A stretch of 64,000 bases of DNA from Eggerthella sp. YY7918 (GTDB lineage Bacteria > Actinomycetota > Coriobacteriia > Coriobacteriales > Eggerthellaceae), in the NCBI RefSeq assembly GCF_000270285.1, contig NC_015738.1, forward strand, positions 558,001 through 622,000, written 5' to 3'. The notes below the pieces were generated by a model. The model was given only the letters and a program-made list of their open reading frames with translations, was not told where the DNA came from and did no database searches. Positions 1 through 64,000 of this stretch are shown here, in pieces. The stretch's first letter is position 1. Each line of letters opens with the position of its first letter. Both the position numbers and the translations under genes were made by a program.

Positions 1-2492
1 CGGTTCTGCCTTTCGAAAAGGCGCGACTGATGGCGTCGGCTCAAGGCGATGACCCCCGCCGAAAGCGGAAGCGTGACCATAACGCAGCAGGCGAGCCTCC
101 AGTCGAAGAAGGCGAGCATCACGCAGATGACCACAGTCGACACGATTCCGGCGATGAGCTGCGGGAGCGTCGAGGAGAGCATGGACTCCTGCGCCGTCAC
201 GTCCCCCATGATGCGGTCGGCAACGTCGGTCGTGTCCCGGCGGTTGAAGAAGCTCATGGGCAGCTTCCTCAGGTGGTCGGCGAGGCGCAGGCGGATGCCC
301 TCGGACTCGGTGTAGGCGGCCACGTAGGTTTTCTTGTAGTCGTTCCTCGAGGCGAAAAAGACCACGACCGCCCCCGCGATCCCAACGGCAAAGATCGCCC
401 AGAGCGCGCTCGCGTCGAAGGGCTCGCCCGCAAGGGTCCCCACAAGGGCCGCGAACGCGGCGACCGTGCAGACGAAGGGAATCATGAGGGCCAGGTCGCT
501 CAGGGTGCATGCAAGGGCGGAGCGCTTGAGGCCAGAATAACCCTGCTTGGAGAGATTGAACGCCCTCTGAAGCCAAGGGGCTTTGCCGGCCGACGGCTCA
601 CTGAACGCCTCCGCGGAGCCGTGCTCCTCAACAGAGCCATCCCGAGCCGCATGAACGGCTGACGTTTCGGGAACTTCGCCTTTGCTGTCAGTCGATGCGG
701 ATTCGATCCCCCATTCGACCGCCTCCGTGTACTGGCCCCACATCTTCGCATACGTCCCCGATGCGGCGAGGAGCTCTTCATGGGTGCCCTCCTCGACTTT
801 GCGCCCGCCGTCAAGCACGACTATCTTGTCGGCGCCGACGACGGTGGAGAGCCTGTGGGCGATCATGATCACGGTCTTGCCGGCCATGAGCCTCTCGAAC
901 GCCATCTGGATCAAATGCTCGTTCTCGGGGTCGGAGAACGCGGTCGCCTCGTCCAGCACCACGATGGGCGCGTCCGAGATGATCGAGCGCGCGATGGCTA
1001 TCCGCTGCTGCTCGCCGCCGGACAGGTGCACGCCCTCGGAGCCTATTACCGTGGCGTAGCCGTGGGGAAGGCTGCTGATGAATGCGTCCGCCTGGGCGGC
1101 CTTCGCCGCCTCGACCACCTCGTCATCGGTCGCCCCCGGCCTGCCGCGCCTGATGTTGTCCGCGATGCTCTCGCGGAACAGGTGGGAATCCTGGAACACC
1201 AGGCTGAGGCTGCCCATCAATTCGTCCTGGCTCATCTCGCGGACGTCGACGCCGCCGACGAGAACCTGGCCCGAATCGACGTCCCAGAAGCGGGCGACGA
1301 GGTTCGCCAGCGTCGATTTGCCCGAGCCGCTCGGCCCCACGACCGCGCATACCGTGCCGGCAGGGATTTCCAGCGAGACGTCGCGCAACGCCGGCTCCGC
1401 GTCGTCCTCGTAGGAGAAAGTCACGTCCCGAAGGAACACCGAGGCGTCCTTCGGGGTTTTCGGCGCCTCGGGACAAGAGAGCTCCTCGATGCCGAGCACC
1501 GAGTCGATGCGGTCGATGTTTGCCTGGGCGAGCATCCCGTCCTCGCTCACGTAGAGGATCTTCGCGAACACGCTCGATATCGAATGCACGAACAGGAGGT
1601 AGAAGACGAGCGAGAGCACGAACGTCGGCCAGTCCTGCGCGCCCGGGGCGAGGAGTATGCCGACGGGCAGGACGAACAGGTACGCGTTGTTGATGATCGC
1701 CGTGAAGCCTGGCATGGAGTTCCGGAAGAAGAGCGTGACGTCGAGGGAAAGCCCCGTGTAGTCCTTGATCGCGTCTGTGAGCCGCTTGAACGATCTCGCC
1801 GTCTGGCCGAAGGCCTTCACGACGCGCATGCCGCGAACGTACTCAACGGCGGCGTTGCCCATCTGCTCTTTCACTTCCTGGTAGCGCCCCATGCTCGCCA
1901 TGACGCGCTTGTCGGCGTAGCCGGAGAACTGCACGACGCATGCGACGGCGACCGCCGCCAACGTAGCGACGCCGAAGCGCCAGTCGAAGACGAAGAGCAG
2001 CGCCACCAAGACGACGGGCGCGGCGGCGGTAGCCGCCAGGTCCGGGATGGAGTGCCCGATGAACTGCTCGATCCCGCCGACGCTTTCGTCCATGACCTTC
2101 GAGATCCTGCCCGTCCCGAGCCTGGCGACGTGCCCGAGGGGAATCCTCCCGAGGTGGGCGGCGATGTCGAGCTTCGTGCGGTACTGCGCGTCGAATGCCG
2201 CGGCGTGGGAGCACAGAAGCGCGGCAAGATAGCACCCCACGTCAACGACTATGCCTGCCACCGCCAAGCCCGCGTAGCCCGTCATCGCCGAAACGTCGAC
2301 GGCGGCCAGGTTCGGATAGACCCCGACCGCATCCCTGATCATGAAGTAGATCGCCACGTATGGGACGAAGGACGCCGCCGCGGATAGGACCGCCAGCGCC
2401 ATGGAGGCGAACACGAGGGGCTTTCTTCTCCCCGCGAACCGCAGGCAGCGGGAAAGGGCCCCCGGCTTCCTTCCTTTGCTTTCCTTGCTCAT
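1..2492 (-). CDS. Fused double ABC transporter (TMD-NBD-TMD-...), 3' part outside window
   Basis: Type IV-fold ABC exporter-like protein, open without a stop from its ATG (2490-2492, preceded by a GAAGAGG ribosome site) to the left edge, at least 830 residues. A first membrane domain (about residues 20-330) is followed by a nucleotide-binding domain with Walker A GPSGSGKST near residue 384, signature LSGGEQ near 489, Walker B VVLDEAT and the H-loop IAHRL. After a linker (about 590-640) a second membrane domain begins, with the coupling-region motif SFFNRRDTTDVADRI. The second ATPase domain should lie beyond position 1. Two half-transporters of this type are normally separate genes, so this is a fusion. 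It lies downstream of the ECF subunits on the same strand, 38 nt after the S component, so it is probably in their operon. Substrate unknown. Confidence 0.85.
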   Translation of the reverse strand, partial: MSKESKGRKPGALSRCLRFAGRRKPLVFASMALAVLSAAASFVPYVAIYFMIRDAVGVYPNLAAVDVSAMTGYAGLAVAGIVVDVGCYLAALLCSHAAAFDAQYRTKLDIAAHLGRIPLGHVARLGTGRISKVMDESVGGIEQFIGHSIPDLAATAAAPVVLVALLFVFDWRFGVATLAAVAVACVVQFSGYADKRVMASMGRYQEVKEQMGNAAVEYVRGMRVVKAFGQTARSFKRLTDAIKDYTGLSLDVTLFFRNSMPGFTAIINNAYLFVLPVGILLAPGAQDWPTFVLSLVFYLLFVHSISSVFAKILYVSEDGMLAQANIDRIDSVLGIEELSCPEAPKTPKDASVFLRDVTFSYEDDAEPALRDVSLEIPAGTVCAVVGPSGSGKSTLANLVARFWDVDSGQVLVGGVDVREMSQDELMGSLSLVFQDSHLFRESIADNIRRGRPGATDDEVVEAAKAAQADAFISSLPHGYATVIGSEGVHLSGGEQQRIAIARSIISDAPIVVLDEATAFSDPENEHLIQMAFERLMAGKTVIMIAHRLSTVVGADKIVVLDGGRKVEEGTHEELLAASGTYAKMWGQYTEAVEWGIESASTDSKGEVPETSAVHAARDGSVEEHGSAEAFSEPSAGKAPWLQRAFNLSKQGYSGLKRSALACTLSDLALMIPFVCTVAAFAALVGTLAGEPFDASALWAIFAVGIAGAVVVFFASRNDYKKTYVAAYTESEGIRLRLADHLRKLPMSFFNRRDTTDVADRIMGDVTAQESMLSSTLPQLIAGIVSTVVICVMLAFFDWRLACCVMVTLPLSAGVIALSRRHQSRLFERQN

Positions 2493-2530
2493 CGAATACC
2501 TCTTCTCTCATGTTGCTTTGAAAAAGGGCG

Positions 2531-3145
2531 CTAGGCGATTCCCGCGCGCTCGAGGTGCTTCTTGAACACCGCCCGTCCGACCAGCGAGCCGATGATGCCG
2601 CCCGCGAAGGTCACGACCGCGATAATCGCGAACGTCTCGGGAGTCACCGTGGACAGAAGGGCTTCCATGTAGGCCGGGTCGATGCTGTTGGACCCCATCA
2701 GCTCGCGGTAGTAGTCCTGGGAGGCGAACATGGGAACGAAAAGGCCCGCCGCCCAGCAGGTCTCGAAAAGCGCGTACCCCACGGCGACGCCTGCGAACCT
2801 CCCGTACCCGAGCGCTTTCCGCGCCAGCTCGGAGACGACGCCGCCGACGGCGAGGCCGAGCGCCACGGGCCATCCCGACCCGATGACGAAGACGATCACG
2901 GCGAAGACGAGGGCCATGATCAGCGAGGTTCCCGCGCGCGGCACGCGCGCATGCATGTAGACCCAGACGATCCCGGCGGGTATCGCGGCGATGGCGCAGC
3001 AGCCGCAGTACGCCACGACGCTCATGGAGGTGATTCCCACGACGAGCATGCTCACCACCATGAACAGAAGGGAGAAGACGCCGAGGGCTATGAGGTCCCT
3101 GGAGCTGAGGCTGCCGCTTTCCTTCCGTTTTGCTTTTGCTACCAT
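2531..3145 (-). CDS. ECF transporter S component, MptD/Trep_Strep-like
   Basis: About 204 residues with several hydrophobic segments (LIALGVFSLLFMVVSMLVVG, then a Gly/Ala-rich core) in the pattern of the MptD family of substrate-binding ECF S components. I chose ATG 3143-3145 because a GAAAGGA site sits 7 nt upstream and the protein then starts close to the first helix, as in the family. A GTG at 3197-3199, overlapping the stop of the preceding ATPase, is an alternative that adds 18 residues. It follows the fused ATPase and T component genes and precedes the fused ABC exporter. The substrate cannot be read from sequence. The assignment to an ECF S component is firmer than the exact subfamily. 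Confidence 0.78.
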   Translation of the reverse strand: MVAKAKRKESGSLSSRDLIALGVFSLLFMVVSMLVVGITSMSVVAYCGCCAIAAIPAGIVWVYMHARVPRAGTSLIMALVFAVIVFVIGSGWPVALGLAVGGVVSELARKALGYGRFAGVAVGYALFETCWAAGLFVPMFASQDYYRELMGSNSIDPAYMEALLSTVTPETFAIIAVVTFAGGIIGSLVGRAVFKKHLERAGIA

Positions 3146-3195
3146 TTCCAAATCCTTTCTTCCATAGGAATCCTTTTCAGTCTTTGCAGGCCGGC

Positions 3196-4611
3196 TCACT
3201 CGATGAGCACGATCTGGTCGCAGGCCTTAGACAGGAACTCCGTGTCGTGGCTGACGACCGCCACGGTTTTTCCGCGAGAGGTCTCCTCGCGAAGGATGAG
3301 CGCGAGGCGTTCCATGTTCCGGAAGTCCAGGCCGCTCGTGGGCTCGTCGAGGAGAAGCGCCTGCGCCCCCGATTCCGACGCGATGGCGCAGACGCACCGC
3401 TGCTTCTGCCCTCCCGAGAGCGATGCGGGATGGCGGTCGGCGACATCTCCCAGGCCAAACTCCTCCAGGACCGCTTCGAGACGAAGTTCGTCGACGTCGG
3501 AAGGAGACGGGGCCGCGGATGCCAACTCGTCGCGCACGCTCGGGCGAAAGAGCTGGTAGTCGGGGTCTTGCATGACCAGAAACGCATGATTGGGTCTTCT
3601 CTTGGGAGGGATCACCGATCCTTGGAACCGAACATGCCCGAGCTCTTCTTTCTTGATCCCCGCCAGGCACTTGAGCAGGGTGGACTTGCCCACTCCGTTA
3701 CGCCCGACCACGCCGACGACCCTCCCGGGGTCGAACGCGACGGTAATCCCCTCGAGGACCGGCATGCCCCTCTCGTACCCCGCATAGATTCCCCTCGCCT
3801 CGACGGCGGGAAAGGCGGAGGCGGGACGGGAAAGGCGCTGCATCAGGTCGGCGAGCTTCGGCGGCTCGGAGGACCTGAGCCCGCAGGACTCTCGCTCCGC
3901 GTCGGACAGCCCCAGGAATCGCTGCGCGTCCCATTCGGCGGCGACGGAACCGCCTTCGAAGAGCAAGTACCGGTCGGCGACGCTCGCGAGGTAGGAGAGC
4001 CTGTGCTCGGCGATGATCACGGCAGACCCGCTCGACTTGGCTTTCGAGATGAAGGAGGCGAGCTTCTCCATGGAGGGAGGGTCCAGATTGCTCGAAGGCT
4101 CGTCGAGGACGTAGACGCTCGGCTTGCAAGCCCATGCGCTCGCGAAGGCCACCGATTGCATCTGGCCCCCGGAGAGCTCGAAGATGCCTCTGCCCATCAG
4201 GCACTCTATGCCGAGCTCGCGCACGACGTCGCGCACTCGCCTGTGCATCTCCTCCCTGGGAACGCCGAGGTTCTCCATGCCGAACGCAATCTCGCCGGTC
4301 GTGTCGAGGTTGAAGAACTGAGTGCGAGGGTTCTGGAAAACGCTGCCCGTCAAAGACGAGAGCTCCCAATCCTCCAGGTCGTCGACATCCCTGCCCGCTA
4401 TGAGGACCTTTCCCGTCCGACTGCCCTCATAGAACCCGCCCGCCAGCCCGTTGACGATCCGGGTCGCGGTGGTCTTTCCGCAGCCAGATTCCCCGCAAAG
4501 AACGATGCATTCGCCCGGCGCGACGGCAAAGCTCACGTCGTCGACCGCCGGGGCATCGAACCCCGCATAGGTGAAGGAGACGCTTCTGAGCTCGACGGCG
4601 TTTTTCGTCAC
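3196..4611 (-). CDS. ECF transporter energizing ATPase, two ATPase domains fused (EcfA-A')
   Basis: 471-residue protein with two complete nucleotide-binding domains in tandem. Domain 1 has Walker A GESGCGKTT near residue 40, signature LSGGQ near 145 and Walker B VYVLDEPSSNLD. Domain 2 has GRNGVGKST near 300, LSGGQKQR near 397 and LLLDEPTSGLD. These are the two ATPases that drive ECF vitamin or metal uptake, here on one chain. The GTG start overlaps the TGA of the T-component gene by 4 nt, and the stop overlaps a possible GTG start of the S component, so translation is likely coupled. Membership in the ECF class rather than a conventional importer follows from the neighbouring S and T genes. 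Confidence 0.9.
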   Translation of the reverse strand: MTKNAVELRSVSFTYAGFDAPAVDDVSFAVAPGECIVLCGESGCGKTTATRIVNGLAGGFYEGSRTGKVLIAGRDVDDLEDWELSSLTGSVFQNPRTQFFNLDTTGEIAFGMENLGVPREEMHRRVRDVVRELGIECLMGRGIFELSGGQMQSVAFASAWACKPSVYVLDEPSSNLDPPSMEKLASFISKAKSSGSAVIIAEHRLSYLASVADRYLLFEGGSVAAEWDAQRFLGLSDAERESCGLRSSEPPKLADLMQRLSRPASAFPAVEARGIYAGYERGMPVLEGITVAFDPGRVVGVVGRNGVGKSTLLKCLAGIKKEELGHVRFQGSVIPPKRRPNHAFLVMQDPDYQLFRPSVRDELASAAPSPSDVDELRLEAVLEEFGLGDVADRHPASLSGGQKQRCVCAIASESGAQALLLDEPTSGLDFRNMERLALILREETSRGKTVAVVSHDTEFLSKACDQIVLIE

Positions 4612-5345
4612 AGCAGCCCTCCGATCCCCTGGTTGGCCTTAGCAACCACAAGAAGCAAGCAGCAGGCGGCAAGGATCGAGAGAGGCAGGAAATCGACCCA
4701 TCCGAACCGGGGCGCGTTGTAGGAGGTCTTCCTTCCAGGCCGGTCGATGCCGCGCGCAACCGCCGCAGCAGCGAGCTCGTCTGCGATCTTGGCGCAGCGC
4801 AGCATCACGGGCACGACCGCGGATTCGAACATCAGCGCCGGCTTCGAAACGAGATTCTTAAGCGAAAGGGCGAGCCCCCTCACCCTCATCGCGTCCGCTA
4901 CGGCAGAAGACTCCTCCTTGAGCGTCGGAAAGAACCGCACCGCTATCACCAGCGGAACGACAACCGCCTTCGGCAGCCTCATCCCGTAGAGGGCGGCCGT
5001 GAGGTCGCCAATCTTGGTAGTGGTCGCGAAGACCGCCGCGAACAAGCAGATGGGCATGCAGGTGCGGCAGGCCAGGGCGAACGAGCCGAGGGCTCCGGCG
5101 GCGTTCGGCGGAAGCATCGTCGTGACCCAGAAGATGCCCATGAGAAAGAGGTAGGCGAAAGAGAAAGACGCCGCCATCCTTCCGCGCCCGATTGCGAAGG
5201 AGAGGAGGACGACGACGGCAAAGAGAACCGAGCCCAGAACGTAATCCTTCACGATAGCCCCGGTCGCTATGAGCACGACGAGCATGGCCACCTTCGTTCT
5301 GACATCGATGTCCTCCGCGAGTGTTTTCCGTGTTCTTCTTCGCAA
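4608..5345 (-). CDS. ECF transporter transmembrane component (EcfT)
   Basis: 245-residue membrane protein. The N-terminal segment DVRTKVAMLVVLIATG is typical of the T component (CbiQ/EcfT family), followed by further hydrophobic helices and the cytoplasmic coupling region with RVRGLALS and an ARGIDRPGR-like Ala-Arg-Gly motif that contacts the ATPases. The apparent start is TTG 5343-5345; no better ATG in frame lies before the first helix. First gene of the minus-strand ECF/ABC block and divergent from the AraC regulator, which probably controls it. Its 3' end overlaps the ATPase start by 4 nt. Confidence 0.82.
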   Translation of the reverse strand: MRRRTRKTLAEDIDVRTKVAMLVVLIATGAIVKDYVLGSVLFAVVVLLSFAIGRGRMAASFSFAYLFLMGIFWVTTMLPPNAAGALGSFALACRTCMPICLFAAVFATTTKIGDLTAALYGMRLPKAVVVPLVIAVRFFPTLKEESSAVADAMRVRGLALSLKNLVSKPALMFESAVVPVMLRCAKIADELAAAAVARGIDRPGRKTSYNAPRFGWVDFLPLSILAACCLLLVVAKANQGIGGLL

Positions 5346-5410
5346 AACCAGAGAGCCTTTCTTTTATCGCTATAATTGACAAAGAAATGTTAGCCTTGGT
5401 TAATCTGAAT

Positions 5411-5423
5411 CAGGTTGCACCTG
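5411..5423. promoter_or_regulatory. Inverted repeat in the divergent ecfT/araC promoter region
   Basis: CAGGT-TGC-ACCTG lies between the divergently transcribed ECF block and the AraC-type gene. On the plus strand a TTGACA (5377-5382) sits upstream of it. It is a reasonable operator candidate for the AraC protein, but the assignment rests on position and symmetry only. Confidence 0.3.
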
Positions 5424-5481
5424 GAGGGAAAAGTCCGAGCGCGCAAGAATTGCGTCCGAACGCGAATAAAAGGATCGGAAG

Positions 5482-6519
5482 ATGGACGACAAGGAAACGA
5501 TGTTCTCCCACGCCGCCCAAGCCGCGGCGGAGACCTTTGCGGCCTCGCTTGAGCCAATCGGCCTCGTCTTGGCAGATGGATGGAACGGAGAGGGGTCCCT
5601 CTTCGAAGGCGACGGGCGCAGATGCGAGGGGTGGTACTGGGCGTGGGAGGCGCGGCGGTTCTTCTCCGTCGTCTGCTGCGATTTCACTTTGAAAGAACCC
5701 CTGCCCTTCTGTTTCGATTCTGGCGGGTACTTTGCCGTCCGCCGCGAAAGGCATGGCCTTTTGCCGCAAGCGAGCGTCTCCGCCTTCTTGGAGACGACGC
5801 CCAAGACGAGTTCGGTCCTTCTGCCAAAAGGAGCGAGATTCTCCTACACAGAGATCGAGTATTACGACGAATACTGCCGAAGCGTCTTCGGAGAAAGAAT
5901 CGACAAGGCGCTGAAACCGCTGGCGACCAGTCTGAAGGGCCTTAGGAACCAGGCTTCCTGGGATCCGGAAATAGCAGAGATGCTCGGCAAGATAACTCCA
6001 AGGGAGATCCCGGGACCGGAAGCGGGCCTCCTGTATTCCGGAATCGCGAACCTGGTGATGGCGAGGCTGCTTAAGATGAGAGAGAGCCTGTGCGAGGGAG
6101 TGGCCGAGCAGGACCGCCTTTCGATCGCGAGAGCCATATCGTACATCGAGAACAACCTAGGCGGTGCAATCAGGCAGAAGGATCTGCTCGAGGCCGCGAA
6201 CATGGGGTCAACCAAGTTCAAGAAGACATTCAAGCAGGTGACGGGATTGACGGTGACCGAGTTCGTCTCCTCGGAAAGAATCGAGCTGGCGAAAAGACTG
6301 CTCACCGACCATGATATGAGCATAGACGAGGTAGCGCATCGTTGCGGGTATGCACGAGCAACAAGCTTCTCCGCCCTCTTCGCGAAATCGGTCGGCATGC
6401 CCCCACGCAAGTGGAGATCGATCGCGAAGGTCACCTTCGATGACGACCCGGAATCGAAATTGCTGGATGTCCTCGCAAGCAGGCGCTCCTACGTTAGCGA
6501 GGTGGAATCTCATTCTTAG
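5482..6519 (+). CDS. AraC-family transcriptional regulator
   Basis: 345 residues. The C-terminal third carries the two helix-turn-helix units of AraC proteins: IRQKDLLEAANMGSTKFKKT and the second helix around DEVAHRCGYARATSFSALFAK, followed by the usual proline/lysine ending (GMPPRKWR). The N-terminal 200 residues look like a ligand-sensing part with no domain I can name. ATG 5482 follows AGGATCGGAAG. Divergent orientation from the ECF/ABC block suggests it is that block's regulator. Confidence 0.9.
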   Translation: MDDKETMFSHAAQAAAETFAASLEPIGLVLADGWNGEGSLFEGDGRRCEGWYWAWEARRFFSVVCCDFTLKEPLPFCFDSGGYFAVRRERHGLLPQASVSAFLETTPKTSSVLLPKGARFSYTEIEYYDEYCRSVFGERIDKALKPLATSLKGLRNQASWDPEIAEMLGKITPREIPGPEAGLLYSGIANLVMARLLKMRESLCEGVAEQDRLSIARAISYIENNLGGAIRQKDLLEAANMGSTKFKKTFKQVTGLTVTEFVSSERIELAKRLLTDHDMSIDEVAHRCGYARATSFSALFAKSVGMPPRKWRSIAKVTFDDDPESKLLDVLASRRSYVSEVESHS

Positions 6520-6902
6520 CTATCTTCGGAGATGTCGTGAGTTTGTTCTGGAATGACAGCGAAATCCTTCTGAAGAGCGAACTTGCCCCCTTTGAGTTTC
6601 GATCAGAATGATGCTTGGCAAGCCGACTCGAAATGAAGGGTATCAAGAACCCTTGTCGTAGTCGCGTTCTCGATGGGGGTTTCATTCGAAAGAAAAGGAT
6701 TCAATCGAACGGGGATAGCGGGTTTTCACAGGTCACGCAGCAAATCCATCCTTCGTCTAAACTCAGGCGTAAAACTCACGAAATGGTAAAGTGAAAAGAG
6801 CTGAGTTTGGGATGAGTTTTCTCTGAGAGAGGCCAACCGAATACAGCTGACAACGAGAAGAAACTGCGGATAAAACAAGGACGAAATCGTAAAAATGGAA
6901 CA
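6520..6902. other. Gene-free stretch between araC-type gene and cheR relic
   Basis: About 380 bases, visibly richer in A/T than the flanking genes. I see no convincing coding frame, RNA fold or insertion-sequence end. It probably holds the join between the transporter block to the left and the truncated cheR to the right. Confidence 0.5.
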
Positions 6903-7277
6903 CTATTGTTTTATCGAAAGGGAGTAGCATTCGTCACCCGTTGAACACCCTGCGCAGAGAAAGCGCCATGGGCGATGAGAACGTCGGGCAAGCAGTTCGG
7001 GCAGGACGGTGTCGCGAATGAACGAGAACTGGCTGCTTTCACGCATGAAGTACGTATAGTGCGTCGTGACGAGATTGATGAATTGTGTCCGGGCGGTCGT
7101 ATTCTGCTCAGATTCAATCATGTCAAGATACTGCCCGAAGGTTGAGAGCCCAAGGCGCTCGCGTTCGCGTGTAAGACGGCATTCAAGCAGCACGCGCTTA
7201 GCCTTCATATCCAAGCCGTACGTCTGGGATATGAAGGAACATATACGATTAAATTCTCTGTCGGTCATATGCTCCAA
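6903..7277 (-). pseudogene. Truncated CheR chemotaxis methyltransferase
   Basis: 124 residues that begin like a complete CheR: MTDREFNRICSF, then the N-terminal helical domain (ERLGLSTFGQYLDMI, FINLVTTHYTYFMRE) and the start of the SAM-binding domain (WRFLCAGCSTGDECYSLSI). It stops three codons later (TAG at 6903-6905), where intact CheR proteins of about 270 residues continue through the rest of the Rossmann fold. The SAM-binding core is therefore missing and methyltransferase activity is not expected. No other chemotaxis gene is nearby. The break lies at the edge of the A/T-rich stretch that borders the ECF/ABC block. Confidence 0.8.
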
Positions 7278-7451
7278 GATGCGTCCATCTTTATATAAAA
7301 ACTCGTAGGCAGAAGCATACCACGAGGTTTCGAAAACGTGCGAAAGTATTCGTCGCCATTACATAGAGGCGCAGTTCAAGGCGTTTGCAATGTGCTATGT
7401 TTATCGGACACAGCCGCACGGTTATTTTTTTGACGAGAGGAAGGTCGGACG

Positions 7452-8321
7452 ATGGAATGTGGCGATAGATCGATCGCGGGAAAACTTGTCATCTGCCCGA
7501 CCCCTCTCGGCAATTTGGGCGATATGACGCAGCGGGCGCTTGATGCGCTGCGAGTCGCCGATGCGGTCTGTGCGGAGGATACGCGTGTGACGGGCAGACT
7601 GCTGACTGCCTACGGCATAGAAAAGCGTATCGAGCGATTGGACGAAGAGGTTCTGGGGCAGCGTGCCTCCTCAATTGTCGAACGCGTTTTAGCGGGCGAA
7701 ACGATTGCTTACTGTTCGGATGCAGGCATGCCCGGCGTGTCCGACCCAGGGCTTCGGCTGGTGCGTGCTGCACGCGAGGCCGGCGCTCCGGTTGAGGTGC
7801 TGCCGGGGCCGACGGCTGCGGCCACCGCCTATGTGGCCAGCGGCTGCACGAATCCGCGTTTCTATTTCGGGGGCTTCTTTCCGCGTCGGGATGTCGAGCG
7901 ACGCTCGGTTCTTGAAAGCTTGCAAGGATTAGATGCGGCGCTCATCTTTTACGAGAGTCCAAACAGGTTGGTCGATGCGCTCGGGGTTATCGCGGAGGTA
8001 TTTCCTTTGCGGGAGGTTGCGGTCTGTCGTGAACTTTCAAAGCTGCACGAAGAGGTGGTTTGTGCGCCTGCTGGCCAGGTTCGAGATGCGTTTGCCGAGC
8101 GTGCCACGCACGGCGGAGTGAAGGGCGAGATTGTCCTGGTTATTGACGGGCCGAGCGCTGCCGAAGGGGATGCCGCTGATCAGGCTGCCGAAACGGCCGC
8201 GCGAACGCGTGCGGCAGAGTTGAAGGCGGCCGGCGAGCGCAACAAGGATATTGCGCGCGTCCTTGTTGAAGAGTTCGGCATCGCGCGCAACGCCGCCTAC
8301 GATATCGCGCTGGAGGCGTAG
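7452..8321 (+). CDS. rsmI: 16S rRNA (cytidine(1402)-2'-O)-methyltransferase
   Basis: 289 residues, the family's usual length. It starts with the hallmark KLVICPTPLGNLGDMTQRAL, then AEDTRVTGRLL, AYCSDAGMPGVSDPGLRLV, EVLPGPTAAATAYVASG and FYESPNRLVDAL, the standard blocks of this SAM-dependent tetrapyrrole-methylase-fold enzyme that modifies C1402 of 16S rRNA. ATG follows AGAGGAAGG. The next gene starts directly after its stop, so the two are probably co-transcribed. Confidence 0.95.
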   Translation: MECGDRSIAGKLVICPTPLGNLGDMTQRALDALRVADAVCAEDTRVTGRLLTAYGIEKRIERLDEEVLGQRASSIVERVLAGETIAYCSDAGMPGVSDPGLRLVRAAREAGAPVEVLPGPTAAATAYVASGCTNPRFYFGGFFPRRDVERRSVLESLQGLDAALIFYESPNRLVDALGVIAEVFPLREVAVCRELSKLHEEVVCAPAGQVRDAFAERATHGGVKGEIVLVIDGPSAAEGDAADQAAETAARTRAAELKAAGERNKDIARVLVEEFGIARNAAYDIALEA

Positions 8322-8900
8322 ATGGGCAAGGGTCGAAGCCGTGCGCATGCCGCTGCGGCCCGTGATCTTGTGATCGACGGTCTTCCGGTGCGCTTGGTGC
8401 GCAAACGCGTTAAAAACATCAACCTACGTGTGAGGCAACCTGACGGTTGCGTGGAAGTGTCGGCTCCGTCGTTCATTCCCGAATCTGAGATCGTAGGATT
8501 CATACGCGAAAAACGTGCCTGGATCGATAAGAAGCGCGCGCAGACAGCAACATCTCCCGCTGCTGTCGCTGCACAGGCGACGCCTGAGCAAATTGCCGAA
8601 TGGCGAGAAGTGGTGCAGGCGTGCGTGCCGCCACTTATCGCTGCGTGGGAACCCATCATGGGTGTGAAGGTTCGTACGTTGGTCTATCGCAATATGAAAA
8701 GCCGATGGGGGAGTTGTCAGCCTGCAACAGGGCGCATTTGTATTAACGTGCGCCTAGCACTCTACCCGCCCGAGTGTTTGGAATACGTCGTCGTCCACGA
8801 GCTTTGTCATTTGCTGGAACGAGGACACGGCTCTCGGTTCAAGGCACTCATGGATGCCTTTATGCCCGACTGGCGTGAACGGCGTGCAAAGCTGCACTAA
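8322..8900 (+). CDS. YgjP-like (DUF45) zinc metallopeptidase domain protein
   Basis: 192 residues. The C-terminal half has the zincin motif VVHELCHLLERGHGSRF with a third ligand region further on, preceded by MKSRWGSC, which is typical of the YgjP/DUF45 family. The N-terminal part (VRLVRKRVKNINLRVRQPDG) matches the family's beta-rich start. It begins immediately after rsmI. Cellular substrate unknown; the family is usually annotated as SprT- or M48-like metal-dependent hydrolase. Confidence 0.88.
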   Translation: MGKGRSRAHAAAARDLVIDGLPVRLVRKRVKNINLRVRQPDGCVEVSAPSFIPESEIVGFIREKRAWIDKKRAQTATSPAAVAAQATPEQIAEWREVVQACVPPLIAAWEPIMGVKVRTLVYRNMKSRWGSCQPATGRICINVRLALYPPECLEYVVVHELCHLLERGHGSRFKALMDAFMPDWRERRAKLH

Positions 8901-8971
8901 GCGAAAAGCTGAGCGATGCTACTGGGTTCGAGTGGCTTATTCGGAGAGCGCGCGTTTTGCCTGTAGCGGGT

Positions 8972-10183
8972 CTAGATCATATTCATCTGGGCAAGCGTGA
9001 CGTTGTACCAGTGCTCCCAGTTGGGTGGGCAGTACTTCTTGGCAGCTTCGACGCTGATGGTATAGCCGTAGCCGCGTGCAAGCCCGCGCACGTGCGCATC
9101 GATGGCCTCTTCCCAGCTGCCCCAGCTAATTTGGCCCCAGCCCCAGGCGTTGTGTGGATAAGCACAATAAGCGCCCTTGGTGCTTTCGGTAGTGGAAATG
9201 GCAGGCGACCAGCGGGGGTCGACGCCGTAATCCCATGCAGCCGAAGCAAACGTGGTGCCCTGTCCGGCCAAGGGCGATCCGGCGAGGTAGGCATCAATGC
9301 GCCCGCTCCACTGAGCAACAAAGGTCGCCTTGTCGGAGCTCCAATCGGCGTTGTCGCTGGTGGGCGGTTCGACGACGGCGGGAGGCGTCGAAGAACTCTC
9401 GTTTTGTGGCGGGGTTGGTTCGGGCGTGGCTTCTTGTTCGCCAGGCGCGGTGTTGTTTGTCTCTTGATTTTGAGCTTTGGCTTCAGGTGTAGCTGCCGCT
9501 GCCTGTTCGGCTTGACGCACTGCGTCCTCCTGCGCTTTGCGCTGTGCTTCCTCGCGCAATGCCTGCGCCTCTTTGAGGGCCGCTTCGGCGCTTTCCTGTT
9601 CTTGGGAAGCCTGCGCCTTTGCGTCAGTCAGGGAAGTCTGTGCGGCATCGAGCTCGCTCTTCATGGTTTTAAGCTGATCGATTTCGGAGGCGTTTTGCTG
9701 TTGGATGCGGTCGAGGTATTCAATCGAGATAAGGAACTCGTTAAAGTTTTCGGCGTTCAGAATGAATTCAATGAGGCCGCCCGATTCGCGCTGGAGGAGA
9801 TAGAGGGCACGCCACGCATCGGCACCGCGTTCCATCTGGTCGGGCAGGTCGGCCTCAATCTGGGCTATCTTTTTCTCGTTGTCGGCTATTTGCTGCTCAA
9901 GTTCGGCGACGCGTGCCGTTGCCTTGTCGTAGGTTTCGGATGTCTGCTCAATTTTTTGCTGGTATTCGTCTGGTTCTGCATCGATTTCGGTAGTTACACC
10001 GTAGGCGGGTGTGGGCAGAGCCACGCCACCCAGCGCCAATGTGCAGGCGACAAGAAAAGGCATAAAGGCTGATCGGATGCGAGTGCTCGACGCTCGATGC
10101 GTCTCGACAGGGGAAGTTCCGGCTTGCACGGATGTGTCGAAAGCCGGCGCGGTGTTGTACGTTGAAAACGCGTTATGCTGCAT
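8972..10183 (-). CDS. Secreted coiled-coil protein with C-terminal lysozyme-like domain
   Basis: 403 residues. After about 40 polar residues comes a signal-peptide-like segment (MPFLVACTLALGGVALPTPAYG). Residues about 65-230 are a charged coiled coil (YDKATARVAELEQQIADNEK) like the N-terminus of peptidoglycan hydrolases and their activators. A Pro/Thr/Glu-rich linker follows, then a C-terminal domain of about 125 residues with FASAAWDYGVDPRWSPAIS and AYPHNAWGWGQISWGSWEEA, which resembles lysozyme-fold domains. A TATAAT on the minus strand (10225-10230) precedes the start. A role in cell-wall turnover is inferred from architecture; catalytic residues cannot be named with certainty. Confidence 0.75.
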   Translation of the reverse strand: MQHNAFSTYNTAPAFDTSVQAGTSPVETHRASSTRIRSAFMPFLVACTLALGGVALPTPAYGVTTEIDAEPDEYQQKIEQTSETYDKATARVAELEQQIADNEKKIAQIEADLPDQMERGADAWRALYLLQRESGGLIEFILNAENFNEFLISIEYLDRIQQQNASEIDQLKTMKSELDAAQTSLTDAKAQASQEQESAEAALKEAQALREEAQRKAQEDAVRQAEQAAAATPEAKAQNQETNNTAPGEQEATPEPTPPQNESSSTPPAVVEPPTSDNADWSSDKATFVAQWSGRIDAYLAGSPLAGQGTTFASAAWDYGVDPRWSPAISTTESTKGAYCAYPHNAWGWGQISWGSWEEAIDAHVRGLARGYGYTISVEAAKKYCPPNWEHWYNVTLAQMNMI

Positions 10184-10362
10184 TTATGGTCAGTCCTTGT
10201 TCGGTCGTTTCAGCGTGGCTATGTATTATAGGAGGTCAGCAACAGGTTCCTTGCTTTTGTCACCAAAACCGCATAACGCTACGCATTTTCGTGAGAGTGA
10301 ACGTAAGGGGGTTCGTGTTTCGTGTGGGAGTAATGCGCACGGCCTGATCAGTGGCTCTATCG

Positions 10363-10371
10363 TGCTAGAAT
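10363..10371 (+). promoter_or_regulatory. Probable extended -10 promoter of metG
   Basis: TGC-TAGAAT forms an extended -10 element with no good -35. The leader then contains an inverted pair CTCGGGC (10373-10379) and GCCCGAG without a T-run, so I see no T-box or terminator. The region 10011-10439 is open in the metG frame but is not conserved-looking coding sequence. Confidence 0.4.
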
Positions 10372-10439
10372 ACTCGGGCACATTCGCGTTCGTGAGGGTA
10401 TCATTCGCCCGAGCGGCAGACCAGAGGAGTATTGCAGTT

Positions 10440-12029
10440 ATGTCAAAGGGAACCTACTCGTTTACCACGCCCATCTATTATGTTAACGCGGCCCCGCACC
10501 TCGGTACCGCCTACACCACTATCGCGGCCGACACTGTGGCGCGCTACCAGCGCATGAACGGCTACGACGTCGCGTTCGTCACGGGTATGGACGAGCACGG
10601 ACAGAAGGTGGCTGACACGGCCGCCGACAAGGGCATGACCCCGCAGGACTGGTGCGACTCCATGGAGCCGACCTTCCGCGAGGCGTGGGACATGCTCGGC
10701 ATCACCTACACCGATTTCGTGCGTACCACCGAGCCGCGCCACGCGCGCTCCGTGCGTAAATTCTGGCAGGACCTCTACGACAAGGGTTGGTGCTACAAGG
10801 GCAGCTACGAGGGCTGGTACTGCGTGCACGAAGAAACCTACTACGCTGAGAGCGACCTCGAGAAAAACGACGAGGGCGAGTTCGTGTGCCCCGACTGCAA
10901 GCGTCCCGTGCAGAAGGCGGGTGGCGAGGAGAACTGGTTCTTCAAGCTGTCCGAGTTCCAGGAGCCGCTGCTGAAGTTCTACGAGGAGAATCCCGAGTTC
11001 ATCCGCCCGGAAACACGCAAGAACGAGATTGTGTCGTTCGTGAAGAGCGGCCTGAAGGACCTCTCCATCAGCCGCAGCACCTTCGACTGGGGCGTGCCGC
11101 TGCCGTTCGACGAGGGCCATGTGGCCTACGTGTGGGCCGACGCGCTGCTGGCCTACCTCACGGGTATCGGGTACGCCGACGAGGGCGACCGCGCGGGCGA
11201 GTTTGACGCGCGTTGGCCTATGCAGTACCACTTCGTGGGCAAGGACATTACGCGCTTCCACTGCGTCATCTGGCCGGCCATGCTCATGGCGGCGGGACTG
11301 CCCATCACGCACACGGTATTCGGCCACGGCTTCTTGCTCACGAAGGGCGAGAAGATGTCGAAGTCGAAGGGCAACGCGCTCAAGCCTGCCGATCTCGTGC
11401 GCGTGTTCGGCGTGGATGCGTACCGCTACTACTTTATGAGCGACGTGCAGTTCGGTGCGGACGGTTCCATCTCGCTCGAGCGCATGGTGCAGGTGTACAA
11501 CGCCGATTTGGCGAACACCTGGGGAAACCTGTGCAGCCGTGTGTTCAACATGACGAAGAAGTACTTCGGCTCGCAGGTGCCGGAGGTACCCGCCGAGGTG
11601 CTGGCAAAGGAAAACCCGCTGCGCGCGATCAGCGACGAGCTGTACGCGGAATACGATGCTGCTCTGAGCGCCGCCGACTTCACGCGCGCGGCCGCCGCGG
11701 TGCAGAAGCTGGCCGGCCGTGTGAACCTCTACGTGGAGGAAAGCGCCCCGTGGAACCTCGCGAAGAGCGAGGAAACCGCAGGGGAGTTGGCCGAAGTCAT
11801 CTACAACGCGCTTGAGGCTATCCGTATCATCGCGCTGTACATGGCGCCGCTCATGCCCAATACGTCGGCCGAGGTGTTCCGCCGCCTGAGCTTGGGCGAC
11901 ATCACGGCGGTTACGGACATCGAAGCCGCCACCGCCTGGGGTCAGCTGCCCGCTGGCAACCAGGTGGAAATTGGCGACCCGCTGTTCCCGCGCCTGGATA
12001 TGGACGCAGTCGACCTCAACATGGAGTAG
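10440..12029 (+). CDS. metG: Methionine--tRNA ligase
   Basis: 529 residues from ATG 10440, which has GAGGAG 10 nt upstream. Class I aminoacyl-tRNA synthetase signatures are present: the HIGH-type motif in AAPHLGTAY near residue 20 and KMSKSKGN near residue 305. Between them are the MetG blocks VTGMDEHGQKV, WYCVHEETYY with the zinc knuckle VCPDC, and HFVGKDITRFHCVIWPA. The C-terminal anticodon-binding helices are complete, and there is no extra C-terminal EMAP/tRNA-binding domain, so this is the short form. The kinase operon starts 60 nt downstream. Confidence 0.97.
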   Translation: MSKGTYSFTTPIYYVNAAPHLGTAYTTIAADTVARYQRMNGYDVAFVTGMDEHGQKVADTAADKGMTPQDWCDSMEPTFREAWDMLGITYTDFVRTTEPRHARSVRKFWQDLYDKGWCYKGSYEGWYCVHEETYYAESDLEKNDEGEFVCPDCKRPVQKAGGEENWFFKLSEFQEPLLKFYEENPEFIRPETRKNEIVSFVKSGLKDLSISRSTFDWGVPLPFDEGHVAYVWADALLAYLTGIGYADEGDRAGEFDARWPMQYHFVGKDITRFHCVIWPAMLMAAGLPITHTVFGHGFLLTKGEKMSKSKGNALKPADLVRVFGVDAYRYYFMSDVQFGADGSISLERMVQVYNADLANTWGNLCSRVFNMTKKYFGSQVPEVPAEVLAKENPLRAISDELYAEYDAALSAADFTRAAAAVQKLAGRVNLYVEESAPWNLAKSEETAGELAEVIYNALEAIRIIALYMAPLMPNTSAEVFRRLSLGDITAVTDIEAATAWGQLPAGNQVEIGDPLFPRLDMDAVDLNME

Positions 12030-12088
12030 TTGATTCCGCTGACTTTTGCTCGACCAGCGAGCAGGTACGGGATATATAAGGAGAAGTA

Positions 12089-13777
12089 TTGTTCGGGGAT
12101 CGGAAAAAGAACCGGGTGGACGAAAGCGTGCGTTTGTTTGACGAAGCGCTGGGTGAAGCGGGTTCTTCGGTATACGTGCTTGTGCGCGCAGCCGACCTCT
12201 ACCCGGTTCACATTACAGCGAACTTCGAACATGTCTTTCATCTGCCGCCAGCTCGCATCGAAGATGATATTGAAGCGCTCAACCGCCTTCTGACTCCCGA
12301 ATCGCGCATGGATATGCGACGTGCAACAGAGGCGTGGAACGGCTCCGGCCCGCTTGTTGCGAGCATTGCCTTCGTGCCGGACGGTATGGCGGAAGAGCGC
12401 CACGTGCGCTGTACGGTGACGCCGGTGCGCAGCGGCACGTATTACTTGGTTGCCTTTGACGACACCTCGCTTGAGGAAGAGCGCGTGGGCAACCTTGAGC
12501 GCAAGGTGCGCGATCTTTCGGGCGATGCACAGATTCGATCTGACTTCCTCAACCAGATGAGCCATGAAATTCGCACGCCCTTGAACGGGATTATCGGCAT
12601 GTTGGCGCTTGCACGCGACCACTTAGACAACACCGCCGAGGTTACCGACGACCTTGATAAGGTGGAAGAACTCGGTCGCTATCTGCTTTCGCTCGTAAAC
12701 GACATCTTGGACATGAGCCGCATTGAGTCGGGCAAGGTGGAACTTGAGAAAAAGCCCTTTGGTTTAGAGGCATTCGCTTCCGAGCTGCGCACCATGTTTG
12801 AAAAAAGTGCTGTTGATCGAGGGATTACGTATACGGTTGCCATTGAAGACTGCGAGACGCGCTATGTGGTGGGCGATCGCTTGCGCTTGTCGCAGGTGCT
12901 CGTCAACCTGGTGTCGAATGCGCTCAAGTTCACGCCGTCGGGCGGCACGGTGGCCGTAACGTTTAAGGAAATGTATCGTGCGGGCGACACCGTACGCCTT
13001 ATGGCACGTGTGCGTGACACCGGCAAAGGCATGGATCCCCAGTTCCTCGGACGGATATTTAGGCCCTTCGAGCAGGAGGATGCTTCCATTGCACAGAAAT
13101 ATGGAGGCAGCGGTCTGGGCATGGCCATCGCCGACAGCCTAGTAAACCTTATGGGCGGCGAAATTGTGGTGGACAGCGAGGTCGGCAAGGGTACGGAATT
13201 TGCGCTCTACGTACCGTTTGGCGTGGCTGATGAGGCGGACGTACCCGACGAAGAGCCAAGCCTCGTTATTCCCGAGCTGAAGCTGGGGCAGACTCCTCTC
13301 GTGGTTGACCGTGTGGTGCCTGAGAAAATCGCGCCTACCGACACCTCTGCTGAATCGCCCTTTGAGGGTCTGCGCGTACTCATGGCCGAAGACAACGATG
13401 TCAACGCCAAAATCACATCGTCCGTGTTGGCGAAACGCGGAGCTGCGGTAGAGCGCGCCCGCGACGGCCAAGAGGCGGTTGACCTGTTCAGTTCCCACGA
13501 GGGCACCTACTACGACGTCATTCTTATGGACATCCATATGCCGGTGATGGATGGGTGGACCGCCGCACAGCGCATTCGCGAGCTTGAAAGCAACGGGGAC
13601 TCTCGCGTTGTTCTGATCGCCCTAAGCGCGAACGCCTACGTTGAAGATGCGCGCAAAAGCGAAGAATTGGGCATGGACGGGCATGTGGGCAAACCCATCG
13701 ATTTCGACGAGCTGGAGGCGGTGCTGCGCCGTGCGCACGCGACGCGCTCGGCACTGTCGGGTATGTCGCAAAACTAA
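12089..13777 (+). CDS. Cytosolic hybrid histidine kinase (PAS-like sensor, HisKA, HATPase, REC)
   Basis: 562 residues without membrane segments. Residues 1-140 look like a PAS-type sensor. HisKA has the phosphorylation site in FLNQMSHEIRTPLNGIIG near residue 160. The ATPase domain has N-box NLVSNALKF, DTGKGMD and GGSGLGMAI. A C-terminal receiver domain (about 425-545) has AEDNDVNA and the phospho-acceptor VILMDIHMPVMDG. The start is TTG 12089 with AAGGAGA 7 nt upstream. MoxR begins 11 nt after the stop. As a hybrid kinase it should need an Hpt protein to pass phosphate on; the last gene of the same run (23976-24326) is one. Confidence 0.93.
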   Translation: MFGDRKKNRVDESVRLFDEALGEAGSSVYVLVRAADLYPVHITANFEHVFHLPPARIEDDIEALNRLLTPESRMDMRRATEAWNGSGPLVASIAFVPDGMAEERHVRCTVTPVRSGTYYLVAFDDTSLEEERVGNLERKVRDLSGDAQIRSDFLNQMSHEIRTPLNGIIGMLALARDHLDNTAEVTDDLDKVEELGRYLLSLVNDILDMSRIESGKVELEKKPFGLEAFASELRTMFEKSAVDRGITYTVAIEDCETRYVVGDRLRLSQVLVNLVSNALKFTPSGGTVAVTFKEMYRAGDTVRLMARVRDTGKGMDPQFLGRIFRPFEQEDASIAQKYGGSGLGMAIADSLVNLMGGEIVVDSEVGKGTEFALYVPFGVADEADVPDEEPSLVIPELKLGQTPLVVDRVVPEKIAPTDTSAESPFEGLRVLMAEDNDVNAKITSSVLAKRGAAVERARDGQEAVDLFSSHEGTYYDVILMDIHMPVMDGWTAAQRIRELESNGDSRVVLIALSANAYVEDARKSEELGMDGHVGKPIDFDELEAVLRRAHATRSALSGMSQN

Positions 13778-13788
13778 GGAAGGTTGTT

Positions 13789-14739
13789 ATGATCGTCGAG
13801 CAATCGCAAAACATCATCAAAGAAATGAGCCAGGTGCTCGTCGGTAAGCAGGAGGTTGTGGAGAAAACGCTCATGGCTATCTATGCCGGGGGCCACATCC
13901 TTTTGGAAGACTATCCGGGCGTGGGTAAAACCACGTTGGCTCTCGGCCTGTCAAAGGTACTCAACCTCGACTTCAAGCGCATTCAGTTTACGCCCGACAC
14001 CATGCCGTCTGACATCACCGGTTTTTCAATGTATGACAAGGATTCAGGCACGTTCAAATTCACCATGGGCGCCGTCAACTGCAATCTGTTGCTTGGCGAC
14101 GAGATTAACCGTACCTCAGCCAAAACGCAATCAGCGCTTCTTGAAGTCATGGAAGAGCTTGCGGTCACCGTCGATGGCATTACGCATCAGGTTCCCAAGC
14201 CCTTTGTCTGCGTGGCCACGCAAAATCCGGCGGGTTCTGCCGGTACGCAGCCGCTGCCCGACTCTCAGCTCGACCGCTTCATGGTGCGCCTGAGCATCGG
14301 CTATCCCAGCACAACCGATCAGATGAATATCATCAAGGCGCGCCGCTACGAAAACCCGCTTGACGTGGTGCGGCCCATGATCAGCCGCGACGACTTGCTT
14401 GCCGTGCAGAACTACCTAGATTCCATCACCATCGCCGACCCCGTGCTGCTGTACCTCACCCAGTTGTGCGAAGCAACGCGCTCACTTGACCTGGTGGAAT
14501 TGGGTGTAAGCCCCCGCGGCATCATCGCGCTTTCACGTATGGCGCGCGCGTGCGCCATCGTGCGTGACCGCGACTATGTGACACCCGAAGACGTCCAGGA
14601 AGTGTTCGTGGATGTGTGCGCTCACCGCCTTATCCTGAAGCCGCAAGCGCGCATCGAATCCATGACGGCTGAAGCTCTGTTGCATGAGGTTATGGAATCG
14701 GTTGCTCCGCCTGCTTTGGGTACGCACGCACGCCGCTAG
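13789..14739 (+). CDS. MoxR-family AAA+ ATPase
   Basis: 316 residues. Walker A is in LLEDYPGVGKTTLA near residue 40, Walker B in LLLGDEINRTSAKTQSALLE near 105, sensor 1 in CVATQNPAG, and the MoxR lid follows (VSPRGIIALSRMARA). MoxR ATPases act as chaperone-like partners of DUF58 and von Willebrand-type proteins; a DUF58 gene starts 13 nt downstream and a TgpA-like gene follows, the classic MoxR-DUF58-transglutaminase trio. Start ATG with AAGGAAGG-type site. Confidence 0.95.
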   Translation: MIVEQSQNIIKEMSQVLVGKQEVVEKTLMAIYAGGHILLEDYPGVGKTTLALGLSKVLNLDFKRIQFTPDTMPSDITGFSMYDKDSGTFKFTMGAVNCNLLLGDEINRTSAKTQSALLEVMEELAVTVDGITHQVPKPFVCVATQNPAGSAGTQPLPDSQLDRFMVRLSIGYPSTTDQMNIIKARRYENPLDVVRPMISRDDLLAVQNYLDSITIADPVLLYLTQLCEATRSLDLVELGVSPRGIIALSRMARACAIVRDRDYVTPEDVQEVFVDVCAHRLILKPQARIESMTAEALLHEVMESVAPPALGTHARR

Positions 14740-14752
14740 GCGCGGAATCCCT

Positions 14753-15925
14753 ATGCTACGTCGCCGGATCGTCTACATAGCCGCTTTCGTTGTGGCACTC
14801 ATTACGTTTGTGGGAACGAATGAGCCGTTGGCGCTCGGCGTTGTGGCGGTATTGGCGATTATGTTCGCCGGTTCGGCGGGGGTGTGCTTATTTACGGCCA
14901 CTCGTTCCACTCTTGAGTTTAAGGTAGATCCGGCCTGCGAGGTTAGACATCCCCTTGCTCTTTCTCTTGAGGTGCATCGACGCATCCGCATTCCGGCAGG
15001 TCGTATTCAGTGTTGTGTGCATAGTCGCAATATCCTGTTGAGCGAACAGCACGACATTTCCGTCGACATGGATGCCAGCGATGCGCGTGTCGCGCGCTAC
15101 GAACTGCCGCTCGATACCGAATCGTGCGGGCGTGTGGAGCTTTCTGTTAAGGGCGCGTACGTGTGCGACCCGCTCGGCCTGATTCGCCGCATGCTGCCCT
15201 GCGCGTTTTCGGGATCGTACACAGTGTATCCGCACGTCTTCGATGTAACGGTTCCTCTTGAGCGCGCGCCGCGTGCAACCTTTTCCGGCATAGCGTACGA
15301 TCCGCGTCGTCGCGGTCAGGATCGAAGCGAGCCCTTCGACATTCGCGACTATCGGGTGACCGATCCGCTGCATGCAATTCATTGGAAGCTTTCCACCAAG
15401 TTGGATAAACTACTGGTGCGCGAAGCCAGCCATCCGTCCAATTACGACATTCTGTTGCTGGTTGATGTGGGGCGGTGCGATGCATCGGGTAATCCCGTGC
15501 CGACTGCGGTACTCACGGCGCTCTTTAACTTGGCGGCATCGATCAGCTTTGAGTTGTGCCGGCAGAGCATGAGCCATAACGTTGCCTTCATGGAAAGCGA
15601 CCGCATTTCCGATGTCATGGTGGACACCACGGCTTCCTTCGAAGAGATGCTTGACCTTATGGTGGGTACGCCGCTGCCGGAATCGTGCGGCGTGGATGCA
15701 ACGCTATTCGACTGGTACCGTCGGGAGCGCAGCTTTACGAAAACGGTGCTTGTGACCAGCTTCGTTGATCAGGCGACGTTTACCGAGATGGCGGGCGTTA
15801 CCGATCTCAGCGTGGTGCACGTGTCTTTTGAGGGATCAAAGGCGGTCGCCGACACAGGCACCTTTACTCTCACGAGCATTCCGGTGGAAGATGTGGAAAC
15901 ACGCGTGAAGAGCGTGGTGATCTGA
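14753..15925 (+). CDS. DUF58 domain protein, membrane-anchored
   Basis: 390 residues from ATG 14753 (13 nt after moxR). Two N-terminal hydrophobic helices (IVYIAAFVVALITFVGTNEP and LALGVVAVLAIMFAG) anchor it; the DUF58 core YDPRRRGQDRSEPFDIRDYR and DPLHAIHWKLSTKLDKLLVRE is in the middle. The rest has a von Willebrand-like layout (DILLLVDVG). The TGA overlaps the ATG of the next gene by one base. It probably works with the MoxR ATPase and the TgpA-like protein in assembling or processing a surface component; that role is inferred from the conserved trio. Confidence 0.9.
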   Translation: MLRRRIVYIAAFVVALITFVGTNEPLALGVVAVLAIMFAGSAGVCLFTATRSTLEFKVDPACEVRHPLALSLEVHRRIRIPAGRIQCCVHSRNILLSEQHDISVDMDASDARVARYELPLDTESCGRVELSVKGAYVCDPLGLIRRMLPCAFSGSYTVYPHVFDVTVPLERAPRATFSGIAYDPRRRGQDRSEPFDIRDYRVTDPLHAIHWKLSTKLDKLLVREASHPSNYDILLLVDVGRCDASGNPVPTAVLTALFNLAASISFELCRQSMSHNVAFMESDRISDVMVDTTASFEEMLDLMVGTPLPESCGVDATLFDWYRRERSFTKTVLVTSFVDQATFTEMAGVTDLSVVHVSFEGSKAVADTGTFTLTSIPVEDVETRVKSVVI

Positions 15926-18273
15926 TGGCCTCTCCCGCGAAAAGCCGTGCGGTGGTGCTGCATGAGGCGACGCGTGGCGGCGCTCATCCCGTCCGCGCTC
16001 AGGTGCTGGCCGCCGTGGCGCGCACCGCTGCTGCGTGCTTGTTGGTGGCGGGTCTTGCGTGGTGCTTTTCCGATTGTGTGACAACGCAGGAGAGCGTGCT
16101 TTTTGTGGCGGTTGCCTTCACGCTGACGTTTTTGCTGCAACTGCTTGCGATAGGGGAGCGTGGGGCCAAGCTTGTCCCTCTTGCCTGTGGAGTGACGGCG
16201 GTTGTGGCCGTCGTAGCGCTGGTGGCGGTTCCGTCGTTTCGCGACGGCCTGTTCGAATTTGGCAATCAGCTTATTACGCGCTACGACGAGGTGTTTAACG
16301 CCTACGTGCCTTTGTTGCCAGCACCGACGCAGGCCTCGGGGTGGTTATTCTACGCACTAGCGGGCGTGATGGCTGCCTTAGTAATCGATCTGCTTGTTCG
16401 CCGACGCATGGCTGTGGCGACCACCCTGTTTGTCTTTGTTGTGGGCGCGGTTGGCCTGTGGCTGCACGCGGGGCAAGCTCTTCCTGCACTCATCGTTTCA
16501 CTGATAGGATGGGCTATTGTGTGGCGGGGTTCGCTGGGGGGAACAACCACCTCGTTACGTGCAGCGGTGTTCGCGGGATGTTCCGCTGCCGTGGCATTGG
16601 TTCTTGCGGTAGGAGTGTCTTCGGTCTACGAGCCGAATCCGGCGGTCGATCGAGTTCGTGAAGGCTTTGTCGAAACCGTCGATACCCTGCGCTTTGGAAG
16701 CGACACCTTGCCCGAAGGCGATCTGACCAAAGCCCCCGCCATGAACCGTGGCGACGAAGAGCGCCTGACGCTTTCGTTCGATCAGGCGCTGGCTGACGAC
16801 ATGCTGCTGCGCGGGTTTGTGGGTGCAACCTATCATGCAGGGAAATGGGAGCCGCTTGATCACACCGCCTACGAAGGCGATTGGACGGGCATGTTCGGTT
16901 GGCTTTCGGCGCAGGGGTTTTCGCCGAACGAACAGCGTGCCGCGTTCGCTGACCAAAATGCTGTCCACGGAGCCGAGCAACCACCCGTTGCCTCGCTCTC
17001 TATTGAAACGACGGGAGCAAACCGCACCTATGTATATGCTCCAACCACCTTGCGGACGCTTGAAGGGGCGGATGTTATTGCGAACCGGGACGGCAGTATG
17101 TTGGCGCAAGGAGTTGCGGGTGCCGGTTCGTATACGATGGAGGTGGATGCGCTCGATGCGGCTGCGGATGTGGCCGTGACTCCGTCGTGGTTGATTTCCG
17201 CTTCGCAGAATGATCCTTATGCCGCAAGCGAAGCGGTATATCGTTCGTTTGTGCGCGAGCAGTATCTTGCTGTCGACAATGAGGATCGCGCCCTCGTCGA
17301 GACGCTGCTTTTCGATGACACCACCTGGAATAATGATAACCCCACGCCTGCGGCGGTTATCGCGCGCGTTCGCGCCATGCTCTCGACGCTCGCTTCTTAC
17401 ACCGACAGTCCGGCTCTGCCTCCTCGCAATGAAAACTTTCTCTCGTGGTTTTTGACGCAGGAGCACGAGGGGAATGCGGCCTACTTCAGCACTGCGGCAG
17501 TTTTGGCGTTTCGCGCACAGGATATTCCCGCTCGCTACGTTGAGGGGTACCGCGCCAATGTTGACACGCTTACGCGAGCCGCTGCTGATGACGGAGGGCG
17601 CGTGACGCTCACCTCGGCCGACGCTCATGCGTGGGTGGAAATATACTTGGATGGTATCGGATGGTCGCCCGTCGACGTCTCTCCCGGTTTTTACGATCAG
17701 CCTTATCAAGTGGAAGACGTTATCGAGGTCAACCAGAGTATGGCGGGCGATAGTGGAAACGATGCAAGCAATGCGGGTGCCTTGGGTGGCGAGGTAAACG
17801 AAGGGGATCGCGAACAAGATCAGCAGACCGCTGTGCGGCAGGTGGCAGGGGCGCTTCTTGCGATACTCGGTATGGTGGCGGCCCTGCTCTGTGGCGTGTT
17901 GGCAGTGCTTGAAGTTCGTCGGCACATCCATCGCGCGCGACGCAAAGAACAGTGCGAGTCGGACGATCAGGCTCTTTCGGTGCCCGCGTTGTTTGATACG
18001 CTCGGTGCCTACCTTGGCGCTGCGGGGGTGACGTTTAAGCCCGAGCATCCTCTTGATGCGACCTCGGCGGTTGTTGTTGCGTTCCCTGATGTTGCGCCCG
18101 AAGAGTACGAGCGCATTGTATCGCTGGTGCAGAAGTCGGTGTTCGGTTGCAAGGAATTGCGCGTGCATGAAATGCGCGCGTTGCGCCGCTTTGTCCTGCG
18201 GTTTAAGTCGGGGTTGAAGCCATCGCGCAACATTCGGGAGGCTTTTGCGCGGCGGTATAGGTTTGAGTTATGA
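15925..18273 (+). CDS. TgpA-like membrane protein with transglutaminase fold, catalytic Cys replaced
   Basis: 782 residues. Six or so N-terminal membrane helices (residues about 30-220), a large extracytoplasmic part, a transglutaminase-core fold near 500-600, one more membrane helix near 640 and a cytoplasmic tail. The core is clear: FRAQDIPARYVEGYRA, then the His and Asp blocks SADAHAWVEIY and WSPVDVSP. In homologues the nucleophile lies in a G-x-C-E-x-F motif; here the aligned segment is GNAAYFSTA, with Ala (GCG GCC) in place of Cys-Glu. Cysteine-protease or transglutaminase activity is therefore doubtful. Start and stop overlap both neighbours, which fits translational coupling. Confidence 0.88.
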   Translation: MASPAKSRAVVLHEATRGGAHPVRAQVLAAVARTAAACLLVAGLAWCFSDCVTTQESVLFVAVAFTLTFLLQLLAIGERGAKLVPLACGVTAVVAVVALVAVPSFRDGLFEFGNQLITRYDEVFNAYVPLLPAPTQASGWLFYALAGVMAALVIDLLVRRRMAVATTLFVFVVGAVGLWLHAGQALPALIVSLIGWAIVWRGSLGGTTTSLRAAVFAGCSAAVALVLAVGVSSVYEPNPAVDRVREGFVETVDTLRFGSDTLPEGDLTKAPAMNRGDEERLTLSFDQALADDMLLRGFVGATYHAGKWEPLDHTAYEGDWTGMFGWLSAQGFSPNEQRAAFADQNAVHGAEQPPVASLSIETTGANRTYVYAPTTLRTLEGADVIANRDGSMLAQGVAGAGSYTMEVDALDAAADVAVTPSWLISASQNDPYAASEAVYRSFVREQYLAVDNEDRALVETLLFDDTTWNNDNPTPAAVIARVRAMLSTLASYTDSPALPPRNENFLSWFLTQEHEGNAAYFSTAAVLAFRAQDIPARYVEGYRANVDTLTRAAADDGGRVTLTSADAHAWVEIYLDGIGWSPVDVSPGFYDQPYQVEDVIEVNQSMAGDSGNDASNAGALGGEVNEGDREQDQQTAVRQVAGALLAILGMVAALLCGVLAVLEVRRHIHRARRKEQCESDDQALSVPALFDTLGAYLGAAGVTFKPEHPLDATSAVVVAFPDVAPEEYERIVSLVQKSVFGCKELRVHEMRALRRFVLRFKSGLKPSRNIREAFARRYRFEL

Positions 18274-21200
18274 TAGCGTTTATGAAACAATTGCAGCATA
18301 GTGTGTGGAGCCTACCTGTCGCGAAAGTAGGAACAGGCGTAGTAGCTGCAATATTCGTCGGCGCTGCTGCCTTCGGTGCCATCCAGTTGAGCGGTCAGGC
18401 ATTTGACCCCAGCGCCTTTCTTGATGCGGGTTTCAACCGTCAAGCAAATCCTGAGTACAACACAGCCTACGATATCGATCATAGTGAGGCCGACGGCGAA
18501 GCCAATATGCAGGCCGATCAGGAGGAAACGCCCCAACCTGAGCAGCCCGATTTGCAGCAAGTCGACGCGTCGTCGTGGTCGCAAAACGAAGGATCGGGTT
18601 CTTCGGCATTGTCAGTGGTTGAGGGTCCGGCATCCGGCGGCACGGTGCTGGGCGGCGAGGGCGGCGAAGGCGGTACGCCTTCGGATAACCCGCTGACCGG
18701 CCCCGTGATAAACGGTGACGGCAACGGTAGCGGCGGGGATGGCACTGGCGAGGGGCAGGGTGGTAACGGCGACGGCAACCAAGGCGGCGGCGATACTCCG
18801 GGACCGATTCCCCCTACTGACCCCGACCCGCGCCCGAGCCTTCCCGACGACATGTACGGTAATGTGGGCTGGATCGAAACCCATCCCTTCCCCGAAGCTG
18901 GCATCGAACCCGAACCTGATGAAAATGGCGCGGTGTCTGTATCGTTTGCGGTATATACCGAAGAGTACATGCTGGAAGATCCCGATGAACTGGGCATGGA
19001 GCGTATCTACTACGGCATGTATCTGGATGATTGGAAGCTGCTCTGCGCAACCTATTTCTATGTCACGGTGAACGACACCATGTATCGCCTGGAAAATTAC
19101 AGTGACAACTTCAAAATAGGCGCCTTCCCCGAGGTGCTTACCTCCGACACATTGGAAGTGGACTTCTTCTTCCGACTCAATGTCAACGACAAGTGGCAGA
19201 CTGAACGCGTGAAGTATCTGGTCCATCCCAACAAGGTGATTGTGGAGGGATGGGACGGAACATCTCTCAAGACACGCTATCCCGCCGTGGGGCAGGAAGT
19301 ATATCTGGACGATGTGTTCTCCTCCATGCTGCCTGCGGGCACGGAGCCCGGCATGCCGCTTACCTGGGTGTTTCCCGGTTGGACGGATAACGAAGGCTCC
19401 TCGGCGCTCAGTACCACCTATCTTCCCCCGCGCAAGGGACGCATCGAGTTGCAACCGCTTCCCCTGGCTCCCGTGCCTCCTGAGTTTCAGGTGACCTATC
19501 AGTGGGGAAATCAGGCGCTTGTGGGGTACACGGGCACCTCGCCGGTGTGTGCGCTGCCCGAAGGCATCCAGTCCATCGACCTGCCGTTTGGTCGGACGGT
19601 TTCGGCGGAGGTTGTTCGCATCCCAGCGTCGCTGCGATACGGGGCGGGCGCTCTGGTGGCCTCGCGCGCCTATGAGGTGGACGAGGGCAACACCACCTTC
19701 CACATGCAGGACGGCATGCTGTTTGAAACGGAATCGGGCGCGCTCTACGGCATTCCCACGAACAAGGAAACCGTGGTTATCCCGCCGGGAACGCCGCTCA
19801 TTGTGTTCCCCGAAAACAACCACATTAAGCGTATCGAAGTGTCCGACGTGATTGAACCCGAATACTTCGAGGCGCTGCATGGTGCCGAAATCGCGGTGCC
19901 GGCCGATCGCTACATCGAATTTCTTGCTGCATGGGGCGCCCATCCAGGCGACCCATCGAACCGCCTCGTGGCCGATACGGGCGAGGAATTTGACTACGTC
20001 ATTCGCGATGGCGCGGCGTACACGACTGACGGCTCCACGCTGGTTGAGGTGCTGGACGGCGCGAAGGGAACGTTCTTTGTGCCCGAAGGCGTGCAGGTGG
20101 TGAAGGAAGGCGCTTTCGCAAAGTGTCCGCGCGTGGACACGGTGGTGCTGCCGCAGAGCGTTCGTGTGCTTGAGCGGGAAAGCCTGGTGAGCGAGGGTCT
20201 TACGCGCGTGCTGCTTGAAGGTACGACGCCACCGACGGTGGATGCCGAGACGTTCGGCACAGCGGAGGCTCACGTGCGGTTTGCGACCTACGACACCTAC
20301 CTGCGCTCGTGGAGTGAGCAGCTTGGCACCGCGGCGGCCGAAACGCTGCTTGCGGCGGATGACTTCACCACGCCTACGGTGAACGGATATCACCTGCTCA
20401 GCCTTGCGCCGCGGGCGAGTGATGGCACGCCGAATACGGCAGCGAACGAAACCATCATCCTGCGCGCCCCCGCCGATGCGACGCAGTTTGCGCCGGATAC
20501 GCTCGGCGACATCGCGCCGACGGCTCTTGGCGCAGGTGCCTTCGAGGGCTGCACCGCGCTTTCGGTGGTGGAGTTGCCTGCCAGCGTGAAAGTCATCGGT
20601 GATGACGCGTTTGCGGGATGCACGAACCTCGAGGCGTTCTTCTCGGCCTCGCCGGATATGATAGTCATCGGTGTGGGTTCGTTTGCGAACTGCGATGCGC
20701 TCAGGATGGCTGCCTTTAGCGCGCACGAAGGCCAGGTGGCCGACTGGAACGACCTCTACAGCAGCGGTTTCCGTGCCTTCGCCCCGTATGAGTCGGTGGG
20801 CTACGACGAGGGGTCGCCGGATAGATATACACTCATTTTTGAAACGATGTGTGACGACTTGCGCCTGGTACGGGGCTTTGGCGGTGTGCTGCTGTACGGC
20901 TACGCGACGATATACGACCAGCTCGTACTGCTGGGTGCTACCTCAGATGTGGGCGGGGTGGTGTCGCTTGAGCCCGGTACGGCGGTCATCTACTTTAACG
21001 TGTTCAAAGACTGCGCGAACCTCACCTCTATCGACGATGCGAGCATGGCTGACGTCGAGGAGATCTACGACTACGCGTTCGCTCGTTCGGGTTTGACGGA
21101 TATCGTCATCTCTCAAAAGGTGTTCTATATGGGAACGGGCGTGTTCGAGAGCTGCAGGGCGCTTGAACAGGTGGTATTCGAGGAGGGCCTCAACGATGAG

Positions 21201-21851
21201 GGCGATCTTGTCGGCCTTGATTGGGTGACCGAAGACATGTTTGTTGGTTGCACGAAGCTCACCAGCGTGACCTTCCCGTCAACCGTTCTGTGGGTGGACT
21301 ATGGCATATTCACCAACTCTGCTGTGCGCACCGTGGTGTTTACGAGCGAGGAAGCACCTATTTTGACCAGGCCGAATCCCACCTTCCCCTTCGTGTTCTC
21401 CGAGAATCCGCCGGATGACTTCAAGATTGAACTCGCAGGAGTGGCGGCCGGTCATAGGGACGACTACATTCAGTCGTGGAAGAATTCGCTCATCGCACGG
21501 CCCAACGGCTCTGAACTCACGCCTGAAGAGGACTTGCGCGCAACCAACCTGGCACGCGCCCTCTTCGGCTTGCCCGCGCTTGAAGCCTTGCCGGCGCCCG
21601 ACCCGCCCACGCCCCTTGAGGCCGCGACTGCGCCCGAAAAGTCGGCCGCGTCGCAAGAGGTTGCTCCACTTGACGAGCCTACTTCGCCCGAAAACCCCGC
21701 TTCGCTCAACACCGCCTCCGGGAATAATGAGACGGTTGACCCCCTTGCGCCAACGGGCGTGGAGGAAGAAAATGACAGTACTGCTCAGGATGTGGAACCT
21801 GAAAAAGATCCGCCGGAACGTATTGAGCAAACAGGTAAGAGAGAAGAATGA
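18270..21851 (+). CDS. Large BspA-type leucine-rich-repeat surface protein
   Basis: 1193 residues. A single N-terminal hydrophobic segment (VGTGVVAAIFVGAAAFGAI, about 21-40) can act as signal anchor. A low-complexity Gly/Asn/Pro-rich linker (about 115-195) follows. Repeats of the LRR_5/BspA kind recur from about 600 to 1100 (for example AFEGCTALSVVELPASVKVI and VFESCRALEQVVFEEGL). The C-terminus is a Pro/Glu/Ala-rich tail with no LPxTG signal and no terminal helix, so it is probably held by the N-terminal anchor. It overlaps the TgpA-like gene by 4 nt and the EAL gene by 4 nt, so it is part of one transcript. BspA repeats often bind host or bacterial surfaces; that is family knowledge only. 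Confidence 0.85.
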   Translation: MIAFMKQLQHSVWSLPVAKVGTGVVAAIFVGAAAFGAIQLSGQAFDPSAFLDAGFNRQANPEYNTAYDIDHSEADGEANMQADQEETPQPEQPDLQQVDASSWSQNEGSGSSALSVVEGPASGGTVLGGEGGEGGTPSDNPLTGPVINGDGNGSGGDGTGEGQGGNGDGNQGGGDTPGPIPPTDPDPRPSLPDDMYGNVGWIETHPFPEAGIEPEPDENGAVSVSFAVYTEEYMLEDPDELGMERIYYGMYLDDWKLLCATYFYVTVNDTMYRLENYSDNFKIGAFPEVLTSDTLEVDFFFRLNVNDKWQTERVKYLVHPNKVIVEGWDGTSLKTRYPAVGQEVYLDDVFSSMLPAGTEPGMPLTWVFPGWTDNEGSSALSTTYLPPRKGRIELQPLPLAPVPPEFQVTYQWGNQALVGYTGTSPVCALPEGIQSIDLPFGRTVSAEVVRIPASLRYGAGALVASRAYEVDEGNTTFHMQDGMLFETESGALYGIPTNKETVVIPPGTPLIVFPENNHIKRIEVSDVIEPEYFEALHGAEIAVPADRYIEFLAAWGAHPGDPSNRLVADTGEEFDYVIRDGAAYTTDGSTLVEVLDGAKGTFFVPEGVQVVKEGAFAKCPRVDTVVLPQSVRVLERESLVSEGLTRVLLEGTTPPTVDAETFGTAEAHVRFATYDTYLRSWSEQLGTAAAETLLAADDFTTPTVNGYHLLSLAPRASDGTPNTAANETIILRAPADATQFAPDTLGDIAPTALGAGAFEGCTALSVVELPASVKVIGDDAFAGCTNLEAFFSASPDMIVIGVGSFANCDALRMAAFSAHEGQVADWNDLYSSGFRAFAPYESVGYDEGSPDRYTLIFETMCDDLRLVRGFGGVLLYGYATIYDQLVLLGATSDVGGVVSLEPGTAVIYFNVFKDCANLTSIDDASMADVEEIYDYAFARSGLTDIVISQKVFYMGTGVFESCRALEQVVFEEGLNDEGDLVGLDWVTEDMFVGCTKLTSVTFPSTVLWVDYGIFTNSAVRTVVFTSEEAPILTRPNPTFPFVFSENPPDDFKIELAGVAAGHRDDYIQSWKNSLIARPNGSELTPEEDLRATNLARALFGLPALEALPAPDPPTPLEAATAPEKSAASQEVAPLDEPTSPENPASLNTASGNNETVDPLAPTGVEEENDSTAQDVEPEKDPPERIEQTGKREE

Positions 21852-23974
21852 TGTTGGAAACATTGCGCACTATGCTTATCGTCGACGATTCGAAGATCGA
21901 TCGCACGCTGCTGGCCAACATATTCAAGGATCAGTACGCCATTAAACAAGCGTGCGATGGACGCGAGGCGCTTGATGTTCTGCATCAAACAAAGGTCGAC
22001 ATCGTTGTGCTCGATATTTCTATGACCGGCATGGACGGGTTTGCGGTTATAGAAGCCATGCGCGCCGATCCGGCTCTGTCCGACATTCCCATCGTCGTGG
22101 CCACATCCGAACCCGCTCACGAGGAGGCGGCGCTTACTGATGGTGCTGACGATTTCATTGCCAAGCCCTTCAATCCGGTGGTGGTAAAGAAGCGCGTCGA
22201 GAACATCATCGTTAAGCATATGCTCGAACGCGAGCGCTTACAGATGGCCCTGCAGGAAACCGAACTCGAGCTGCGTTCGCTGGCCGACTCCGTGCCTGGC
22301 GGCATCTGCGTGTTTCGCCTTACTGGGGACGGCCGACTCGTTCTGGGATACTTTAACGACAGTTTTTATCAGCTGTTTGGGCGGACGCGTGCCGAAACCG
22401 CAGCCGAGTTTGGCGATGATATTCTGCAGCTGGTTTACAAAGAGGATCGAAAGCAGGTTCTGGCGGCTCTGCGAACGTCCGCGGCGACGGGGGAGCGTTT
22501 CGATACCGCTTTCCGCGTTGCTCTGCCCGACGGATCGCTTCGCTGGGTAAGCGCTTCGGCTGTCGAGTACAAACGTGTTGAAGACGAGCCGATATTCCGC
22601 AGCGTTATTATCGACATCACGGAAAGCAAAGAAAACGAACTTTTGGCTCAGCAGCGCGCCAAGGAGCTGCAGCACGCTGCCGAGCACGATCACTTGACGG
22701 GTCTGTATAATCGCACGGCGTTTTATCGCAAGACCAAGGAATATCTGGAACAGCACAGTGATATCGACCACGTTATTGTGCTGTTCGATATCGAGCGCTT
22801 CAAGATTATCAACGAGCTGTACGGCGGCGACAAGGGCGACGAGGTGTTGCTGGCCATCGCCGATGCGCTCAGCAAACATGTTGACGGCGTGGGCGTGTAC
22901 GGCCGGATGGAAAACGACCACTTCGCACTGTGCGTGCCTGCTGACGAACGCGTTGTCTACTCGTGTATGTCCTCAATTGAAAACTCGTTGGCCGTGACTG
23001 GCATCGATCGACAGATCATGCTGTATTACGGCGTGTATCAGGTGGTTGATCGCAGCATGCCGGTGGACATCATGTGCGACCGTGCGAATTTGGCGTTGCG
23101 CTCGGTAAAGGGCGACTACAACAAGCGCTATGCCCTTTACGATGCCAGCATGCACCAGTCGGTGTTGAACGAACACGAGCTGCGCAGCGAGGGCGACCAG
23201 GCTTTGAAAAATCGACAGTTCGAGGCGTTCTTGCAGCCCATCTTCAATCTGAGCGATGGAAGTTTGGCCAGCGCGGAGGCTCTGGTGCGCTGGCGGCATC
23301 CCGAAAAAGGCCTTGTGCCGCCGGATCAGTTCATTCCCTTCTTCGAAAACAGCGGCTTTATCGTGCGTCTGGACAGCTACATTCGCGAGTCGGTCTGCGA
23401 ACTCATTACAAACATGGGCAAGCAGGGCATTGAATGCCCGCCGGTGTCGGTAAATGTGTCAAGGTTGGAATTTTATGACCCGAAGCTCTGTCAAAATCTG
23501 CGCGATCTGGTGAATTACTACGATTTGGAGCCAGCGCGCATGCGACTGGAAATCACCGAGAGTGCCTATGCCGACAACGCGGCACAGTTGCTCGAGGCGA
23601 TGGACGAGCTTCAAGGTATGGGATTCGTCATGCTGATGGATGACTTCGGTGCTGGCTTCTCGTCGCTCAGCATGCTGCGTGATGTGCCCGTCGATATGAT
23701 CAAGCTCGACATGCGCTTTTTGAGCCACGGGGCCACGCTTGACCGCGAACGTGGCATTTTGAGCGCCATTGTACCCATGGCAAAATCCTTGTCGCTGCCC
23801 GTTATTGCCGAAGGAGTGGAAACGGCTGAGCAGGCCGAGTTCTTGAAGAGTATCGGCTGCGACTACGTGCAGGGATACCACTACGCTCGCCCTATGCCGC
23901 AGGATGAATTCGTCGAGGTGGTAGCGCGTTCTGGCTATACAGCTCGGAGTTTAGTGAGCGAAGGGGGGCGCTAG
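21848..23974 (+). CDS. Response regulator with PAS, degenerate GGDEF and EAL domains (c-di-GMP phosphodiesterase)
   Basis: 708 residues. Receiver domain 1-125 with IVDDSKIDRT and phospho-acceptor VVLDISMTGMDG. PAS/PAC domain about 140-265 (FRLTGDGRLVLGYFNDSFYQ). GGDEF domain about 275-430, but the signature is RMENDHF instead of RxGGDEF, so cyclase activity is unlikely. EAL domain about 445-700 with AEALVRW, NVSRLEF, LEITESAY, DDFGAGFSSL, IKLD and AEGVET, the metal- and substrate-binding set of active phosphodiesterases. It should hydrolyse c-di-GMP in response to phosphorylation of its receiver. The Hpt gene starts 2 nt after its stop codon. Confidence 0.93.
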   Translation: MMLETLRTMLIVDDSKIDRTLLANIFKDQYAIKQACDGREALDVLHQTKVDIVVLDISMTGMDGFAVIEAMRADPALSDIPIVVATSEPAHEEAALTDGADDFIAKPFNPVVVKKRVENIIVKHMLERERLQMALQETELELRSLADSVPGGICVFRLTGDGRLVLGYFNDSFYQLFGRTRAETAAEFGDDILQLVYKEDRKQVLAALRTSAATGERFDTAFRVALPDGSLRWVSASAVEYKRVEDEPIFRSVIIDITESKENELLAQQRAKELQHAAEHDHLTGLYNRTAFYRKTKEYLEQHSDIDHVIVLFDIERFKIINELYGGDKGDEVLLAIADALSKHVDGVGVYGRMENDHFALCVPADERVVYSCMSSIENSLAVTGIDRQIMLYYGVYQVVDRSMPVDIMCDRANLALRSVKGDYNKRYALYDASMHQSVLNEHELRSEGDQALKNRQFEAFLQPIFNLSDGSLASAEALVRWRHPEKGLVPPDQFIPFFENSGFIVRLDSYIRESVCELITNMGKQGIECPPVSVNVSRLEFYDPKLCQNLRDLVNYYDLEPARMRLEITESAYADNAAQLLEAMDELQGMGFVMLMDDFGAGFSSLSMLRDVPVDMIKLDMRFLSHGATLDRERGILSAIVPMAKSLSLPVIAEGVETAEQAEFLKSIGCDYVQGYHYARPMPQDEFVEVVARSGYTARSLVSEGGR

Positions 23975-23975
23975 C

Positions 23976-24326
23976 ATGGACACTATATCTGAACAACTGA
24001 CCGCACTGGGAGTTGATATCGAACCGACGCTCAAGCGCTTCTATGGCGACTGCGATTTACTGGTGGAAATGCTGCACGAGTTTGCCCGCGAGGATTTGGC
24101 CGAACAGCTGCCCGAGGCGCTTTCGCAGGGCGACTATACGCAGATAGAGCTCATCGCGCATTCAGTGAAGGGCACGTCGGCAAACTTGGGGTTGGTTGAG
24201 TTAAGCAATCGATGCAACGATGCGGTACAGGCTGTGCGAGCGGGCACATTTGACGATATGGATAAGCTGGTGAATGCAGTTGTCGAACAGTATCGTACGG
24301 TGCGCGCAGGTATTTCGCAGCTCTGA
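23976..24326 (+). CDS. Stand-alone Hpt phosphotransfer protein
   Basis: 116 residues, essentially one Hpt four-helix domain with the phospho-histidine motif IAHSVKGTSANLGLVEL near residue 55. It is too short for any other domain. It is the last gene of the run starting with the hybrid kinase, whose receiver could pass phosphate to this protein and from here to the receiver of the EAL protein just upstream. That chain is inferred from gene order and domain types. Confidence 0.93.
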   Translation: MDTISEQLTALGVDIEPTLKRFYGDCDLLVEMLHEFAREDLAEQLPEALSQGDYTQIELIAHSVKGTSANLGLVELSNRCNDAVQAVRAGTFDDMDKLVNAVVEQYRTVRAGISQL

Positions 24327-24373
24327 TATCATGGGCACCCTGAATAAACCCTCGTCTAGAGAGGCTGTTTGCC

Positions 24374-25381
24374 ATGTCTCACAATGATGAGCCGATCTTT
24401 CGTGATGGGTTGTTTCGTCAGAAACGCAAGCATGGAAGCTATCGAGTGGTTGATCCACCTGTGCTTGAGGCTCCGGTGGCTGATACGCATACGCACCTTC
24501 AGCTGTTGCCCGATCCTGGACTTGCACTTGCGCGCTGTGCCGCTCATCACGTTGAGTTCGTGTGTACGATCGTCGACGTATTCGAAGATGGCGCGACGAC
24601 GTTCGATCGCCTGAATTCATGGAAGTTTGAAGCGGCCGCCGACGCAAAAAAGATAACGGACTGGTGTTGAAGCAAGCCTTTCCCGCGCGTGCCGCGGGTG
24701 CGAATCATCGTGGGGTGTCATCCTCACAATGCGAAATACTACGATAAGAGTCTTGAGGTTGAGCTGCGCGAACGCTTGGCTGATCCGCGGGTGAGTGCGC
24801 TTGGCGAGATCGGGCTTGACTACCACTACGACTTTTCGCCGCGCGATGTCCAGCGTGAGGTGTTTCGCCGCCAGGTTCGTATTGCGCATGAGTGTGGTTT
24901 GCCGGTGGTGTTGCATGTGCGCGAGGCCCACGACGATGCGCTTGCTCTTATGCGCGAGGAGGGTTGGCCGGAAGCGGGTACGCTTCTGCATTGCTTCAAC
25001 CTTGATGGAGAGGTGCTTAAACCATGGGTCGAAGCGGGATGCTACGTGGCATTTGGCGGTCCGCTGACATTTAAAAATGCCGATGAGGTTCGCGAAGCGG
25101 CCAAGCAGGTTCCGCTTGATCGACTGCTTACCGAAACGGACGCGCCGTACATGACACCCGAACCTATGCGCGGTATGACGTGCGGGCCGGAGCATGTCAT
25201 ATTTACGGCGGCACGGTTGGCTGAAGTACGTGGTTGTGCGCCGGGTGACGAGCGCAAACAGCTGCTTGATCAGCTTATGGAAAACGCGCGGGCGCTGCTT
25301 GATCGTCCGGCAACCTCCTGGCAAAAGGGTGAGGCCGCGGCGTTTTATACGAAGGCGTTCGACGCGCACGAGGGGGAGTGA
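24374..25381 (+). CDS. TatD-family metal-dependent hydrolase interrupted by one in-frame UGA (possible selenoprotein)
   Basis: 335 codons if the TGA at 24668-24670 is read through. The part before it has the first metal motif VADTHTHLQLL; the part after has VGCHPHNAKYYD, ALGEIGLDYHYD, VVLHVREAHDDA, TLLHCFNLDGE and TETDAPYMTPEP, so all metal-ligand blocks of the TatD deoxyribonuclease family are kept and the frame is the same on both sides. The codons around the stop read Asp-Trp-Cys-(UGA)-Ser-Lys-Pro. A hairpin with a CGUGC loop sits 17 nt after the UGA, as in bacterial SECIS elements. The alternative is a nonsense mutation in a pseudogene or two separate chains with reinitiation at GTG 24689. 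The protein is longer than E. coli TatD (about 260 residues) because of the N-terminal and middle segments. Confidence 0.75.
24668..24698 (+). other. In-frame UGA with SECIS-like hairpin in the tatD-like gene
   Basis: TGA at 24668-24670. Downstream, CCCGCG (24682-24687) pairs perfectly with CGCGGG (24693-24698), leaving the five-base loop CGUGC with G and U in it. The loop begins 17 nt after the UGA. In the formate dehydrogenase of the same window the loop begins 18 nt after its UGA and the stem is also 6 bp. This geometry is within the known range for bacterial SECIS elements (established for this element class). In a GC-rich genome a 6 bp GC stem can also arise by chance. Confidence 0.5.
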
Positions 25382-25386
25382 GGCCG

Positions 25387-26007
25387 ATGAATCGTTTGAT
25401 CATCTCGGGATCGCCGCGGGCGCGGGGACGCAGCGCGGGATTGGCCGAGGCCCTTCGTTTTGCTTTCGATGAAGAGGGGGCGGGCAAAACCGACCTCGTT
25501 TTGCTGTCGGATGTTCATATTGCACCCTGTACGGGTTGCGAAGCCTGCGCGGCCAACATCGGTCGCAACGAGCTGTACTGCATCATTGCCGACGACATGG
25601 TGCGCGTGCGTACTCTATTGAACGCCTGTGACGAGCTGGTGCTGGTGTCGCCCGTGTACTTTGCTGGTGCTCCTGCGCAGCTCAAGTCGTTTCTTGATCG
25701 CCTCCAGCCCTACTTTTATGCGAATTGGCGTGCGAAACCAAAACGCCCGGCCAGCCTTTATGTGGTGGGCGAGGGTGGGGATCCTCATGGGTTTGTGCCG
25801 CTTGTCGGCGAGGTTCGTTCGGCGCTTGCCGTTGCGGGTTTTGCCCTTAAGGACGTGCATGATTGGGTGGAGCTTATCAGTCCGGACGGAGCGCTTCCTG
25901 AGGGTGCCGATCCGGTGCACGATGGTCGCGTGCATCCGGCTTCCACTTACACCTGCACCAGCCCCGATGGTACGTGGCCTCGTTCGGTGCAACAAGGGGA
26001 GGTCTGA
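25387..26007 (+). CDS. NADPH-dependent FMN reductase / flavodoxin-fold family protein
   Basis: 206 residues. N-terminal LIISGSPRARGRSAGLAEAL is the FMN-phosphate binding loop of the NADPH-dependent FMN reductase family; IAPCTGCEACAANIGRNELYC is the cysteine-bearing segment common in anaerobe iron-sulfur flavoproteins, and VLVSPVYFAGAPAQLKSFLDR follows. I chose ATG 25387; a GTG at 25378 overlaps the stop of the TatD-like gene. The last base of its stop is shared with the ATG of rsmA. Physiological electron acceptor unknown. Confidence 0.85.
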   Translation: MNRLIISGSPRARGRSAGLAEALRFAFDEEGAGKTDLVLLSDVHIAPCTGCEACAANIGRNELYCIIADDMVRVRTLLNACDELVLVSPVYFAGAPAQLKSFLDRLQPYFYANWRAKPKRPASLYVVGEGGDPHGFVPLVGEVRSALAVAGFALKDVHDWVELISPDGALPEGADPVHDGRVHPASTYTCTSPDGTWPRSVQQGEV

Positions 26008-26900
26008 TGGCCAAGCTTTCCCCTTTGGCAAGTGTCGCAGAAACGCGGAGTGTGCTTGAGGCGCATGGACTTACCACGAAGTATTCACTCGGCCAGAATT
26101 TCCTGATCAACGATGGCATTTTGCAAAAGATTGTTGCGTTGGCTGATCTTACGAATGCCGATCAGGTGCTTGAAGTAGGTCCCGGCATCGGCACGCTTAC
26201 CGTGGCGCTTTTGAAATGCGCAGGGCGCGTCGTCTCAGTTGAACGCGATGCCGATTTGCCAGCTGTGTTGACGCAGACGCTTGCCCCCTGGACCGACCGC
26301 TTTACGTTGATTGAAAAAGATGCGCTGGATCTGCAGGCAGATGATCTTCCCTTTGCGCCTACGAAGCTTGTGGCAAATTTGCCCTACGCCGTGGCCGCCA
26401 CAGTGGTACTTGACTACTTCGAGCGCTTCCCGTCACTTGAGAGCGCCACGGTCATGGTACAGAAGGAAGTGGCTGATCGTATGGCCGCTACGCCCGGGAC
26501 CAAAAATTATGGAGCCTACACGGTGAAGCTGCGCCTCTACGCCGAGCCTGCGGGCCGTTTTGCCGTCGGCCCCGGCAACTTCTTCCCGCCTCCGCGTGTG
26601 GAAAGCGCTGTGTTGCGTCTCAACCGGCGTATCGTTTGCGACGATGCCGGTGTGCCGCTTAACGCTGCAGCCATCAAAGCTTCCTGCACCATGGCAGAAG
26701 CATCGTTCACAAATCGTCGCAAAACGCTTGCAAACTCCTGCAAGACGTACTTCGCCTCCCGAGGGCAGGAGGGTGCATGCGTTGTCGCAGCGCTTCTGTG
26801 CATCTTTGAGCAGGCGGGTATCGACTCCAAACGCCGTGGCGAAACGCTCACTCTCAACGAGTTTATAAACCTTGGTCGTGCCTATCAGAAGTTCGCATAG
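26007..26900 (+). CDS. rsmA: 16S rRNA (adenine(1518)-N6/adenine(1519)-N6)-dimethyltransferase
   Basis: 297 residues from ATG 26007, which overlaps the preceding stop as TGATG. Motifs of KsgA/RsmA are in order: TKYSLGQNFLIND, VLEVGPGIGTLT, VSVERDADL, LVANLPYAVAATVV, VMVQKEVADRMAATPGTKNY and NFFPPPRVESAVL. It dimethylates two adenines in helix 45 of 16S rRNA. In many Gram-positives veg lies close downstream of this gene; here the two are separated by the convergent AlbA_2 gene. Confidence 0.96.
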   Translation: MAKLSPLASVAETRSVLEAHGLTTKYSLGQNFLINDGILQKIVALADLTNADQVLEVGPGIGTLTVALLKCAGRVVSVERDADLPAVLTQTLAPWTDRFTLIEKDALDLQADDLPFAPTKLVANLPYAVAATVVLDYFERFPSLESATVMVQKEVADRMAATPGTKNYGAYTVKLRLYAEPAGRFAVGPGNFFPPPRVESAVLRLNRRIVCDDAGVPLNAAAIKASCTMAEASFTNRRKTLANSCKTYFASRGQEGACVVAALLCIFEQAGIDSKRRGETLTLNEFINLGRAYQKFA

Positions 26901-28465
26901 GAGCTTGCTTCTCTCGTTGCGAAACGCGCAGAAAGTCGGTAACGTTGCTGGGGGCTATTCTTTGCTTGCGTCGGTACGAGTACGCCGCGCGCTACGAGGT
27001 TCGCGACGCGCTTACGTACGGTGGGTCTTGATCGTTTAAGCGCATCCATGAGCTCTTTCATGCTCACGGATTCCTTTGCCTCGGCAATCTGAATAATGGC
27101 GTATTCGATGCTTTCTGTTGAGTTGTTCATTTTTCCCGGATAAGAGACCGTTTCCTGTAGCTTCTGTTCGTAAGGGAGTTGTTCCTTGAAGAACGTGAGA
27201 CTGAATTGTGCGAGCGAGGCCCGAGCAAGCGGCGCGGGTTTACCGATGCGTTCAAGCTCTTGCTTGATGACGAGATATCCCGTACCGCGATTCTCGGCTA
27301 CGTATCCGCTGGTAGAAGAAGGATGCGACAAGCCTCGTGGCGTACTTTCCAGTATGCTGGCTAAGTGCTGGTTTCTGCACGATCCCGCAACATGATCCGA
27401 CCCGAGGTCATCAAGTGTAACGGCTCCGAATAAACCGCCTGCATTTATAATTTCCAAACGATCTGCGTACATGTCAAGGTACACCGCGCTTCCTTGGGCG
27501 TCGGGGGAATAATCGCGGTGCATAACGGCGTTTGTAATTGCCTCTCGCAAGGCAAGGGGAGGGTAATCAGGCACGTCATAGCGAAATGCGCCTTCGAAGC
27601 GACTGCCTATGCGCATATTTCTAGTTGCTGCAGCAACTGCATCTTCGATCATTTGCGGAATGGGACCAACACAGGTGAACGAATCCACGAACCGACGTCC
27701 GTCCGGCAGCGCTTCGGTTTTTGTCAAACCGGGGTAGCAGGTGAACGCAATGACGAGACGGGGGAAGAATTCTTGTGGATATGAACCGAGTGCGAGTAGC
27801 CCGGCGAGAGTGGGACGAAGGTTTCCCTTTTCGTCCGCTTTGACCACATGGAGTTTGCACAGCACGGTCTCGTCGTCGAGTTCTCCAAGATTGCGCGGAT
27901 GCATGGTTTTCTCGCGTTCGAGTAACCCAGCCAACAAGGTAGGGTCGAGATCTTCGATAGTTGCGTCTGGTACGATCACATCATCGTATCGCGGCTGTTC
28001 ATGCTCGCTGATAAGACGATCAATTTCGTAACTTGATAACCGACGGTCCCCATCGCCAACTCGAACATAAGATCCGTTGTAGCATCCGCTTGTAGTTATG
28101 TAGCAAGGTTTTTGCTTGGGCCGGAGTTCGGGAATATACGCCGCCACGATGGGTGCGCCGTCAAGCACGCGCACTTGTATTTCTGCTCTGATCGGTGGTG
28201 TCATCTTTTGTCCGCAGTAATTCGCTAAAGCGTCCTGAATGCGAGCTGCGTCAAACCCCTCAACAGGCGAGAAGTTGGCATTTTCATCTAGCCCACAAAG
28301 TATCGTACCTCCGGAGCCGTTGGCGAATCCCGATATGGTTCTTCCAATATCACGGGTAAGCTCTTTCCGGCAGGTTTTTACTTCGTAGAACTGGCTGTCG
28401 GTTCCAGTAGTTTTCATGTGCGCTATAGCGTAGATAAGTGCTTCATCGCTCATTTCATCGAGCAT
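26885..28465 (-). CDS. AlbA_2/divergent-AAA domain protein with C-terminal winged helix
   Basis: About 526 residues from ATG 28463-28465 (an in-frame GTG at 28504 is possible but lies in the repeat-bearing leader). N-terminal AlbA_2/Schlafen-like domain with ESxx-type start (FYEVKTCRKELTRDIGRTIS, then GFANGSGGTILCGLDENA), middle ATPase-like part with ALREAITNAVMHRDYS and LEIINAGGLFGAVTLDDL, and a C-terminal HTH (SVSMKELMDALKRSRPTVRKRVANL). Such proteins are usually annotated as putative transcriptional regulators. Its 3' end overlaps the end of rsmA by 16 nt. Base composition is less GC-rich than its neighbours, which fits later insertion between rsmA and veg. Confidence 0.85.
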   Translation of the reverse strand: MLDEMSDEALIYAIAHMKTTGTDSQFYEVKTCRKELTRDIGRTISGFANGSGGTILCGLDENANFSPVEGFDAARIQDALANYCGQKMTPPIRAEIQVRVLDGAPIVAAYIPELRPKQKPCYITTSGCYNGSYVRVGDGDRRLSSYEIDRLISEHEQPRYDDVIVPDATIEDLDPTLLAGLLEREKTMHPRNLGELDDETVLCKLHVVKADEKGNLRPTLAGLLALGSYPQEFFPRLVIAFTCYPGLTKTEALPDGRRFVDSFTCVGPIPQMIEDAVAAATRNMRIGSRFEGAFRYDVPDYPPLALREAITNAVMHRDYSPDAQGSAVYLDMYADRLEIINAGGLFGAVTLDDLGSDHVAGSCRNQHLASILESTPRGLSHPSSTSGYVAENRGTGYLVIKQELERIGKPAPLARASLAQFSLTFFKEQLPYEQKLQETVSYPGKMNNSTESIEYAIIQIAEAKESVSMKELMDALKRSRPTVRKRVANLVARGVLVPTQAKNSPQQRYRLSARFATREASSYANF

Positions 28466-28508
28466 GCTTTCACCGCCCTTGTCCAGCCGGGTACTTGATA
28501 TCACTTAT

Positions 28509-28559
28509 ACTACTTGTTTTTCTAAGTTTTTCAAGTAGTTTTCTAAGTTTACCAAGTAT
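28509..28559. repeat. Tandem 21-bp repeats and inverted repeat upstream of the AlbA_2 gene
   Basis: Two direct copies of a 21-bp unit (28518-28538 and 28539-28559) share 18 of 21 positions, with cores TTTTCTAAGTTT and CAAGTA. Overlapping them, ACTACTTG (28509-28516) and CAAGTAGT (28532-28539) form an inverted repeat. The block lies directly before the start of the AlbA_2/HTH gene, so it is a likely operator for autoregulation. The stretch from here to veg holds no other gene I can support. Confidence 0.6.
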
Positions 28560-28767
28560 GTTAACGGACAAAGGGGTTGATCAGTTTGCGAACGGGAGCT
28601 GATTGAAGCTTGCGGTGTTTATCAATGAAAGGAAGAGGCTAGCTAAAGTAACGGAAATGTTGCGAAAAGGGGAACAAATCGTGCAGATTCTGTAGATCAT
28701 TGACAGAGGTGGTAGAATCGAACATCGTTATTATTGTACCCGATGACACATGCAAGGAAGAGTGAGC

Positions 28768-29124
28768 ATGGATTTAGCGAAACAAGCCAAAATCGTCGAC
28801 TCAATTCATGATACGTTACATGATTTCGTTGGTCAACGCTTAAAGGTGCGTGCCAATATGGGACGCTCGAAGATCGTCGAGAGCGAGGGCGTGCTCATGC
28901 AAGTGCATCCTCAGCTGTTCATCATGGAGGTCGACCGTAAGCGCGGTCGTACGGCCCGCCAGTCATATCAGTACGTTGACGTGCTGACCGGTATGGTCGA
29001 GCTGTCTCAAAACGGCGAGCCGCTGTTCGAGCCCTTCATCCCCGACGCCCCGCAAAACGAAGGCGCTCCGACGGAGACCGCCTCTCTGGTGGGCGACTTT
29101 GACGAGGAGACAATGCTTTCGTAG
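28768..29124 (+). CDS. veg: Veg-family protein
   Basis: 118 residues from ATG 28768 with AAGGAAG upstream; a nearby ATG at 28750 is less well placed. The first 80 residues match the Veg/DUF1021 family (DSIHDTLHDFVGQRLKVRAN, GRSKIVESEGVL, then QLFIMEV). Veg is a small cytosolic protein of Gram-positives; in Bacillus it influences biofilm formation. The C-terminal 40 residues, acidic and low complexity, are an extension over the usual 86 residues. The position near rsmA is a conserved neighbourhood in Firmicutes. Confidence 0.85.
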   Translation: MDLAKQAKIVDSIHDTLHDFVGQRLKVRANMGRSKIVESEGVLMQVHPQLFIMEVDRKRGRTARQSYQYVDVLTGMVELSQNGEPLFEPFIPDAPQNEGAPTETASLVGDFDEETMLS

Positions 29125-29150
29125 ATGCGTTGTTGCAGAGTGCTTTGGGA

Positions 29151-29185
29151 AACGGGTGTCGCGATAAGCGATGCCCGTTCTTTTT
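29151..29185 (+). terminator. Rho-independent terminator after veg
   Basis: An AACGGGTGTCGC / GCGATGCCCGTT hairpin (one internal mismatch pair) with a GATAA loop is followed by TCTTTTT. Confidence 0.75.
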
Positions 29186-29229
29186 CGTGAGTGCGCTTAA
29201 AAGTCTGATTACGCGAACGTTCGAAGGGC

Positions 29230-29421
29230 TTAACAGCCTTTTCCCTTGAGGGAGGGTAATTGCGAAGACGCGGTATGAGAGCAATCGGCAACGACGCGCA
29301 ATGCTTCTTCGCGCAGCATCTCAATATCGTCGGTTGTGGAGGCATGCTGTAGTAAAGAATTAATAGCTTGCGACAGCTCGGTAAACTGCTCGCTGAACGC
29401 GGGGCTTTCGGTTACGGTCAT
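29230..29421 (-). CDS. Small hypothetical protein
   Basis: 63 residues from ATG 29419-29421, with AGGAAA about 10 nt upstream. The sequence is amphipathic and helical (FTELSQAINSLLQHASTTDD, then IEMLREEALRVVADCSH), without a recognised domain. It is the only frame in the veg-thrH interval with a plausible ribosome site and protein-like composition. It could still be chance. Confidence 0.4.
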   Translation of the reverse strand: MTVTESPAFSEQFTELSQAINSLLQHASTTDDIEMLREEALRVVADCSHTASSQLPSLKGKGC

Positions 29422-29640
29422 ATTTTTCGCTTTCCTGCACGTATGATGCTGAGTGCAATGTTTCATGATGCGTCGCTCTGTGTCAGCCCATTTGGCTCGG
29501 CGTATCAGAGGAAATGTGTGCCATCTTTTGATGGTTTATTCTTGATCACCAACAGAATAGCGCATAGCTAACCGTTTTTGTATAGGGTCTTTCCCCAGTT
29601 GGTATGGGAAGAACGTATATGTAATCATAGGGATACACTT

Positions 29641-29770
29641 GTTGCCTTTGTTTTGCGAAGGATCGCAGGGGGCCAAGCGGCAGTCTGCAAATAACCTCTT
29701 CAAAGGTTCTAAGGTCGTGCGAACCGTTTCCCTGTGGGTTCGTCCGGGGGGCGAAGTGTGGACGTTTTTA
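29641..29770 (+). other. Gene-free, stem-loop-rich interval upstream of thrH (possible small RNA)
   Basis: Between the small minus-strand frame and thrH no coding frame is convincing. Two short hairpins can be drawn (AACCT/AGGTT at 29693-29708 and CGAACC/GGTTCG at 29720-29742), and a T-run at about 29764-29768 ends the block. It matches no RNA family I know (not SRP, tmRNA, 6S or RNase P). The thrH promoter may be the TATTCT near 29796. Confidence 0.25.
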
Positions 29771-29842
29771 TGTCGTAAGAGGCTGCGACTCGGGTATTCT
29801 ATGCAAAGAGCAAGATGACCGTATAAAGAGAAGGAACTGCCC

Positions 29843-30451
29843 ATGTATGTAACCTGTCTTGATTTGGAAGGCGTGTTGGTACCTGAAATTTGGATCGCCT
29901 TTTCTGAGGCAAGCGGCATCCCAGAGTTGACGCGCACGACGCGCGATGAGCCTGACTACGACAAGCTTATGGCGTTTCGACTGGGCATTCTGCGTGAGCA
30001 CGGTCTTGGTCTTGCCGATGTCCAGCGCACGATTGCGACCATCGACCCGCTTCCTGGGGCGAAGGAGTTCTTGGACGAGCTGCGCGAACTCACTCAGGTG
30101 ATCATTATCAGCGACACGTTCACGCAGTTCGCAAAACCTTTGATGGAAAAACTTGGCTGGCCCACCATCTTCTGCAACGAACTGGACGTGGCGGCAGATG
30201 GCGAAATCACCGGTTTTCGGATGCGCTGCCCTGAGAGCAAGCTGACCACGGTGCGCGCGTTGCAATCATGTGGCTTCGACACCATTGCAGCGGGTGATAG
30301 TCACAACGACCTTGGCATGATCAAAGCGAGCGCGGCGGGCTTCTTATTCAAGAGCACCGACGCCATCAAAGCCGATAACCCCACCATCCCCGCCTACGAA
30401 GAATATGGCGACCTCATGGCTGCCATCAAACGCGCAATGGGAAACGCCTAA
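29843..30451 (+). CDS. thrH: Bifunctional phosphoserine phosphatase / homoserine phosphotransferase (ThrH)
   Basis: 202 residues, matching ThrH length. The start CLDLEGVLVPEIWIAFSE is diagnostic (HAD nucleophile Asp with the ThrH variant motif), followed by EFLDELRELTQVIIISDTFT, RCPESKLTTVRAL and the HAD motif IV AAGDSHNDLGMIK. ThrH dephosphorylates phosphoserine and can transfer the phosphate to homoserine, so it links serine and threonine synthesis. lysC and asd, the first steps towards homoserine, are in the same window but not adjacent. Ends before a strong bidirectional hairpin. Confidence 0.93.
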   Translation: MYVTCLDLEGVLVPEIWIAFSEASGIPELTRTTRDEPDYDKLMAFRLGILREHGLGLADVQRTIATIDPLPGAKEFLDELRELTQVIIISDTFTQFAKPLMEKLGWPTIFCNELDVAADGEITGFRMRCPESKLTTVRALQSCGFDTIAAGDSHNDLGMIKASAAGFLFKSTDAIKADNPTIPAYEEYGDLMAAIKRAMGNA

Positions 30452-30461
30452 AACGCTCGAG

Positions 30462-30496
30462 CGCATCGCACTCATCGTAGGACTGAGTGCGATGCG
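30462..30496. terminator. Bidirectional terminator between thrH and ldh
   Basis: CGCATCGCACTCA and TGAGTGCGATGCG form a perfect 13-bp stem with a nine-base loop between two convergent genes. On the minus strand it is followed after a few bases by TTTT; on the plus strand the tail is T-poor. Confidence 0.75.
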
Positions 30497-30502
30497 GCTG
30501 TT

Positions 30503-31456
30503 CTAAAGATCCAACTCGGCAATAACGGCTTTCAGCGCATCGGCGGATGCGTGCAAACGTGTCAGCTCATCGTCGGATAGCGGTGCCGGCACCTGGTATT
30601 CGATGCCGTCCTTTCCGACAACAGCTGGCATGCTCAGCACCACTTCAGATAAGCCGTGAATGCCGTGCTGATAATTTGACACGGGCAAAATGGGCTTCTC
30701 ATCGCGGATGATGGCCTCGCATATGCGCTTAACCGACATGGCGATGCCGTAGTAGGTCGCCTTCTTCTTTGCAATGATCTCGTAGGCGCTATTCTTCACG
30801 TCTTCGGCGATACGCCGCATGGCTTCATCGTGCTGGAAGTGTCCTCGCAACTCGCAGAAGTCGTTGACGGGAATGCCGGACACGTTTGCAGTACTCCATA
30901 CGGCAATTTCGCTGTCGCCGTGTTCGCCGATAATCCGCGCATGTACGTTGCGCGGATCCACGCCCAGATGCTCGCCCAGAATGTACTTGAACCGGGCGGT
31001 ATCGAGCACGGTACCCGATCCGATAACGCGATTGTCCGGCATGCCGGAAAGCTTCAGCGCCACGTACGTCAGGATGTCGACAGGGTTTGAAACCACGAGC
31101 AAAATACCCTGGTAGTCACGCCGTGCGATTTCGGGAATAATGGATTTGAAGATGCGCACGTTTTTATGCACAAGATCAAGCCGCGTTTCTCCAGGTTGCT
31201 GATTTGCTCCCGCAGTAACAATGATGATGGCCGCATCGGCTGCGTCGTCGTAGTCGCCTGCATAGATGTTCATGGGATCAGCAAAGGGCATGCCATGTGC
31301 GATATCAAGCGCCTCTCCTTCAGCGCGCTCTCGGTCGACATCGATAAGCACCATTTCGGCAAAAAGTTTACTTTGCATGAGCGCAAATGCCGTGGCTGCT
31401 CCGACAAATCCACACCCGACGATGGCTACCTTGCGGTTATTAAGGATGCCTGCCAT
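30503..31456 (-). CDS. ldh: L-lactate dehydrogenase
   Basis: 317 residues. Rossmann motif VAIVGCGFVGAATA, the substrate-specificity loop GANQQPGETRLDL with Gln (lactate) rather than Arg (malate), SGTVLDTARF and the catalytic IIGEHGDSE. It interconverts pyruvate and L-lactate with NAD(H) in the cytosol. Divergent from the flavoprotein/formate dehydrogenase genes, with about 245 nt between the two start codons. Confidence 0.93.
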   Translation of the reverse strand: MAGILNNRKVAIVGCGFVGAATAFALMQSKLFAEMVLIDVDRERAEGEALDIAHGMPFADPMNIYAGDYDDAADAAIIIVTAGANQQPGETRLDLVHKNVRIFKSIIPEIARRDYQGILLVVSNPVDILTYVALKLSGMPDNRVIGSGTVLDTARFKYILGEHLGVDPRNVHARIIGEHGDSEIAVWSTANVSGIPVNDFCELRGHFQHDEAMRRIAEDVKNSAYEIIAKKKATYYGIAMSVKRICEAIIRDEKPILPVSNYQHGIHGLSEVVLSMPAVVGKDGIEYQVPAPLSDDELTRLHASADALKAVIAELDL

Positions 31457-31701
31457 GTGATTCCCTTCCCTTGGCTTGTGTCAGGGTCGAACCTACCGTA
31501 ATGCCCGCTGCGCGTCAAGAAAACCATGTGCGAATTGACTCGAACCGTACGGAAGATACTGGGGTTTCGACCGATTTCGTGTTGACGGTTTCGCAACACC
31601 CGGATAGGCTAGAAACGTGTTTACATTTGAGACGATCACGGGCATTCCCCGCGCACGATGAATGCGGGAAACGGGGCCTCACTGAGTACAGGGGAGGATC
31701 A

Positions 31702-33540
31702 TTGGCGAAGCTATCGATTGCGCCGCGCGCACGCGACGACAGGCGCATCGACATCTCTATAGACAACTTCACAAGGCGAGTAAAAGCGGTGCCGCCCGGC
31801 ACGTGCCCGCTTGTGGTTCAATTGACGCTTCTGCAAACGAGCGCTGCACAGACGTGCGGAAAGTGCGTTCCGTGTCGCGACGGGCTGCCTCAGCTGGTGG
31901 CTTTGCTGGAACGTGTGGTGGCTTGCGAGGCGGATGCGGACGTTCTCGATTCGATGCGCGCACTTGCGCAGATGGTGTGCGACACGTCCGATTGTGCGAT
32001 TGGCTACGAGGCCGCACGTGCCTTGCTGGAAAGCATGGACACGTTTGCAGACGAGTATCAAAGCCATGTGGGCGCGCATTCCTGCCAAGAGGGTATCGGA
32101 CAGACGGTGCCCTGCGAAACGTTCTGCCCGGCTCACGTGGACGTGCCAGCGTATATTGCGCTTACGGCGGCGGGGGATTATGCGGGCGCTGTCAACATGA
32201 TTCGCAAGGACAATCCTTTCCCCACAGCCTGTGCGTTTGTGTGTGAGCACCCCTGTGAACTGCGGTGCCGTCGTACGCTCATCGATGCGCCTATCAATAT
32301 TCGAGGCATCAAGCGTTTCGCGGTTGATCAGATTTCTTCCGATAAGGTACTTCCGCCGGCGCATGGCGTGGATACCGCTCGCAAAGTGGCCGTCATTGGA
32401 GGAGGCCCCAGTGGGCTTACCTGCGCATACTTCCTTGCGCTTATGGGGCACCGCGTCACCGTGTTCGAGGCGCGCGAGCAGCTGGGCGGCATGATGCGTT
32501 ATGGCATTCCCGCGTATCGCTTCCCGCGTGAGCGACTGGACGAAGATATTCGCGGCATTCTGTCCGCCGGTACCATTACGGCACAGTGCAACACGCCCGT
32601 TGGAGCGCTTGAGATGGCGGAAATCATAGAAGAGTTTACTGCGGTGTATGTGGCCGTGGGCGCGCAGGCTGGTAAGACGTTGCGTATGGAGGGCGCCGAT
32701 GCCGCTGGCGTCATGTCGGCCGTTGAGCTTTTGAGCGCGATAGGCGACGGCAACTATCCCGACTTCACCGGTAAAAAGGTTGTGGTCGTGGGCGGAGGAA
32801 ACGTGGCTATGGACTGTGCGCGCACTGCGGTGCGCGCGGGTGCTGCCGAGGTGTCGGTGGCGTATCGCCGGCGTAAAGAGGATATGACGGCGCTGCCCGC
32901 CGAGGTGGAAAGCGCGGTGGCAGAAGGCGTGGAAATGCTCGTGCTTGAAGCGCCGGTGCGTGTTGAGACGAATGAGGCTGGCCAGTGCGTGGCGCTTATC
33001 ACGCAACCCCAGATGATTGGTCCGGTGCGTGGTGGTCGACCCGCTCCTGTTGCAGCCAACAAACCCGAACGACGCATTGAAGCCGATGTGGTGTTGATAG
33101 CGGTGGGGCAGGACATTGTGGCTGATCCGTTTGAAAAGGTGGGCATGAAAACCACGCGCGGCACGTTCAACGCCGATGAGTATTTGGCGGCCGAGGGGCT
33201 TGAAGGCGTCTTTGTGGGAGGCGACTGTCAGACGGGACCCGCCACGGTTATCAAGGCTATCGCCGCAGGCAAGGTGGCCGCGCGCAACATCGATGAGTAT
33301 ATGGGATATCATCACAAACTTGACCCAGGCGTGAACGCACCCCGAGCGCAGGGCAATGATCGTACGCCAAAAGGGCGCGTTGATCTGGTTGAACGTCCGG
33401 CGCGCGAGCGCGCACACGACTTTGAAGGCGTGGAATACGGTATGAGCCGCGAGGAAGTTCTGCAGGAGTGCGGGCGTTGTCTGCGCTGCGACCAGTACGG
33501 CTGTGGCACGTTGGAGGAAGGGAGAGTCCAGTATGCCTAG
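31702..33540 (+). CDS. NAD(P)-linked flavoprotein with NuoF-type Fe-S domain (formate dehydrogenase partner)
   Basis: About 612 residues from TTG 31702, chosen because AGGGGAGG lies just upstream; an ATG at 31471 would place the start only 15 nt from the divergent ldh start. Residues about 40-120 match the C-terminal [4Fe-4S] domain of NuoF (TCGKCVPCRDG). Then comes the cysteine-rich N-terminal domain of glutamate-synthase small subunits (CPAHVDVPAYI, CEHPCELRCRR), an FAD site VAVIGGGPSGLTCAYFLALM and a second dinucleotide site VVVVGGGNVAMDCARTA. It ends with CGRCLRCDQYGC. It overlaps the formate dehydrogenase gene by 8 nt and is therefore its likely electron-transfer subunit. Confidence 0.88.
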   Translation: MAKLSIAPRARDDRRIDISIDNFTRRVKAVPPGTCPLVVQLTLLQTSAAQTCGKCVPCRDGLPQLVALLERVVACEADADVLDSMRALAQMVCDTSDCAIGYEAARALLESMDTFADEYQSHVGAHSCQEGIGQTVPCETFCPAHVDVPAYIALTAAGDYAGAVNMIRKDNPFPTACAFVCEHPCELRCRRTLIDAPINIRGIKRFAVDQISSDKVLPPAHGVDTARKVAVIGGGPSGLTCAYFLALMGHRVTVFEAREQLGGMMRYGIPAYRFPRERLDEDIRGILSAGTITAQCNTPVGALEMAEIIEEFTAVYVAVGAQAGKTLRMEGADAAGVMSAVELLSAIGDGNYPDFTGKKVVVVGGGNVAMDCARTAVRAGAAEVSVAYRRRKEDMTALPAEVESAVAEGVEMLVLEAPVRVETNEAGQCVALITQPQMIGPVRGGRPAPVAANKPERRIEADVVLIAVGQDIVADPFEKVGMKTTRGTFNADEYLAAEGLEGVFVGGDCQTGPATVIKAIAAGKVAARNIDEYMGYHHKLDPGVNAPRAQGNDRTPKGRVDLVERPARERAHDFEGVEYGMSREEVLQECGRCLRCDQYGCGTLEEGRVQYA

Positions 33541-36240
33541 TATCACGATAGATGGCATCGCGGTGCAGGTTGCCGAAGGCTCGACGATTTTGGATGCGGC
33601 TCAGGCGGCGGGAATTTCCATTCCTACCCTGTGTTTCTTGAAGGAGCGTAGCGCTATCGGTTCGTGCCGCGTGTGCGTGGTGGATGTGGAAGGCGAAGAC
33701 TATCCCGTGCCTTCCTGCACGACGGTTGTACGTGAGGGCATGGTGATAAGCACCGATTCGCCGCGCATTACCGCATATCGTCGCATTGCGCTTGACTTGA
33801 TTGCTTCTGACGTGGCGGCGGGGGGCGCGTGCGAAACGTGCTCGTCTGACGAATGGGGCGAGCTTGGTGAGCTGTGCCGCACGTATGGGTAACCGAGCCC
33901 TCCTATGCGGCGCCCGTGCGCACGAACGTGTCGGTGCTGGACGACAATCCCTTCCTGTCCTACGACCCTGCTCGGTGCATTCGTTGCCAGCGTTGTGTGG
34001 GCGCCTGCAACAAGGCGGCGTACAACCATACGCTGCATGCGGGCAAGCGCGGCCTGCGCACCACGATTGAGGCGCCGTTCGGTAAAGACTGGCTTGCGAC
34101 GGATTGTGAATCGTGCGGAACCTGTGCTCAGGCCTGTCCGACCGGCGCGCTCACCATTAAGCGTCGTCGTGCATACCATGCCCAGGAAGCGCAGCGCGTA
34201 CGCACCACGTGTCCGCACTGCGGGGTGGGCTGTCAGCTTGATCTGGTGGTGCAGGACGGGCGGATTGTGGATGCTTTAGGCGCGCAGGGGCCGTCGAACA
34301 AGGGTCTGTTGTGCGTGAAGGGGCGCTCGGCAAGCTTTGACTTCGTGGATGCAGCCGACAGGCTTCGCACCCCGCTTATCAAAAACCCTGCAACGGGAGA
34401 ATTTGAGTCGGCTACCTGGGATGAGGCGCTCGATCTGGTGGCGCGTCGCTTCACGGAGCTGCGCGACGAGTATGGCGGGCAATCGTTGGCCGCATTTGCG
34501 TGTTCGCGTTCGACCAATGAAGACATTTACCTTTTCCAAAAAATGGCGCGCACGGCGTTGGTGACCAACAACGTCGACTGCTGCGCCCGTGTTTGACACG
34601 CTCCCACTGTCGCCGGTCTGGCGACCATGCTTGGTTCGGGTGCGATGACGAACTCAATTGAAGATATTACGCGTCAGTCGGATGTCATTATGCTGGTGGG
34701 TTCCAACCCCGAGGAAGCTCATCCGGTCATCGGCATGCAGATTCGCGCTGCGGTTGAGCGCGGGTGCAAGCTTATTGTGGTGGATCCGCGCGACATTGGA
34801 CTGGCGGCCAGCGCCGATATCCATCTGAAACTGCGTCCGGGAACGAATGTGGCGTTTGCGAACGGAGTGGTGAACTACCTTATCCTCAATCACCTGTACG
34901 ACGAGCGTTTTATACGGGAACGTACGGAAGGGTTCGAGATTCTTGCCGCGACGGTACGCGACTACACGCCCGAGCGCGTGGAGGATATCTGCGGCATTGA
35001 CCAGCGCGATCTTATTGCGGCGGCAAAAATGTACGCGTCTGCAGGCGCGGCGGCCATCGTCTACTGCTTGGGTGTAACTGAACACTCTACCGGCACCGAT
35101 GGCGTGATGGCGCTGTCGAACATCGCTATGGTCACGGGTAACCTCGGTCGCCCCGGCGGCGGTGTGAATCCGCTTCGTGGCCAAAACAACGTGCAGGGTG
35201 CATGCGATATGGGCGCGGGACCCGACGACCTGCCGGGCTATCAGAAGGTGGACAACGAGCAGGCCGCAGAGAAGTTCGAGCAAGCTTGGGGCGTGGCGCT
35301 GCCGCGCTGGCGCGGGCGCAAGGCAACCGAATGTTTCCCGGCCATGATCGACGGGACCATCAAGGGAGTGTTCCTGTTTGGCGAAGACCCCGTGCGCACC
35401 GATCCTGACACCAATCATGTTATTCATGCTCTCGAATCGGTGGACTTTCTGGTGGTTGACGACCTGTTCATGACCGAGACGGCGAAATACGCCGACGTTA
35501 TTCTGCCGGGGCGCAGCTATGCGGAAAAGGAAGGCACCTTCACCAACACCGAGCGACGCGTGCAGCGGGTGCGCAAGGCAGTTGAAGGGCCGGAGGGCGC
35601 GCGGCTTGACACGGACATCTTCATCGAGCTGATGAACCGCATGGGCTATGCGCAACCTCAGATGGACGCGGCCCAGGTCATGGATGAGATTGCGTCGCTC
35701 ACGCCGTCGTACGGCGGCGTGAGTCACGCTCGGCTGGATGGCGAAGAAGTGGCTGGCCAGGGATTGCAGTGGCCTTGCCCCCATACCGACCATCCTGGCA
35801 CGCCCATTTTGCATATGAGTGGCTTTTCGTTGGGATTAGGTGCGTTTGCGACGCCGGAGTATCAGCCTTCGACGGAGCTGCCCGATGACGACTATCCACT
35901 GGTGCTCACAACGGGGCGCGTGCTGTACCAGTACAATGCGTGTGCCATGACGGGACGTACTGAGGGCTTAGACCAGATTTCCGGTCGTTCGTTCATCGAG
36001 CTCAACGAACGTGATGCGGAAGCCTTGGGCGTGATGGACGGCGATCGCGTGCGCGTGGCATCGCGTCGCGGCCAGATTGAGACGACAGCGCGTGTGTCGG
36101 ACAAGACGAATCCCGGCCAGACGTGGATGCCCTTCCACTTCCAAGACGGCAACAGCAATTGGCTGACCATCGCGGCGCTTGATCGCGTGTCGAAGGCTCC
36201 TGAGTATAAGGTTTGTGCCGTGAAGGTGGAAAAGGCATAA
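33533..36240 (+). CDS. fdhF: Selenocysteine-containing formate dehydrogenase with NuoG-like Fe-S domains (one frameshift in this copy)
   Basis: About 902 residues if one base is added at 33887-33889 and the UGA at 34594-34596 is read as selenocysteine. N-terminus: [2Fe-2S] domain (PTLCFLKERSAIGSCRVCVV) and a NuoG-like segment; then two ferredoxin-type clusters (CIRCQRCVGACN, CESCGTCAQACPTGA); then the molybdopterin domain with its own cluster (CPHCGVGC), the active site NVDCCARV-Sec-HAPTVAG, and a C-terminal dinucleotide-binding domain. It oxidises formate or reduces CO2 using Mo/W-bis-MGD. Together with the overlapping upstream flavoprotein it should form a soluble NAD(P)-coupled complex. 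The Cys-less 'ACETCSS' region lacks the usual His ligand of the NuoG cluster. Confidence 0.92.
33884..33892 (+). other. Frameshift site in fdhF
   Basis: The Fe-S N-terminal frame reads Cys-Arg-Thr-Tyr-Gly and hits TAA at 33890-33892. One extra G in the GGG run (33887-33889) would join it to the frame Val-Thr-Glu-Pro-Ser-Tyr, which continues the family sequence without a gap. Either a one-base deletion (mutation or read error) or, less likely, a -1 recoding site. A GTG at 33874 could start a separate downstream chain. Confidence 0.8.
34594..34625 (+). other. Selenocysteine codon and SECIS hairpin of fdhF
   Basis: TGA 34594-34596 stands at the position of the metal-binding Sec/Cys in CCARV-x-HAPTVAG. 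GTCGCC (34609-34614) pairs with GGCGAC (34620-34625) around the loop GGUCU (34615-34619), the same loop bases as in E. coli fdhF, beginning 18 nt after the UGA. Confidence 0.95.
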
Positions 36241-36386
36241 AGCCCGGTCGCGTTGACCATCAAGGCGTTCGCGTTGTCCATAAGGCAATGGGGCTTTCTT
36301 GGAATTGGCTGGTGCGCGTTGACGATATGAGATCGGTCATCCATCATAAACGGGTATTTTTCGACGCATGATGGTGAGGAGAGCAT

Positions 36387-37373
36387 ATGAAGACGCGCAT
36401 TGGCATTATGGGATACGGCAATCTGGGACGTGGCGTAGAGCTGGCCTGTCGACAGAACGACGATATGGAACTGGTGGCGTTGTTCACGCGTCGCGATCCG
36501 GCGAGCGTCCGTCCGCTCACTGAAGGCGTGACGGTGTATTCCACCGGTGATCTGGCGGCGCATACCGATGACGTAGATGTGCTTGTGATCTGCGGCGGCA
36601 GCGCGACCGATCTGCCCGAACAAACGCCGGCGTGCGCGCGTCTGTTCAACGTGGTGGATTCGTTCGACACTCACGCAAACATTCCCGTGCACTTTGCACA
36701 GGTGGATGAAGTGGCGAAGGCGGCGGGCAAGGTGGCCATCATCTCGGCAGGTTGGGATCCGGGCATGTTTTCCATCGCCCGTTTGTATGCGAACTGCGTG
36801 TTGCCTGACGGCGCGGACTACACGTTCTGGGGTCGCGGCGTTTCGCAAGGCCATAGCGACGCCATTCGCCGTATCGAAGGCGTGGTGGATGCGCGTCAGT
36901 ACACGGTTCCGGTTCCGGCGGCGCTTGAGGCGGTGCGTGCGGGCGAGAATCCGCAGTTGACCACGCGCCAGAAGCATACGCGCGAATGCTATGTGGTGGC
37001 CGAAGAGGGGGCCGACACGGCAGCCATCGAGCGCGCGATTGTCGAGATGCCGAACTACTTTGATGAATACGACACCACCGTAACGTTTATTTCTCAAGAA
37101 GAGCTTGACCGCGATCACGCGGGTATCCCGCATGGCGGCTCGGTTATCCGTTCGGGCGCGACGGGGGAGAACGGCGAGAGCCATCATGTGATCGAGTATT
37201 CGCTCAAGCTTGATTCGAACCCTGAGTTTACCGGCAGCGTACTGGTGGCCTGTGCTCGTGCGGCGCATCGACTCGCAAGCGAGGGCCAGACCGGATGTAG
37301 GACGCTGTTCGATATCGCTCCCGCCTACCTGTCGCCCAAAAACGGCGACGAACTGCGCGCAACCATGCTGTAA
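36387..37373 (+). CDS. ddh: meso-diaminopimelate dehydrogenase
   Basis: 328 residues, family length. N-terminal NADP site IGIMGYGNLGRGVE, VLVICGGSATDLPEQTP, FNVVDSFDTHANIPVHF, the DAP-binding ISAGWDPGMFSIAR and FWGRGVSQGHSDAIRRI. It makes meso-DAP from tetrahydrodipicolinate in one reductive amination step, feeding lysine and peptidoglycan synthesis. ATG follows GGTGAGGAG. Followed by a half terminator (see the flanking repeats) and then a surface protein gene. Confidence 0.95.
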   Translation: MKTRIGIMGYGNLGRGVELACRQNDDMELVALFTRRDPASVRPLTEGVTVYSTGDLAAHTDDVDVLVICGGSATDLPEQTPACARLFNVVDSFDTHANIPVHFAQVDEVAKAAGKVAIISAGWDPGMFSIARLYANCVLPDGADYTFWGRGVSQGHSDAIRRIEGVVDARQYTVPVPAALEAVRAGENPQLTTRQKHTRECYVVAEEGADTAAIERAIVEMPNYFDEYDTTVTFISQEELDRDHAGIPHGGSVIRSGATGENGESHHVIEYSLKLDSNPEFTGSVLVACARAAHRLASEGQTGCRTLFDIAPAYLSPKNGDELRATML

Positions 37374-37394
37374 CACACAGAAGCGCCCCTGCGA
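37374..37394 (+). repeat. Left copy of a 21-bp repeat flanking the surface protein gene
   Basis: Begins directly after the ddh stop. It matches 19 of 21 bases of 40287-40307, which begins directly after the stop of the surface protein gene. The right copy is the 5' arm of a complete terminator; this left copy has lost its pairing arm. The core is AGAAGCGCCCC. Confidence 0.75.
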
Positions 37395-37407
37395 TACGTA
37401 GGCGAAA

Positions 37408-37424
37408 CCCGTCCTTTGGACGGG
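37408..37424 (+). terminator. Hairpin after ddh (weak terminator)
   Basis: CCCGTCC-TTT-GGACGGG forms a perfect 7-bp stem about 35 nt after the ddh stop. There is no T-run, so termination may be partial. Confidence 0.35.
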
Positions 37425-37441
37425 GATACGATAGGGGGATG

Positions 37442-37450
37442 TGCTATCAT
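37442..37450 (+). promoter_or_regulatory. Extended -10 promoter of the poly-G surface protein
   Basis: TGC-TATCAT, an extended -10 element, about 60 nt before the ATG at 37513. No clear -35. Confidence 0.4.
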
Positions 37451-37490
37451 CTAGTGATTACTGTTTAGGCGGCAGATAAGTGCGGGGCAA

Positions 37491-40286
37491 GTGGACAAGC
37501 GGGAGGGGCGCTATGTCAATTATGAAATGCAAAAAGCCCCACGGGGGGGGGGATTCTGTGTAGCGAGGAAGCGGCCGGAAAACACGCGGCCGTCCACTGG
37601 TTTGCGCGCTGCGCTTGCCATCGCCCCGGCGAAGGCCTTCCTCGTCCTTGCGGCGCTGGCACTGGCGCTGACGGCATCTGTTGTGCCCGCTTCGGCGGCT
37701 CACGCCGCAGACCTCTACGACGTGTGGGTCGGAGGCACGCAGGTCACCAGCGATAACGCATCGAATTTGGTAGACGGAATGTCCTATGATGACGCGAGCA
37801 AGACGCTTACGTTTAGCAAAACGGTAACCGTAAACGGTGATCCCAATATCACAGCTGGTGCGGGTATCTATGCAGGAAACAATAGCAATCTGACGATCAA
37901 TGTGGAAGAAGCCGTCACATTGACCGTCGAGGGTACAGCAAAAAGTAATTCATCTGCCGGCGTGTACGTAGAGGGCTCGCTTACCGTGAAGGGGAAAGGC
38001 GTGCTTGTTTCCAGTGGCAAGGCCACAGGGGCAATTGGCGGCATGGGCATCAGCGCAGGTGGAAACATTTCCATCGAAGACGGCGTTTGGATAACGGCAT
38101 CCGGGGTCGGATCGCACACGGGGCATGGCATGGTTGCCGCCAGCAGCGTGACGGTATCTACGACCGGCACGGTGGAAGCCACAGGCTCCTGGCCCTCCGG
38201 GAGCGCATCCGGCACGAACAGCTCGGGAATCTATGCGAACAACGTTCAGATAGACAACGGCACCGTTGTGCTGTCGGGTAATAAGTGGGCGACCGGGTCG
38301 GGTACCGGCGTGGTGACGCCGACCTTCTATCCATCTGCCTGGGTTACGGCCAGCACCAAGGCGGACGGAACCGATTCGGAGCAGTACGATCCGGCCAAAA
38401 TCGGCACCTATAAATACCTGAAAGCAGAGCCCGGCCATTACCATCCGCTTTGCGGTGCCACGTGCGGCCACAACCCGGCGCACCCCTCGGTTCTGTACCA
38501 GCCGCTGCCTGCCGGCTACACGGGAGGGGAGCTGCCCGCGGGCAGCTACTACTTGACGGGCGACGTCGACCTGTCGAAAACCATCGAAGTTACGTCCGGC
38601 ATCGTGAACCTGTGCCTAGACGGCCACAAGCTCGATGCGCATGCGCGGTTCGGGGTGATCCAGATAAACGGTATAAGAACCCTCCTCAATGTCTGCGATG
38701 GCAGCCAGGCTGGCGGCGGTGCCATTACCGGCGGCAAGGCGGATAATGGCGGCGGCGTGTACATGCTTGACGGCACGCTCAACCTCTTCGGCGGCTCCGT
38801 GTCGAACAACACTGCCGCCGGTAGCGGAGGCGGCATCTATGCAAGTAAAGGCGCGCTCAACGTTTTCGGCGGCTCCGTGTCGAACAACACTGCCGGTAGC
38901 GGAGGCGGCGTCTATAAGGACGGAGGCGTTTTCGACCTTCATGATGGCTCGGTGTCGGACAACGTTGCGACGTTCGAGGGGGGCGGCGTGAACGTGAATA
39001 GAAGCACGCTCAGACTCTCTGGCGGTTCCGTGTCGGGCAACACCGCCAATAACCATGGCGGAGGTGTGAACGTGGATGAAGGAGGCGTGCTCGTTCTCTC
39101 CGGCGGATCGATAGAAGACAACATAGCGGGATATGCGGCGGCAGGTGTGTTCGTCGGAGAGCGAGGCGACATGTCATGCTTCGGCTCGCCCACCATGGCA
39201 AACAACGTCATTGCAGGGGCGAACTTGCCCAGCAACGTGTGGCTCGCTGCAAACAAGACCATCTCGATCGACGGTCCTTTCGCCCCCACAGCGCCCATCG
39301 GCGTGACCACGAAGACCAAGCCGACGGCGACCGCGCCCGTGCCGATCACGATGGGAAGATCCGCTGATTACAGCGCGCACTTCGCAAGCGACGAGGGGCA
39401 CGGAGTGCAAAACAGCGGTTCGGGCGGAAGCCAGGTGGTGCAGATCGTGCCCAACCTGAAGGAGATCGCGAATCCCGATCCGGTTACCGGCATCGCCAAC
39501 GGCACATCGCTTGCCGATATCGTGTCGGATCTGAACGACAATGCAATCGCAACTGCGAAAACCACGGGCGGCAACTACGATGCAAAGGTGACATGGGACG
39601 GGTCGACGGCGGACCCGGCCTACGATCCGTCCAAAAAGGAAGAGCAGACCTTCTCCGTCGAAGGCAAGGTAACGCTGCCCGCGGGCATCGCGAACACGGA
39701 GAGCGTGACGGAGGCGGCAACTATCAGCGTCACCGTCAAGGCCAAGGGCAAGCCCAGCAAGCCCACCGTCGACGAGCTGGCGATAGCTGAGGTGCGGCTT
39801 TCCTGCAAAGACGACGATGCGCACAATAAGGACTTTCCGGTAGATGCCGGCGCGATGACGGTCGGCGAGGTGCAAGAGCCGACTCCGGGCACGTACACCT
39901 GCGAGGTTGTCTTCGATGGCGCCCCCTACCTTGCCCAGATGAATGCCGGCGCGGCCCTGCAGCATCGCCTGGTAAAGGGGGAGTCGCCCAAGACGATCAC
40001 GTTCACCTACGACGATTTTGATATGAGGTGGTATCCGGATGGGCACTATCCCTCCCTTGTGGATGGGATCCTCGTATTCAAGGTAACCTGTGCAAACGAG
40101 CCCGGTCCCAACCTCACATCCGATCCGAGCGACGTGAACGGCGGCTCGTCCGGCAAGACGCTGGCGAAAACGGGCGACGGTGCCATGCAAATCACGGCCC
40201 TCACGGCTCTTGTGGCGGCCGCGGTCGCAGCCGGGTGCGCGGCCTTCGCCACCCGCCGCCGTGCTTCCCGAAGGCGCATGAGGTAG
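37491..40286 (+). CDS. Beta-helix surface protein with LAxTG sorting signal, reading frame governed by a G10 tract
   Basis: The frame is open from GTG 37491 (931 residues). A signal peptide (FLVLAALALALTASVVPASA, cut near AHA) is followed by a region of short beta-strands and then about five repeats of the form GGSVSNNTAxGSGGGIY, typical of right-handed parallel beta-helices. The C-terminus has LAKTGDGA, a hydrophobic helix and RRRASRRRMR, a sortase signal. The start is unusual: the best-placed ATG (37513, behind GGGAGGGG) is in a different frame and ends at TAG 37561-37563; one more G (or two fewer) in the run at 37543-37552 puts it in frame with the whole protein. The version here may thus be switched off or made only from the weak GTG or ATG 37527. 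Function probably adhesion; no ligand can be named. Confidence 0.85.
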   Translation: MDKREGRYVNYEMQKAPRGGGFCVARKRPENTRPSTGLRAALAIAPAKAFLVLAALALALTASVVPASAAHAADLYDVWVGGTQVTSDNASNLVDGMSYDDASKTLTFSKTVTVNGDPNITAGAGIYAGNNSNLTINVEEAVTLTVEGTAKSNSSAGVYVEGSLTVKGKGVLVSSGKATGAIGGMGISAGGNISIEDGVWITASGVGSHTGHGMVAASSVTVSTTGTVEATGSWPSGSASGTNSSGIYANNVQIDNGTVVLSGNKWATGSGTGVVTPTFYPSAWVTASTKADGTDSEQYDPAKIGTYKYLKAEPGHYHPLCGATCGHNPAHPSVLYQPLPAGYTGGELPAGSYYLTGDVDLSKTIEVTSGIVNLCLDGHKLDAHARFGVIQINGIRTLLNVCDGSQAGGGAITGGKADNGGGVYMLDGTLNLFGGSVSNNTAAGSGGGIYASKGALNVFGGSVSNNTAGSGGGVYKDGGVFDLHDGSVSDNVATFEGGGVNVNRSTLRLSGGSVSGNTANNHGGGVNVDEGGVLVLSGGSIEDNIAGYAAAGVFVGERGDMSCFGSPTMANNVIAGANLPSNVWLAANKTISIDGPFAPTAPIGVTTKTKPTATAPVPITMGRSADYSAHFASDEGHGVQNSGSGGSQVVQIVPNLKEIANPDPVTGIANGTSLADIVSDLNDNAIATAKTTGGNYDAKVTWDGSTADPAYDPSKKEEQTFSVEGKVTLPAGIANTESVTEAATISVTVKAKGKPSKPTVDELAIAEVRLSCKDDDAHNKDFPVDAGAMTVGEVQEPTPGTYTCEVVFDGAPYLAQMNAGAALQHRLVKGESPKTITFTYDDFDMRWYPDGHYPSLVDGILVFKVTCANEPGPNLTSDPSDVNGGSSGKTLAKTGDGAMQITALTALVAAAVAAGCAAFATRRRASRRRMR
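37543..37552 (+). repeat. Poly-G (10) tract near the start of the surface protein gene
   Basis: Ten consecutive G between the ribosome site/ATG 37513 and the signal peptide. Runs of this length are prone to slipped-strand length change. Frame arithmetic: G10 leads ATG 37513 to a stop after 16 codons, whereas G11 or G8 joins it to the long frame. Confidence 0.85.
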
Positions 40287-40341
40287 CACATAGAAGCGCC
40301 CCCGCGAGAGAATCTTTCGCAGGGGCGCTTCTCTTTTTCTT
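40287..40341 (+). terminator. Terminator of the surface protein gene (right copy of the flanking repeat)
   Basis: AGAAGCGCCCCCGCG (40292-40306) and CGCAGGGGCGCTTCT form a long stem with one wobble-type mismatch, followed by CTTTTTCTT. The first 21 bases (40287-40307) repeat those after the ddh stop. Confidence 0.85.
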
Positions 40342-40350
40342 GTTGGATAA

Positions 40351-41775
40351 TTATTCTTTGCCGTTCCAGCAGTAGGTGCACACTTTTTCGGGGTCGATGC
40401 CGATGGCTTCCAGCATACCGTCGAGCGTTTGGTAGCCCAGTGAGTCAAAGCCCATCTGCTCGCAGATCGACTTCAGCATGCACTTCCCGCGCTCGGTCGA
40501 ACCGTCGGCATATTCTTCGAGATGGTTCTGACCTTCGTCGCCTTCAAGCTCTTGCACCACGCGGCGCGAGATCAATTCCATGTCGGAATGGCTGCTGGAG
40601 AAGCTGAGATACTTGCAGCTGAACATGATGGGCGGGCAGGCTGAACGCATGTGCACTTCGTCCGCGCCGCATTTGTACAGGAAGTCCACCGTCTCGCGCA
40701 GCTGTGTGCCGCGCACGATGGAGTCATCCACAAACAAGAGCTTTTTGTCTTTGATGAGCTCAGGGATGTGGATCTGCTTCATCTTCGCTACGCGATTGCG
40801 TACTTCCTGGTTGCTTGGCATGAACGAGCGCGCCCACGTGGGTGTGTACTTAATAAACGGGCGAGCGAAGGGGATGTTGCATTCGGTCGAATACCCGATA
40901 GCGTGCGGCACGCCCGAATCGGGCACGCCCGCCACATAGTCAACGTTGGGCACGCCGTCGGCCGCCGCTTCGTTGCGAGCCATGATGGCGCCGTTGCGAT
41001 AACGCATAACTTCGACGTTAACGCCCTCGTAGTTCGAGTTGGGGTAGCCGTAATACACCCAGAGGAACGCACATATCTTCATCTGCGGACCCGCGGGAGA
41101 AATAGTGCGGTACTCGTCGGCATTGATGAGCACAATCTCGCCAGGGCCCAGTTCGTATTCGTCGCGGAAGCCCAGCTTGTGATAGGCAAACGATTCGAAG
41201 GAGATGCAATGGCCGTCGTCGCTCTTGCCGATAAGCACCGGCAGGCGCCCCATCTTGTCGCGCGCAGCAATAATCTGGCCGTCGTCTTTTATGATGAGCA
41301 ACGTAAGCGAGCCTTCGACAACCTCTTGGGCATACTTGATGCCGGAAACAAAGTCGTCTTTTTGGTTGATCAGCGCGGCAACAAGTTCGGTCGTGTTTAC
41401 CTTTCCCGAGCTCATGGCCATAAACTGTCGACCGCCGCTGGCGAAGTTTTCCTCAACCAGATCTTCGGCGTTGTTGATGATCCCTACGGTGGTGATGCCG
41501 AAGGTACCCAAGTGGGAGCGTACCAGCAGTGGTTGCGGGTCGGTGTCGCTGATGCAGCCGATACCGCTGCATCCGTGAAAGCCAGCCAGATCGGCTTCGA
41601 AGCGTGTACGGAAGGGCGTGTTTTCGATGGAATGAATTTCGCGTTGGAAGCCGTCTTCGCTATCGTGAAATATCATTCCCGCGCATCGCGTTCCCAAGTG
41701 AGAGTGATAGTCGACACCGAAAAAAACGTCGAGTACCACGTCTTGATGTGCTGCTGCTCCGAAAAATCCGCCCAT
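40351..41775 (-). CDS. Amidophosphoribosyltransferase-like protein (PurF family) lacking the N-terminal Cys
   Basis: 474 residues. The class II glutamine amidotransferase fold is recognisable (VDYHSHLGTRCAGMIF, SHLGTFGITTVGIINNAEDL) and the PRPP-binding motif LLFVDDSIVRGTQLRETV is intact, so it belongs to the PurF family. The nucleophile of the glutaminase, a Cys exposed at the mature N-terminus, is absent: the protein begins Met-Gly-Gly-Phe-Phe-Gly and has no Cys in the first 20 residues. It may use ammonia or have a different task. C-terminal cysteines (RGKCMLKSIC, VCTYCW) could hold an Fe-S cluster as in Bacillus PurF. No other purine gene is adjacent. Confidence 0.88.
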   Translation of the reverse strand: MGGFFGAAAHQDVVLDVFFGVDYHSHLGTRCAGMIFHDSEDGFQREIHSIENTPFRTRFEADLAGFHGCSGIGCISDTDPQPLLVRSHLGTFGITTVGIINNAEDLVEENFASGGRQFMAMSSGKVNTTELVAALINQKDDFVSGIKYAQEVVEGSLTLLIIKDDGQIIAARDKMGRLPVLIGKSDDGHCISFESFAYHKLGFRDEYELGPGEIVLINADEYRTISPAGPQMKICAFLWVYYGYPNSNYEGVNVEVMRYRNGAIMARNEAAADGVPNVDYVAGVPDSGVPHAIGYSTECNIPFARPFIKYTPTWARSFMPSNQEVRNRVAKMKQIHIPELIKDKKLLFVDDSIVRGTQLRETVDFLYKCGADEVHMRSACPPIMFSCKYLSFSSSHSDMELISRRVVQELEGDEGQNHLEEYADGSTERGKCMLKSICEQMGFDSLGYQTLDGMLEAIGIDPEKVCTYCWNGKE

Positions 41776-41838
41776 TGTGTGCCTTTCATCTCTGGTATGC
41801 CGTTCGTCGCTTTAGCGAAAGCACCAGTATAAAACTAC

Positions 41839-41895
41839 CGTCGCCTCCATGGGAGGAAGGCGACGAACGATAGCCGTTTCTCCACGAGAAACGGC
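41839..41895 (-). terminator. Terminator hairpins downstream of the NhaC gene
   Basis: Read on the minus strand: a perfect 10-bp stem (GCCGTTTCTC/GAGAAACGGC, 41873-41895) and then CGTCGCCT/AGGCGACG (41839-41865) followed by GTAGTTTTAT. The second is the better terminator and separates nhaC from the purF-like gene. Confidence 0.65.
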
Positions 41896-41925
41896 ATGTT
41901 TTCGGTCTGTTTTCAGCAATCGTTC

Positions 41926-43341
41926 TTAGTCGGCTGGCTGCGAGGCGCGCTTCTCGGGGATGAGGAAAATGAACACGAGCGAGCTTACCAGCAGCAAGAA
42001 CGGGTAGAACAAAAAGGGAATAATGTCGAATGCAGACACGGCGTAACCCAGCTCGGTGGCGGCCGCAATGGCTACGAGCATCTGCGCACCGTAGGGGATG
42101 ATGCCCTGGAATACGCAGCTGAACGTGTCGAGCAGCGATGCCGTTTTGCGCTTCGAAATGCCATAGGTTTTCGCCATGTCGGCCGCGATGGGATTTGCGA
42201 TGACGATGGCCACCGTGTTGTTCGCTGTGGCGATGTCCATAGCGCCGACGAGCAGGCCCATGCCCAACTGACCGCCCTTGCGGCTTTTGAACAAACCCTG
42301 GATACCGTTGAGCAGAGCGGTGAACCCGCCGTGTTCGCGAATGAGCGCGCAGATGGCGCTCACGAGCACGGCAACCATGGTGGTTTCAAACATTCCCGCG
42401 GCACCCGAGCCCATGTTGGCCAAGAGGTCGGTGGCCAGAGTGGCGCCGGTGGCCACCATGATGATGGAGCCGGACAAGATGCCCAGCAACAGCACGACAA
42501 ACACATTCACGCCCACAATACCGCCCACGAGTACGATGAGGTAGGGAATGAGCTGAATGAGGTCGTACTCGTGCGTTACGCTGCCGTTGAGGTCGGCGCC
42601 AAACGACAGTACGAGGATGATGACCAGCGACACCAGCGCTGCCGGCAAGGCGATCTTGAAGTTCTCACGGAACTTGTCTTTCATCTGGCAGCCTTGGCCT
42701 TGGCAGGCGGCAATGGTGGTGTCCGAAATGAACGAGAGGTTGTCGCCGAACATGGCGCCGCCCATGACGCTCGCCACGCACAGAGGCAGACTGAAGCCCG
42801 ATGCGGCCGACACCGCCACGGCGATGGGTGTAATAAGCGTAATGGTGCCCACCGAGGTGCCCATGGAAAGCGACACGAAACAGCTCACCACAAACAATAC
42901 CGCCACGGCGAACTGCGCAGGGACGACGGAAAGCAACAGGTAAGCGACGCTTTCGGCGCTGTCGCGACCGACGGTGCCCACGAAGATACCTGCAACCATG
43001 AAGATGAGTACCATAGTGACGATAGTTTTGTCGCCAATGCCGCGTCCCATGATGACAAGCTTGTCGTCGAAGGGGAGTTTGCGGTTTTGCACGCTTGCCA
43101 CCAGCAGGGCCACAAGGAATATTACGACGATGGGAATGTTATAAAAGCCCATGGAAATGCCCATGCCGTATTCAAAAAGGATGCCGAGCCCCAAGTAAAG
43201 CACCAAAAACACCCCGATGGGCAACAGTGCCCAGGCGTTGCCTTTCGTCGCGGGAGCCGGACCTTTGTCGGTTGCTTGCTTCGCGGCTTGCTCGTTGGTT
43301 GTCGTAACCTTCTCTTCCACCCTTGAATCCCTTCTCTTCAT
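41926..43341 (-). CDS. NhaC-family Na+/H+ antiporter
   Basis: 471 residues with about 11-12 hydrophobic segments. The family's core blocks are present: SLSMGTSVGTITLITPIAVA, ASVMGGAMFGDNLSFISDTT and MDIATANNTVAIVIANPIAADM. ATG 43341 is the outer start; GTG 43320 has GAAGGGA at ideal spacing and may be the real one (464 residues). It could exchange Na+ for H+ or act as a malate/lactate-type antiporter, which this family also contains; the sequence does not decide. Confidence 0.88.
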   Translation of the reverse strand: MKRRDSRVEEKVTTTNEQAAKQATDKGPAPATKGNAWALLPIGVFLVLYLGLGILFEYGMGISMGFYNIPIVVIFLVALLVASVQNRKLPFDDKLVIMGRGIGDKTIVTMVLIFMVAGIFVGTVGRDSAESVAYLLLSVVPAQFAVAVLFVVSCFVSLSMGTSVGTITLITPIAVAVSAASGFSLPLCVASVMGGAMFGDNLSFISDTTIAACQGQGCQMKDKFRENFKIALPAALVSLVIILVLSFGADLNGSVTHEYDLIQLIPYLIVLVGGIVGVNVFVVLLLGILSGSIIMVATGATLATDLLANMGSGAAGMFETTMVAVLVSAICALIREHGGFTALLNGIQGLFKSRKGGQLGMGLLVGAMDIATANNTVAIVIANPIAADMAKTYGISKRKTASLLDTFSCVFQGIIPYGAQMLVAIAAATELGYAVSAFDIIPFLFYPFLLLVSSLVFIFLIPEKRASQPAD

Positions 43342-43560
43342 GCGTCTGCCTATTGTAACGTGTGGAAACGAGGTGCGTACAGTGAATCTGGAAAGGTTGG
43401 CGCGTTCGGATGGATCGAACGCGTGGATGAGCAGCGAAGGAGAACAAAGGTAGCTGTCCTGAAAACGGGATATGCGCTATACTTCAGCTGCATAGTTTCG
43501 TTTTGGATAGGGCTCTATGTTTACGATATCTTATTGGCACGATTAACGCGAGGGGACGTC

Positions 43561-44547
43561 ATGAGTATCAATCGTCAGAAACTGAAGCTGCTCTACCTCA
43601 TGAAAATGCTTACTGAGGAGACGGATTCCGAGCAGGGTCTTACCATGACCCAGATACTTGAGAAGTTGGAGGAGCAGGGCATAGCGGCCGAGCGTAAGTC
43701 TATCTATCGCGATATTGAAGCGCTGCGCGAATTTGGCCTTGACATACGGACCTATCAGCGTGCGCCGGTGGAGTACGCCGTGGAAGACAGGGATTTCGCT
43801 TTCCCGGAACTGGTGCTGTTGGTGGATGCTGTGCAAAGTTCGCGTTTTCTGACGCAACGCAAGAGCGACGCGCTTGTGCGTAGCGTGAAGCAGTTGGCTT
43901 CGGTGCGTCAACGCAAGCTGCTGGACAAGCGTCTGCACGTGGAGGGGCGCATCAAAAGCCAGAATGAATCGGTGTTCAACAATGTCGACCGCATTCAAGA
44001 GGCGCTTGCGCAGCGTCGCAAACTGTCGTTTCTCTATTTTCAGTACGATGCGAAAAAGAACAAAATCAAACAGCACGAGGGCGAGCGTTACGTGGAAACG
44101 CCTGTTCAGTTGGTGTATTCAGACGGTTATTACTATCTGGTGGCCTACAACGAAAAGCACGAGAGCTTTCCCCACTATCGCGTGGATCGTATGGACAAGA
44201 TTGAAGTGCTGGACGAGCCGGCCTGTCGCAATGAGCGCATAGCCACCTACGATGTGACAGAGCTCGAAAGTCACGCCTTTGGCATGTATAGCGGTCAGCC
44301 GGTGCCTGTGGTACTGCTGGTGACCGACGAGGCGATGGGCGGCGTGATTGACCGATTCGGACGCGATGTAGAGTCAAAGCCTGTAGGCGAGGGGCAGGCG
44401 CGGGTATACGTGACGGTCATGAAGAGCCCCGTGTTTTTCGGGTGGCTTGCCCAGTTTGGCGACCGTGTACGCATTGAGAAACCGACGTGGCTCGTGGATG
44501 AATATCGGGCATACTTGGCGGATATTCTGGACGCGTACGGGAAGTAG
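43561..44547 (+). CDS. WYL-domain transcriptional regulator
   Basis: 328 residues from ATG 43561, behind GAGGGG. N-terminal winged helix (LKLLYLMKMLTEETDSEQGL, then ILEKLEEQGIAAERKSIYRD, the DeoR/HTH_11 type) and a WYL domain with its typical LSFLYFQYDAKK and GYYYLVAYNEKHESFPHYRV block, plus a C-terminal WCX extension. These regulators bind a ligand or nucleic acid through the WYL fold. Its own target is unclear; no operon partner. Confidence 0.9.
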   Translation: MSINRQKLKLLYLMKMLTEETDSEQGLTMTQILEKLEEQGIAAERKSIYRDIEALREFGLDIRTYQRAPVEYAVEDRDFAFPELVLLVDAVQSSRFLTQRKSDALVRSVKQLASVRQRKLLDKRLHVEGRIKSQNESVFNNVDRIQEALAQRRKLSFLYFQYDAKKNKIKQHEGERYVETPVQLVYSDGYYYLVAYNEKHESFPHYRVDRMDKIEVLDEPACRNERIATYDVTELESHAFGMYSGQPVPVVLLVTDEAMGGVIDRFGRDVESKPVGEGQARVYVTVMKSPVFFGWLAQFGDRVRIEKPTWLVDEYRAYLADILDAYGK

Positions 44548-44571
44548 TTGAATTGGTTGCTGGCGTGTAAT

Positions 44572-45117
44572 TTACACCGCTTGAGCAAGGAGCGGCATTC
44601 CGGTGTCGATTGCGCATTCGGCACCGAAGCTGGTGATGCGTAGCGTTGCCTCATCGTCGAGGTGGGCGACGGCAGCAAGAATGTTTCCTTCGACATCGGT
44701 TTCGAATGCAAGTTCCTTCAGCTGCCGACCGATCGCATAAGAGCAGGGACGTAGCGTCTTCCAGAAAATGGAGTGTCGTTCCGTTTTTGTTGGCGTGTGA
44801 CCCTCGCCGCATGCTTCCGCTTCACCTTGAGTGGGAAGCGATGCCACGGGAGATTCGGTTTCGACACAGCCAAAATAGGGAGCGAGATAGGGCTCGCGCA
44901 TGGTGAACAACGCAACGTCGCATTCTTCCAGTCTGATAATGATGGGCGATCCGGTAAGCCATGACTCGGTACGCCCGTCCCACAGCGACAAGATGTCCGC
45001 TACAAATGAACCTTCAAGCAGGTGCGCTTGCTGAGCGCTGTCTGTTGTCAGGCGGTGTGCATCGACACACCAGGTGCGAGAAAGGTGCGTAAAGACTTCG
45101 GCGGTATTGAGCGGCAT
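44572..45117 (-). CDS. Hypothetical protein
   Basis: 181 residues from ATG 45115-45117, chosen because AAGGAGATATC lies directly before it. No domain recognised. It is a soluble protein with alternating acidic and hydrophobic strands (FVADILSLWDGRTESWLTG, CDVALFTMREPYLAPYF) and a cysteine-containing C-terminus. Convergent with the WYL regulator and divergent from the permease; the shared upstream region carries a perfect inverted repeat. Confidence 0.7.
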   Translation of the reverse strand: MPLNTAEVFTHLSRTWCVDAHRLTTDSAQQAHLLEGSFVADILSLWDGRTESWLTGSPIIIRLEECDVALFTMREPYLAPYFGCVETESPVASLPTQGEAEACGEGHTPTKTERHSIFWKTLRPCSYAIGRQLKELAFETDVEGNILAAVAHLDDEATLRITSFGAECAIDTGMPLLAQAV

Positions 45118-45172
45118 GATATCTCCTTGCTTCGATCGTTTATTTCGCAGGGCATCATACCGCGATAAGAAC

Positions 45173-45206
45173 ATCTGTACTGTCCAATAAATGGGACAGT
45201 ACAGAT
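45173..45206. repeat. Perfect 13-bp inverted repeat between divergent genes
   Basis: ATCTGTACTGTCC and GGACAGTACAGAT flank an eight-base A/T-rich spacer. It could be a regulator's operator or the remnant of a small mobile repeat. No transposase is nearby. Confidence 0.6.
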
Positions 45207-45339
45207 TTAAGAATGATTTCTTTTTTGTGCGCCGTTCCGAGCCGTAAAAAAGTGAGATGCGAACGCGGATTGCAGGGGGAGTATCGAGCTAAAGAACTTT
45301 CGTTTTTGCTTGTGAGGGACATGCGCTACACTGCTGCGC

Positions 45340-46653
45340 ATGGTGAAAACAGGACTCATATTTGTGCGGGAGCACGTGGTGTTGTGCGCTTCGGCAGCGG
45401 TCGCACTGCTCACTATGTTTTTTGTGCCGCCCGATGCCGCCTATGCGGAATACATCGATGTGAAGACGCTTGCGTGCCTGTTCGGCATTCTGGCCGTCGT
45501 GGGCGCTCTGCGAACTGTGGGTGCGCTTGAAGTTGCGGCACGCGTGCTGTCGTCTCGCCTTGCCACGCGGCGGCTGGCGGTGCTCTCGCTGGTGGGTACC
45601 ACGCTGGTGCTATCGCTGCTTGCCACCAATGACATGGCACTTGTGGTGATGCTGCCGCTTTCAGCTGCGGCGCTGCTACGGGCAGGGTGGGACGACCTTA
45701 TTCCCTTTACCTTTATCATGCAGAATCTTGCAGCGAACTTGGGTGGCATGATACTGCCATTCGGCAACCCGCAGAACCTGTATCTCTACGAATGCTTTGA
45801 CATTACGCTATCCGACTTTCTGACAACCATGGCGATGCCCTTTGTATTATCGATGGCGCTCATCGTAGTGTGTTGCACAGTGTTTGTGCGAGGGAACAAG
45901 AGTGACGGATCTCATTTTGGGCGGCGGGCCGACGCGCGCCCGCGAGTTTCCGCGCGGGCGCATGGGGGCGAGCATCGACCGCAGTCCGCAGGAAAGATAG
46001 GGGCGGCACGCGTATCGACCAGGGGCGAGGAAGGTGTGTTCGTTGACGAGGCGAACGGAGTCTCGTCTTCGGCTGCGACGGGGGACGAAAGGTCGAGCGT
46101 TGACCCTGTGCGGACGACGGTTTATGTGGCGTTGTTCCTGTTGGTCGTTGGCTCGGTGTTGCGCTTGGTGCCCTGGCCGGCGGCATTGGCGGCGGTCGTC
46201 GGCGTGCTGGCCGTTCTGGATCGTAGGGCCTTACGCTGCGTGGATTGGGGCTTGCTGCTCACCTTCGTCTGCTTCTTCGTGTTCGCGGGGAACATGGCGC
46301 GTATTCCGGCAGTGGAAGAACTGTTGGCGCACGGTATGGAGGCATCGCCTCTGATGGTGAGCGCAGGAGTGAGCCAGGTTATCAGCAATGTGCCTGCCGC
46401 CGTCCTTCTCTCGCAGGTTACTGCCTCGTGGCAGGCGCTGCTCGTGGGCGTGAACGTAGGCGGTGCGGGGACGCTTGTGGCATCGCTTGCGAGCCTCATC
46501 ACGTTTAGCCACTTTCGCACCTTCAAGAAAAGTTTCCCTCGCCGATCTGGTCTTGCCTCGTGCACAACTGCGCGTTTTGTGGCGCTCTTCTCGGCGTTCA
46601 ACTTTGCCTTTCTGGCTATTCTGCTGGTGAGCTTAGAAGCAGTAGGATTCTGA
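45340..46653 (+). CDS. ArsB/NhaD (ion transporter superfamily) permease
   Basis: 437 residues. Two halves of membrane helices (about 10-185 and 258-437) with the family's re-entrant motif LLATNDMALVVMLPLS and the second-half counterpart ISNVPAAVLLS. NLGGMILPFGNPQNLYLY is the other conserved block of the citrate/arsenite transporter superfamily. Between the halves is a soluble, Arg/Ser/Gly-rich loop of about 70 residues that is longer than usual. Substrate (dicarboxylate, citrate or metalloid) cannot be inferred. Confidence 0.85.
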   Translation: MVKTGLIFVREHVVLCASAAVALLTMFFVPPDAAYAEYIDVKTLACLFGILAVVGALRTVGALEVAARVLSSRLATRRLAVLSLVGTTLVLSLLATNDMALVVMLPLSAAALLRAGWDDLIPFTFIMQNLAANLGGMILPFGNPQNLYLYECFDITLSDFLTTMAMPFVLSMALIVVCCTVFVRGNKSDGSHFGRRADARPRVSARAHGGEHRPQSAGKIGAARVSTRGEEGVFVDEANGVSSSAATGDERSSVDPVRTTVYVALFLLVVGSVLRLVPWPAALAAVVGVLAVLDRRALRCVDWGLLLTFVCFFVFAGNMARIPAVEELLAHGMEASPLMVSAGVSQVISNVPAAVLLSQVTASWQALLVGVNVGGAGTLVASLASLITFSHFRTFKKSFPRRSGLASCTTARFVALFSAFNFAFLAILLVSLEAVGF

Positions 46654-46681
46654 GCTATATCCATTCAGATATTCGAGGAAG

Positions 46682-47005
46682 CTACCGCTTATCTTTGATG
46701 TAGAGTCCCACGCGCACTTGCTTCCAAGGAGTCGCTTGCGAGTCTATCTGCAAAACGCGCAGTTCGAATACGTCGTGCCCGAAGTAGCTCATGAGGAAGG
46801 GGAGGCTGCTTTCGCTCGCGGGAATATAGCCGAGCTTCACAGAGTCGAAGAAAAGGGCGACCGCTTCAGGGTCATAAGGGTTGTCGGGTTCGATAGCGAG
46901 GGTAAGAGGCGTGCCAGGTTTAAGCTGATCAAGAATGAGTGCACCATCCCAATGCTGAAATCCTGCGATATGGTAAGTTGCGATATGTTTTGACGGCTCA
47001 TACAT
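46682..47005 (-). CDS. HIRAN-domain protein
   Basis: 107 residues from ATG 47003-47005, behind AAGGAG. Almost the whole chain is a HIRAN domain: IAGFQHWDGALILDQLKPGT, then EPDNPYDPEAVALFFDSVKL and GYIPASESSL. In larger proteins this fold binds damaged or stalled-fork DNA ends; in bacteria it is often stand-alone and near mobile or defence genes. Convergent with the permease gene. Confidence 0.82.
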   Translation of the reverse strand: MYEPSKHIATYHIAGFQHWDGALILDQLKPGTPLTLAIEPDNPYDPEAVALFFDSVKLGYIPASESSLPFLMSYFGHDVFELRVLQIDSQATPWKQVRVGLYIKDKR

Positions 47006-47156
47006 TGCGTTCTCCTTCACGGGTGACTTCCGATGAAAGAGATACTACTCCGATCTTTCCTCATGATTGTCCCGCCCAAGGGACAGGCGTAAAGATTTTT
47101 CTGCACTAAAATGATTTCCATTGAAAGAACGATCAGCGTTTCTTGGGAACATAACT

Positions 47157-47633
47157 ATGGTGGTTTTTGGCAACAAAACTAAAGATGGAAAGACCGTTGC
47201 GAATTTCTCAACAGTGTCTGTGCCGGGTATTGATGCTGGATGGGCGGTAGAAGCTGTTCTAGGGGATCGCGAGCTTGTGATCAGGCCGCGCGTCACAAAG
47301 GTGCCGGAAGTTATCCTTGCATATGAACGCATCTTTCGTTGTACGCTTGAAACTAAAGAGCAGATTATCAAAAAGCGTAAGTCTTTCTATGGTCGTGCAA
47401 TTATTGGTGGTTTAATCTTCGGTCCGGTAGGTGCGGTGGTTGGTGGTCTTGATGGTTCTACCATGAAGCGAAAGAAATCAATGCGCACATATTTCAGCAT
47501 TGAGTATGGAGCATTTGATAATTCCAAGGTGTTTGTTCTTGAGGTCGTTGGTGCCACAATGGGACTTTCGAAGTGGCTCAAGGTGTTCAAATCATATGCA
47601 CCCTGGGTTGTCCTAGAGCCAAAAAGCAAGTAG
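47157..47633 (+). CDS. Hypothetical protein with central hydrophobic glycine-rich segment
   Basis: 158 residues from ATG 47157 (an upstream TTG at 47121 is possible). The N-terminal part is beta-rich (VANFSTVSVPGIDAGWAVE); a hydrophobic stretch AIIGGLIFGPVGAVVGGLDG is flanked by Lys/Arg. This pattern (small PH-like part plus Gly-zipper-like segment) is seen in many unnamed proteins; I recognise no family. Composition is less GC-rich than the flanks. Confidence 0.65.
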   Translation: MVVFGNKTKDGKTVANFSTVSVPGIDAGWAVEAVLGDRELVIRPRVTKVPEVILAYERIFRCTLETKEQIIKKRKSFYGRAIIGGLIFGPVGAVVGGLDGSTMKRKKSMRTYFSIEYGAFDNSKVFVLEVVGATMGLSKWLKVFKSYAPWVVLEPKSK

Positions 47634-47783
47634 AGCTTTAGTTGTCGGCGGTCACTTGCGCCCTTATTTTCTGCAAATTTGCAGTTTTGGTCGATAGCAC
47701 TAAAGGGCCATGCAACATTCTGATTACGGCGTTGATGAAGGGTGCTCTGGGAGCTCCATGGCTGTAGAACACCTGTTTGCCCG

Positions 47784-47792
47784 TGATATAAT
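47784..47792 (+). promoter_or_regulatory. Extended -10 promoter before the Fic gene
   Basis: TGA-TATAAT, a perfect -10 hexamer with an upstream TG. The start codon follows after 22 nt, so the leader is short. Confidence 0.55.
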
Positions 47793-47814
47793 AGGAAACG
47801 TAAAGTGACAAGAC

Positions 47815-48738
47815 ATGAGAAAGTCCAACTCCATGGATGATGAATATAGACGCGTAGAAGAAACTGAATCCTATGAAACAAAGGCCGCATATTGGGCAGC
47901 AGCTAAGGGTCTTCAGGCTGTCGATGGCCTTACGACGACGAAGTATTTAGATCAGGTTGCGGAAAACCATATTGTCGGTCGTTATACTTCGACGGAAGCG
48001 GCCCAATTAGTCAAAAACTATTACGAAAAACGCGCCGCACATGGAGAGTCCTTAGAAGGCCGCGAAGCAGACTTAGTTTCGGCGCGTATTGTGGAGCTTC
48101 TTGAGTCACGGGCATTTTCTTATCGTCCAACTATGTTGAGTTTTATTCATGGGCGACTCTTTAAAGGCCTTATCGACCATCCGTATGATGCAAAATGGCG
48201 AGATTATAACTTTACAAAAAGCGAACCCATTTTGGCTGGTGAGACTGTCGTATATGCCGATTTTGGCATAATATCCGATAATTTAACCTATGATTTTCAG
48301 GAATTTGATCATTCTGGTTTTACGTTGTCTGCTGAGGATAAATCCCAACGTTTTGAGAGCTTTATTACATTTATTAGCAACATATGGCAAACGCACCCAT
48401 TTGTGGAGGGGAATACGCGAACGGTTGCCGTATTTGCGGAGCTTTTTCTTCGTGCGAAAGGGGCTCGTATTGATAACGATGTGTTTGCTCAACACTCTCT
48501 GTACTTTCGCAACGCCCTAGTTCGAGCAAATTATTCGTCGCTAGCCCTTGGCATTCCCGAAGACAAAACCTATCTAAAATTGTTCTTTGAGAATGTCTTG
48601 TTTGGCGCTCATCACGAGTTGAAGAATAGAACCTTGTATTGCGATGCTTTATTCGTCGCTAAAGGATTAGAGGTTCCTTCAGATGCTTTTCAGGCTCGTG
48701 AGAAAAAGACTTCCATTCCTGAAGAAACCAGCCTATAA
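47815..48738 (+). CDS. Fic-family protein (AMP-transferase fold)
   Basis: 307 residues. The Fic active-site loop HPFVEGNTRTVAVF (HPFxxGNxR, near residue 195) is complete, including the catalytic His. The helical surroundings (FESFITFISNIWQTHPF) fit. The N-terminal region includes ENHIVGRYTSTEAAQLVKNY, which resembles the helix-turn-helix of VbhA-type Fic antitoxins, so an inhibitory module may be fused; I cannot find a clean [S/T]xxxE[G/N] motif. ATG 47815 or 47833. Low-GC composition compared with neighbours suggests acquisition. Target protein unknown. Confidence 0.88.
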   Translation: MRKSNSMDDEYRRVEETESYETKAAYWAAAKGLQAVDGLTTTKYLDQVAENHIVGRYTSTEAAQLVKNYYEKRAAHGESLEGREADLVSARIVELLESRAFSYRPTMLSFIHGRLFKGLIDHPYDAKWRDYNFTKSEPILAGETVVYADFGIISDNLTYDFQEFDHSGFTLSAEDKSQRFESFITFISNIWQTHPFVEGNTRTVAVFAELFLRAKGARIDNDVFAQHSLYFRNALVRANYSSLALGIPEDKTYLKLFFENVLFGAHHELKNRTLYCDALFVAKGLEVPSDAFQAREKKTSIPEETSL

Positions 48739-48932
48739 GGTTTGAGACAGAATACTAGGCACAGGGTTCTTCATGATTAAAACACTTACGAGGGCGGCGA
48801 GTTTTCGCTAGACTTTACTACGCTGCGCTCTTACAGGGCGTCGGCGTGTCTCGTTACCCCGAAAGGCGCCTGTCTGCGCTGGTAGGTTCGATGGGGCCCA
48901 CAAGACAATCAAAGATGAAAGGACGAACCTGA

Positions 48933-50828
48933 ATGCAGGGGAAATCTCTCGTGCTGCTACTCGGCGTATTGTACGGCAGCGCATTTATTGCGGGGTTCAA
49001 TGAAAACCTCGTCAACATGGCGCTCATGTCTATCATGGCGGACTATGGCGTGGACTCGGTGACGGCGCAGTGGCTGGTTACCGGTTATATGATCGTAGCG
49101 ACCGTGGTGGTAACGTGTATGGCGTTTCTCTATCGACGCTTCCGTTTGCGCACGCTGTTCTTTTGTGCGGCGGGACTGAGCATTGTCGGTTCGGTGATGG
49201 GCCTCGTGTCCGTGAGCTTCGAGATGCTGTTTGTGGCGCGCCTTGTGCAGGCGGTGGGCACGGGCATTTTCATCCCGCTCATGATGAACACCATTTTGGT
49301 GGTTACGCCGAAAAACAAATTGGGTGCGTACATGTCTATCGGCAGCTGCATGATTACATTCGGGCCGGCGTTTGCCCCGGTGGTGTGCGGTGCACTGGTG
49401 ACGGGCTTCGGATGGCACAGCATCTTTGTCGTGCCGATTGCGGCCATGGCGGTGCTTGCGGTGATGGGCTTCTTCTTCGTGAAGAATCTTGAGACGAGCG
49501 AGGCGCATCTGGATGTGCTGTCGGTGGTGCTGTCGGCGCTCGTGCTGATTGCGTTGTCGTACGGCTTGGCACAGCTGACCATCGAGCCGCTGGTGGCGGG
49601 CGTGTCGCTGGTAGTGTGCCTAGTGCTGGCGGCAGTGTTTGTAGTGCGCCAGCTGCGCTGCGCGCATCCGCTTATCGACCTCACGCCCGTGAAGAGCCGC
49701 TCGTTCTGGCCGGCGCTTCTGCTGGCGACGGTGGCCATGATGAGTACGTTTTCCATGAGTGTTCTGCTGCCGCTGTACTTCGAGGGCGGCGCAGGCATGA
49801 CGGCGCTCGTGGCGGGTCTGGTCATCCTCGTGCCCGTGCTGGCGAACGCGGGGACATCGCTCTGGGGCGGGCGCATTATGGATAAGCGCGGGGAGTGGCC
49901 GCTGTTGCCGCTGGGCTTTGGGGCTATCGCGGTAGGATTCGCCGCGTTGGCGCTGGTTAGTCCCACGCTCTCAATGCCAGCGGTGTTCGCAGGCGCTCTC
50001 GTGGTGTACGTGGGTGTCGGTTTCATCTTCTCACCCTCGCAGACGGCAGGCCTGCGCACGCTGCCGCCGCAGCAAAACCCCTTCGGCGTGGCGCTCATGA
50101 CTACGTTTGTGCAGATTGCCGCATGCATTGGACCATCGCTCTACATCGGCATCATGTCTACGGCGCAGATGGATTCGATGGCGCAGGGGGCTGCCGTCAC
50201 GCAGGCTACGGCGAATGGCTTCGCGCTCGCTATGGTGGTGGCTGCAGTGATCGCCGCGCTTGGGTGCGCGCTCGCATTCGCGTACGCCCGCGCCGCTCGT
50301 ACACGTGCTGCCGCGCAGGCGGCTGAACGCGCGGCTGACCCGCAGTCGGTGCTTGCGTCCCTTATGGAAACGAACCCCTACACGCTGCCGACCTCGGCCA
50401 CGGTGGGCCAGGTCATGCGATCGTTCGTCGACCTCAAAGTGGGTGGGTTGCCGCTGGTGGATGAAGCGGGTCACCCTGCAGGTTTCGTGTCTGACGGCGA
50501 TGTGATGCGTTATCTGGCCGACAAACACCCGGTCATCACCGGCGCCTATTCCTTAATGGAGGCCGCACGCAGCCAAACGTTCGACGAACGTTTGCGCGAA
50601 CTTATGGCGCTGCCGGTGAACGTTATCGCGACAGAGAAGCTCGTCTCGCTTGATGCCGGTGCCACGCTCGAAGACGCCTGCGCACTTTTAGCCACGCATC
50701 GACTCAAGAAAGTGCCGGTGGTGCGCGAAGGCGTCATCGTAGGTACCGTCAACCGCTCCGACGTTCTACGCTACGCTATGGACACCTGCTTGCAAACCGT
50801 TCCGGACGTATCTGAAGCTACGATTTAA
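48933..50828 (+). CDS. MFS (DHA2-type) transporter fused to a C-terminal pair of CBS domains
   Basis: 631 residues. Residues 1-460 hold 14 or so membrane helices of the drug:H+ antiporter-2 type (FNENLVNMALMSIMADYGVD, AQWLVTGYMIV, FVARLVQAVGTGIFIPLMMN). Residues about 480-625 form two CBS domains (VGQVMRSFVDLKVGGLPLVD, then GFVSDGDVMRYLAD; VSLDAGATLEDACALLATHR and VGTVNRSDVLRYAM). CBS pairs bind adenine nucleotides and gate transporters such as chloride channels, but their fusion to an MFS exporter is uncommon. The reading frame is continuous. The C-terminus overlaps the end of the convergent deformylase-like gene by 4 nt. Confidence 0.9.
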   Translation: MQGKSLVLLLGVLYGSAFIAGFNENLVNMALMSIMADYGVDSVTAQWLVTGYMIVATVVVTCMAFLYRRFRLRTLFFCAAGLSIVGSVMGLVSVSFEMLFVARLVQAVGTGIFIPLMMNTILVVTPKNKLGAYMSIGSCMITFGPAFAPVVCGALVTGFGWHSIFVVPIAAMAVLAVMGFFFVKNLETSEAHLDVLSVVLSALVLIALSYGLAQLTIEPLVAGVSLVVCLVLAAVFVVRQLRCAHPLIDLTPVKSRSFWPALLLATVAMMSTFSMSVLLPLYFEGGAGMTALVAGLVILVPVLANAGTSLWGGRIMDKRGEWPLLPLGFGAIAVGFAALALVSPTLSMPAVFAGALVVYVGVGFIFSPSQTAGLRTLPPQQNPFGVALMTTFVQIAACIGPSLYIGIMSTAQMDSMAQGAAVTQATANGFALAMVVAAVIAALGCALAFAYARAARTRAAAQAAERAADPQSVLASLMETNPYTLPTSATVGQVMRSFVDLKVGGLPLVDEAGHPAGFVSDGDVMRYLADKHPVITGAYSLMEAARSQTFDERLRELMALPVNVIATEKLVSLDAGATLEDACALLATHRLKKVPVVREGVIVGTVNRSDVLRYAMDTCLQTVPDVSEATI

Positions 50829-51244
50829 ACCAGTTTGCCTTTGCAGTGGTCGATCATGTGCTGAATGAGCTGCGCCGTCCAGCCCTCAAATTCCCGTTTC
50901 CGGGAAACCAGCTTGTCGTCGTTGAGCTCTTCAAAAAGCACAGTGATCTTCTCAAAGCGCGTCACTTTAGAATCACCTTCGCGGGAGAGGCACGATTCAA
51001 CCGTTTTGGTGGGATACAAGGCTCGCTGCAGTACGGGGTTATACATGACATGGGGCTGCTCGCTGTCGTCTAAGTATACAAAGGCACAGATGGTAGCCCC
51101 AATCTGGTTGGCGGCCAAGCAAGCTGCATTGTCGAGGGACAAAAGCGTATCGACCAAATCTTCGGCAACGCTTGCATCCTCGGCGGTGGCAGGCCTGCAA
51201 GGTTGCGAGAGCACGGCCTCGTCCTTCACGATCTCTTTGATCAT
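50825..51244 (-). CDS. Peptide-deformylase-like protein with altered active site
   Basis: 139 residues from ATG 51242-51244, which has AAGGAG upstream. It follows the deformylase pattern: motif 1 CLAANQIG (GxGxAAxQ variant), motif 2 ESCLSREG (EGCLS variant, Cys kept) and motif 3 QHMIDHCKGKLV (HExDH variant). In motif 3 the catalytic Glu is Met; both metal-ligand His residues remain. Deformylase activity is doubtful. It is shorter than the usual 150-180 residues. Confidence 0.8.
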   Translation of the reverse strand: MIKEIVKDEAVLSQPCRPATAEDASVAEDLVDTLLSLDNAACLAANQIGATICAFVYLDDSEQPHVMYNPVLQRALYPTKTVESCLSREGDSKVTRFEKITVLFEELNDDKLVSRKREFEGWTAQLIQHMIDHCKGKLV

Positions 51245-51461
51245 GGATACTCCTTGTAATTCACGGTTGAGAATTCTTCCGCTTTTAGTATACACGCTTC
51301 AAGAAAGAAGCCTCGGCATCGTATGGCGATAATGTTCGTCAACAAAGCCCTGACGTGTTGTTTCCCCGTGAAATCAGGACCGCGGGAACCGCCCAGACCA
51401 AGCTTGCGGTGCTCTTTTGTTATAGTGTCATCCGGTTGTTGTATTGACGAGAAAGAACACT

Positions 51462-52742
51462 ATGTCGCTAATCGTATGCAAATTTGGGGGCACGTCGGTT
51501 GCTTCGCCTGAGCGCATCCAGATGGTTGCGAAGAAGCTCATCGCGAAAAAGCAGCAGGGTCATGACGTGGTGGCCGTTGTGTCTGCCATGGGCAAAACGA
51601 CCGATGAGCTGGTGGGTCTTGCGGCAGCACTCAATACGAATCCCCCCGCACGCGAGATGGACCGGTTGCTGTCCACTGGCGAGCAGGTGTCGATGACGCT
51701 TCTGGCTATGGCTATCGAGGCGCGCGGCTACAAGGCTATGAGCTTTACAGGGCGTCAGGCCGGTATCGAAACGGACGGCACGCATGCGAAGGCCAAGATT
51801 GTCAAGGTGCACAACGAACGCATCATGGAGGCTCTTGACAAGGGTATGATTGCCGTGGTCGCCGGCTTTCAAGGCATCGACGCAAACGGCGACATCACGA
51901 CACTTGGCCGTGGCGGCTCCGACACTACGGCTGTTGCTGTGGCCTGGGGAATTGGTGCCGACGTGTGCGAGATATATTCCGACGTGGACGGCGTGTACAC
52001 AGCCGATCCTCGCGTGTGCCCGCGAGCCAAGAAACTCGATGTCATCAGCTACGACGACATGCTAGAGCTTTCCAGTTCGGGTGCGGGTGTCCTGCAGATG
52101 CGCGCCGTGGAGTTCGCGCGCAAATATAACGTGGTCATCCATTCCCGTTCGGCGTTTTCTGAGGCCGAAGGCACCTATATCAAGGAGGAAACTGACATGA
52201 TGGAGGAAGCCGTCATCACCGGCATCGCTCACGATACATCCGAGGTGAAGTTCACTATTCGTGGCGTGCCCGACATGACCGGTGTGGCCGCGAAAGTGTT
52301 TTCTGCATTGGCGGGCAATGCGGTGAGCGTCGATATGATTATTCAGAATATCTCTGAAGACGGCATCACCGACATCAGCTTCACCTGCCCGGGTGCCGAT
52401 ATGGGCCGTGCGAAGGAAACGGTCGAGCGCGTTTTGCCCGACATCAGCGCACGTGACTATGACATAGATGAGGATATCGCGAAGGTCAGCCTCGTCGGTA
52501 CGGGCATGAAGTCGTCGCCTGGTGTGGCGGCGCGCGCGTTCCAAACGCTGGGGGAGAACCAGATCAACATTTTGGCCATCTCGACATCGCCTATTCGCCT
52601 GTCCGTAGTGGTGGACGGCGCGCAAGCTGCCGAGGCCGTGCGCTGCTTGCATCACGCCTTCGATCTGGATAGCGATAGCGTGTTTGAAGAAACGCAGCTG
52701 AGCGCCGAAGAAATCGCCGCAAAGATGAACAAAGGTCGCTAA
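51462..52742 (+). CDS. lysC: Aspartate kinase
   Basis: 426 residues from ATG 51462. Kinase domain motifs: VCKFGGTSVA, SAMGKTTDEL, TTLGRGGSDTTAVAVAW and the substrate block EIYSDVDGVYTADPR. The C-terminal regulatory part has two ACT domains (VKFTIRGVPDMTGVAAKVFS and VSLVGTGMKSSPGVAARAFQ). It phosphorylates aspartate at the start of the lysine/DAP, threonine and methionine pathways and is expected to be feedback regulated through the ACT domains. asd follows after about 60 nt. An internal start may give a separate regulatory chain (see 52182-52199). Confidence 0.96.
   Translation: MSLIVCKFGGTSVASPERIQMVAKKLIAKKQQGHDVVAVVSAMGKTTDELVGLAAALNTNPPAREMDRLLSTGEQVSMTLLAMAIEARGYKAMSFTGRQAGIETDGTHAKAKIVKVHNERIMEALDKGMIAVVAGFQGIDANGDITTLGRGGSDTTAVAVAWGIGADVCEIYSDVDGVYTADPRVCPRAKKLDVISYDDMLELSSSGAGVLQMRAVEFARKYNVVIHSRSAFSEAEGTYIKEETDMMEEAVITGIAHDTSEVKFTIRGVPDMTGVAAKVFSALAGNAVSVDMIIQNISEDGITDISFTCPGADMGRAKETVERVLPDISARDYDIDEDIAKVSLVGTGMKSSPGVAARAFQTLGENQINILAISTSPIRLSVVVDGAQAAEAVRCLHHAFDLDSDSVFEETQLSAEEIAAKMNKGR
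52182..52199 (+). promoter_or_regulatory. Internal ribosome site and start for a lysC beta chain
   Basis: AAGGAGG (52182-52188) lies 8 nt before an in-frame ATG-ATG at 52197, at the border between kinase and ACT domains. Initiation there gives a 181-residue chain of both ACT domains, the same arrangement as the alpha2-beta2 aspartate kinases of Bacillus and Corynebacterium. Confidence 0.75.
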
Positions 52743-52801
52743 GATTCCGCCGCTATGACGTCGCTGACTTACTACACCAACCTACACGAGGAAAGAGGAT
52801 C

Positions 52802-53851
52802 ATGATGTGGACGAAGAACATTCCGGCGAATCCGGTGGTGGCTATTGCGGGGGCGACCGGCGCGGTGGGCGCGGAGTTTCTGCAGGTGCTGCATGATGTC
52901 GACTTTCCGGCATCCGAGGTTCGGGCGCTTGCATCGGCGCGCTCAGCGGGCAAAAAGCTGCCGTTTGCAGGTTGCGGGCAGGTGCCGGCGGGCGAGCTTA
53001 CCGTCCAAGAAATGACGCCTGAGTCATTTGAGGGCGTGGACATCGCGCTCTTTAGCTGCGGAGCGGGTGTGTCGAAGGAGATGCGCCAGGCAGTTGTGGA
53101 TGCGGGTGCCGTCATGATCGACAATTCGAGTGCGTTTCGCATGGACGAGGACGTGCCGCTGGTGGTGCCCGAGGTGAATCCCGGCGATGTGGCATGGCAC
53201 AACGGCGTCATTGCGAATCCGAACTGCTCAACCATTCAGATGGTTGTGGCGCTGAAGCCGCTTTACGACCTGTCGCCCATCAAGCGCGTAGTGGTGTCCA
53301 CCTATCAGGCGGCCAGCGGTGGCGGCGCACCAGCTATGGCCGAGCTCTATGATCAAACGAAGGAATTCCTGAACGGAACGCCCGAAGACGAACTGACGGT
53401 GAGCGCTTTCCAACACCGCATTGCGTTCAATTGCATCCCTCATATCGATGTGTTTCTCGACGACGATTCCACGAAGGAAGAGTGGAAGATGGTCGTCGAA
53501 ACGAAGAAGATCATGGGCGACGAAGGCATCAAGGTAGCTGCTACGTGCGTGCGTGTGCCGGTGCTGCGCTGCCACGCGGAAACCGTCTATGTTGAGTTCC
53601 GAGACGAGGTGAGTGTGGAGGCGGCACGTGCGGCGTTTGAGGCTTTCCCTGGCATTACGGTGATGGACGACTGCGCGAACAATGTATATCCCATGCCGGG
53701 TTTGCTTGCGGGCACAAACGAAACCTATGTGGGTCGTCTGCGCAAGGACGATACCGTGGATCATGGCCTGGCCATGTGGGTAGTCGCCGATCAAATTCGC
53801 AAAGGCGCCGCCCTCAATGCGGTTCAAATTGCCCAGCTCTTGCTGCCATAA
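52802..53851 (+). CDS. asd: Aspartate-semialdehyde dehydrogenase
   Basis: 349 residues. NADP site VVAIAGATGAVGAEFL, SCGAGVSKEM, the catalytic cysteine block GVIANPNCSTIQMVVAL, STYQAASGGGAPAMAEL and CHAETVYVEF. It reduces aspartyl phosphate to the semialdehyde, the branch point for DAP/lysine and homoserine. Directly downstream of lysC with AGGAAAGAGG before its ATG. Confidence 0.96.
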   Translation: MMWTKNIPANPVVAIAGATGAVGAEFLQVLHDVDFPASEVRALASARSAGKKLPFAGCGQVPAGELTVQEMTPESFEGVDIALFSCGAGVSKEMRQAVVDAGAVMIDNSSAFRMDEDVPLVVPEVNPGDVAWHNGVIANPNCSTIQMVVALKPLYDLSPIKRVVVSTYQAASGGGAPAMAELYDQTKEFLNGTPEDELTVSAFQHRIAFNCIPHIDVFLDDDSTKEEWKMVVETKKIMGDEGIKVAATCVRVPVLRCHAETVYVEFRDEVSVEAARAAFEAFPGITVMDDCANNVYPMPGLLAGTNETYVGRLRKDDTVDHGLAMWVVADQIRKGAALNAVQIAQLLLP

Positions 53852-53877
53852 AGCGTACAAGCAGTTCGCATGTTTCT

Positions 53878-53903
53878 CGACGGCCGCCTCCGGGCGGTCG
53901 TCG
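53878..53903 (+). terminator. Hairpin after asd
   Basis: CGACGGCCGCC / GGGCGGTCGTCG forms a strong stem with a TCC loop; the downstream TGTCTT is only weakly T-rich. Confidence 0.5.
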
Positions 53904-53966
53904 TGTCTTGAAGTCTCGGTAGGCGTTCGTACTGCGTAAGCTAACAGCTCGCGGTATACTGCCCTT

Positions 53967-54707
53967 ATGAAGAAAATCAGACTCGATACGCTGCTTGTGG
54001 AGCGGGGATACTTTGCCGATACCGATGCGGCGCTGCGTGCGGTGCTTGCGCATGAGGTGAAGGTGAACGACGTGTACGCCACGAGCGCCGCGGTGAAAGT
54101 GGCGCCCGATGCTGAAGTGGTGGTGAGGGGACGTAAGCGCTTCGTCTCGCGTGGGGGTCATAAATTGCAGGGTGCGCTCGATGCGTTCGGCCAAGATGTG
54201 CACGGGTTGCGCTGCTTGGATATAGGATCGTCCACCGGCGGCTTTACCGATTGCTTGCTGCAGGCGGGTGCGGCGAGCGTCGCGTGTGTGGATGTGAACT
54301 ACGGCCAGCTGGCGTGGCAGCTGCGGCAGGATACACGTGTGAGCGTGTTCGAACGTACAAACATTAAGCTGGCTGATCCCGCAGAGTTGGGCGCACCATT
54401 TGACGTACTGGTGGCCGACCTCAGTTTCATCGGCCTTGCAGCGCTCGCGCCCGTGTTCGCCCGATTCTCGCAGGTGGGGAGCGTGTTTATCGGTCTGGTG
54501 AAGCCGCAATTCGAATCGCGCCCGGATGAGACAGAGCGCGGTGTCGTGCGCGACGAGGCCGTACGACAACGCACGGTGGATGAAGTGCGTGTGGCGCTCG
54601 AGGACGCCGGCTTCGAGCCAACCGGCGTTGTGGAGTCGCCCATCACCGGTCCCGAGGGTAACGTGGAATACCTCGTGCGCGCCGTATATCAAGGCGTACA
54701 ATCGTAG
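53967..54707 (+). CDS. tlyA: TlyA-family rRNA 2'-O-methyltransferase (hemolysin A-like)
   Basis: 246 residues. S4 RNA-binding domain at the start (IRLDTLLVERGYFADTD), the linker FVSRGGHKL, then an FtsJ-type methyltransferase with LDIGSSTGGFTDCLL, DVNYGQLAWQ, LVADLSFIGL and VKPQFE. TlyA methylates cytidines in 16S and 23S rRNA in mycobacteria. The name hemolysin A is historical. The stop is followed by a non-coding region that leads to the riboswitch. Confidence 0.93.
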   Translation: MKKIRLDTLLVERGYFADTDAALRAVLAHEVKVNDVYATSAAVKVAPDAEVVVRGRKRFVSRGGHKLQGALDAFGQDVHGLRCLDIGSSTGGFTDCLLQAGAASVACVDVNYGQLAWQLRQDTRVSVFERTNIKLADPAELGAPFDVLVADLSFIGLAALAPVFARFSQVGSVFIGLVKPQFESRPDETERGVVRDEAVRQRTVDEVRVALEDAGFEPTGVVESPITGPEGNVEYLVRAVYQGVQS

Positions 54708-54863
54708 CAACTGCAGAATCGCCTGCATGAGGCGCATGATGGCGGGCAAGGGGTAATCAGCTCGCAACGCTCAACTATATCCCATGCCGATCTTACGAAC
54801 AGGCAATCTATAAGCTTTCTTGTAAAAAATGAAGCATCTCGTAGAAAAACTGGGCCTTCAACC

Positions 54864-54893
54864 TTGCGTTCAAGATACGGGGGGGGGTACTAT
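54864..54893 (+). promoter_or_regulatory. Promoter with a nine-G tract in the -35/-10 spacer
   Basis: TTGCGT (54864-54869) and TACTAT (54888-54893) are separated by 18 nt, of which the last nine are G (54879-54887). Transcription would start close to 54900, exactly at the 5' end of the riboswitch. A change in G number alters the spacer (G8 would give the optimal 17). Confidence 0.6.
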
Positions 54894-54898
54894 ATTTT

Positions 54899-54974
54899 CA
54901 CGAGCAAACCTGCCGGAAAGCAGGGACGCAAAGCTATAGGGGCCGAACCCCTTGGGGCGGCTAGCCAGTTGCGA
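54899..54974 (+). ncRNA. c-di-GMP-I (GEMM) riboswitch
   Basis: The class I aptamer is recognised from GCAAACCTGCCGGAAAGCAG (54904-54923), then GGACGCAAAGC and, after the P3 arm (GGGGCC/CCCCTTGGGGC), GGCTAGCCAGTTGC. P1 pairs GCAA with TTGC; P2 CCTGC/GCAGG carries a GGAAA-type tetraloop. These are the conserved bases of the family. It lies 125 nt before the start of a LAxTG surface protein gene, with an intrinsic terminator between, so c-di-GMP should switch transcription of that gene. Whether the ligand turns it on or off cannot be read reliably. Confidence 0.93.
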
Positions 54975-54991
54975 TCATCATTCCTGTCGTG

Positions 54992-55030
54992 AGCGACCCA
55001 AAACCTATGGCAAAGGCGGGTCGCTTTTCT
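54992..55030 (+). terminator. Leader terminator of the riboswitch (expression platform)
   Basis: AGCGACCC (54992-54999) and GGGTCGCT (55018-55025) form an 8-bp stem followed by TTTTCT. It stands between aptamer and start codon, so it is the likely regulated terminator. Confidence 0.8.
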
Positions 55031-55098
55031 GCTGTGACTGCTTGAATCGAAGTAGGGCGCGCGAACTAACGCGACGCCATAAGGGGAAGGCAGCGCAT

Positions 55099-58000
55099 AT
55101 GAAGTGGAAAAAACGAGCCAAACAAACACTCGCAATGGCTTTGACGCTGGTCATGGTTGTGTCGTTGAACGTTCCCGTGGTGGCCTTTGGTGAGGAGACG
55201 ATTTCGGGTCCCTCTGAAACGCAAGCCACGGAAGATATTTCCACATTCGGTAACAGCCCAGCGCGAACTTGGCAAGAAGTGGTGACGGAACAACCCGACG
55301 GCTTTCAAAGCGACGCTAGTACGGTGACGATATCCACTCCACAAGGCCTTGCATGGTTCGGCAAACGGATCAACGAAGGGCAGAGCTACGCCGGTTTCAC
55401 TATCACTATCACCGCAAACCTGGACATGTCTTCATATGAGTGGTTTCCCATTGACGCGAAGGATGGGCAGCTCGCCAGCACTACTATTAACGGTAGTGGT
55501 TGCAGTATTAGTAACCTGAGGATTGTCGACACACTTTATGCGGGTGGTTACGAGGGGTACTATGCCGCATTCATTGGACGTACTTCTGGGCATCCACTCG
55601 CAATTAGCAATATAACCTTTTCTGGAGCAAACATTGCGCCGAACTATTACGACGGTGTGCAATTCGCAGTAGCGAACAACGCGAGCAGTTGCGCGGTTCT
55701 TGTGGGTATGAGTCAGGGTTCTTTAACTCTAGAAAATGTTTCGGTAGAAAACAGCACTATCGTTGCAGCCACAAAGCATGGAGCGTACGTCGGTCAAAAT
55801 CAGGCGAATGTGACTATGACTGGCTGCAGCGTCATAGGTTGCACGGTGCAAGGGGAGTACAACTACGCGTCGGTGATTGGCTACAGTAATGGCAAAGAGA
55901 ACAATAACGGCGAGAAAATTAGCATTGAGGCGCCAGGCGGAATAACGCTTGTTGGCAACAAGCTTGTTTTCAAAGAGATGTCACAGGATTTCGACGTGTT
56001 TGTAGGAGCTTCGGGTCTCGTTGATTATGCTACGCCCGTCTATGGCCTTACGGGGGGAAAGCTGTATGCGACAGGGGCCGATTTCTATACGACTGACGAT
56101 GGGGCCACGACGTTTCTTCTCGATAGCGTCTCGTACCCCGTTGAACGCTGTGCTGTTGGTTTCGAAGCATCCACGGGCGATGTGTATTACCCCTCGCTTC
56201 AGGATGCGATTACCGCGGCAGCATCAGGTCAGACCATTACACTGCAGAGCGACGTGACAATCGCCAGTCCTACCACCATCGACAAATCTCTGACCATCGA
56301 TCTGAACGGTCACAAGATTATCAACTCCGTTGAAAATGACCATGCCTTCAATATCACAGCGCCGAACGTCACGTTTACCGTGAATGGCACTGCTGAAAAT
56401 AGCGGCATGACCATACCCGATACCAATACCACTTCAAAGGGTCTGATCTATGTTGCCGAAAGCGGTTCCGGCTCCACGGTGGCTCTCAACGGCGGAACAT
56501 ATGTGGGCGAGACGACGGGCAATGACAAATCGGGCAACAGTCTCTTGGTAAGCACGCCGGTAGACAAACAGATGACCGTGAATATGAATTTGACCGACGT
56601 GACGGCAACCAGCAACAAGTTCATCGCTTACAGCGACATTAGAGACGGGAATGGTTCCCTGAATATTGTTGTTACCGGTGGATCGTACTCCTCAACAGAC
56701 GGCCCGACTTTTGGATTTGGTGGTTTGAAGCAAAGCAGCACCGTGTCATTCAGCGGTACGGGTGTGACGGCTGCATCGAATAATGGGTATGTCATTCAGA
56801 TCTACAGCCCAGTTGCCACGTTTGAAAACTGCACGTTCAGCAATACTGGAAGCAGCACCGACAAAGCTCCCACTACGACGGTAGCCGTGTCGGGCGGTGG
56901 CTTAGCCGATATCATCAGCGGTACCTACACGTCGAATCACCACGGCTTGTACGTGTACAATTCTGGAGGAACGCTCAATGTGAAGGGAGGCACCATTTCG
57001 GGTGAGGAGGCTGCCATTAAGGCAGATGCGCTTGGAAGTGCGGTCTCGATCGTCAATATTTCTGCCGGTACGATAACCGGAAATCTGGTGCCGGATGAGA
57101 AATCAAAATTCGTCATCACGGGCGGTTCGTTCAGCGTTGACCCCAGTAAGTACGTTCCCGAGGACTATGTAGCCACCCCTCAGAGCGGTGGTACCTGGAT
57201 TGTGGCCCAACGTGAAGCTGCAACAATAGCCTTCGATTCCAATGGTGGAACGAGTGTCGCGCCCATTACGGGTAAGGCTGGCCTTACAATTGATGACCGC
57301 ACCCTGCCCGAAAAGCCTTCTCGCAACGGCTATACCTTCCTTGGTTGGGTGGATGCGCAGGGCAATAAGGTGAGCGAGTTGCCCGCGACGTTCCCCGCAG
57401 GAACGACCACCTATTTTGCAACATGGGAGGCTGTTGTTCAGACCGATCCTGGTACGAGTATGCATGTGCAGGTGACGCAGGTTGCAGATGAGCCCGACCA
57501 GCCAAAGCCAGTCGTGACCGAAGAGGCGGTTCAGGCTGCCGTTTCCAGCGCGCAGAGCGCTCTTGAAACCATCAAGCAGGGCGGTACGCCAAAGGGTATG
57601 TCTGCCGACAAGGCGAAGGAGATACGCGATGCCGTGAACAACCTTCCGGCAGACGGCTCGGTAAAGGTCATCGTCTCGGTCAATGCCGAGCAGCGTTCCG
57701 ATGAACATGTAACCGGTACGGACAAAACTTCCATTGGAAGTGTGATGACCGATGATGAGACCGTGGTGTACTTCGACTTGAATGTCTCTATGACCGTACA
57801 GGTACTAGACCACGATGGCAACCCAAAAGCTTCTATCGACAATGTCCCGCTTTCCGTCGTCGACGAACCTTTGCTTATCGAGATTCACGTCGATCCGGAA
57901 CTCATCAAGAACAAAGCCGTTCGTATCGCGCATGTGCATAATGGCGTAACTGAGATCATCCAACCGGAAAGCATCGACCGCGAAACCGGTGTCATACGCG

Positions 58001-58401
58001 TGTACGCTTCGGCGTTTTCCACGTATGCTTTGCTTACCTCAAGCAATGTGACCGTGACCTTCGAGTCGAATGGCGGTTCGGCGGTGGCTGCTCAGTCTGT
58101 GCCGTTTGGTTCCGTTGCCACACGTCCCGCCGATCCGACGCGTTCCGGCTATGTGTTTGCGGGATGGTACTCTGACCAGGGATTGACTCGTGCATTCGAT
58201 TTTGCGACGCCGCTCGATACGTCCATCACGCTCTATGCAAAATGGTCTGGACAGTCTGGTAGTAGCGATGCGTCAGGCTTGGCCAATACGGGTGATGCCG
58301 TGGGGCAGAGCGTCGTGCCACTCGTCATCGCGGGAGTGCTGGCAGGCACTATCGCGTTGTGCGCAGCGATTACGCTTAGCGCACGTCGTCGCAAGCTCTA
58401 A
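55099..58401 (+). CDS. LAxTG-anchored surface protein with Listeria-Bacteroides repeats, under riboswitch control
   Basis: 1100 residues from ATG 55099 (behind AAGGGGAAGG). Signal peptide TLAMALTLVMVVSLNVPVVA. Residues about 80-700 consist of beta-strand-rich, Ser/Thr/Gly-rich segments like a beta-helix (SLTIDLNGHKIINSVEND, VALNGGTYVGETTGN). Two InlB B-repeat-like (Flg_new) modules follow: FDSNGGTSVAP...GYTFLGWVD near 712 and FESNGGSAVAA...GYVFAGWYSD near 990. The end is GLANTGDAVG, a membrane helix and ARRRKL: a sortase signal. It is expected to be covalently attached to the cell wall and to serve in contact or adhesion. Ends before a strong terminator. Confidence 0.9.
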   Translation: MKWKKRAKQTLAMALTLVMVVSLNVPVVAFGEETISGPSETQATEDISTFGNSPARTWQEVVTEQPDGFQSDASTVTISTPQGLAWFGKRINEGQSYAGFTITITANLDMSSYEWFPIDAKDGQLASTTINGSGCSISNLRIVDTLYAGGYEGYYAAFIGRTSGHPLAISNITFSGANIAPNYYDGVQFAVANNASSCAVLVGMSQGSLTLENVSVENSTIVAATKHGAYVGQNQANVTMTGCSVIGCTVQGEYNYASVIGYSNGKENNNGEKISIEAPGGITLVGNKLVFKEMSQDFDVFVGASGLVDYATPVYGLTGGKLYATGADFYTTDDGATTFLLDSVSYPVERCAVGFEASTGDVYYPSLQDAITAAASGQTITLQSDVTIASPTTIDKSLTIDLNGHKIINSVENDHAFNITAPNVTFTVNGTAENSGMTIPDTNTTSKGLIYVAESGSGSTVALNGGTYVGETTGNDKSGNSLLVSTPVDKQMTVNMNLTDVTATSNKFIAYSDIRDGNGSLNIVVTGGSYSSTDGPTFGFGGLKQSSTVSFSGTGVTAASNNGYVIQIYSPVATFENCTFSNTGSSTDKAPTTTVAVSGGGLADIISGTYTSNHHGLYVYNSGGTLNVKGGTISGEEAAIKADALGSAVSIVNISAGTITGNLVPDEKSKFVITGGSFSVDPSKYVPEDYVATPQSGGTWIVAQREAATIAFDSNGGTSVAPITGKAGLTIDDRTLPEKPSRNGYTFLGWVDAQGNKVSELPATFPAGTTTYFATWEAVVQTDPGTSMHVQVTQVADEPDQPKPVVTEEAVQAAVSSAQSALETIKQGGTPKGMSADKAKEIRDAVNNLPADGSVKVIVSVNAEQRSDEHVTGTDKTSIGSVMTDDETVVYFDLNVSMTVQVLDHDGNPKASIDNVPLSVVDEPLLIEIHVDPELIKNKAVRIAHVHNGVTEIIQPESIDRETGVIRVYASAFSTYALLTSSNVTVTFESNGGSAVAAQSVPFGSVATRPADPTRSGYVFAGWYSDQGLTRAFDFATPLDTSITLYAKWSGQSGSSDASGLANTGDAVGQSVVPLVIAGVLAGTIALCAAITLSARRRKL

Positions 58402-58424
58402 ACATTTCAGAAGAACGTTTTACC

Positions 58425-58464
58425 CAAGGCCGCCGGACTCCAAACCCGGCGGCCTTGCTGTTTC
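58425..58464 (+). terminator. Terminator of the riboswitch-controlled surface protein
   Basis: CAAGGCCGCCGG / CCGGCGGCCTTG, a perfect 12-bp stem with a nine-base loop, followed by CTGTTTCTT. Confidence 0.85.
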
Positions 58465-58511
58465 TTGGATATTGCAAGATATCCAAAAGCTGATCGTTGC
58501 GTTTCTTTCGT

Positions 58512-58544
58512 GCTATACTCTACCAAGCACCAAGCGCTTGGTAG
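58512..58544 (+). promoter_or_regulatory. Promoter and operator of the toxin-antitoxin pair
   Basis: TGC-TATACT (extended -10, ends 58519) is followed by CTACCAAGC (58520-58528) and a nested perfect palindrome ACCAAGCGCTTGGT (58529-58542) extending to GCTTGGTAG (58536-58544). The arms lie at the transcription start, a position that fits repression by the antitoxin. Confidence 0.65.
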
Positions 58545-58556
58545 AGGAGGCTGTAA

Positions 58557-58922
58557 ATGAGCATGGCAGCATTGGCGGAGCCGTTGACGGTAAAGATTTC
58601 AAGTAAACGGCAGATCACCATCCCGGCGAAAATTTACGAAGGAGTCGGGTTTAAAGACTATGCATTATGTACGTGGACTGATAAGGGCATGTTCCTTCAG
58701 CCTCTTGATGTCGATGACGAGGATGTCACAGTTGATATATTGCGCTACCTCATCAAGGAAGGTTACGAGGGTGAGGACCTGATTGCCCAGTATCAAGAAA
58801 TGAAAAAGAAGATTATCCCGTTGAAAGATAGGCTTGACCGAGCAGAGCGCGATATCGTTGAGGGACGGATAGACACGTACGAGAACATGCGCGCACGCAT
58901 ACGTGATCAATATGGCTTCTGA
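58557..58922 (+). CDS. AbrB/MazE-type antitoxin
   Basis: 121 residues, ATG with AGAGGAGG upstream. N-terminal AbrB swapped-hairpin DNA-binding domain (LTVKISSKRQITIPAKIYEG), then a helical C-terminal part that should wrap the toxin (DILRYLIKEGYEGEDLIAQY and EMKKKIIPLKDRLDRAERDI). It overlaps the toxin gene by 11 nt. It probably binds the palindrome upstream. Confidence 0.87.
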   Translation: MSMAALAEPLTVKISSKRQITIPAKIYEGVGFKDYALCTWTDKGMFLQPLDVDDEDVTVDILRYLIKEGYEGEDLIAQYQEMKKKIIPLKDRLDRAERDIVEGRIDTYENMRARIRDQYGF

Positions 58923-59229
58923 AGTTTATATCACAGCGGAATTTGAATGCGATCTATTCGATTCCCTAGCTTATCTTACTGAAGTGCTGCATGCCTCCGG
59001 AGCGGCAGAACGATTGGCGAACGAAATCGATGCAGCCAAGGAACTGCTAGCCGAACATCCATTTCTTGATGCTGTTTCCGAACGACTGCAAATGGCAGAC
59101 TTGGGCTATCGGGAGCATCTCGTACTAAATTACGTCATCGTGTATAAAGTGAAAAACAACGTAGTGTGGTTTCTTCGGTTGTTTCATCAGCGCCAATCGT
59201 ACGGGCGTTTCATCATCGAATGGCGTTGA
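58912..59229 (+). CDS. RelE/ParE-superfamily toxin
   Basis: 105 residues from ATG 58912. Small basic/acidic alpha-beta protein of RelE/ParE type: VYITAEFECDLFDSLAYLTE, then GYREHLVLNYVIVYKVKNNV and WFLRLFHQRQSYGRFI at the end. Located directly after, and overlapping, the AbrB-type antitoxin. Whether it is a ribosome-dependent nuclease (RelE) or a gyrase poison (ParE) cannot be decided. Confidence 0.85.
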   Translation: MASEVYITAEFECDLFDSLAYLTEVLHASGAAERLANEIDAAKELLAEHPFLDAVSERLQMADLGYREHLVLNYVIVYKVKNNVVWFLRLFHQRQSYGRFIIEWR

Positions 59230-59238
59230 TGCGGTTGC

Positions 59239-60603
59239 TTAGTTCTTAAGCGAGTTTATTGGTGCGGGCATGCGGCCGCCGCGATGGGCGAAGGTGGTGC
59301 CGGCAAACTGGTTGACGGGCATGACGGGGGCATAGCCCAAAAGCCCACCGAAGTCCAGCTTATCGCCCACCTGCTTTCCAATGGCGGGGATGATGCGCAC
59401 AGCGGTAGTCTTGTTGTTGATCATGCCGATGGCGCACTCGTCGGCAATAATACCGAAGATGGTTTCCACGCTTGTGTCGCCCGGAACGGCGATCATGTCC
59501 AGGCCTACCGAACACACGCAGGTCATAGCTTCAAGCTTTTCCAAGGAAAGGGCACCGGCCTCGGCCGCGCGAATCATGCCAGCATCCTCGGATACGGGGA
59601 TGAACGCGCCGGACAGGCCGCCCACAGACGAGGATGCCATAACGCCGCCCTTCTTCACGGCATCGTTAAGCATGGCGAGCGCAGCTGTGGTACCCGGACC
59701 GCCACACGTGCCCACGCCGATGGCTTCCAAAATCTCAGCTACAGAGTCGCCTTCGGCCGGGGTAGGCGCAAGCGAAAGATCTAGGATGCCCTGCTGTACG
59801 CCAAGACGGCGCGATGCCTCGCGCGCCATAAGCTCGCCTGCGCGTGTGATCTTAAATGCGGTGGCCTTGATGGCCTCTGCCACGCTCGTGATGTCAGCAT
59901 CTTTCGGCAGGTCGGCAAGCACGGCCCGCACTACGCCCGGACCCGATACACCCACGTTCACCACAGCATCAGCTTCGCCCGAGCCATGGAATGCGCCAGC
60001 CATGAAGGGATTGTCCTCCACGGCGTTGCAGAAAACAACAAGCTTACCTGCGCCGATACACTCGCGATCGGCGGTTGCCTCGGCGGTTTGCTTCACAATG
60101 CCCGCCATTTTCAGCGCTGCATCCATATTGATTCCAGCGCGCGTGGAACCCACGTTCACGCTCGCGCATACGCGTTCAGTGGCGGAAAGCGCGTTGGGAA
60201 TGGATTCCATGAGCTTGGTGTCGGCGGCAGAAGCGCCCTTCTGCACGAGTGCAGAGTAGCCACCCACGAAGTCGACTCCTACTTCCTTGCCGGCTTTATC
60301 CATGGCAACAGCGATGCGCGAAAGGTCGGCATCAGGGGTGGCGGCGCAGATTTCGGCGATAGGAGTGACCGAGATACGCTTGTTCACGATAGGAATGCCG
60401 AATTCGCGCTCCAGCTGCTCGGCGGTGGGTACCAGCTGTTCGGCGGCGCTTGCCATGCGGTCGTACACCTTTCGCGCCGTTGTGTTAAGGTCATCGCTCG
60501 TGCACCCGCGCAAGTTCAGACCCAGCGTGATTGTGCGGATGTCGAGGTGCTGCTTGCTCACCATTGCAAGCGTTTCGGCGATTTCGGCAGGAGTAATCTG
60601 CAT
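59239..60603 (-). CDS. PFL-family protein (DUF711/UPF0210)
   Basis: 454 residues from ATG 60601-60603, the family's usual length. Conserved DUF711 parts include [54 protein letters not shown] and [14 protein letters not shown]. The fold resembles anaerobic glycyl-radical enzymes but no glycyl-radical motif is present; function unknown. In many genomes an ACT-domain partner (UPF0237) lies directly upstream; I find none here. Convergent with the toxin gene. Confidence 0.92.
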
Positions 60604-60789
60604 GGGGCGTTCCTTCTTCTTAGCGGGTAGCGTGTGATTCGTTGTCATACAGCATAGCAAATTGCGGTAGCGTGGGGGTGTTATCCCTCGCAAATTCGGT
60701 GATTCTCCGCGGTGCTGACGAGCTGCCGAAAGCGACGGCGTTCAACAAGGCCATCCGCATCGATCGATCAAGCGTGTACGCTGGCAGTG

Positions 60790-62037
60790 TCAGACAAGCA
60801 GGGGGAACTCGGTGCCAACAACGTCGCGGCTTGTTTGAGCAAGCCAAGCAAGCGGATCGTCAAGCTCGGCAAGGAACACATGCTTCTTTGCCAACTCGGG
60901 CGTATAGTCTTTGAGCGCATACACGGCATGAGCTCCCTCTTCGGTATGATTAACCAGGGGTGTCCATGCGGGATCCTCCACGCGCACCCCGCTACCGTCT
61001 TTAACAAACGTGCAGGTGAGCATGCCTTCGAGCTCGTTGAGCGGGGCAGGGGTCTCATGGCAGCTGATGAAGTTGCCAAGCGAATAGGCAACGAGCGTGC
61101 GATGTCCCGAAGATCCTTCGACCCAGGCAAGCGGCCCAATCACATGTGGATGAGAACCCAAAACGACATCGACCTCAAGATCGGCAAGCAGCTGAGCATA
61201 GTACAGCTGGTTCTCGTCGGGATCGGTCTGATTTTCCGTACCCCAATGCATGGCTACCAGCACCACGTCGCTCATTTCTTTGGCGCGCGCAACATCTGAA
61301 CGAATGCGCTCCTCGTCGATGAAGTTCACCGAATAGGAGGGAAGATCGGCCTGCTCAAAGCCGTTTACGCCGTAGGTGTAATCAAGCAAGGAAAACGTTA
61401 TGCCATTGCGTTCGACCACGGGGATGGTGTTCGCTTCTTCCTCGTTTGCAGCGGTGCCGGTAAAGGCAACCGGCTTTTCGTTCCAGATGCTGCGGGAATG
61501 TTCGACTGCGCCGTAGTATCCCCAATCATACGAATGATTAGAGGCAGAAGCGACCAGGTCGAATCCTGTATCAACCACGGCATCGGCCATGGCGTCGGTC
61601 ACGTTGAATGAAGGCCATCCGCGCGGACCGATGTCGTCTCCTCCTAGGTGCGTCTCCTGTTTGATATAGGCGAGATCGGCCGATTCGACATACTGCTTGA
61701 TGGGTTGGTAGAGCGGCCGGTAGTCATATTGCCCATCGCCTGCTTCGCCGGCGCAGGCATCGGCATAGGCGCCAATCGTTTCGTTGGGAAGGTTGTCGCC
61801 TACGGCAACAAAGGTAACGCGAGATGATTCGGCGCTAGTAGGCGCTTCGGTTGAAGCGGGTTCGGACTGCTCGGGAGTGCTGTTCGGGGCCGAAAAGGCC
61901 GAGAGTCCCACACTGACGGCCACCACTGCTGCAACGATAATGCCCAGCCCAATGAGCGCAGCGGGTTGAGGCCCGGCGGCGACATCTTTTCGGCGGGTTG
62001 GTTTACGTGTAGGACGGGATGGGGGATAGCTTTGCAT
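60790..62037 (-). CDS. CapA-family (poly-gamma-glutamate synthesis protein-like) secreted metallophosphatase-fold protein
   Basis: 415 residues from ATG 62035-62037 (behind GAGGAGAGA). N-terminal basic tail and a membrane anchor (LIGLGIIVAAVVAVSVGLSA), a Ser/Thr/Glu linker, then the PGA_cap domain: VTFVAVGDNLP, AYIKQETHLGG, DLVASASNHSYDWG, VVLVAMHWGTENQ and DVVLGSHPHVIGP, then YSLGNFIS. In Bacillus CapA is needed for poly-gamma-glutamate export; here no capB/capC is near, and stand-alone members are common. The substrate is unknown. Confidence 0.88.
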   Translation of the reverse strand: MQSYPPSRPTRKPTRRKDVAAGPQPAALIGLGIIVAAVVAVSVGLSAFSAPNSTPEQSEPASTEAPTSAESSRVTFVAVGDNLPNETIGAYADACAGEAGDGQYDYRPLYQPIKQYVESADLAYIKQETHLGGDDIGPRGWPSFNVTDAMADAVVDTGFDLVASASNHSYDWGYYGAVEHSRSIWNEKPVAFTGTAANEEEANTIPVVERNGITFSLLDYTYGVNGFEQADLPSYSVNFIDEERIRSDVARAKEMSDVVLVAMHWGTENQTDPDENQLYYAQLLADLEVDVVLGSHPHVIGPLAWVEGSSGHRTLVAYSLGNFISCHETPAPLNELEGMLTCTFVKDGSGVRVEDPAWTPLVNHTEEGAHAVYALKDYTPELAKKHVFLAELDDPLAWLAQTSRDVVGTEFPLLV

Positions 62038-62143
62038 GGTCTCTCTCCTCAAACAGGTACTGATAATAATAGCTCGTTTCGTCATCCTTAACCGTAGGTT
62101 TAAGTTGCAAAACCGTATTTTTCCGAGTACAATAGCCATGTTT

Positions 62144-62180
62144 TGAACACGGTGTTCATTTTTGACCGAGGTGTTCAAAA
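62144..62180. promoter_or_regulatory. Probable TetR operator(s) upstream of the TetR gene
   Basis: TGAACAC-G-GTGTTCA (62144-62158) is a perfect inverted repeat; a second, less perfect one spans TTTTGA (62160-62165) to GTGTTCAAAA (62171-62180). Both lie between the divergent capA-like and tetR genes, a standard place for TetR self-regulation. Confidence 0.65.
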
Positions 62181-62237
62181 GTCGATGTCGGTGCTTTGGA
62201 GAGAGTATGCGACACGACGTATGGTGAGGATGGTCGA

Positions 62238-62831
62238 ATGGATCGACGGATTACCAAATCAAAAAAAGCGCTGCGCGACGCGCTCATAGCGCTCATGGAA
62301 GAGCGCGGCTTCGATGGGTTTACGGTTAACGACCTATGCGAGCGGGCCGACCTCAATCGGGGTACGTTCTATAACCACTTCCGTGATAAAGAGTGCCTGC
62401 TGGCCGCTCTTGAAGATGAAGTTATGGACGATCTGGAGCGCTTTCAAACGCAGATGCAGGAGCTCACCGTACGGAGTCTCATGACCTATCGTGCGCGTAA
62501 AAAACCGCTCCCGTTTCTGGTGGAGCTGTTCGACTACCTGCGTGAGCAAGGCAATTTTCTACATGCGGTACTCGGCCCCGGGGGCGACGTGCGATTTGGT
62601 CCTCGCCTACGCGATTCCATCTGTACGAATCTTGTCCAATCCATTTTGCATGAACGCTACCGCAACGATCCCTCGTCATTCGTCGGATACTACGTGGCGT
62701 TTTTTGCGTCCGCATACCTTGGCGTCATTGAGCGCTGGATAGAAACGGGTATGCATGAAACTTCAGAAGAGATGGCTCTTATTGCGATGCGTCTGTTCTT
62801 TATCAAACCAGGCGAATCCATCAAGCTGTAA
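62238..62831 (+). CDS. TetR-family transcriptional regulator
   Basis: 197 residues from ATG 62238. N-terminal HTH (KKALRDALIALMEERGFDGF, then NDLCERADLNRGTFYNHFRD). The C-terminal part (FLVELFDYLREQGNFLHAVL) resembles the TetR_C_33 type often seen next to dihydroxyacetone kinase-like or membrane genes. The following gene begins about 57 nt after its stop, so it may be co-transcribed with or regulate the 2-hydroxyacyl-CoA dehydratase activator. Confidence 0.92.
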   Translation: MDRRITKSKKALRDALIALMEERGFDGFTVNDLCERADLNRGTFYNHFRDKECLLAALEDEVMDDLERFQTQMQELTVRSLMTYRARKKPLPFLVELFDYLREQGNFLHAVLGPGGDVRFGPRLRDSICTNLVQSILHERYRNDPSSFVGYYVAFFASAYLGVIERWIETGMHETSEEMALIAMRLFFIKPGESIKL

Positions 62832-62888
62832 GGCAACGGAGAGAGTATGAACGACACAACAACTGATCAGCAACCTTCAAAGGAGGAC

Positions 62889-64000
62889 GTCATGGCGAAG
62901 GAACCCCAGACGGATATCCCCTCCATTCCTTCTACCTTGCACATCGGTATCGATGTGGGGTCGACCACCGTGAAGCTGGCTATCCTTGACGAAGCTCACA
63001 ACGTGAAGTTTTCCGTGTATCGCCGTCATCACGCTGACGTACGCGCCACGATTGTCGAGGTGCTGGAGGAGGCTGCGGCTGACTTTGGTAACGAGCGTAT
63101 GACCATCGCCATCACGGGTTCGGGTGGCTTGCTGCTCGCTCAGTGGTTGGGTGTGGAATTCGTACAGGAGGTTATCGCTTCCAAATCGGCGGTGGAAACG
63201 TTTATTCCCGCCACCGATGTGGCCATTGAATTGGGTGGCGAGGATGCGAAGATCATCTACTTCGACCAGGGCATCGAGCAGCGCATGAACGGCACGTGCG
63301 CCGGTGGTACCGGTGCGTTCATCGACCAGATGGCGGCGCTCTTGAACACCGACGCAGGCGGTTTGAACGAGCTCGCTCAGGGTGCGACTACCATCTATCC
63401 CATTGCCAGCCGCTGCGGCGTGTTTGCCAAAACCGACGTGCAGCCGCTGCTTAACGAGGGTGCGCGCAAAGAAGATATCGCTGCGTCTATCTTCCAGTCG
63501 GTCGTAACGCAAACCATTTCCGGTCTTGCATGCGGTCGCCCCATTCGCGGTCACGTGGCATTTCTCGGTGGCCCGTTGCAATATCTTCCCGAACTGAGAA
63601 AGCGCTTCTACGAAACGCTTGATCTGGATGACGAGCATATCATCGTACCCGATAACGCTCACCTGTTTGTGGCCTGCGGGTGCGCCATGGCAGGTGCGAC
63701 CAGCGAAACGGTGAAGTCCGAGCGCTTGGTCGACGTGCTTGACCGCTTGAAGAATCTTGGCGATATCCAGGGTTCCGAAGTGGTGCGTTTAGCCCCCTTG
63801 TTCGAGACTTCTGCCGACTATGAGGCATTTAAAGCTCGCCATGATGCCGAGTGTGTACGACGCGGTAGCCTCATGGACTACACAGGCACGGCCTACCTGG
63901 GCATCGATGCGGGTTCCACCACGTTCAAGGCCGCGCTCATCGGCGAGGACGGTGCGCTTTTGTGGTCGCACTATGCCAGCAATAAGGGTGACGTACTGGG
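62889..64000 (+). CDS. 2-hydroxyacyl-CoA dehydratase activator-like giant protein, 3' part outside window
   Basis: Open to the right edge. ATG 62889 follows AAAGGAGG by 5 nt; an earlier in-frame ATG at 62847 with GGAGAG is possible. Two ASKHA ATPase domains of the HgdC/BcrD type: the first with LHIGIDVGSTTVKLAILD, AIELGGEDAKIIYF, NGTCAGGTGAFIDQM (the Cys that ligates the [4Fe-4S] cluster between subunits) and SRCGVFAKTDVQ; the second starts with YLGIDAGSTTFKAALIG near residue 340. This tandem layout continues in homologues of more than 1000 residues with dehydratase-like parts. It is an ATP-driven electron injector; the client dehydratase is not visible. Confidence 0.88.

Follow-up and report, generated by a model that had tools for sequence, protein, structure and literature searches.

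The tatD gene in the 64,000-nucleotide stretch of Eggerthella sp. YY7918 DNA analyzed here (the window) is interrupted by a single UGA that, judging from homologous genes, almost certainly encodes selenocysteine (Sec). We consider it very likely that tatD is a selenoprotein gene with SelB/SECIS-directed Sec at position 99 and a redox or binding role for that residue apart from hydrolysis. SelB, together with Sec-tRNA, would read UGA 99 as Sec, insertion would be directed by a SECIS hairpin 12 to 28 nt downstream of the UGA, and the product would be a full-length TatD of 335 amino acids (aa). Sec99 would then be an exposed redox or ligand-binding center, not catalytic in phosphodiester hydrolysis, and may pair with Cys98 where that residue exists and with a partner thiol elsewhere. 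The selenoprotein reading is supported by a conserved UGA, a covarying hairpin, exchange between Sec and Cys, co-occurrence with the Sec machinery, and selection on both sides of the UGA, and comparison could hardly make it firmer. If true, it adds a metal-dependent hydrolase family to the list of selenoproteins, in known gut bacteria.

Positions, within the window, of tatD, its recoding elements, and the neighboring genes considered
Feature	Positions	Strand	Basis
tatD, predicted selenoprotein, 335 aa with UGA 99 as Sec	24374..25381	+	read-through ORF, profile match
Cys98 codon TGT, adjoining the Sec codon on its 5' side	24665..24667	+	codon counts in UGA-type genes
In-frame UGA, predicted Sec99	24668..24670	+	same column UGA in 27/130 homologues
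SECIS-like hairpin CCCGCG-CGUGC-CGCGGG, 6 bp, loop 24688-24692	24682..24698	+	alignment, covariation, shuffles
FMN_red/flavodoxin-fold gene, directly 3' of tatD	25378..26007	+	profile match; neighbor also where tatD lacks UGA
ksgA (rsmA)	25974..26900	+	profile match; last gene in the order metG-tatD-FMN_red-ksgA, widespread in the family
Formate dehydrogenase alpha (FdhA), UGA 34594-34596, SECIS-like hairpin 34609-34625 (GGUCU)	33874..36240	+	known selenoprotein family

The UGA at codon 99 is the sole in-frame stop before the end of the gene. The read-through protein matches Pfam TatD_DNase (PF01026) with an E value of 2.7e-60 and 204.3 bits against a cut-off of 27, while the cut-off of TIGR00010 (YchF/TatD family DNA exonuclease) was missed, at 192.3 versus 206 bits. 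All six metal ligands are present (H39, H41, E145, H181, H206, and D256). An earlier reading made from the sequence alone (the sequence-only reading) had described a single UGA in an otherwise intact TatD gene, with both sides in one frame and the metal-binding motifs retained, and each of these points was confirmed. By profile and ligands, the gene is a member of the TatD nuclease family, and nuclease activity is predicted for its product. Under translation table 11, the locus gives ORFs at 24374-24670 (98 aa) and 24689-25381; standard translation would end such tatD genes at residue 98 or start them past the UGA. Both ORFs exist on paper, and the gene could be imagined to make two polypeptides, one of 98 aa and one of 230 aa from the GTG at 24689. 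However, dividing the protein here would sever the barrel immediately ahead of the strand with the HPH motif, the proposed GTG start is the codon in the hairpin loop (described below) that never varies, and Cys-type homologues run uninterrupted. We rejected the split gene on these grounds as scarcely credible.

We compared the UGA column across a set of 138 genomes of the family Eggerthellaceae, 136 of which had a match, and 130 homologues were read at that column. Left out were two genomes without a match (G049 and G093), one with a weak match (G013), and G082, G104, G108, G122, and G124, whose matches show no internal stop. The column holds UGA in 27 homologues, Cys in 8, and Cys-Cys shifted by one residue in 2 (G083 and G084, counted as Cys type to give 10); the remaining 93 have neither and carry an unrelated linker of variable length. 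This is the alignment that the sequence-only reading had proposed as a check, and both UGA and Cys recur in it. An in-frame stop could also be a nonsense mutation in a decaying gene, in keeping with the 103 of 130 homologues that have no stop at the column. Yet the same UGA occurs in 27 genomes spanning 12 genus codes, UAA or UAG was found at the column in none of the 130 homologues read, purifying selection acts on the sequence downstream of the UGA, the hairpin shows compensatory changes, and tRNA-Sec is present in every UGA genome. The homologue comparison refutes a nonsense mutation, to which we assign next to no probability.

Around the UGA, the 27 genes share the motif [CTS]-U-[GS]-x-P-x-P-[RC]-V-[PS]-R, and some of the proteins read GCUG or RCUG. 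Pro +3, which lies outside the hairpin, is kept in all 27. The Cys types are looser: PxP is kept in G029 and G060, and Ile precedes Cys in three sequences of genus g3. The residue before Sec is Cys in 19 (the window gene included), Thr in 7, and Ser in 1. The Cys-Sec pair suggested earlier therefore stands for the window gene and 18 others, but with Thr or Ser before the UGA in 8 of 27 it is not essential. Where present, this Cys is coded TGT in 19 of 19 genes, the TGT share of Cys codons in these genes being 0.17. More generally, 24 of the 27 UGA-type genes have T immediately 5' of the UGA, and their usual Cys codon is TGC. The preference for T or TGT before the UGA is perhaps a recoding context.

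Because 93 of 130 homologues have neither Sec nor Cys at the column, TatD as such can do without Sec. The motif was absent from 20 loci of other families of the class, picked among the best-scoring, so that it probably arose within Eggerthellaceae, and the Sec of TatD looks like a young, lineage-specific acquisition among selenoproteins. In a quick tree that took in 122 of the 130 homologues and omitted the linker, 7 changes between UGA and non-UGA are needed, among which gain and loss are not separable. One UGA/Cys pair (L052-L054) had high dN/dS, with 0.071/0.09 before the UGA and 0.051/0.12 after it. Species of one genus can differ in having UGA, Cys, or neither: genus g24 has three UGA species and one Cys species in which the machinery was not found (G060, 77% complete), g36 has one UGA genome (G085) and one without motif or machinery (G086), g13 has one UGA genome (G040) and one with neither (G039, 84% complete), and g9 has two UGA genomes and one Cys genome, with machinery in all. 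Gain and loss of Sec are thus testable in paired species. In genus g37, machinery was present in three of three genomes and the motif in none. The tatD match in one Gordonibacter pamelaeae locus (L028, genome G066) stops at residue 264 of 335, as if its 3' end were cut or rearranged.

The sequence-only reading had placed a hairpin with a five-base, GU-containing loop 17 nt downstream of the UGA. The hairpin is present, but the 17 nt run from the UGA to the loop CGUGC; the stem, in which 24682-24687 pair with 24693-24698, begins 11 nt past the UGA. In bacterial SECIS elements, a G is expected among the first two loop bases, and the tatD hairpin has one there; GU at loop positions 2 and 3 is the part recognized by SelB. 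All 27 UGA-type genes (26 distinct, ungapped) form YCCGYG-CGUGY-CRCGGR, with the stem 11 nt after the UGA. Compensatory changes were found in two pairs, neither with a broken cell: pair 15-31 is CG in 19 and UA in 7, and pair 19-27 is CG in 23 and UA in 3. Because the stem is coding, these changes cross codons, with Val to Ile or Met at +10 accompanying the third base of +4 and Arg to Cys at +6 accompanying the third base of Pro +8. Three codons are invariant in 27 of 27 genes, namely, CCG for Pro +5, GTG for Val +7, and CGG for Arg +9 (CGG background share, 0.16). Two shuffle measures did not stand out, as four of the six pairs never vary: double-change pairs were as high in 134 of 500 shuffles and further pair types in 500 of 500. 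A scan for the family's UGA-plus-hairpin pattern gave a single occurrence in the window, more than chance would produce, as none of 100 shuffles contained it. A search of 24300-25400 with Rfam gave no match at E values up to 1. The formate dehydrogenase gene of the window, cited earlier as having its loop at 18 nt, does have a 6-bp stem with its loop after 18 nt.

It had also been supposed that the organism carries the Sec machinery, and all of its parts were found in the window genome (G000): SelA (541.1 bits), SelB (378.5 bits), SelD (367.7 bits), and tRNA-Sec (71.4 bits) score above cut-offs and lie within about 8 kb. The SelD gene (L207, C1:1491460-1492392) contains an internal TGA, and SelD of this genome may itself be a selenoprotein. 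Across the family, tRNA-Sec above 60 bits was found in 27 of 27 UGA-type genomes and SelB over its cut-off in 25 of 27. Nine of the 10 Cys-type genomes are without the machinery, the exception being G029, which has Cys despite the machinery, and 46 of the 93 motif-less homologues are in genomes with SelB or tRNA-Sec. The threshold for tRNA-Sec was set at 60 bits; eight further genomes had matches above the gathering score, at 47.1 to 50.5 bits, which are short (best, 76 nt versus 92 to 95) and look like ordinary tRNAs. Fisher values in the machinery comparison were 2.2e-8 and 8.0e-8, with relatedness ignored. An independent-pair test of UGA against machinery on the tree was too small, with 2 pairs going the same way, 0 the opposite way, and 2 showing no difference (p 0.5). 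In Adlercreutzia faecimuris (G058), the gene order is metG, tatD, tRNA-Sec, selB. This genome has two tRNA-Sec genes (C1:727224-727316 and 1021199-1021291), including the one in this gene order, and G036, G114, and G127 also have two each above 60 bits.

Beyond the family set, the exact UGA-plus-hairpin pattern was found at 30 loci in 84,980 genomes, 22 of them TatD-type (20 orthologues and 2 paralogues) and 8 without TatD context. The 22 TatD-type loci are all in Eggerthellaceae or Coriobacteriia records or match family genomes, and the genera among records with the pattern are Eggerthella, Gordonibacter, Paraeggerthella, Adlercreutzia, Ellagibacter, and Enteroscipio. A covariance model run on 396 genomes drawn from the phylum gave 6 matches, all in the family; both the exact pattern and the model could miss more diverged hairpins. 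When 396 genomes of the class were searched with the protein, one of the matches listed outside the family had a TGA (G433).

In most family loci read, metG precedes tatD, a place taken in the window by Hpt and EAL/GGDEF genes. The region upstream (18270-24326) encodes BspA-type leucine-rich-repeat, EAL/GGDEF/response-regulator, and Hpt proteins, and Gordonibacter pamelaeae (L028 and L139) has similar Hpt and EAL genes upstream of tatD. Elsewhere in the window, a c-di-GMP-I riboswitch (54893-54976, 51.8 bits) overlaps the start of a 1,149-aa ORF (54952-58401), and a 931-aa ORF (37491-40286) has no NCBIfam match at E values up to 0.001. We rejected the FMN_red gene product as a dedicated redox partner of Sec, as the gene adjoins tatD with and without UGA alike. 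The gene order does allow for a selenium switch, in which the UGA would stop translation at 98 aa when selenium is short and lower FMN_red and KsgA by polarity, with Sec having no job of its own. That tatD lies upstream of FMN_red and ksgA in most loci read, that Cys98 is not strictly kept, and that 93 of 130 relatives lack the motif are all in line with such a switch. However, Cys replaces Sec in nine machinery-less genomes, which keeps a similar side chain and loses the switch; Pro +3 is kept in 27 of 27 genes from outside the hairpin; and the UGA is retained in two metal-less paralogues, described below, even though the next gene, rho, lies on the opposite strand. We regard the switch as unlikely.

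A structure model of TatD built on an alignment of 52 sequences (mean pLDDT, 96.2) places Sec99 in a 13-residue loop (residues 95 to 107) between helix 75-94 and barrel strand 108-114. The best of the structural relatives listed for the model are TatD nucleases; the list shows TatD and phosphotriesterase-type barrels, and relatives of other folds may exist beyond it. In a TIM barrel, the loops that lead into strands are on the side opposite the active site. By this topology, the modeled Sec99 loop would be on the face opposite the metal site, the metal ligands sitting at the other strand ends. It is conceivable that Sec instead takes part in the hydrolase chemistry, for example, as a metal ligand or nucleophile, and all six metal ligands are indeed kept in 27 of 27 UGA-type orthologues. 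But all 103 homologues that lack Sec keep the ligands just as well (130 of 130 overall), the loop precedes its strand and is away from the ligand-bearing strand ends, and Sec persists in two paralogues that have lost every one of the six ligands. These points led us to reject a catalytic Sec, which we hold to be slightly less probable still than the selenium switch.

These paralogues were found with the covariance model, which gave 29 matches in 395 genomes of the order, namely, the 27 UGA-type genes plus G112 and G114. In the latter two, the UGA gene is a second tatD copy (L143 and L155), and each genome also has an ordinary tatD without UGA. The copies are 51% identical to each other and 30 to 31% to the window protein. 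HTH, HPH, E, H, H, and D are all replaced (for example, GCHPHNA by GVAPENA or GVSPDHA), and the UGAPxPRVPRI flank and the hairpin are kept, with a C-A outermost pair in L143 that leaves 5 bp. Constraint is weaker yet visible (dN, 0.44; dS, 1.15). Both copies adjoin rho and transaldolase genes; of the other ORFs beside them, 6 of 10 have no Pfam family, and the rest are hydrolase, glycerophosphotransferases, and LytR-type. No paralogue of comparable score was found in any other of the 15 genomes of that genus.

That a paralogue kept Sec and lost all six metal ligands is the main argument for a nonhydrolytic Sec. The persistence of Sec where the metal site is gone, together with its replaceable Cys neighbor and its place on the back face of the barrel, suggests that it has a function separate from hydrolysis, redox or binding, with the barrel as scaffold; this we infer from position and the two paralogues. 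A bolder version, which we judge to be evenly balanced, is that a housekeeping TIM-barrel hydrolase has come to serve as the scaffold for a new selenium center, the back-face Sec loop being a hydrolysis-independent module that survives in the metal-less pseudo-TatD of at least two species with Sec as the only evident conserved center. The two metal-less paralogues would allow the role of Sec to be studied cleanly, with the hydrolase gone.

The sequence-only reading knew of no TatD-family selenoprotein, and the sources agree with it. A 2026 inventory has 119 prokaryotic selenoprotein families or subfamilies, none of them TatD, and TatD is not mentioned in the main text of that review (PMC13188914). 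In its passage on TatD, PMC3037878 mentions the gene only as a neighbor of archaeal SelB-like genes. No TatD selenoprotein was found in the literature searched, although papers beyond the searched library could mention one, and none of five matching NCBIfam models (June 2026) is labeled a selenoprotein. According to the review, many of the selenoproteins in its list are homologous to thiol oxidoreductases or have redox motifs (PMC13188914).

Compared with TatD nucleases (YcfH and TM0667; PF01026), the window protein differs by its 13-residue Sec loop before the third barrel strand. The tatD gene resembles that of formate dehydrogenase in having a UGA followed by a hairpin with a 6-bp stem and a 5-nt loop with GU at positions 2 and 3, and the two hairpins differ in loop (GGUCU in fdhA versus CGUGC in tatD) and in stem distance from the UGA (12 versus 11 nt). 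Thioredoxin reductase has a GCUG tail with vicinal Cys and Sec. In Table 1 of the inventory, KCU-star/DUF466, SaoL, and HgcA are likewise vicinal Cys-Sec proteins. The review describes Sec in FdhA as binding Mo or W (PMC13188914). Neither metal is a cofactor of TatD. With thioredoxin reductase, KCU-star/DUF466, SaoL, and HgcA, TatD shares neighboring Cys and Sec in 19 of 27 UGA-type proteins. In contrast to all four, the predicted Sec of TatD lies inside a loop of an (alpha/beta)8 hydrolase, and its Cys neighbor is replaceable by Thr, Ser, or Ala.
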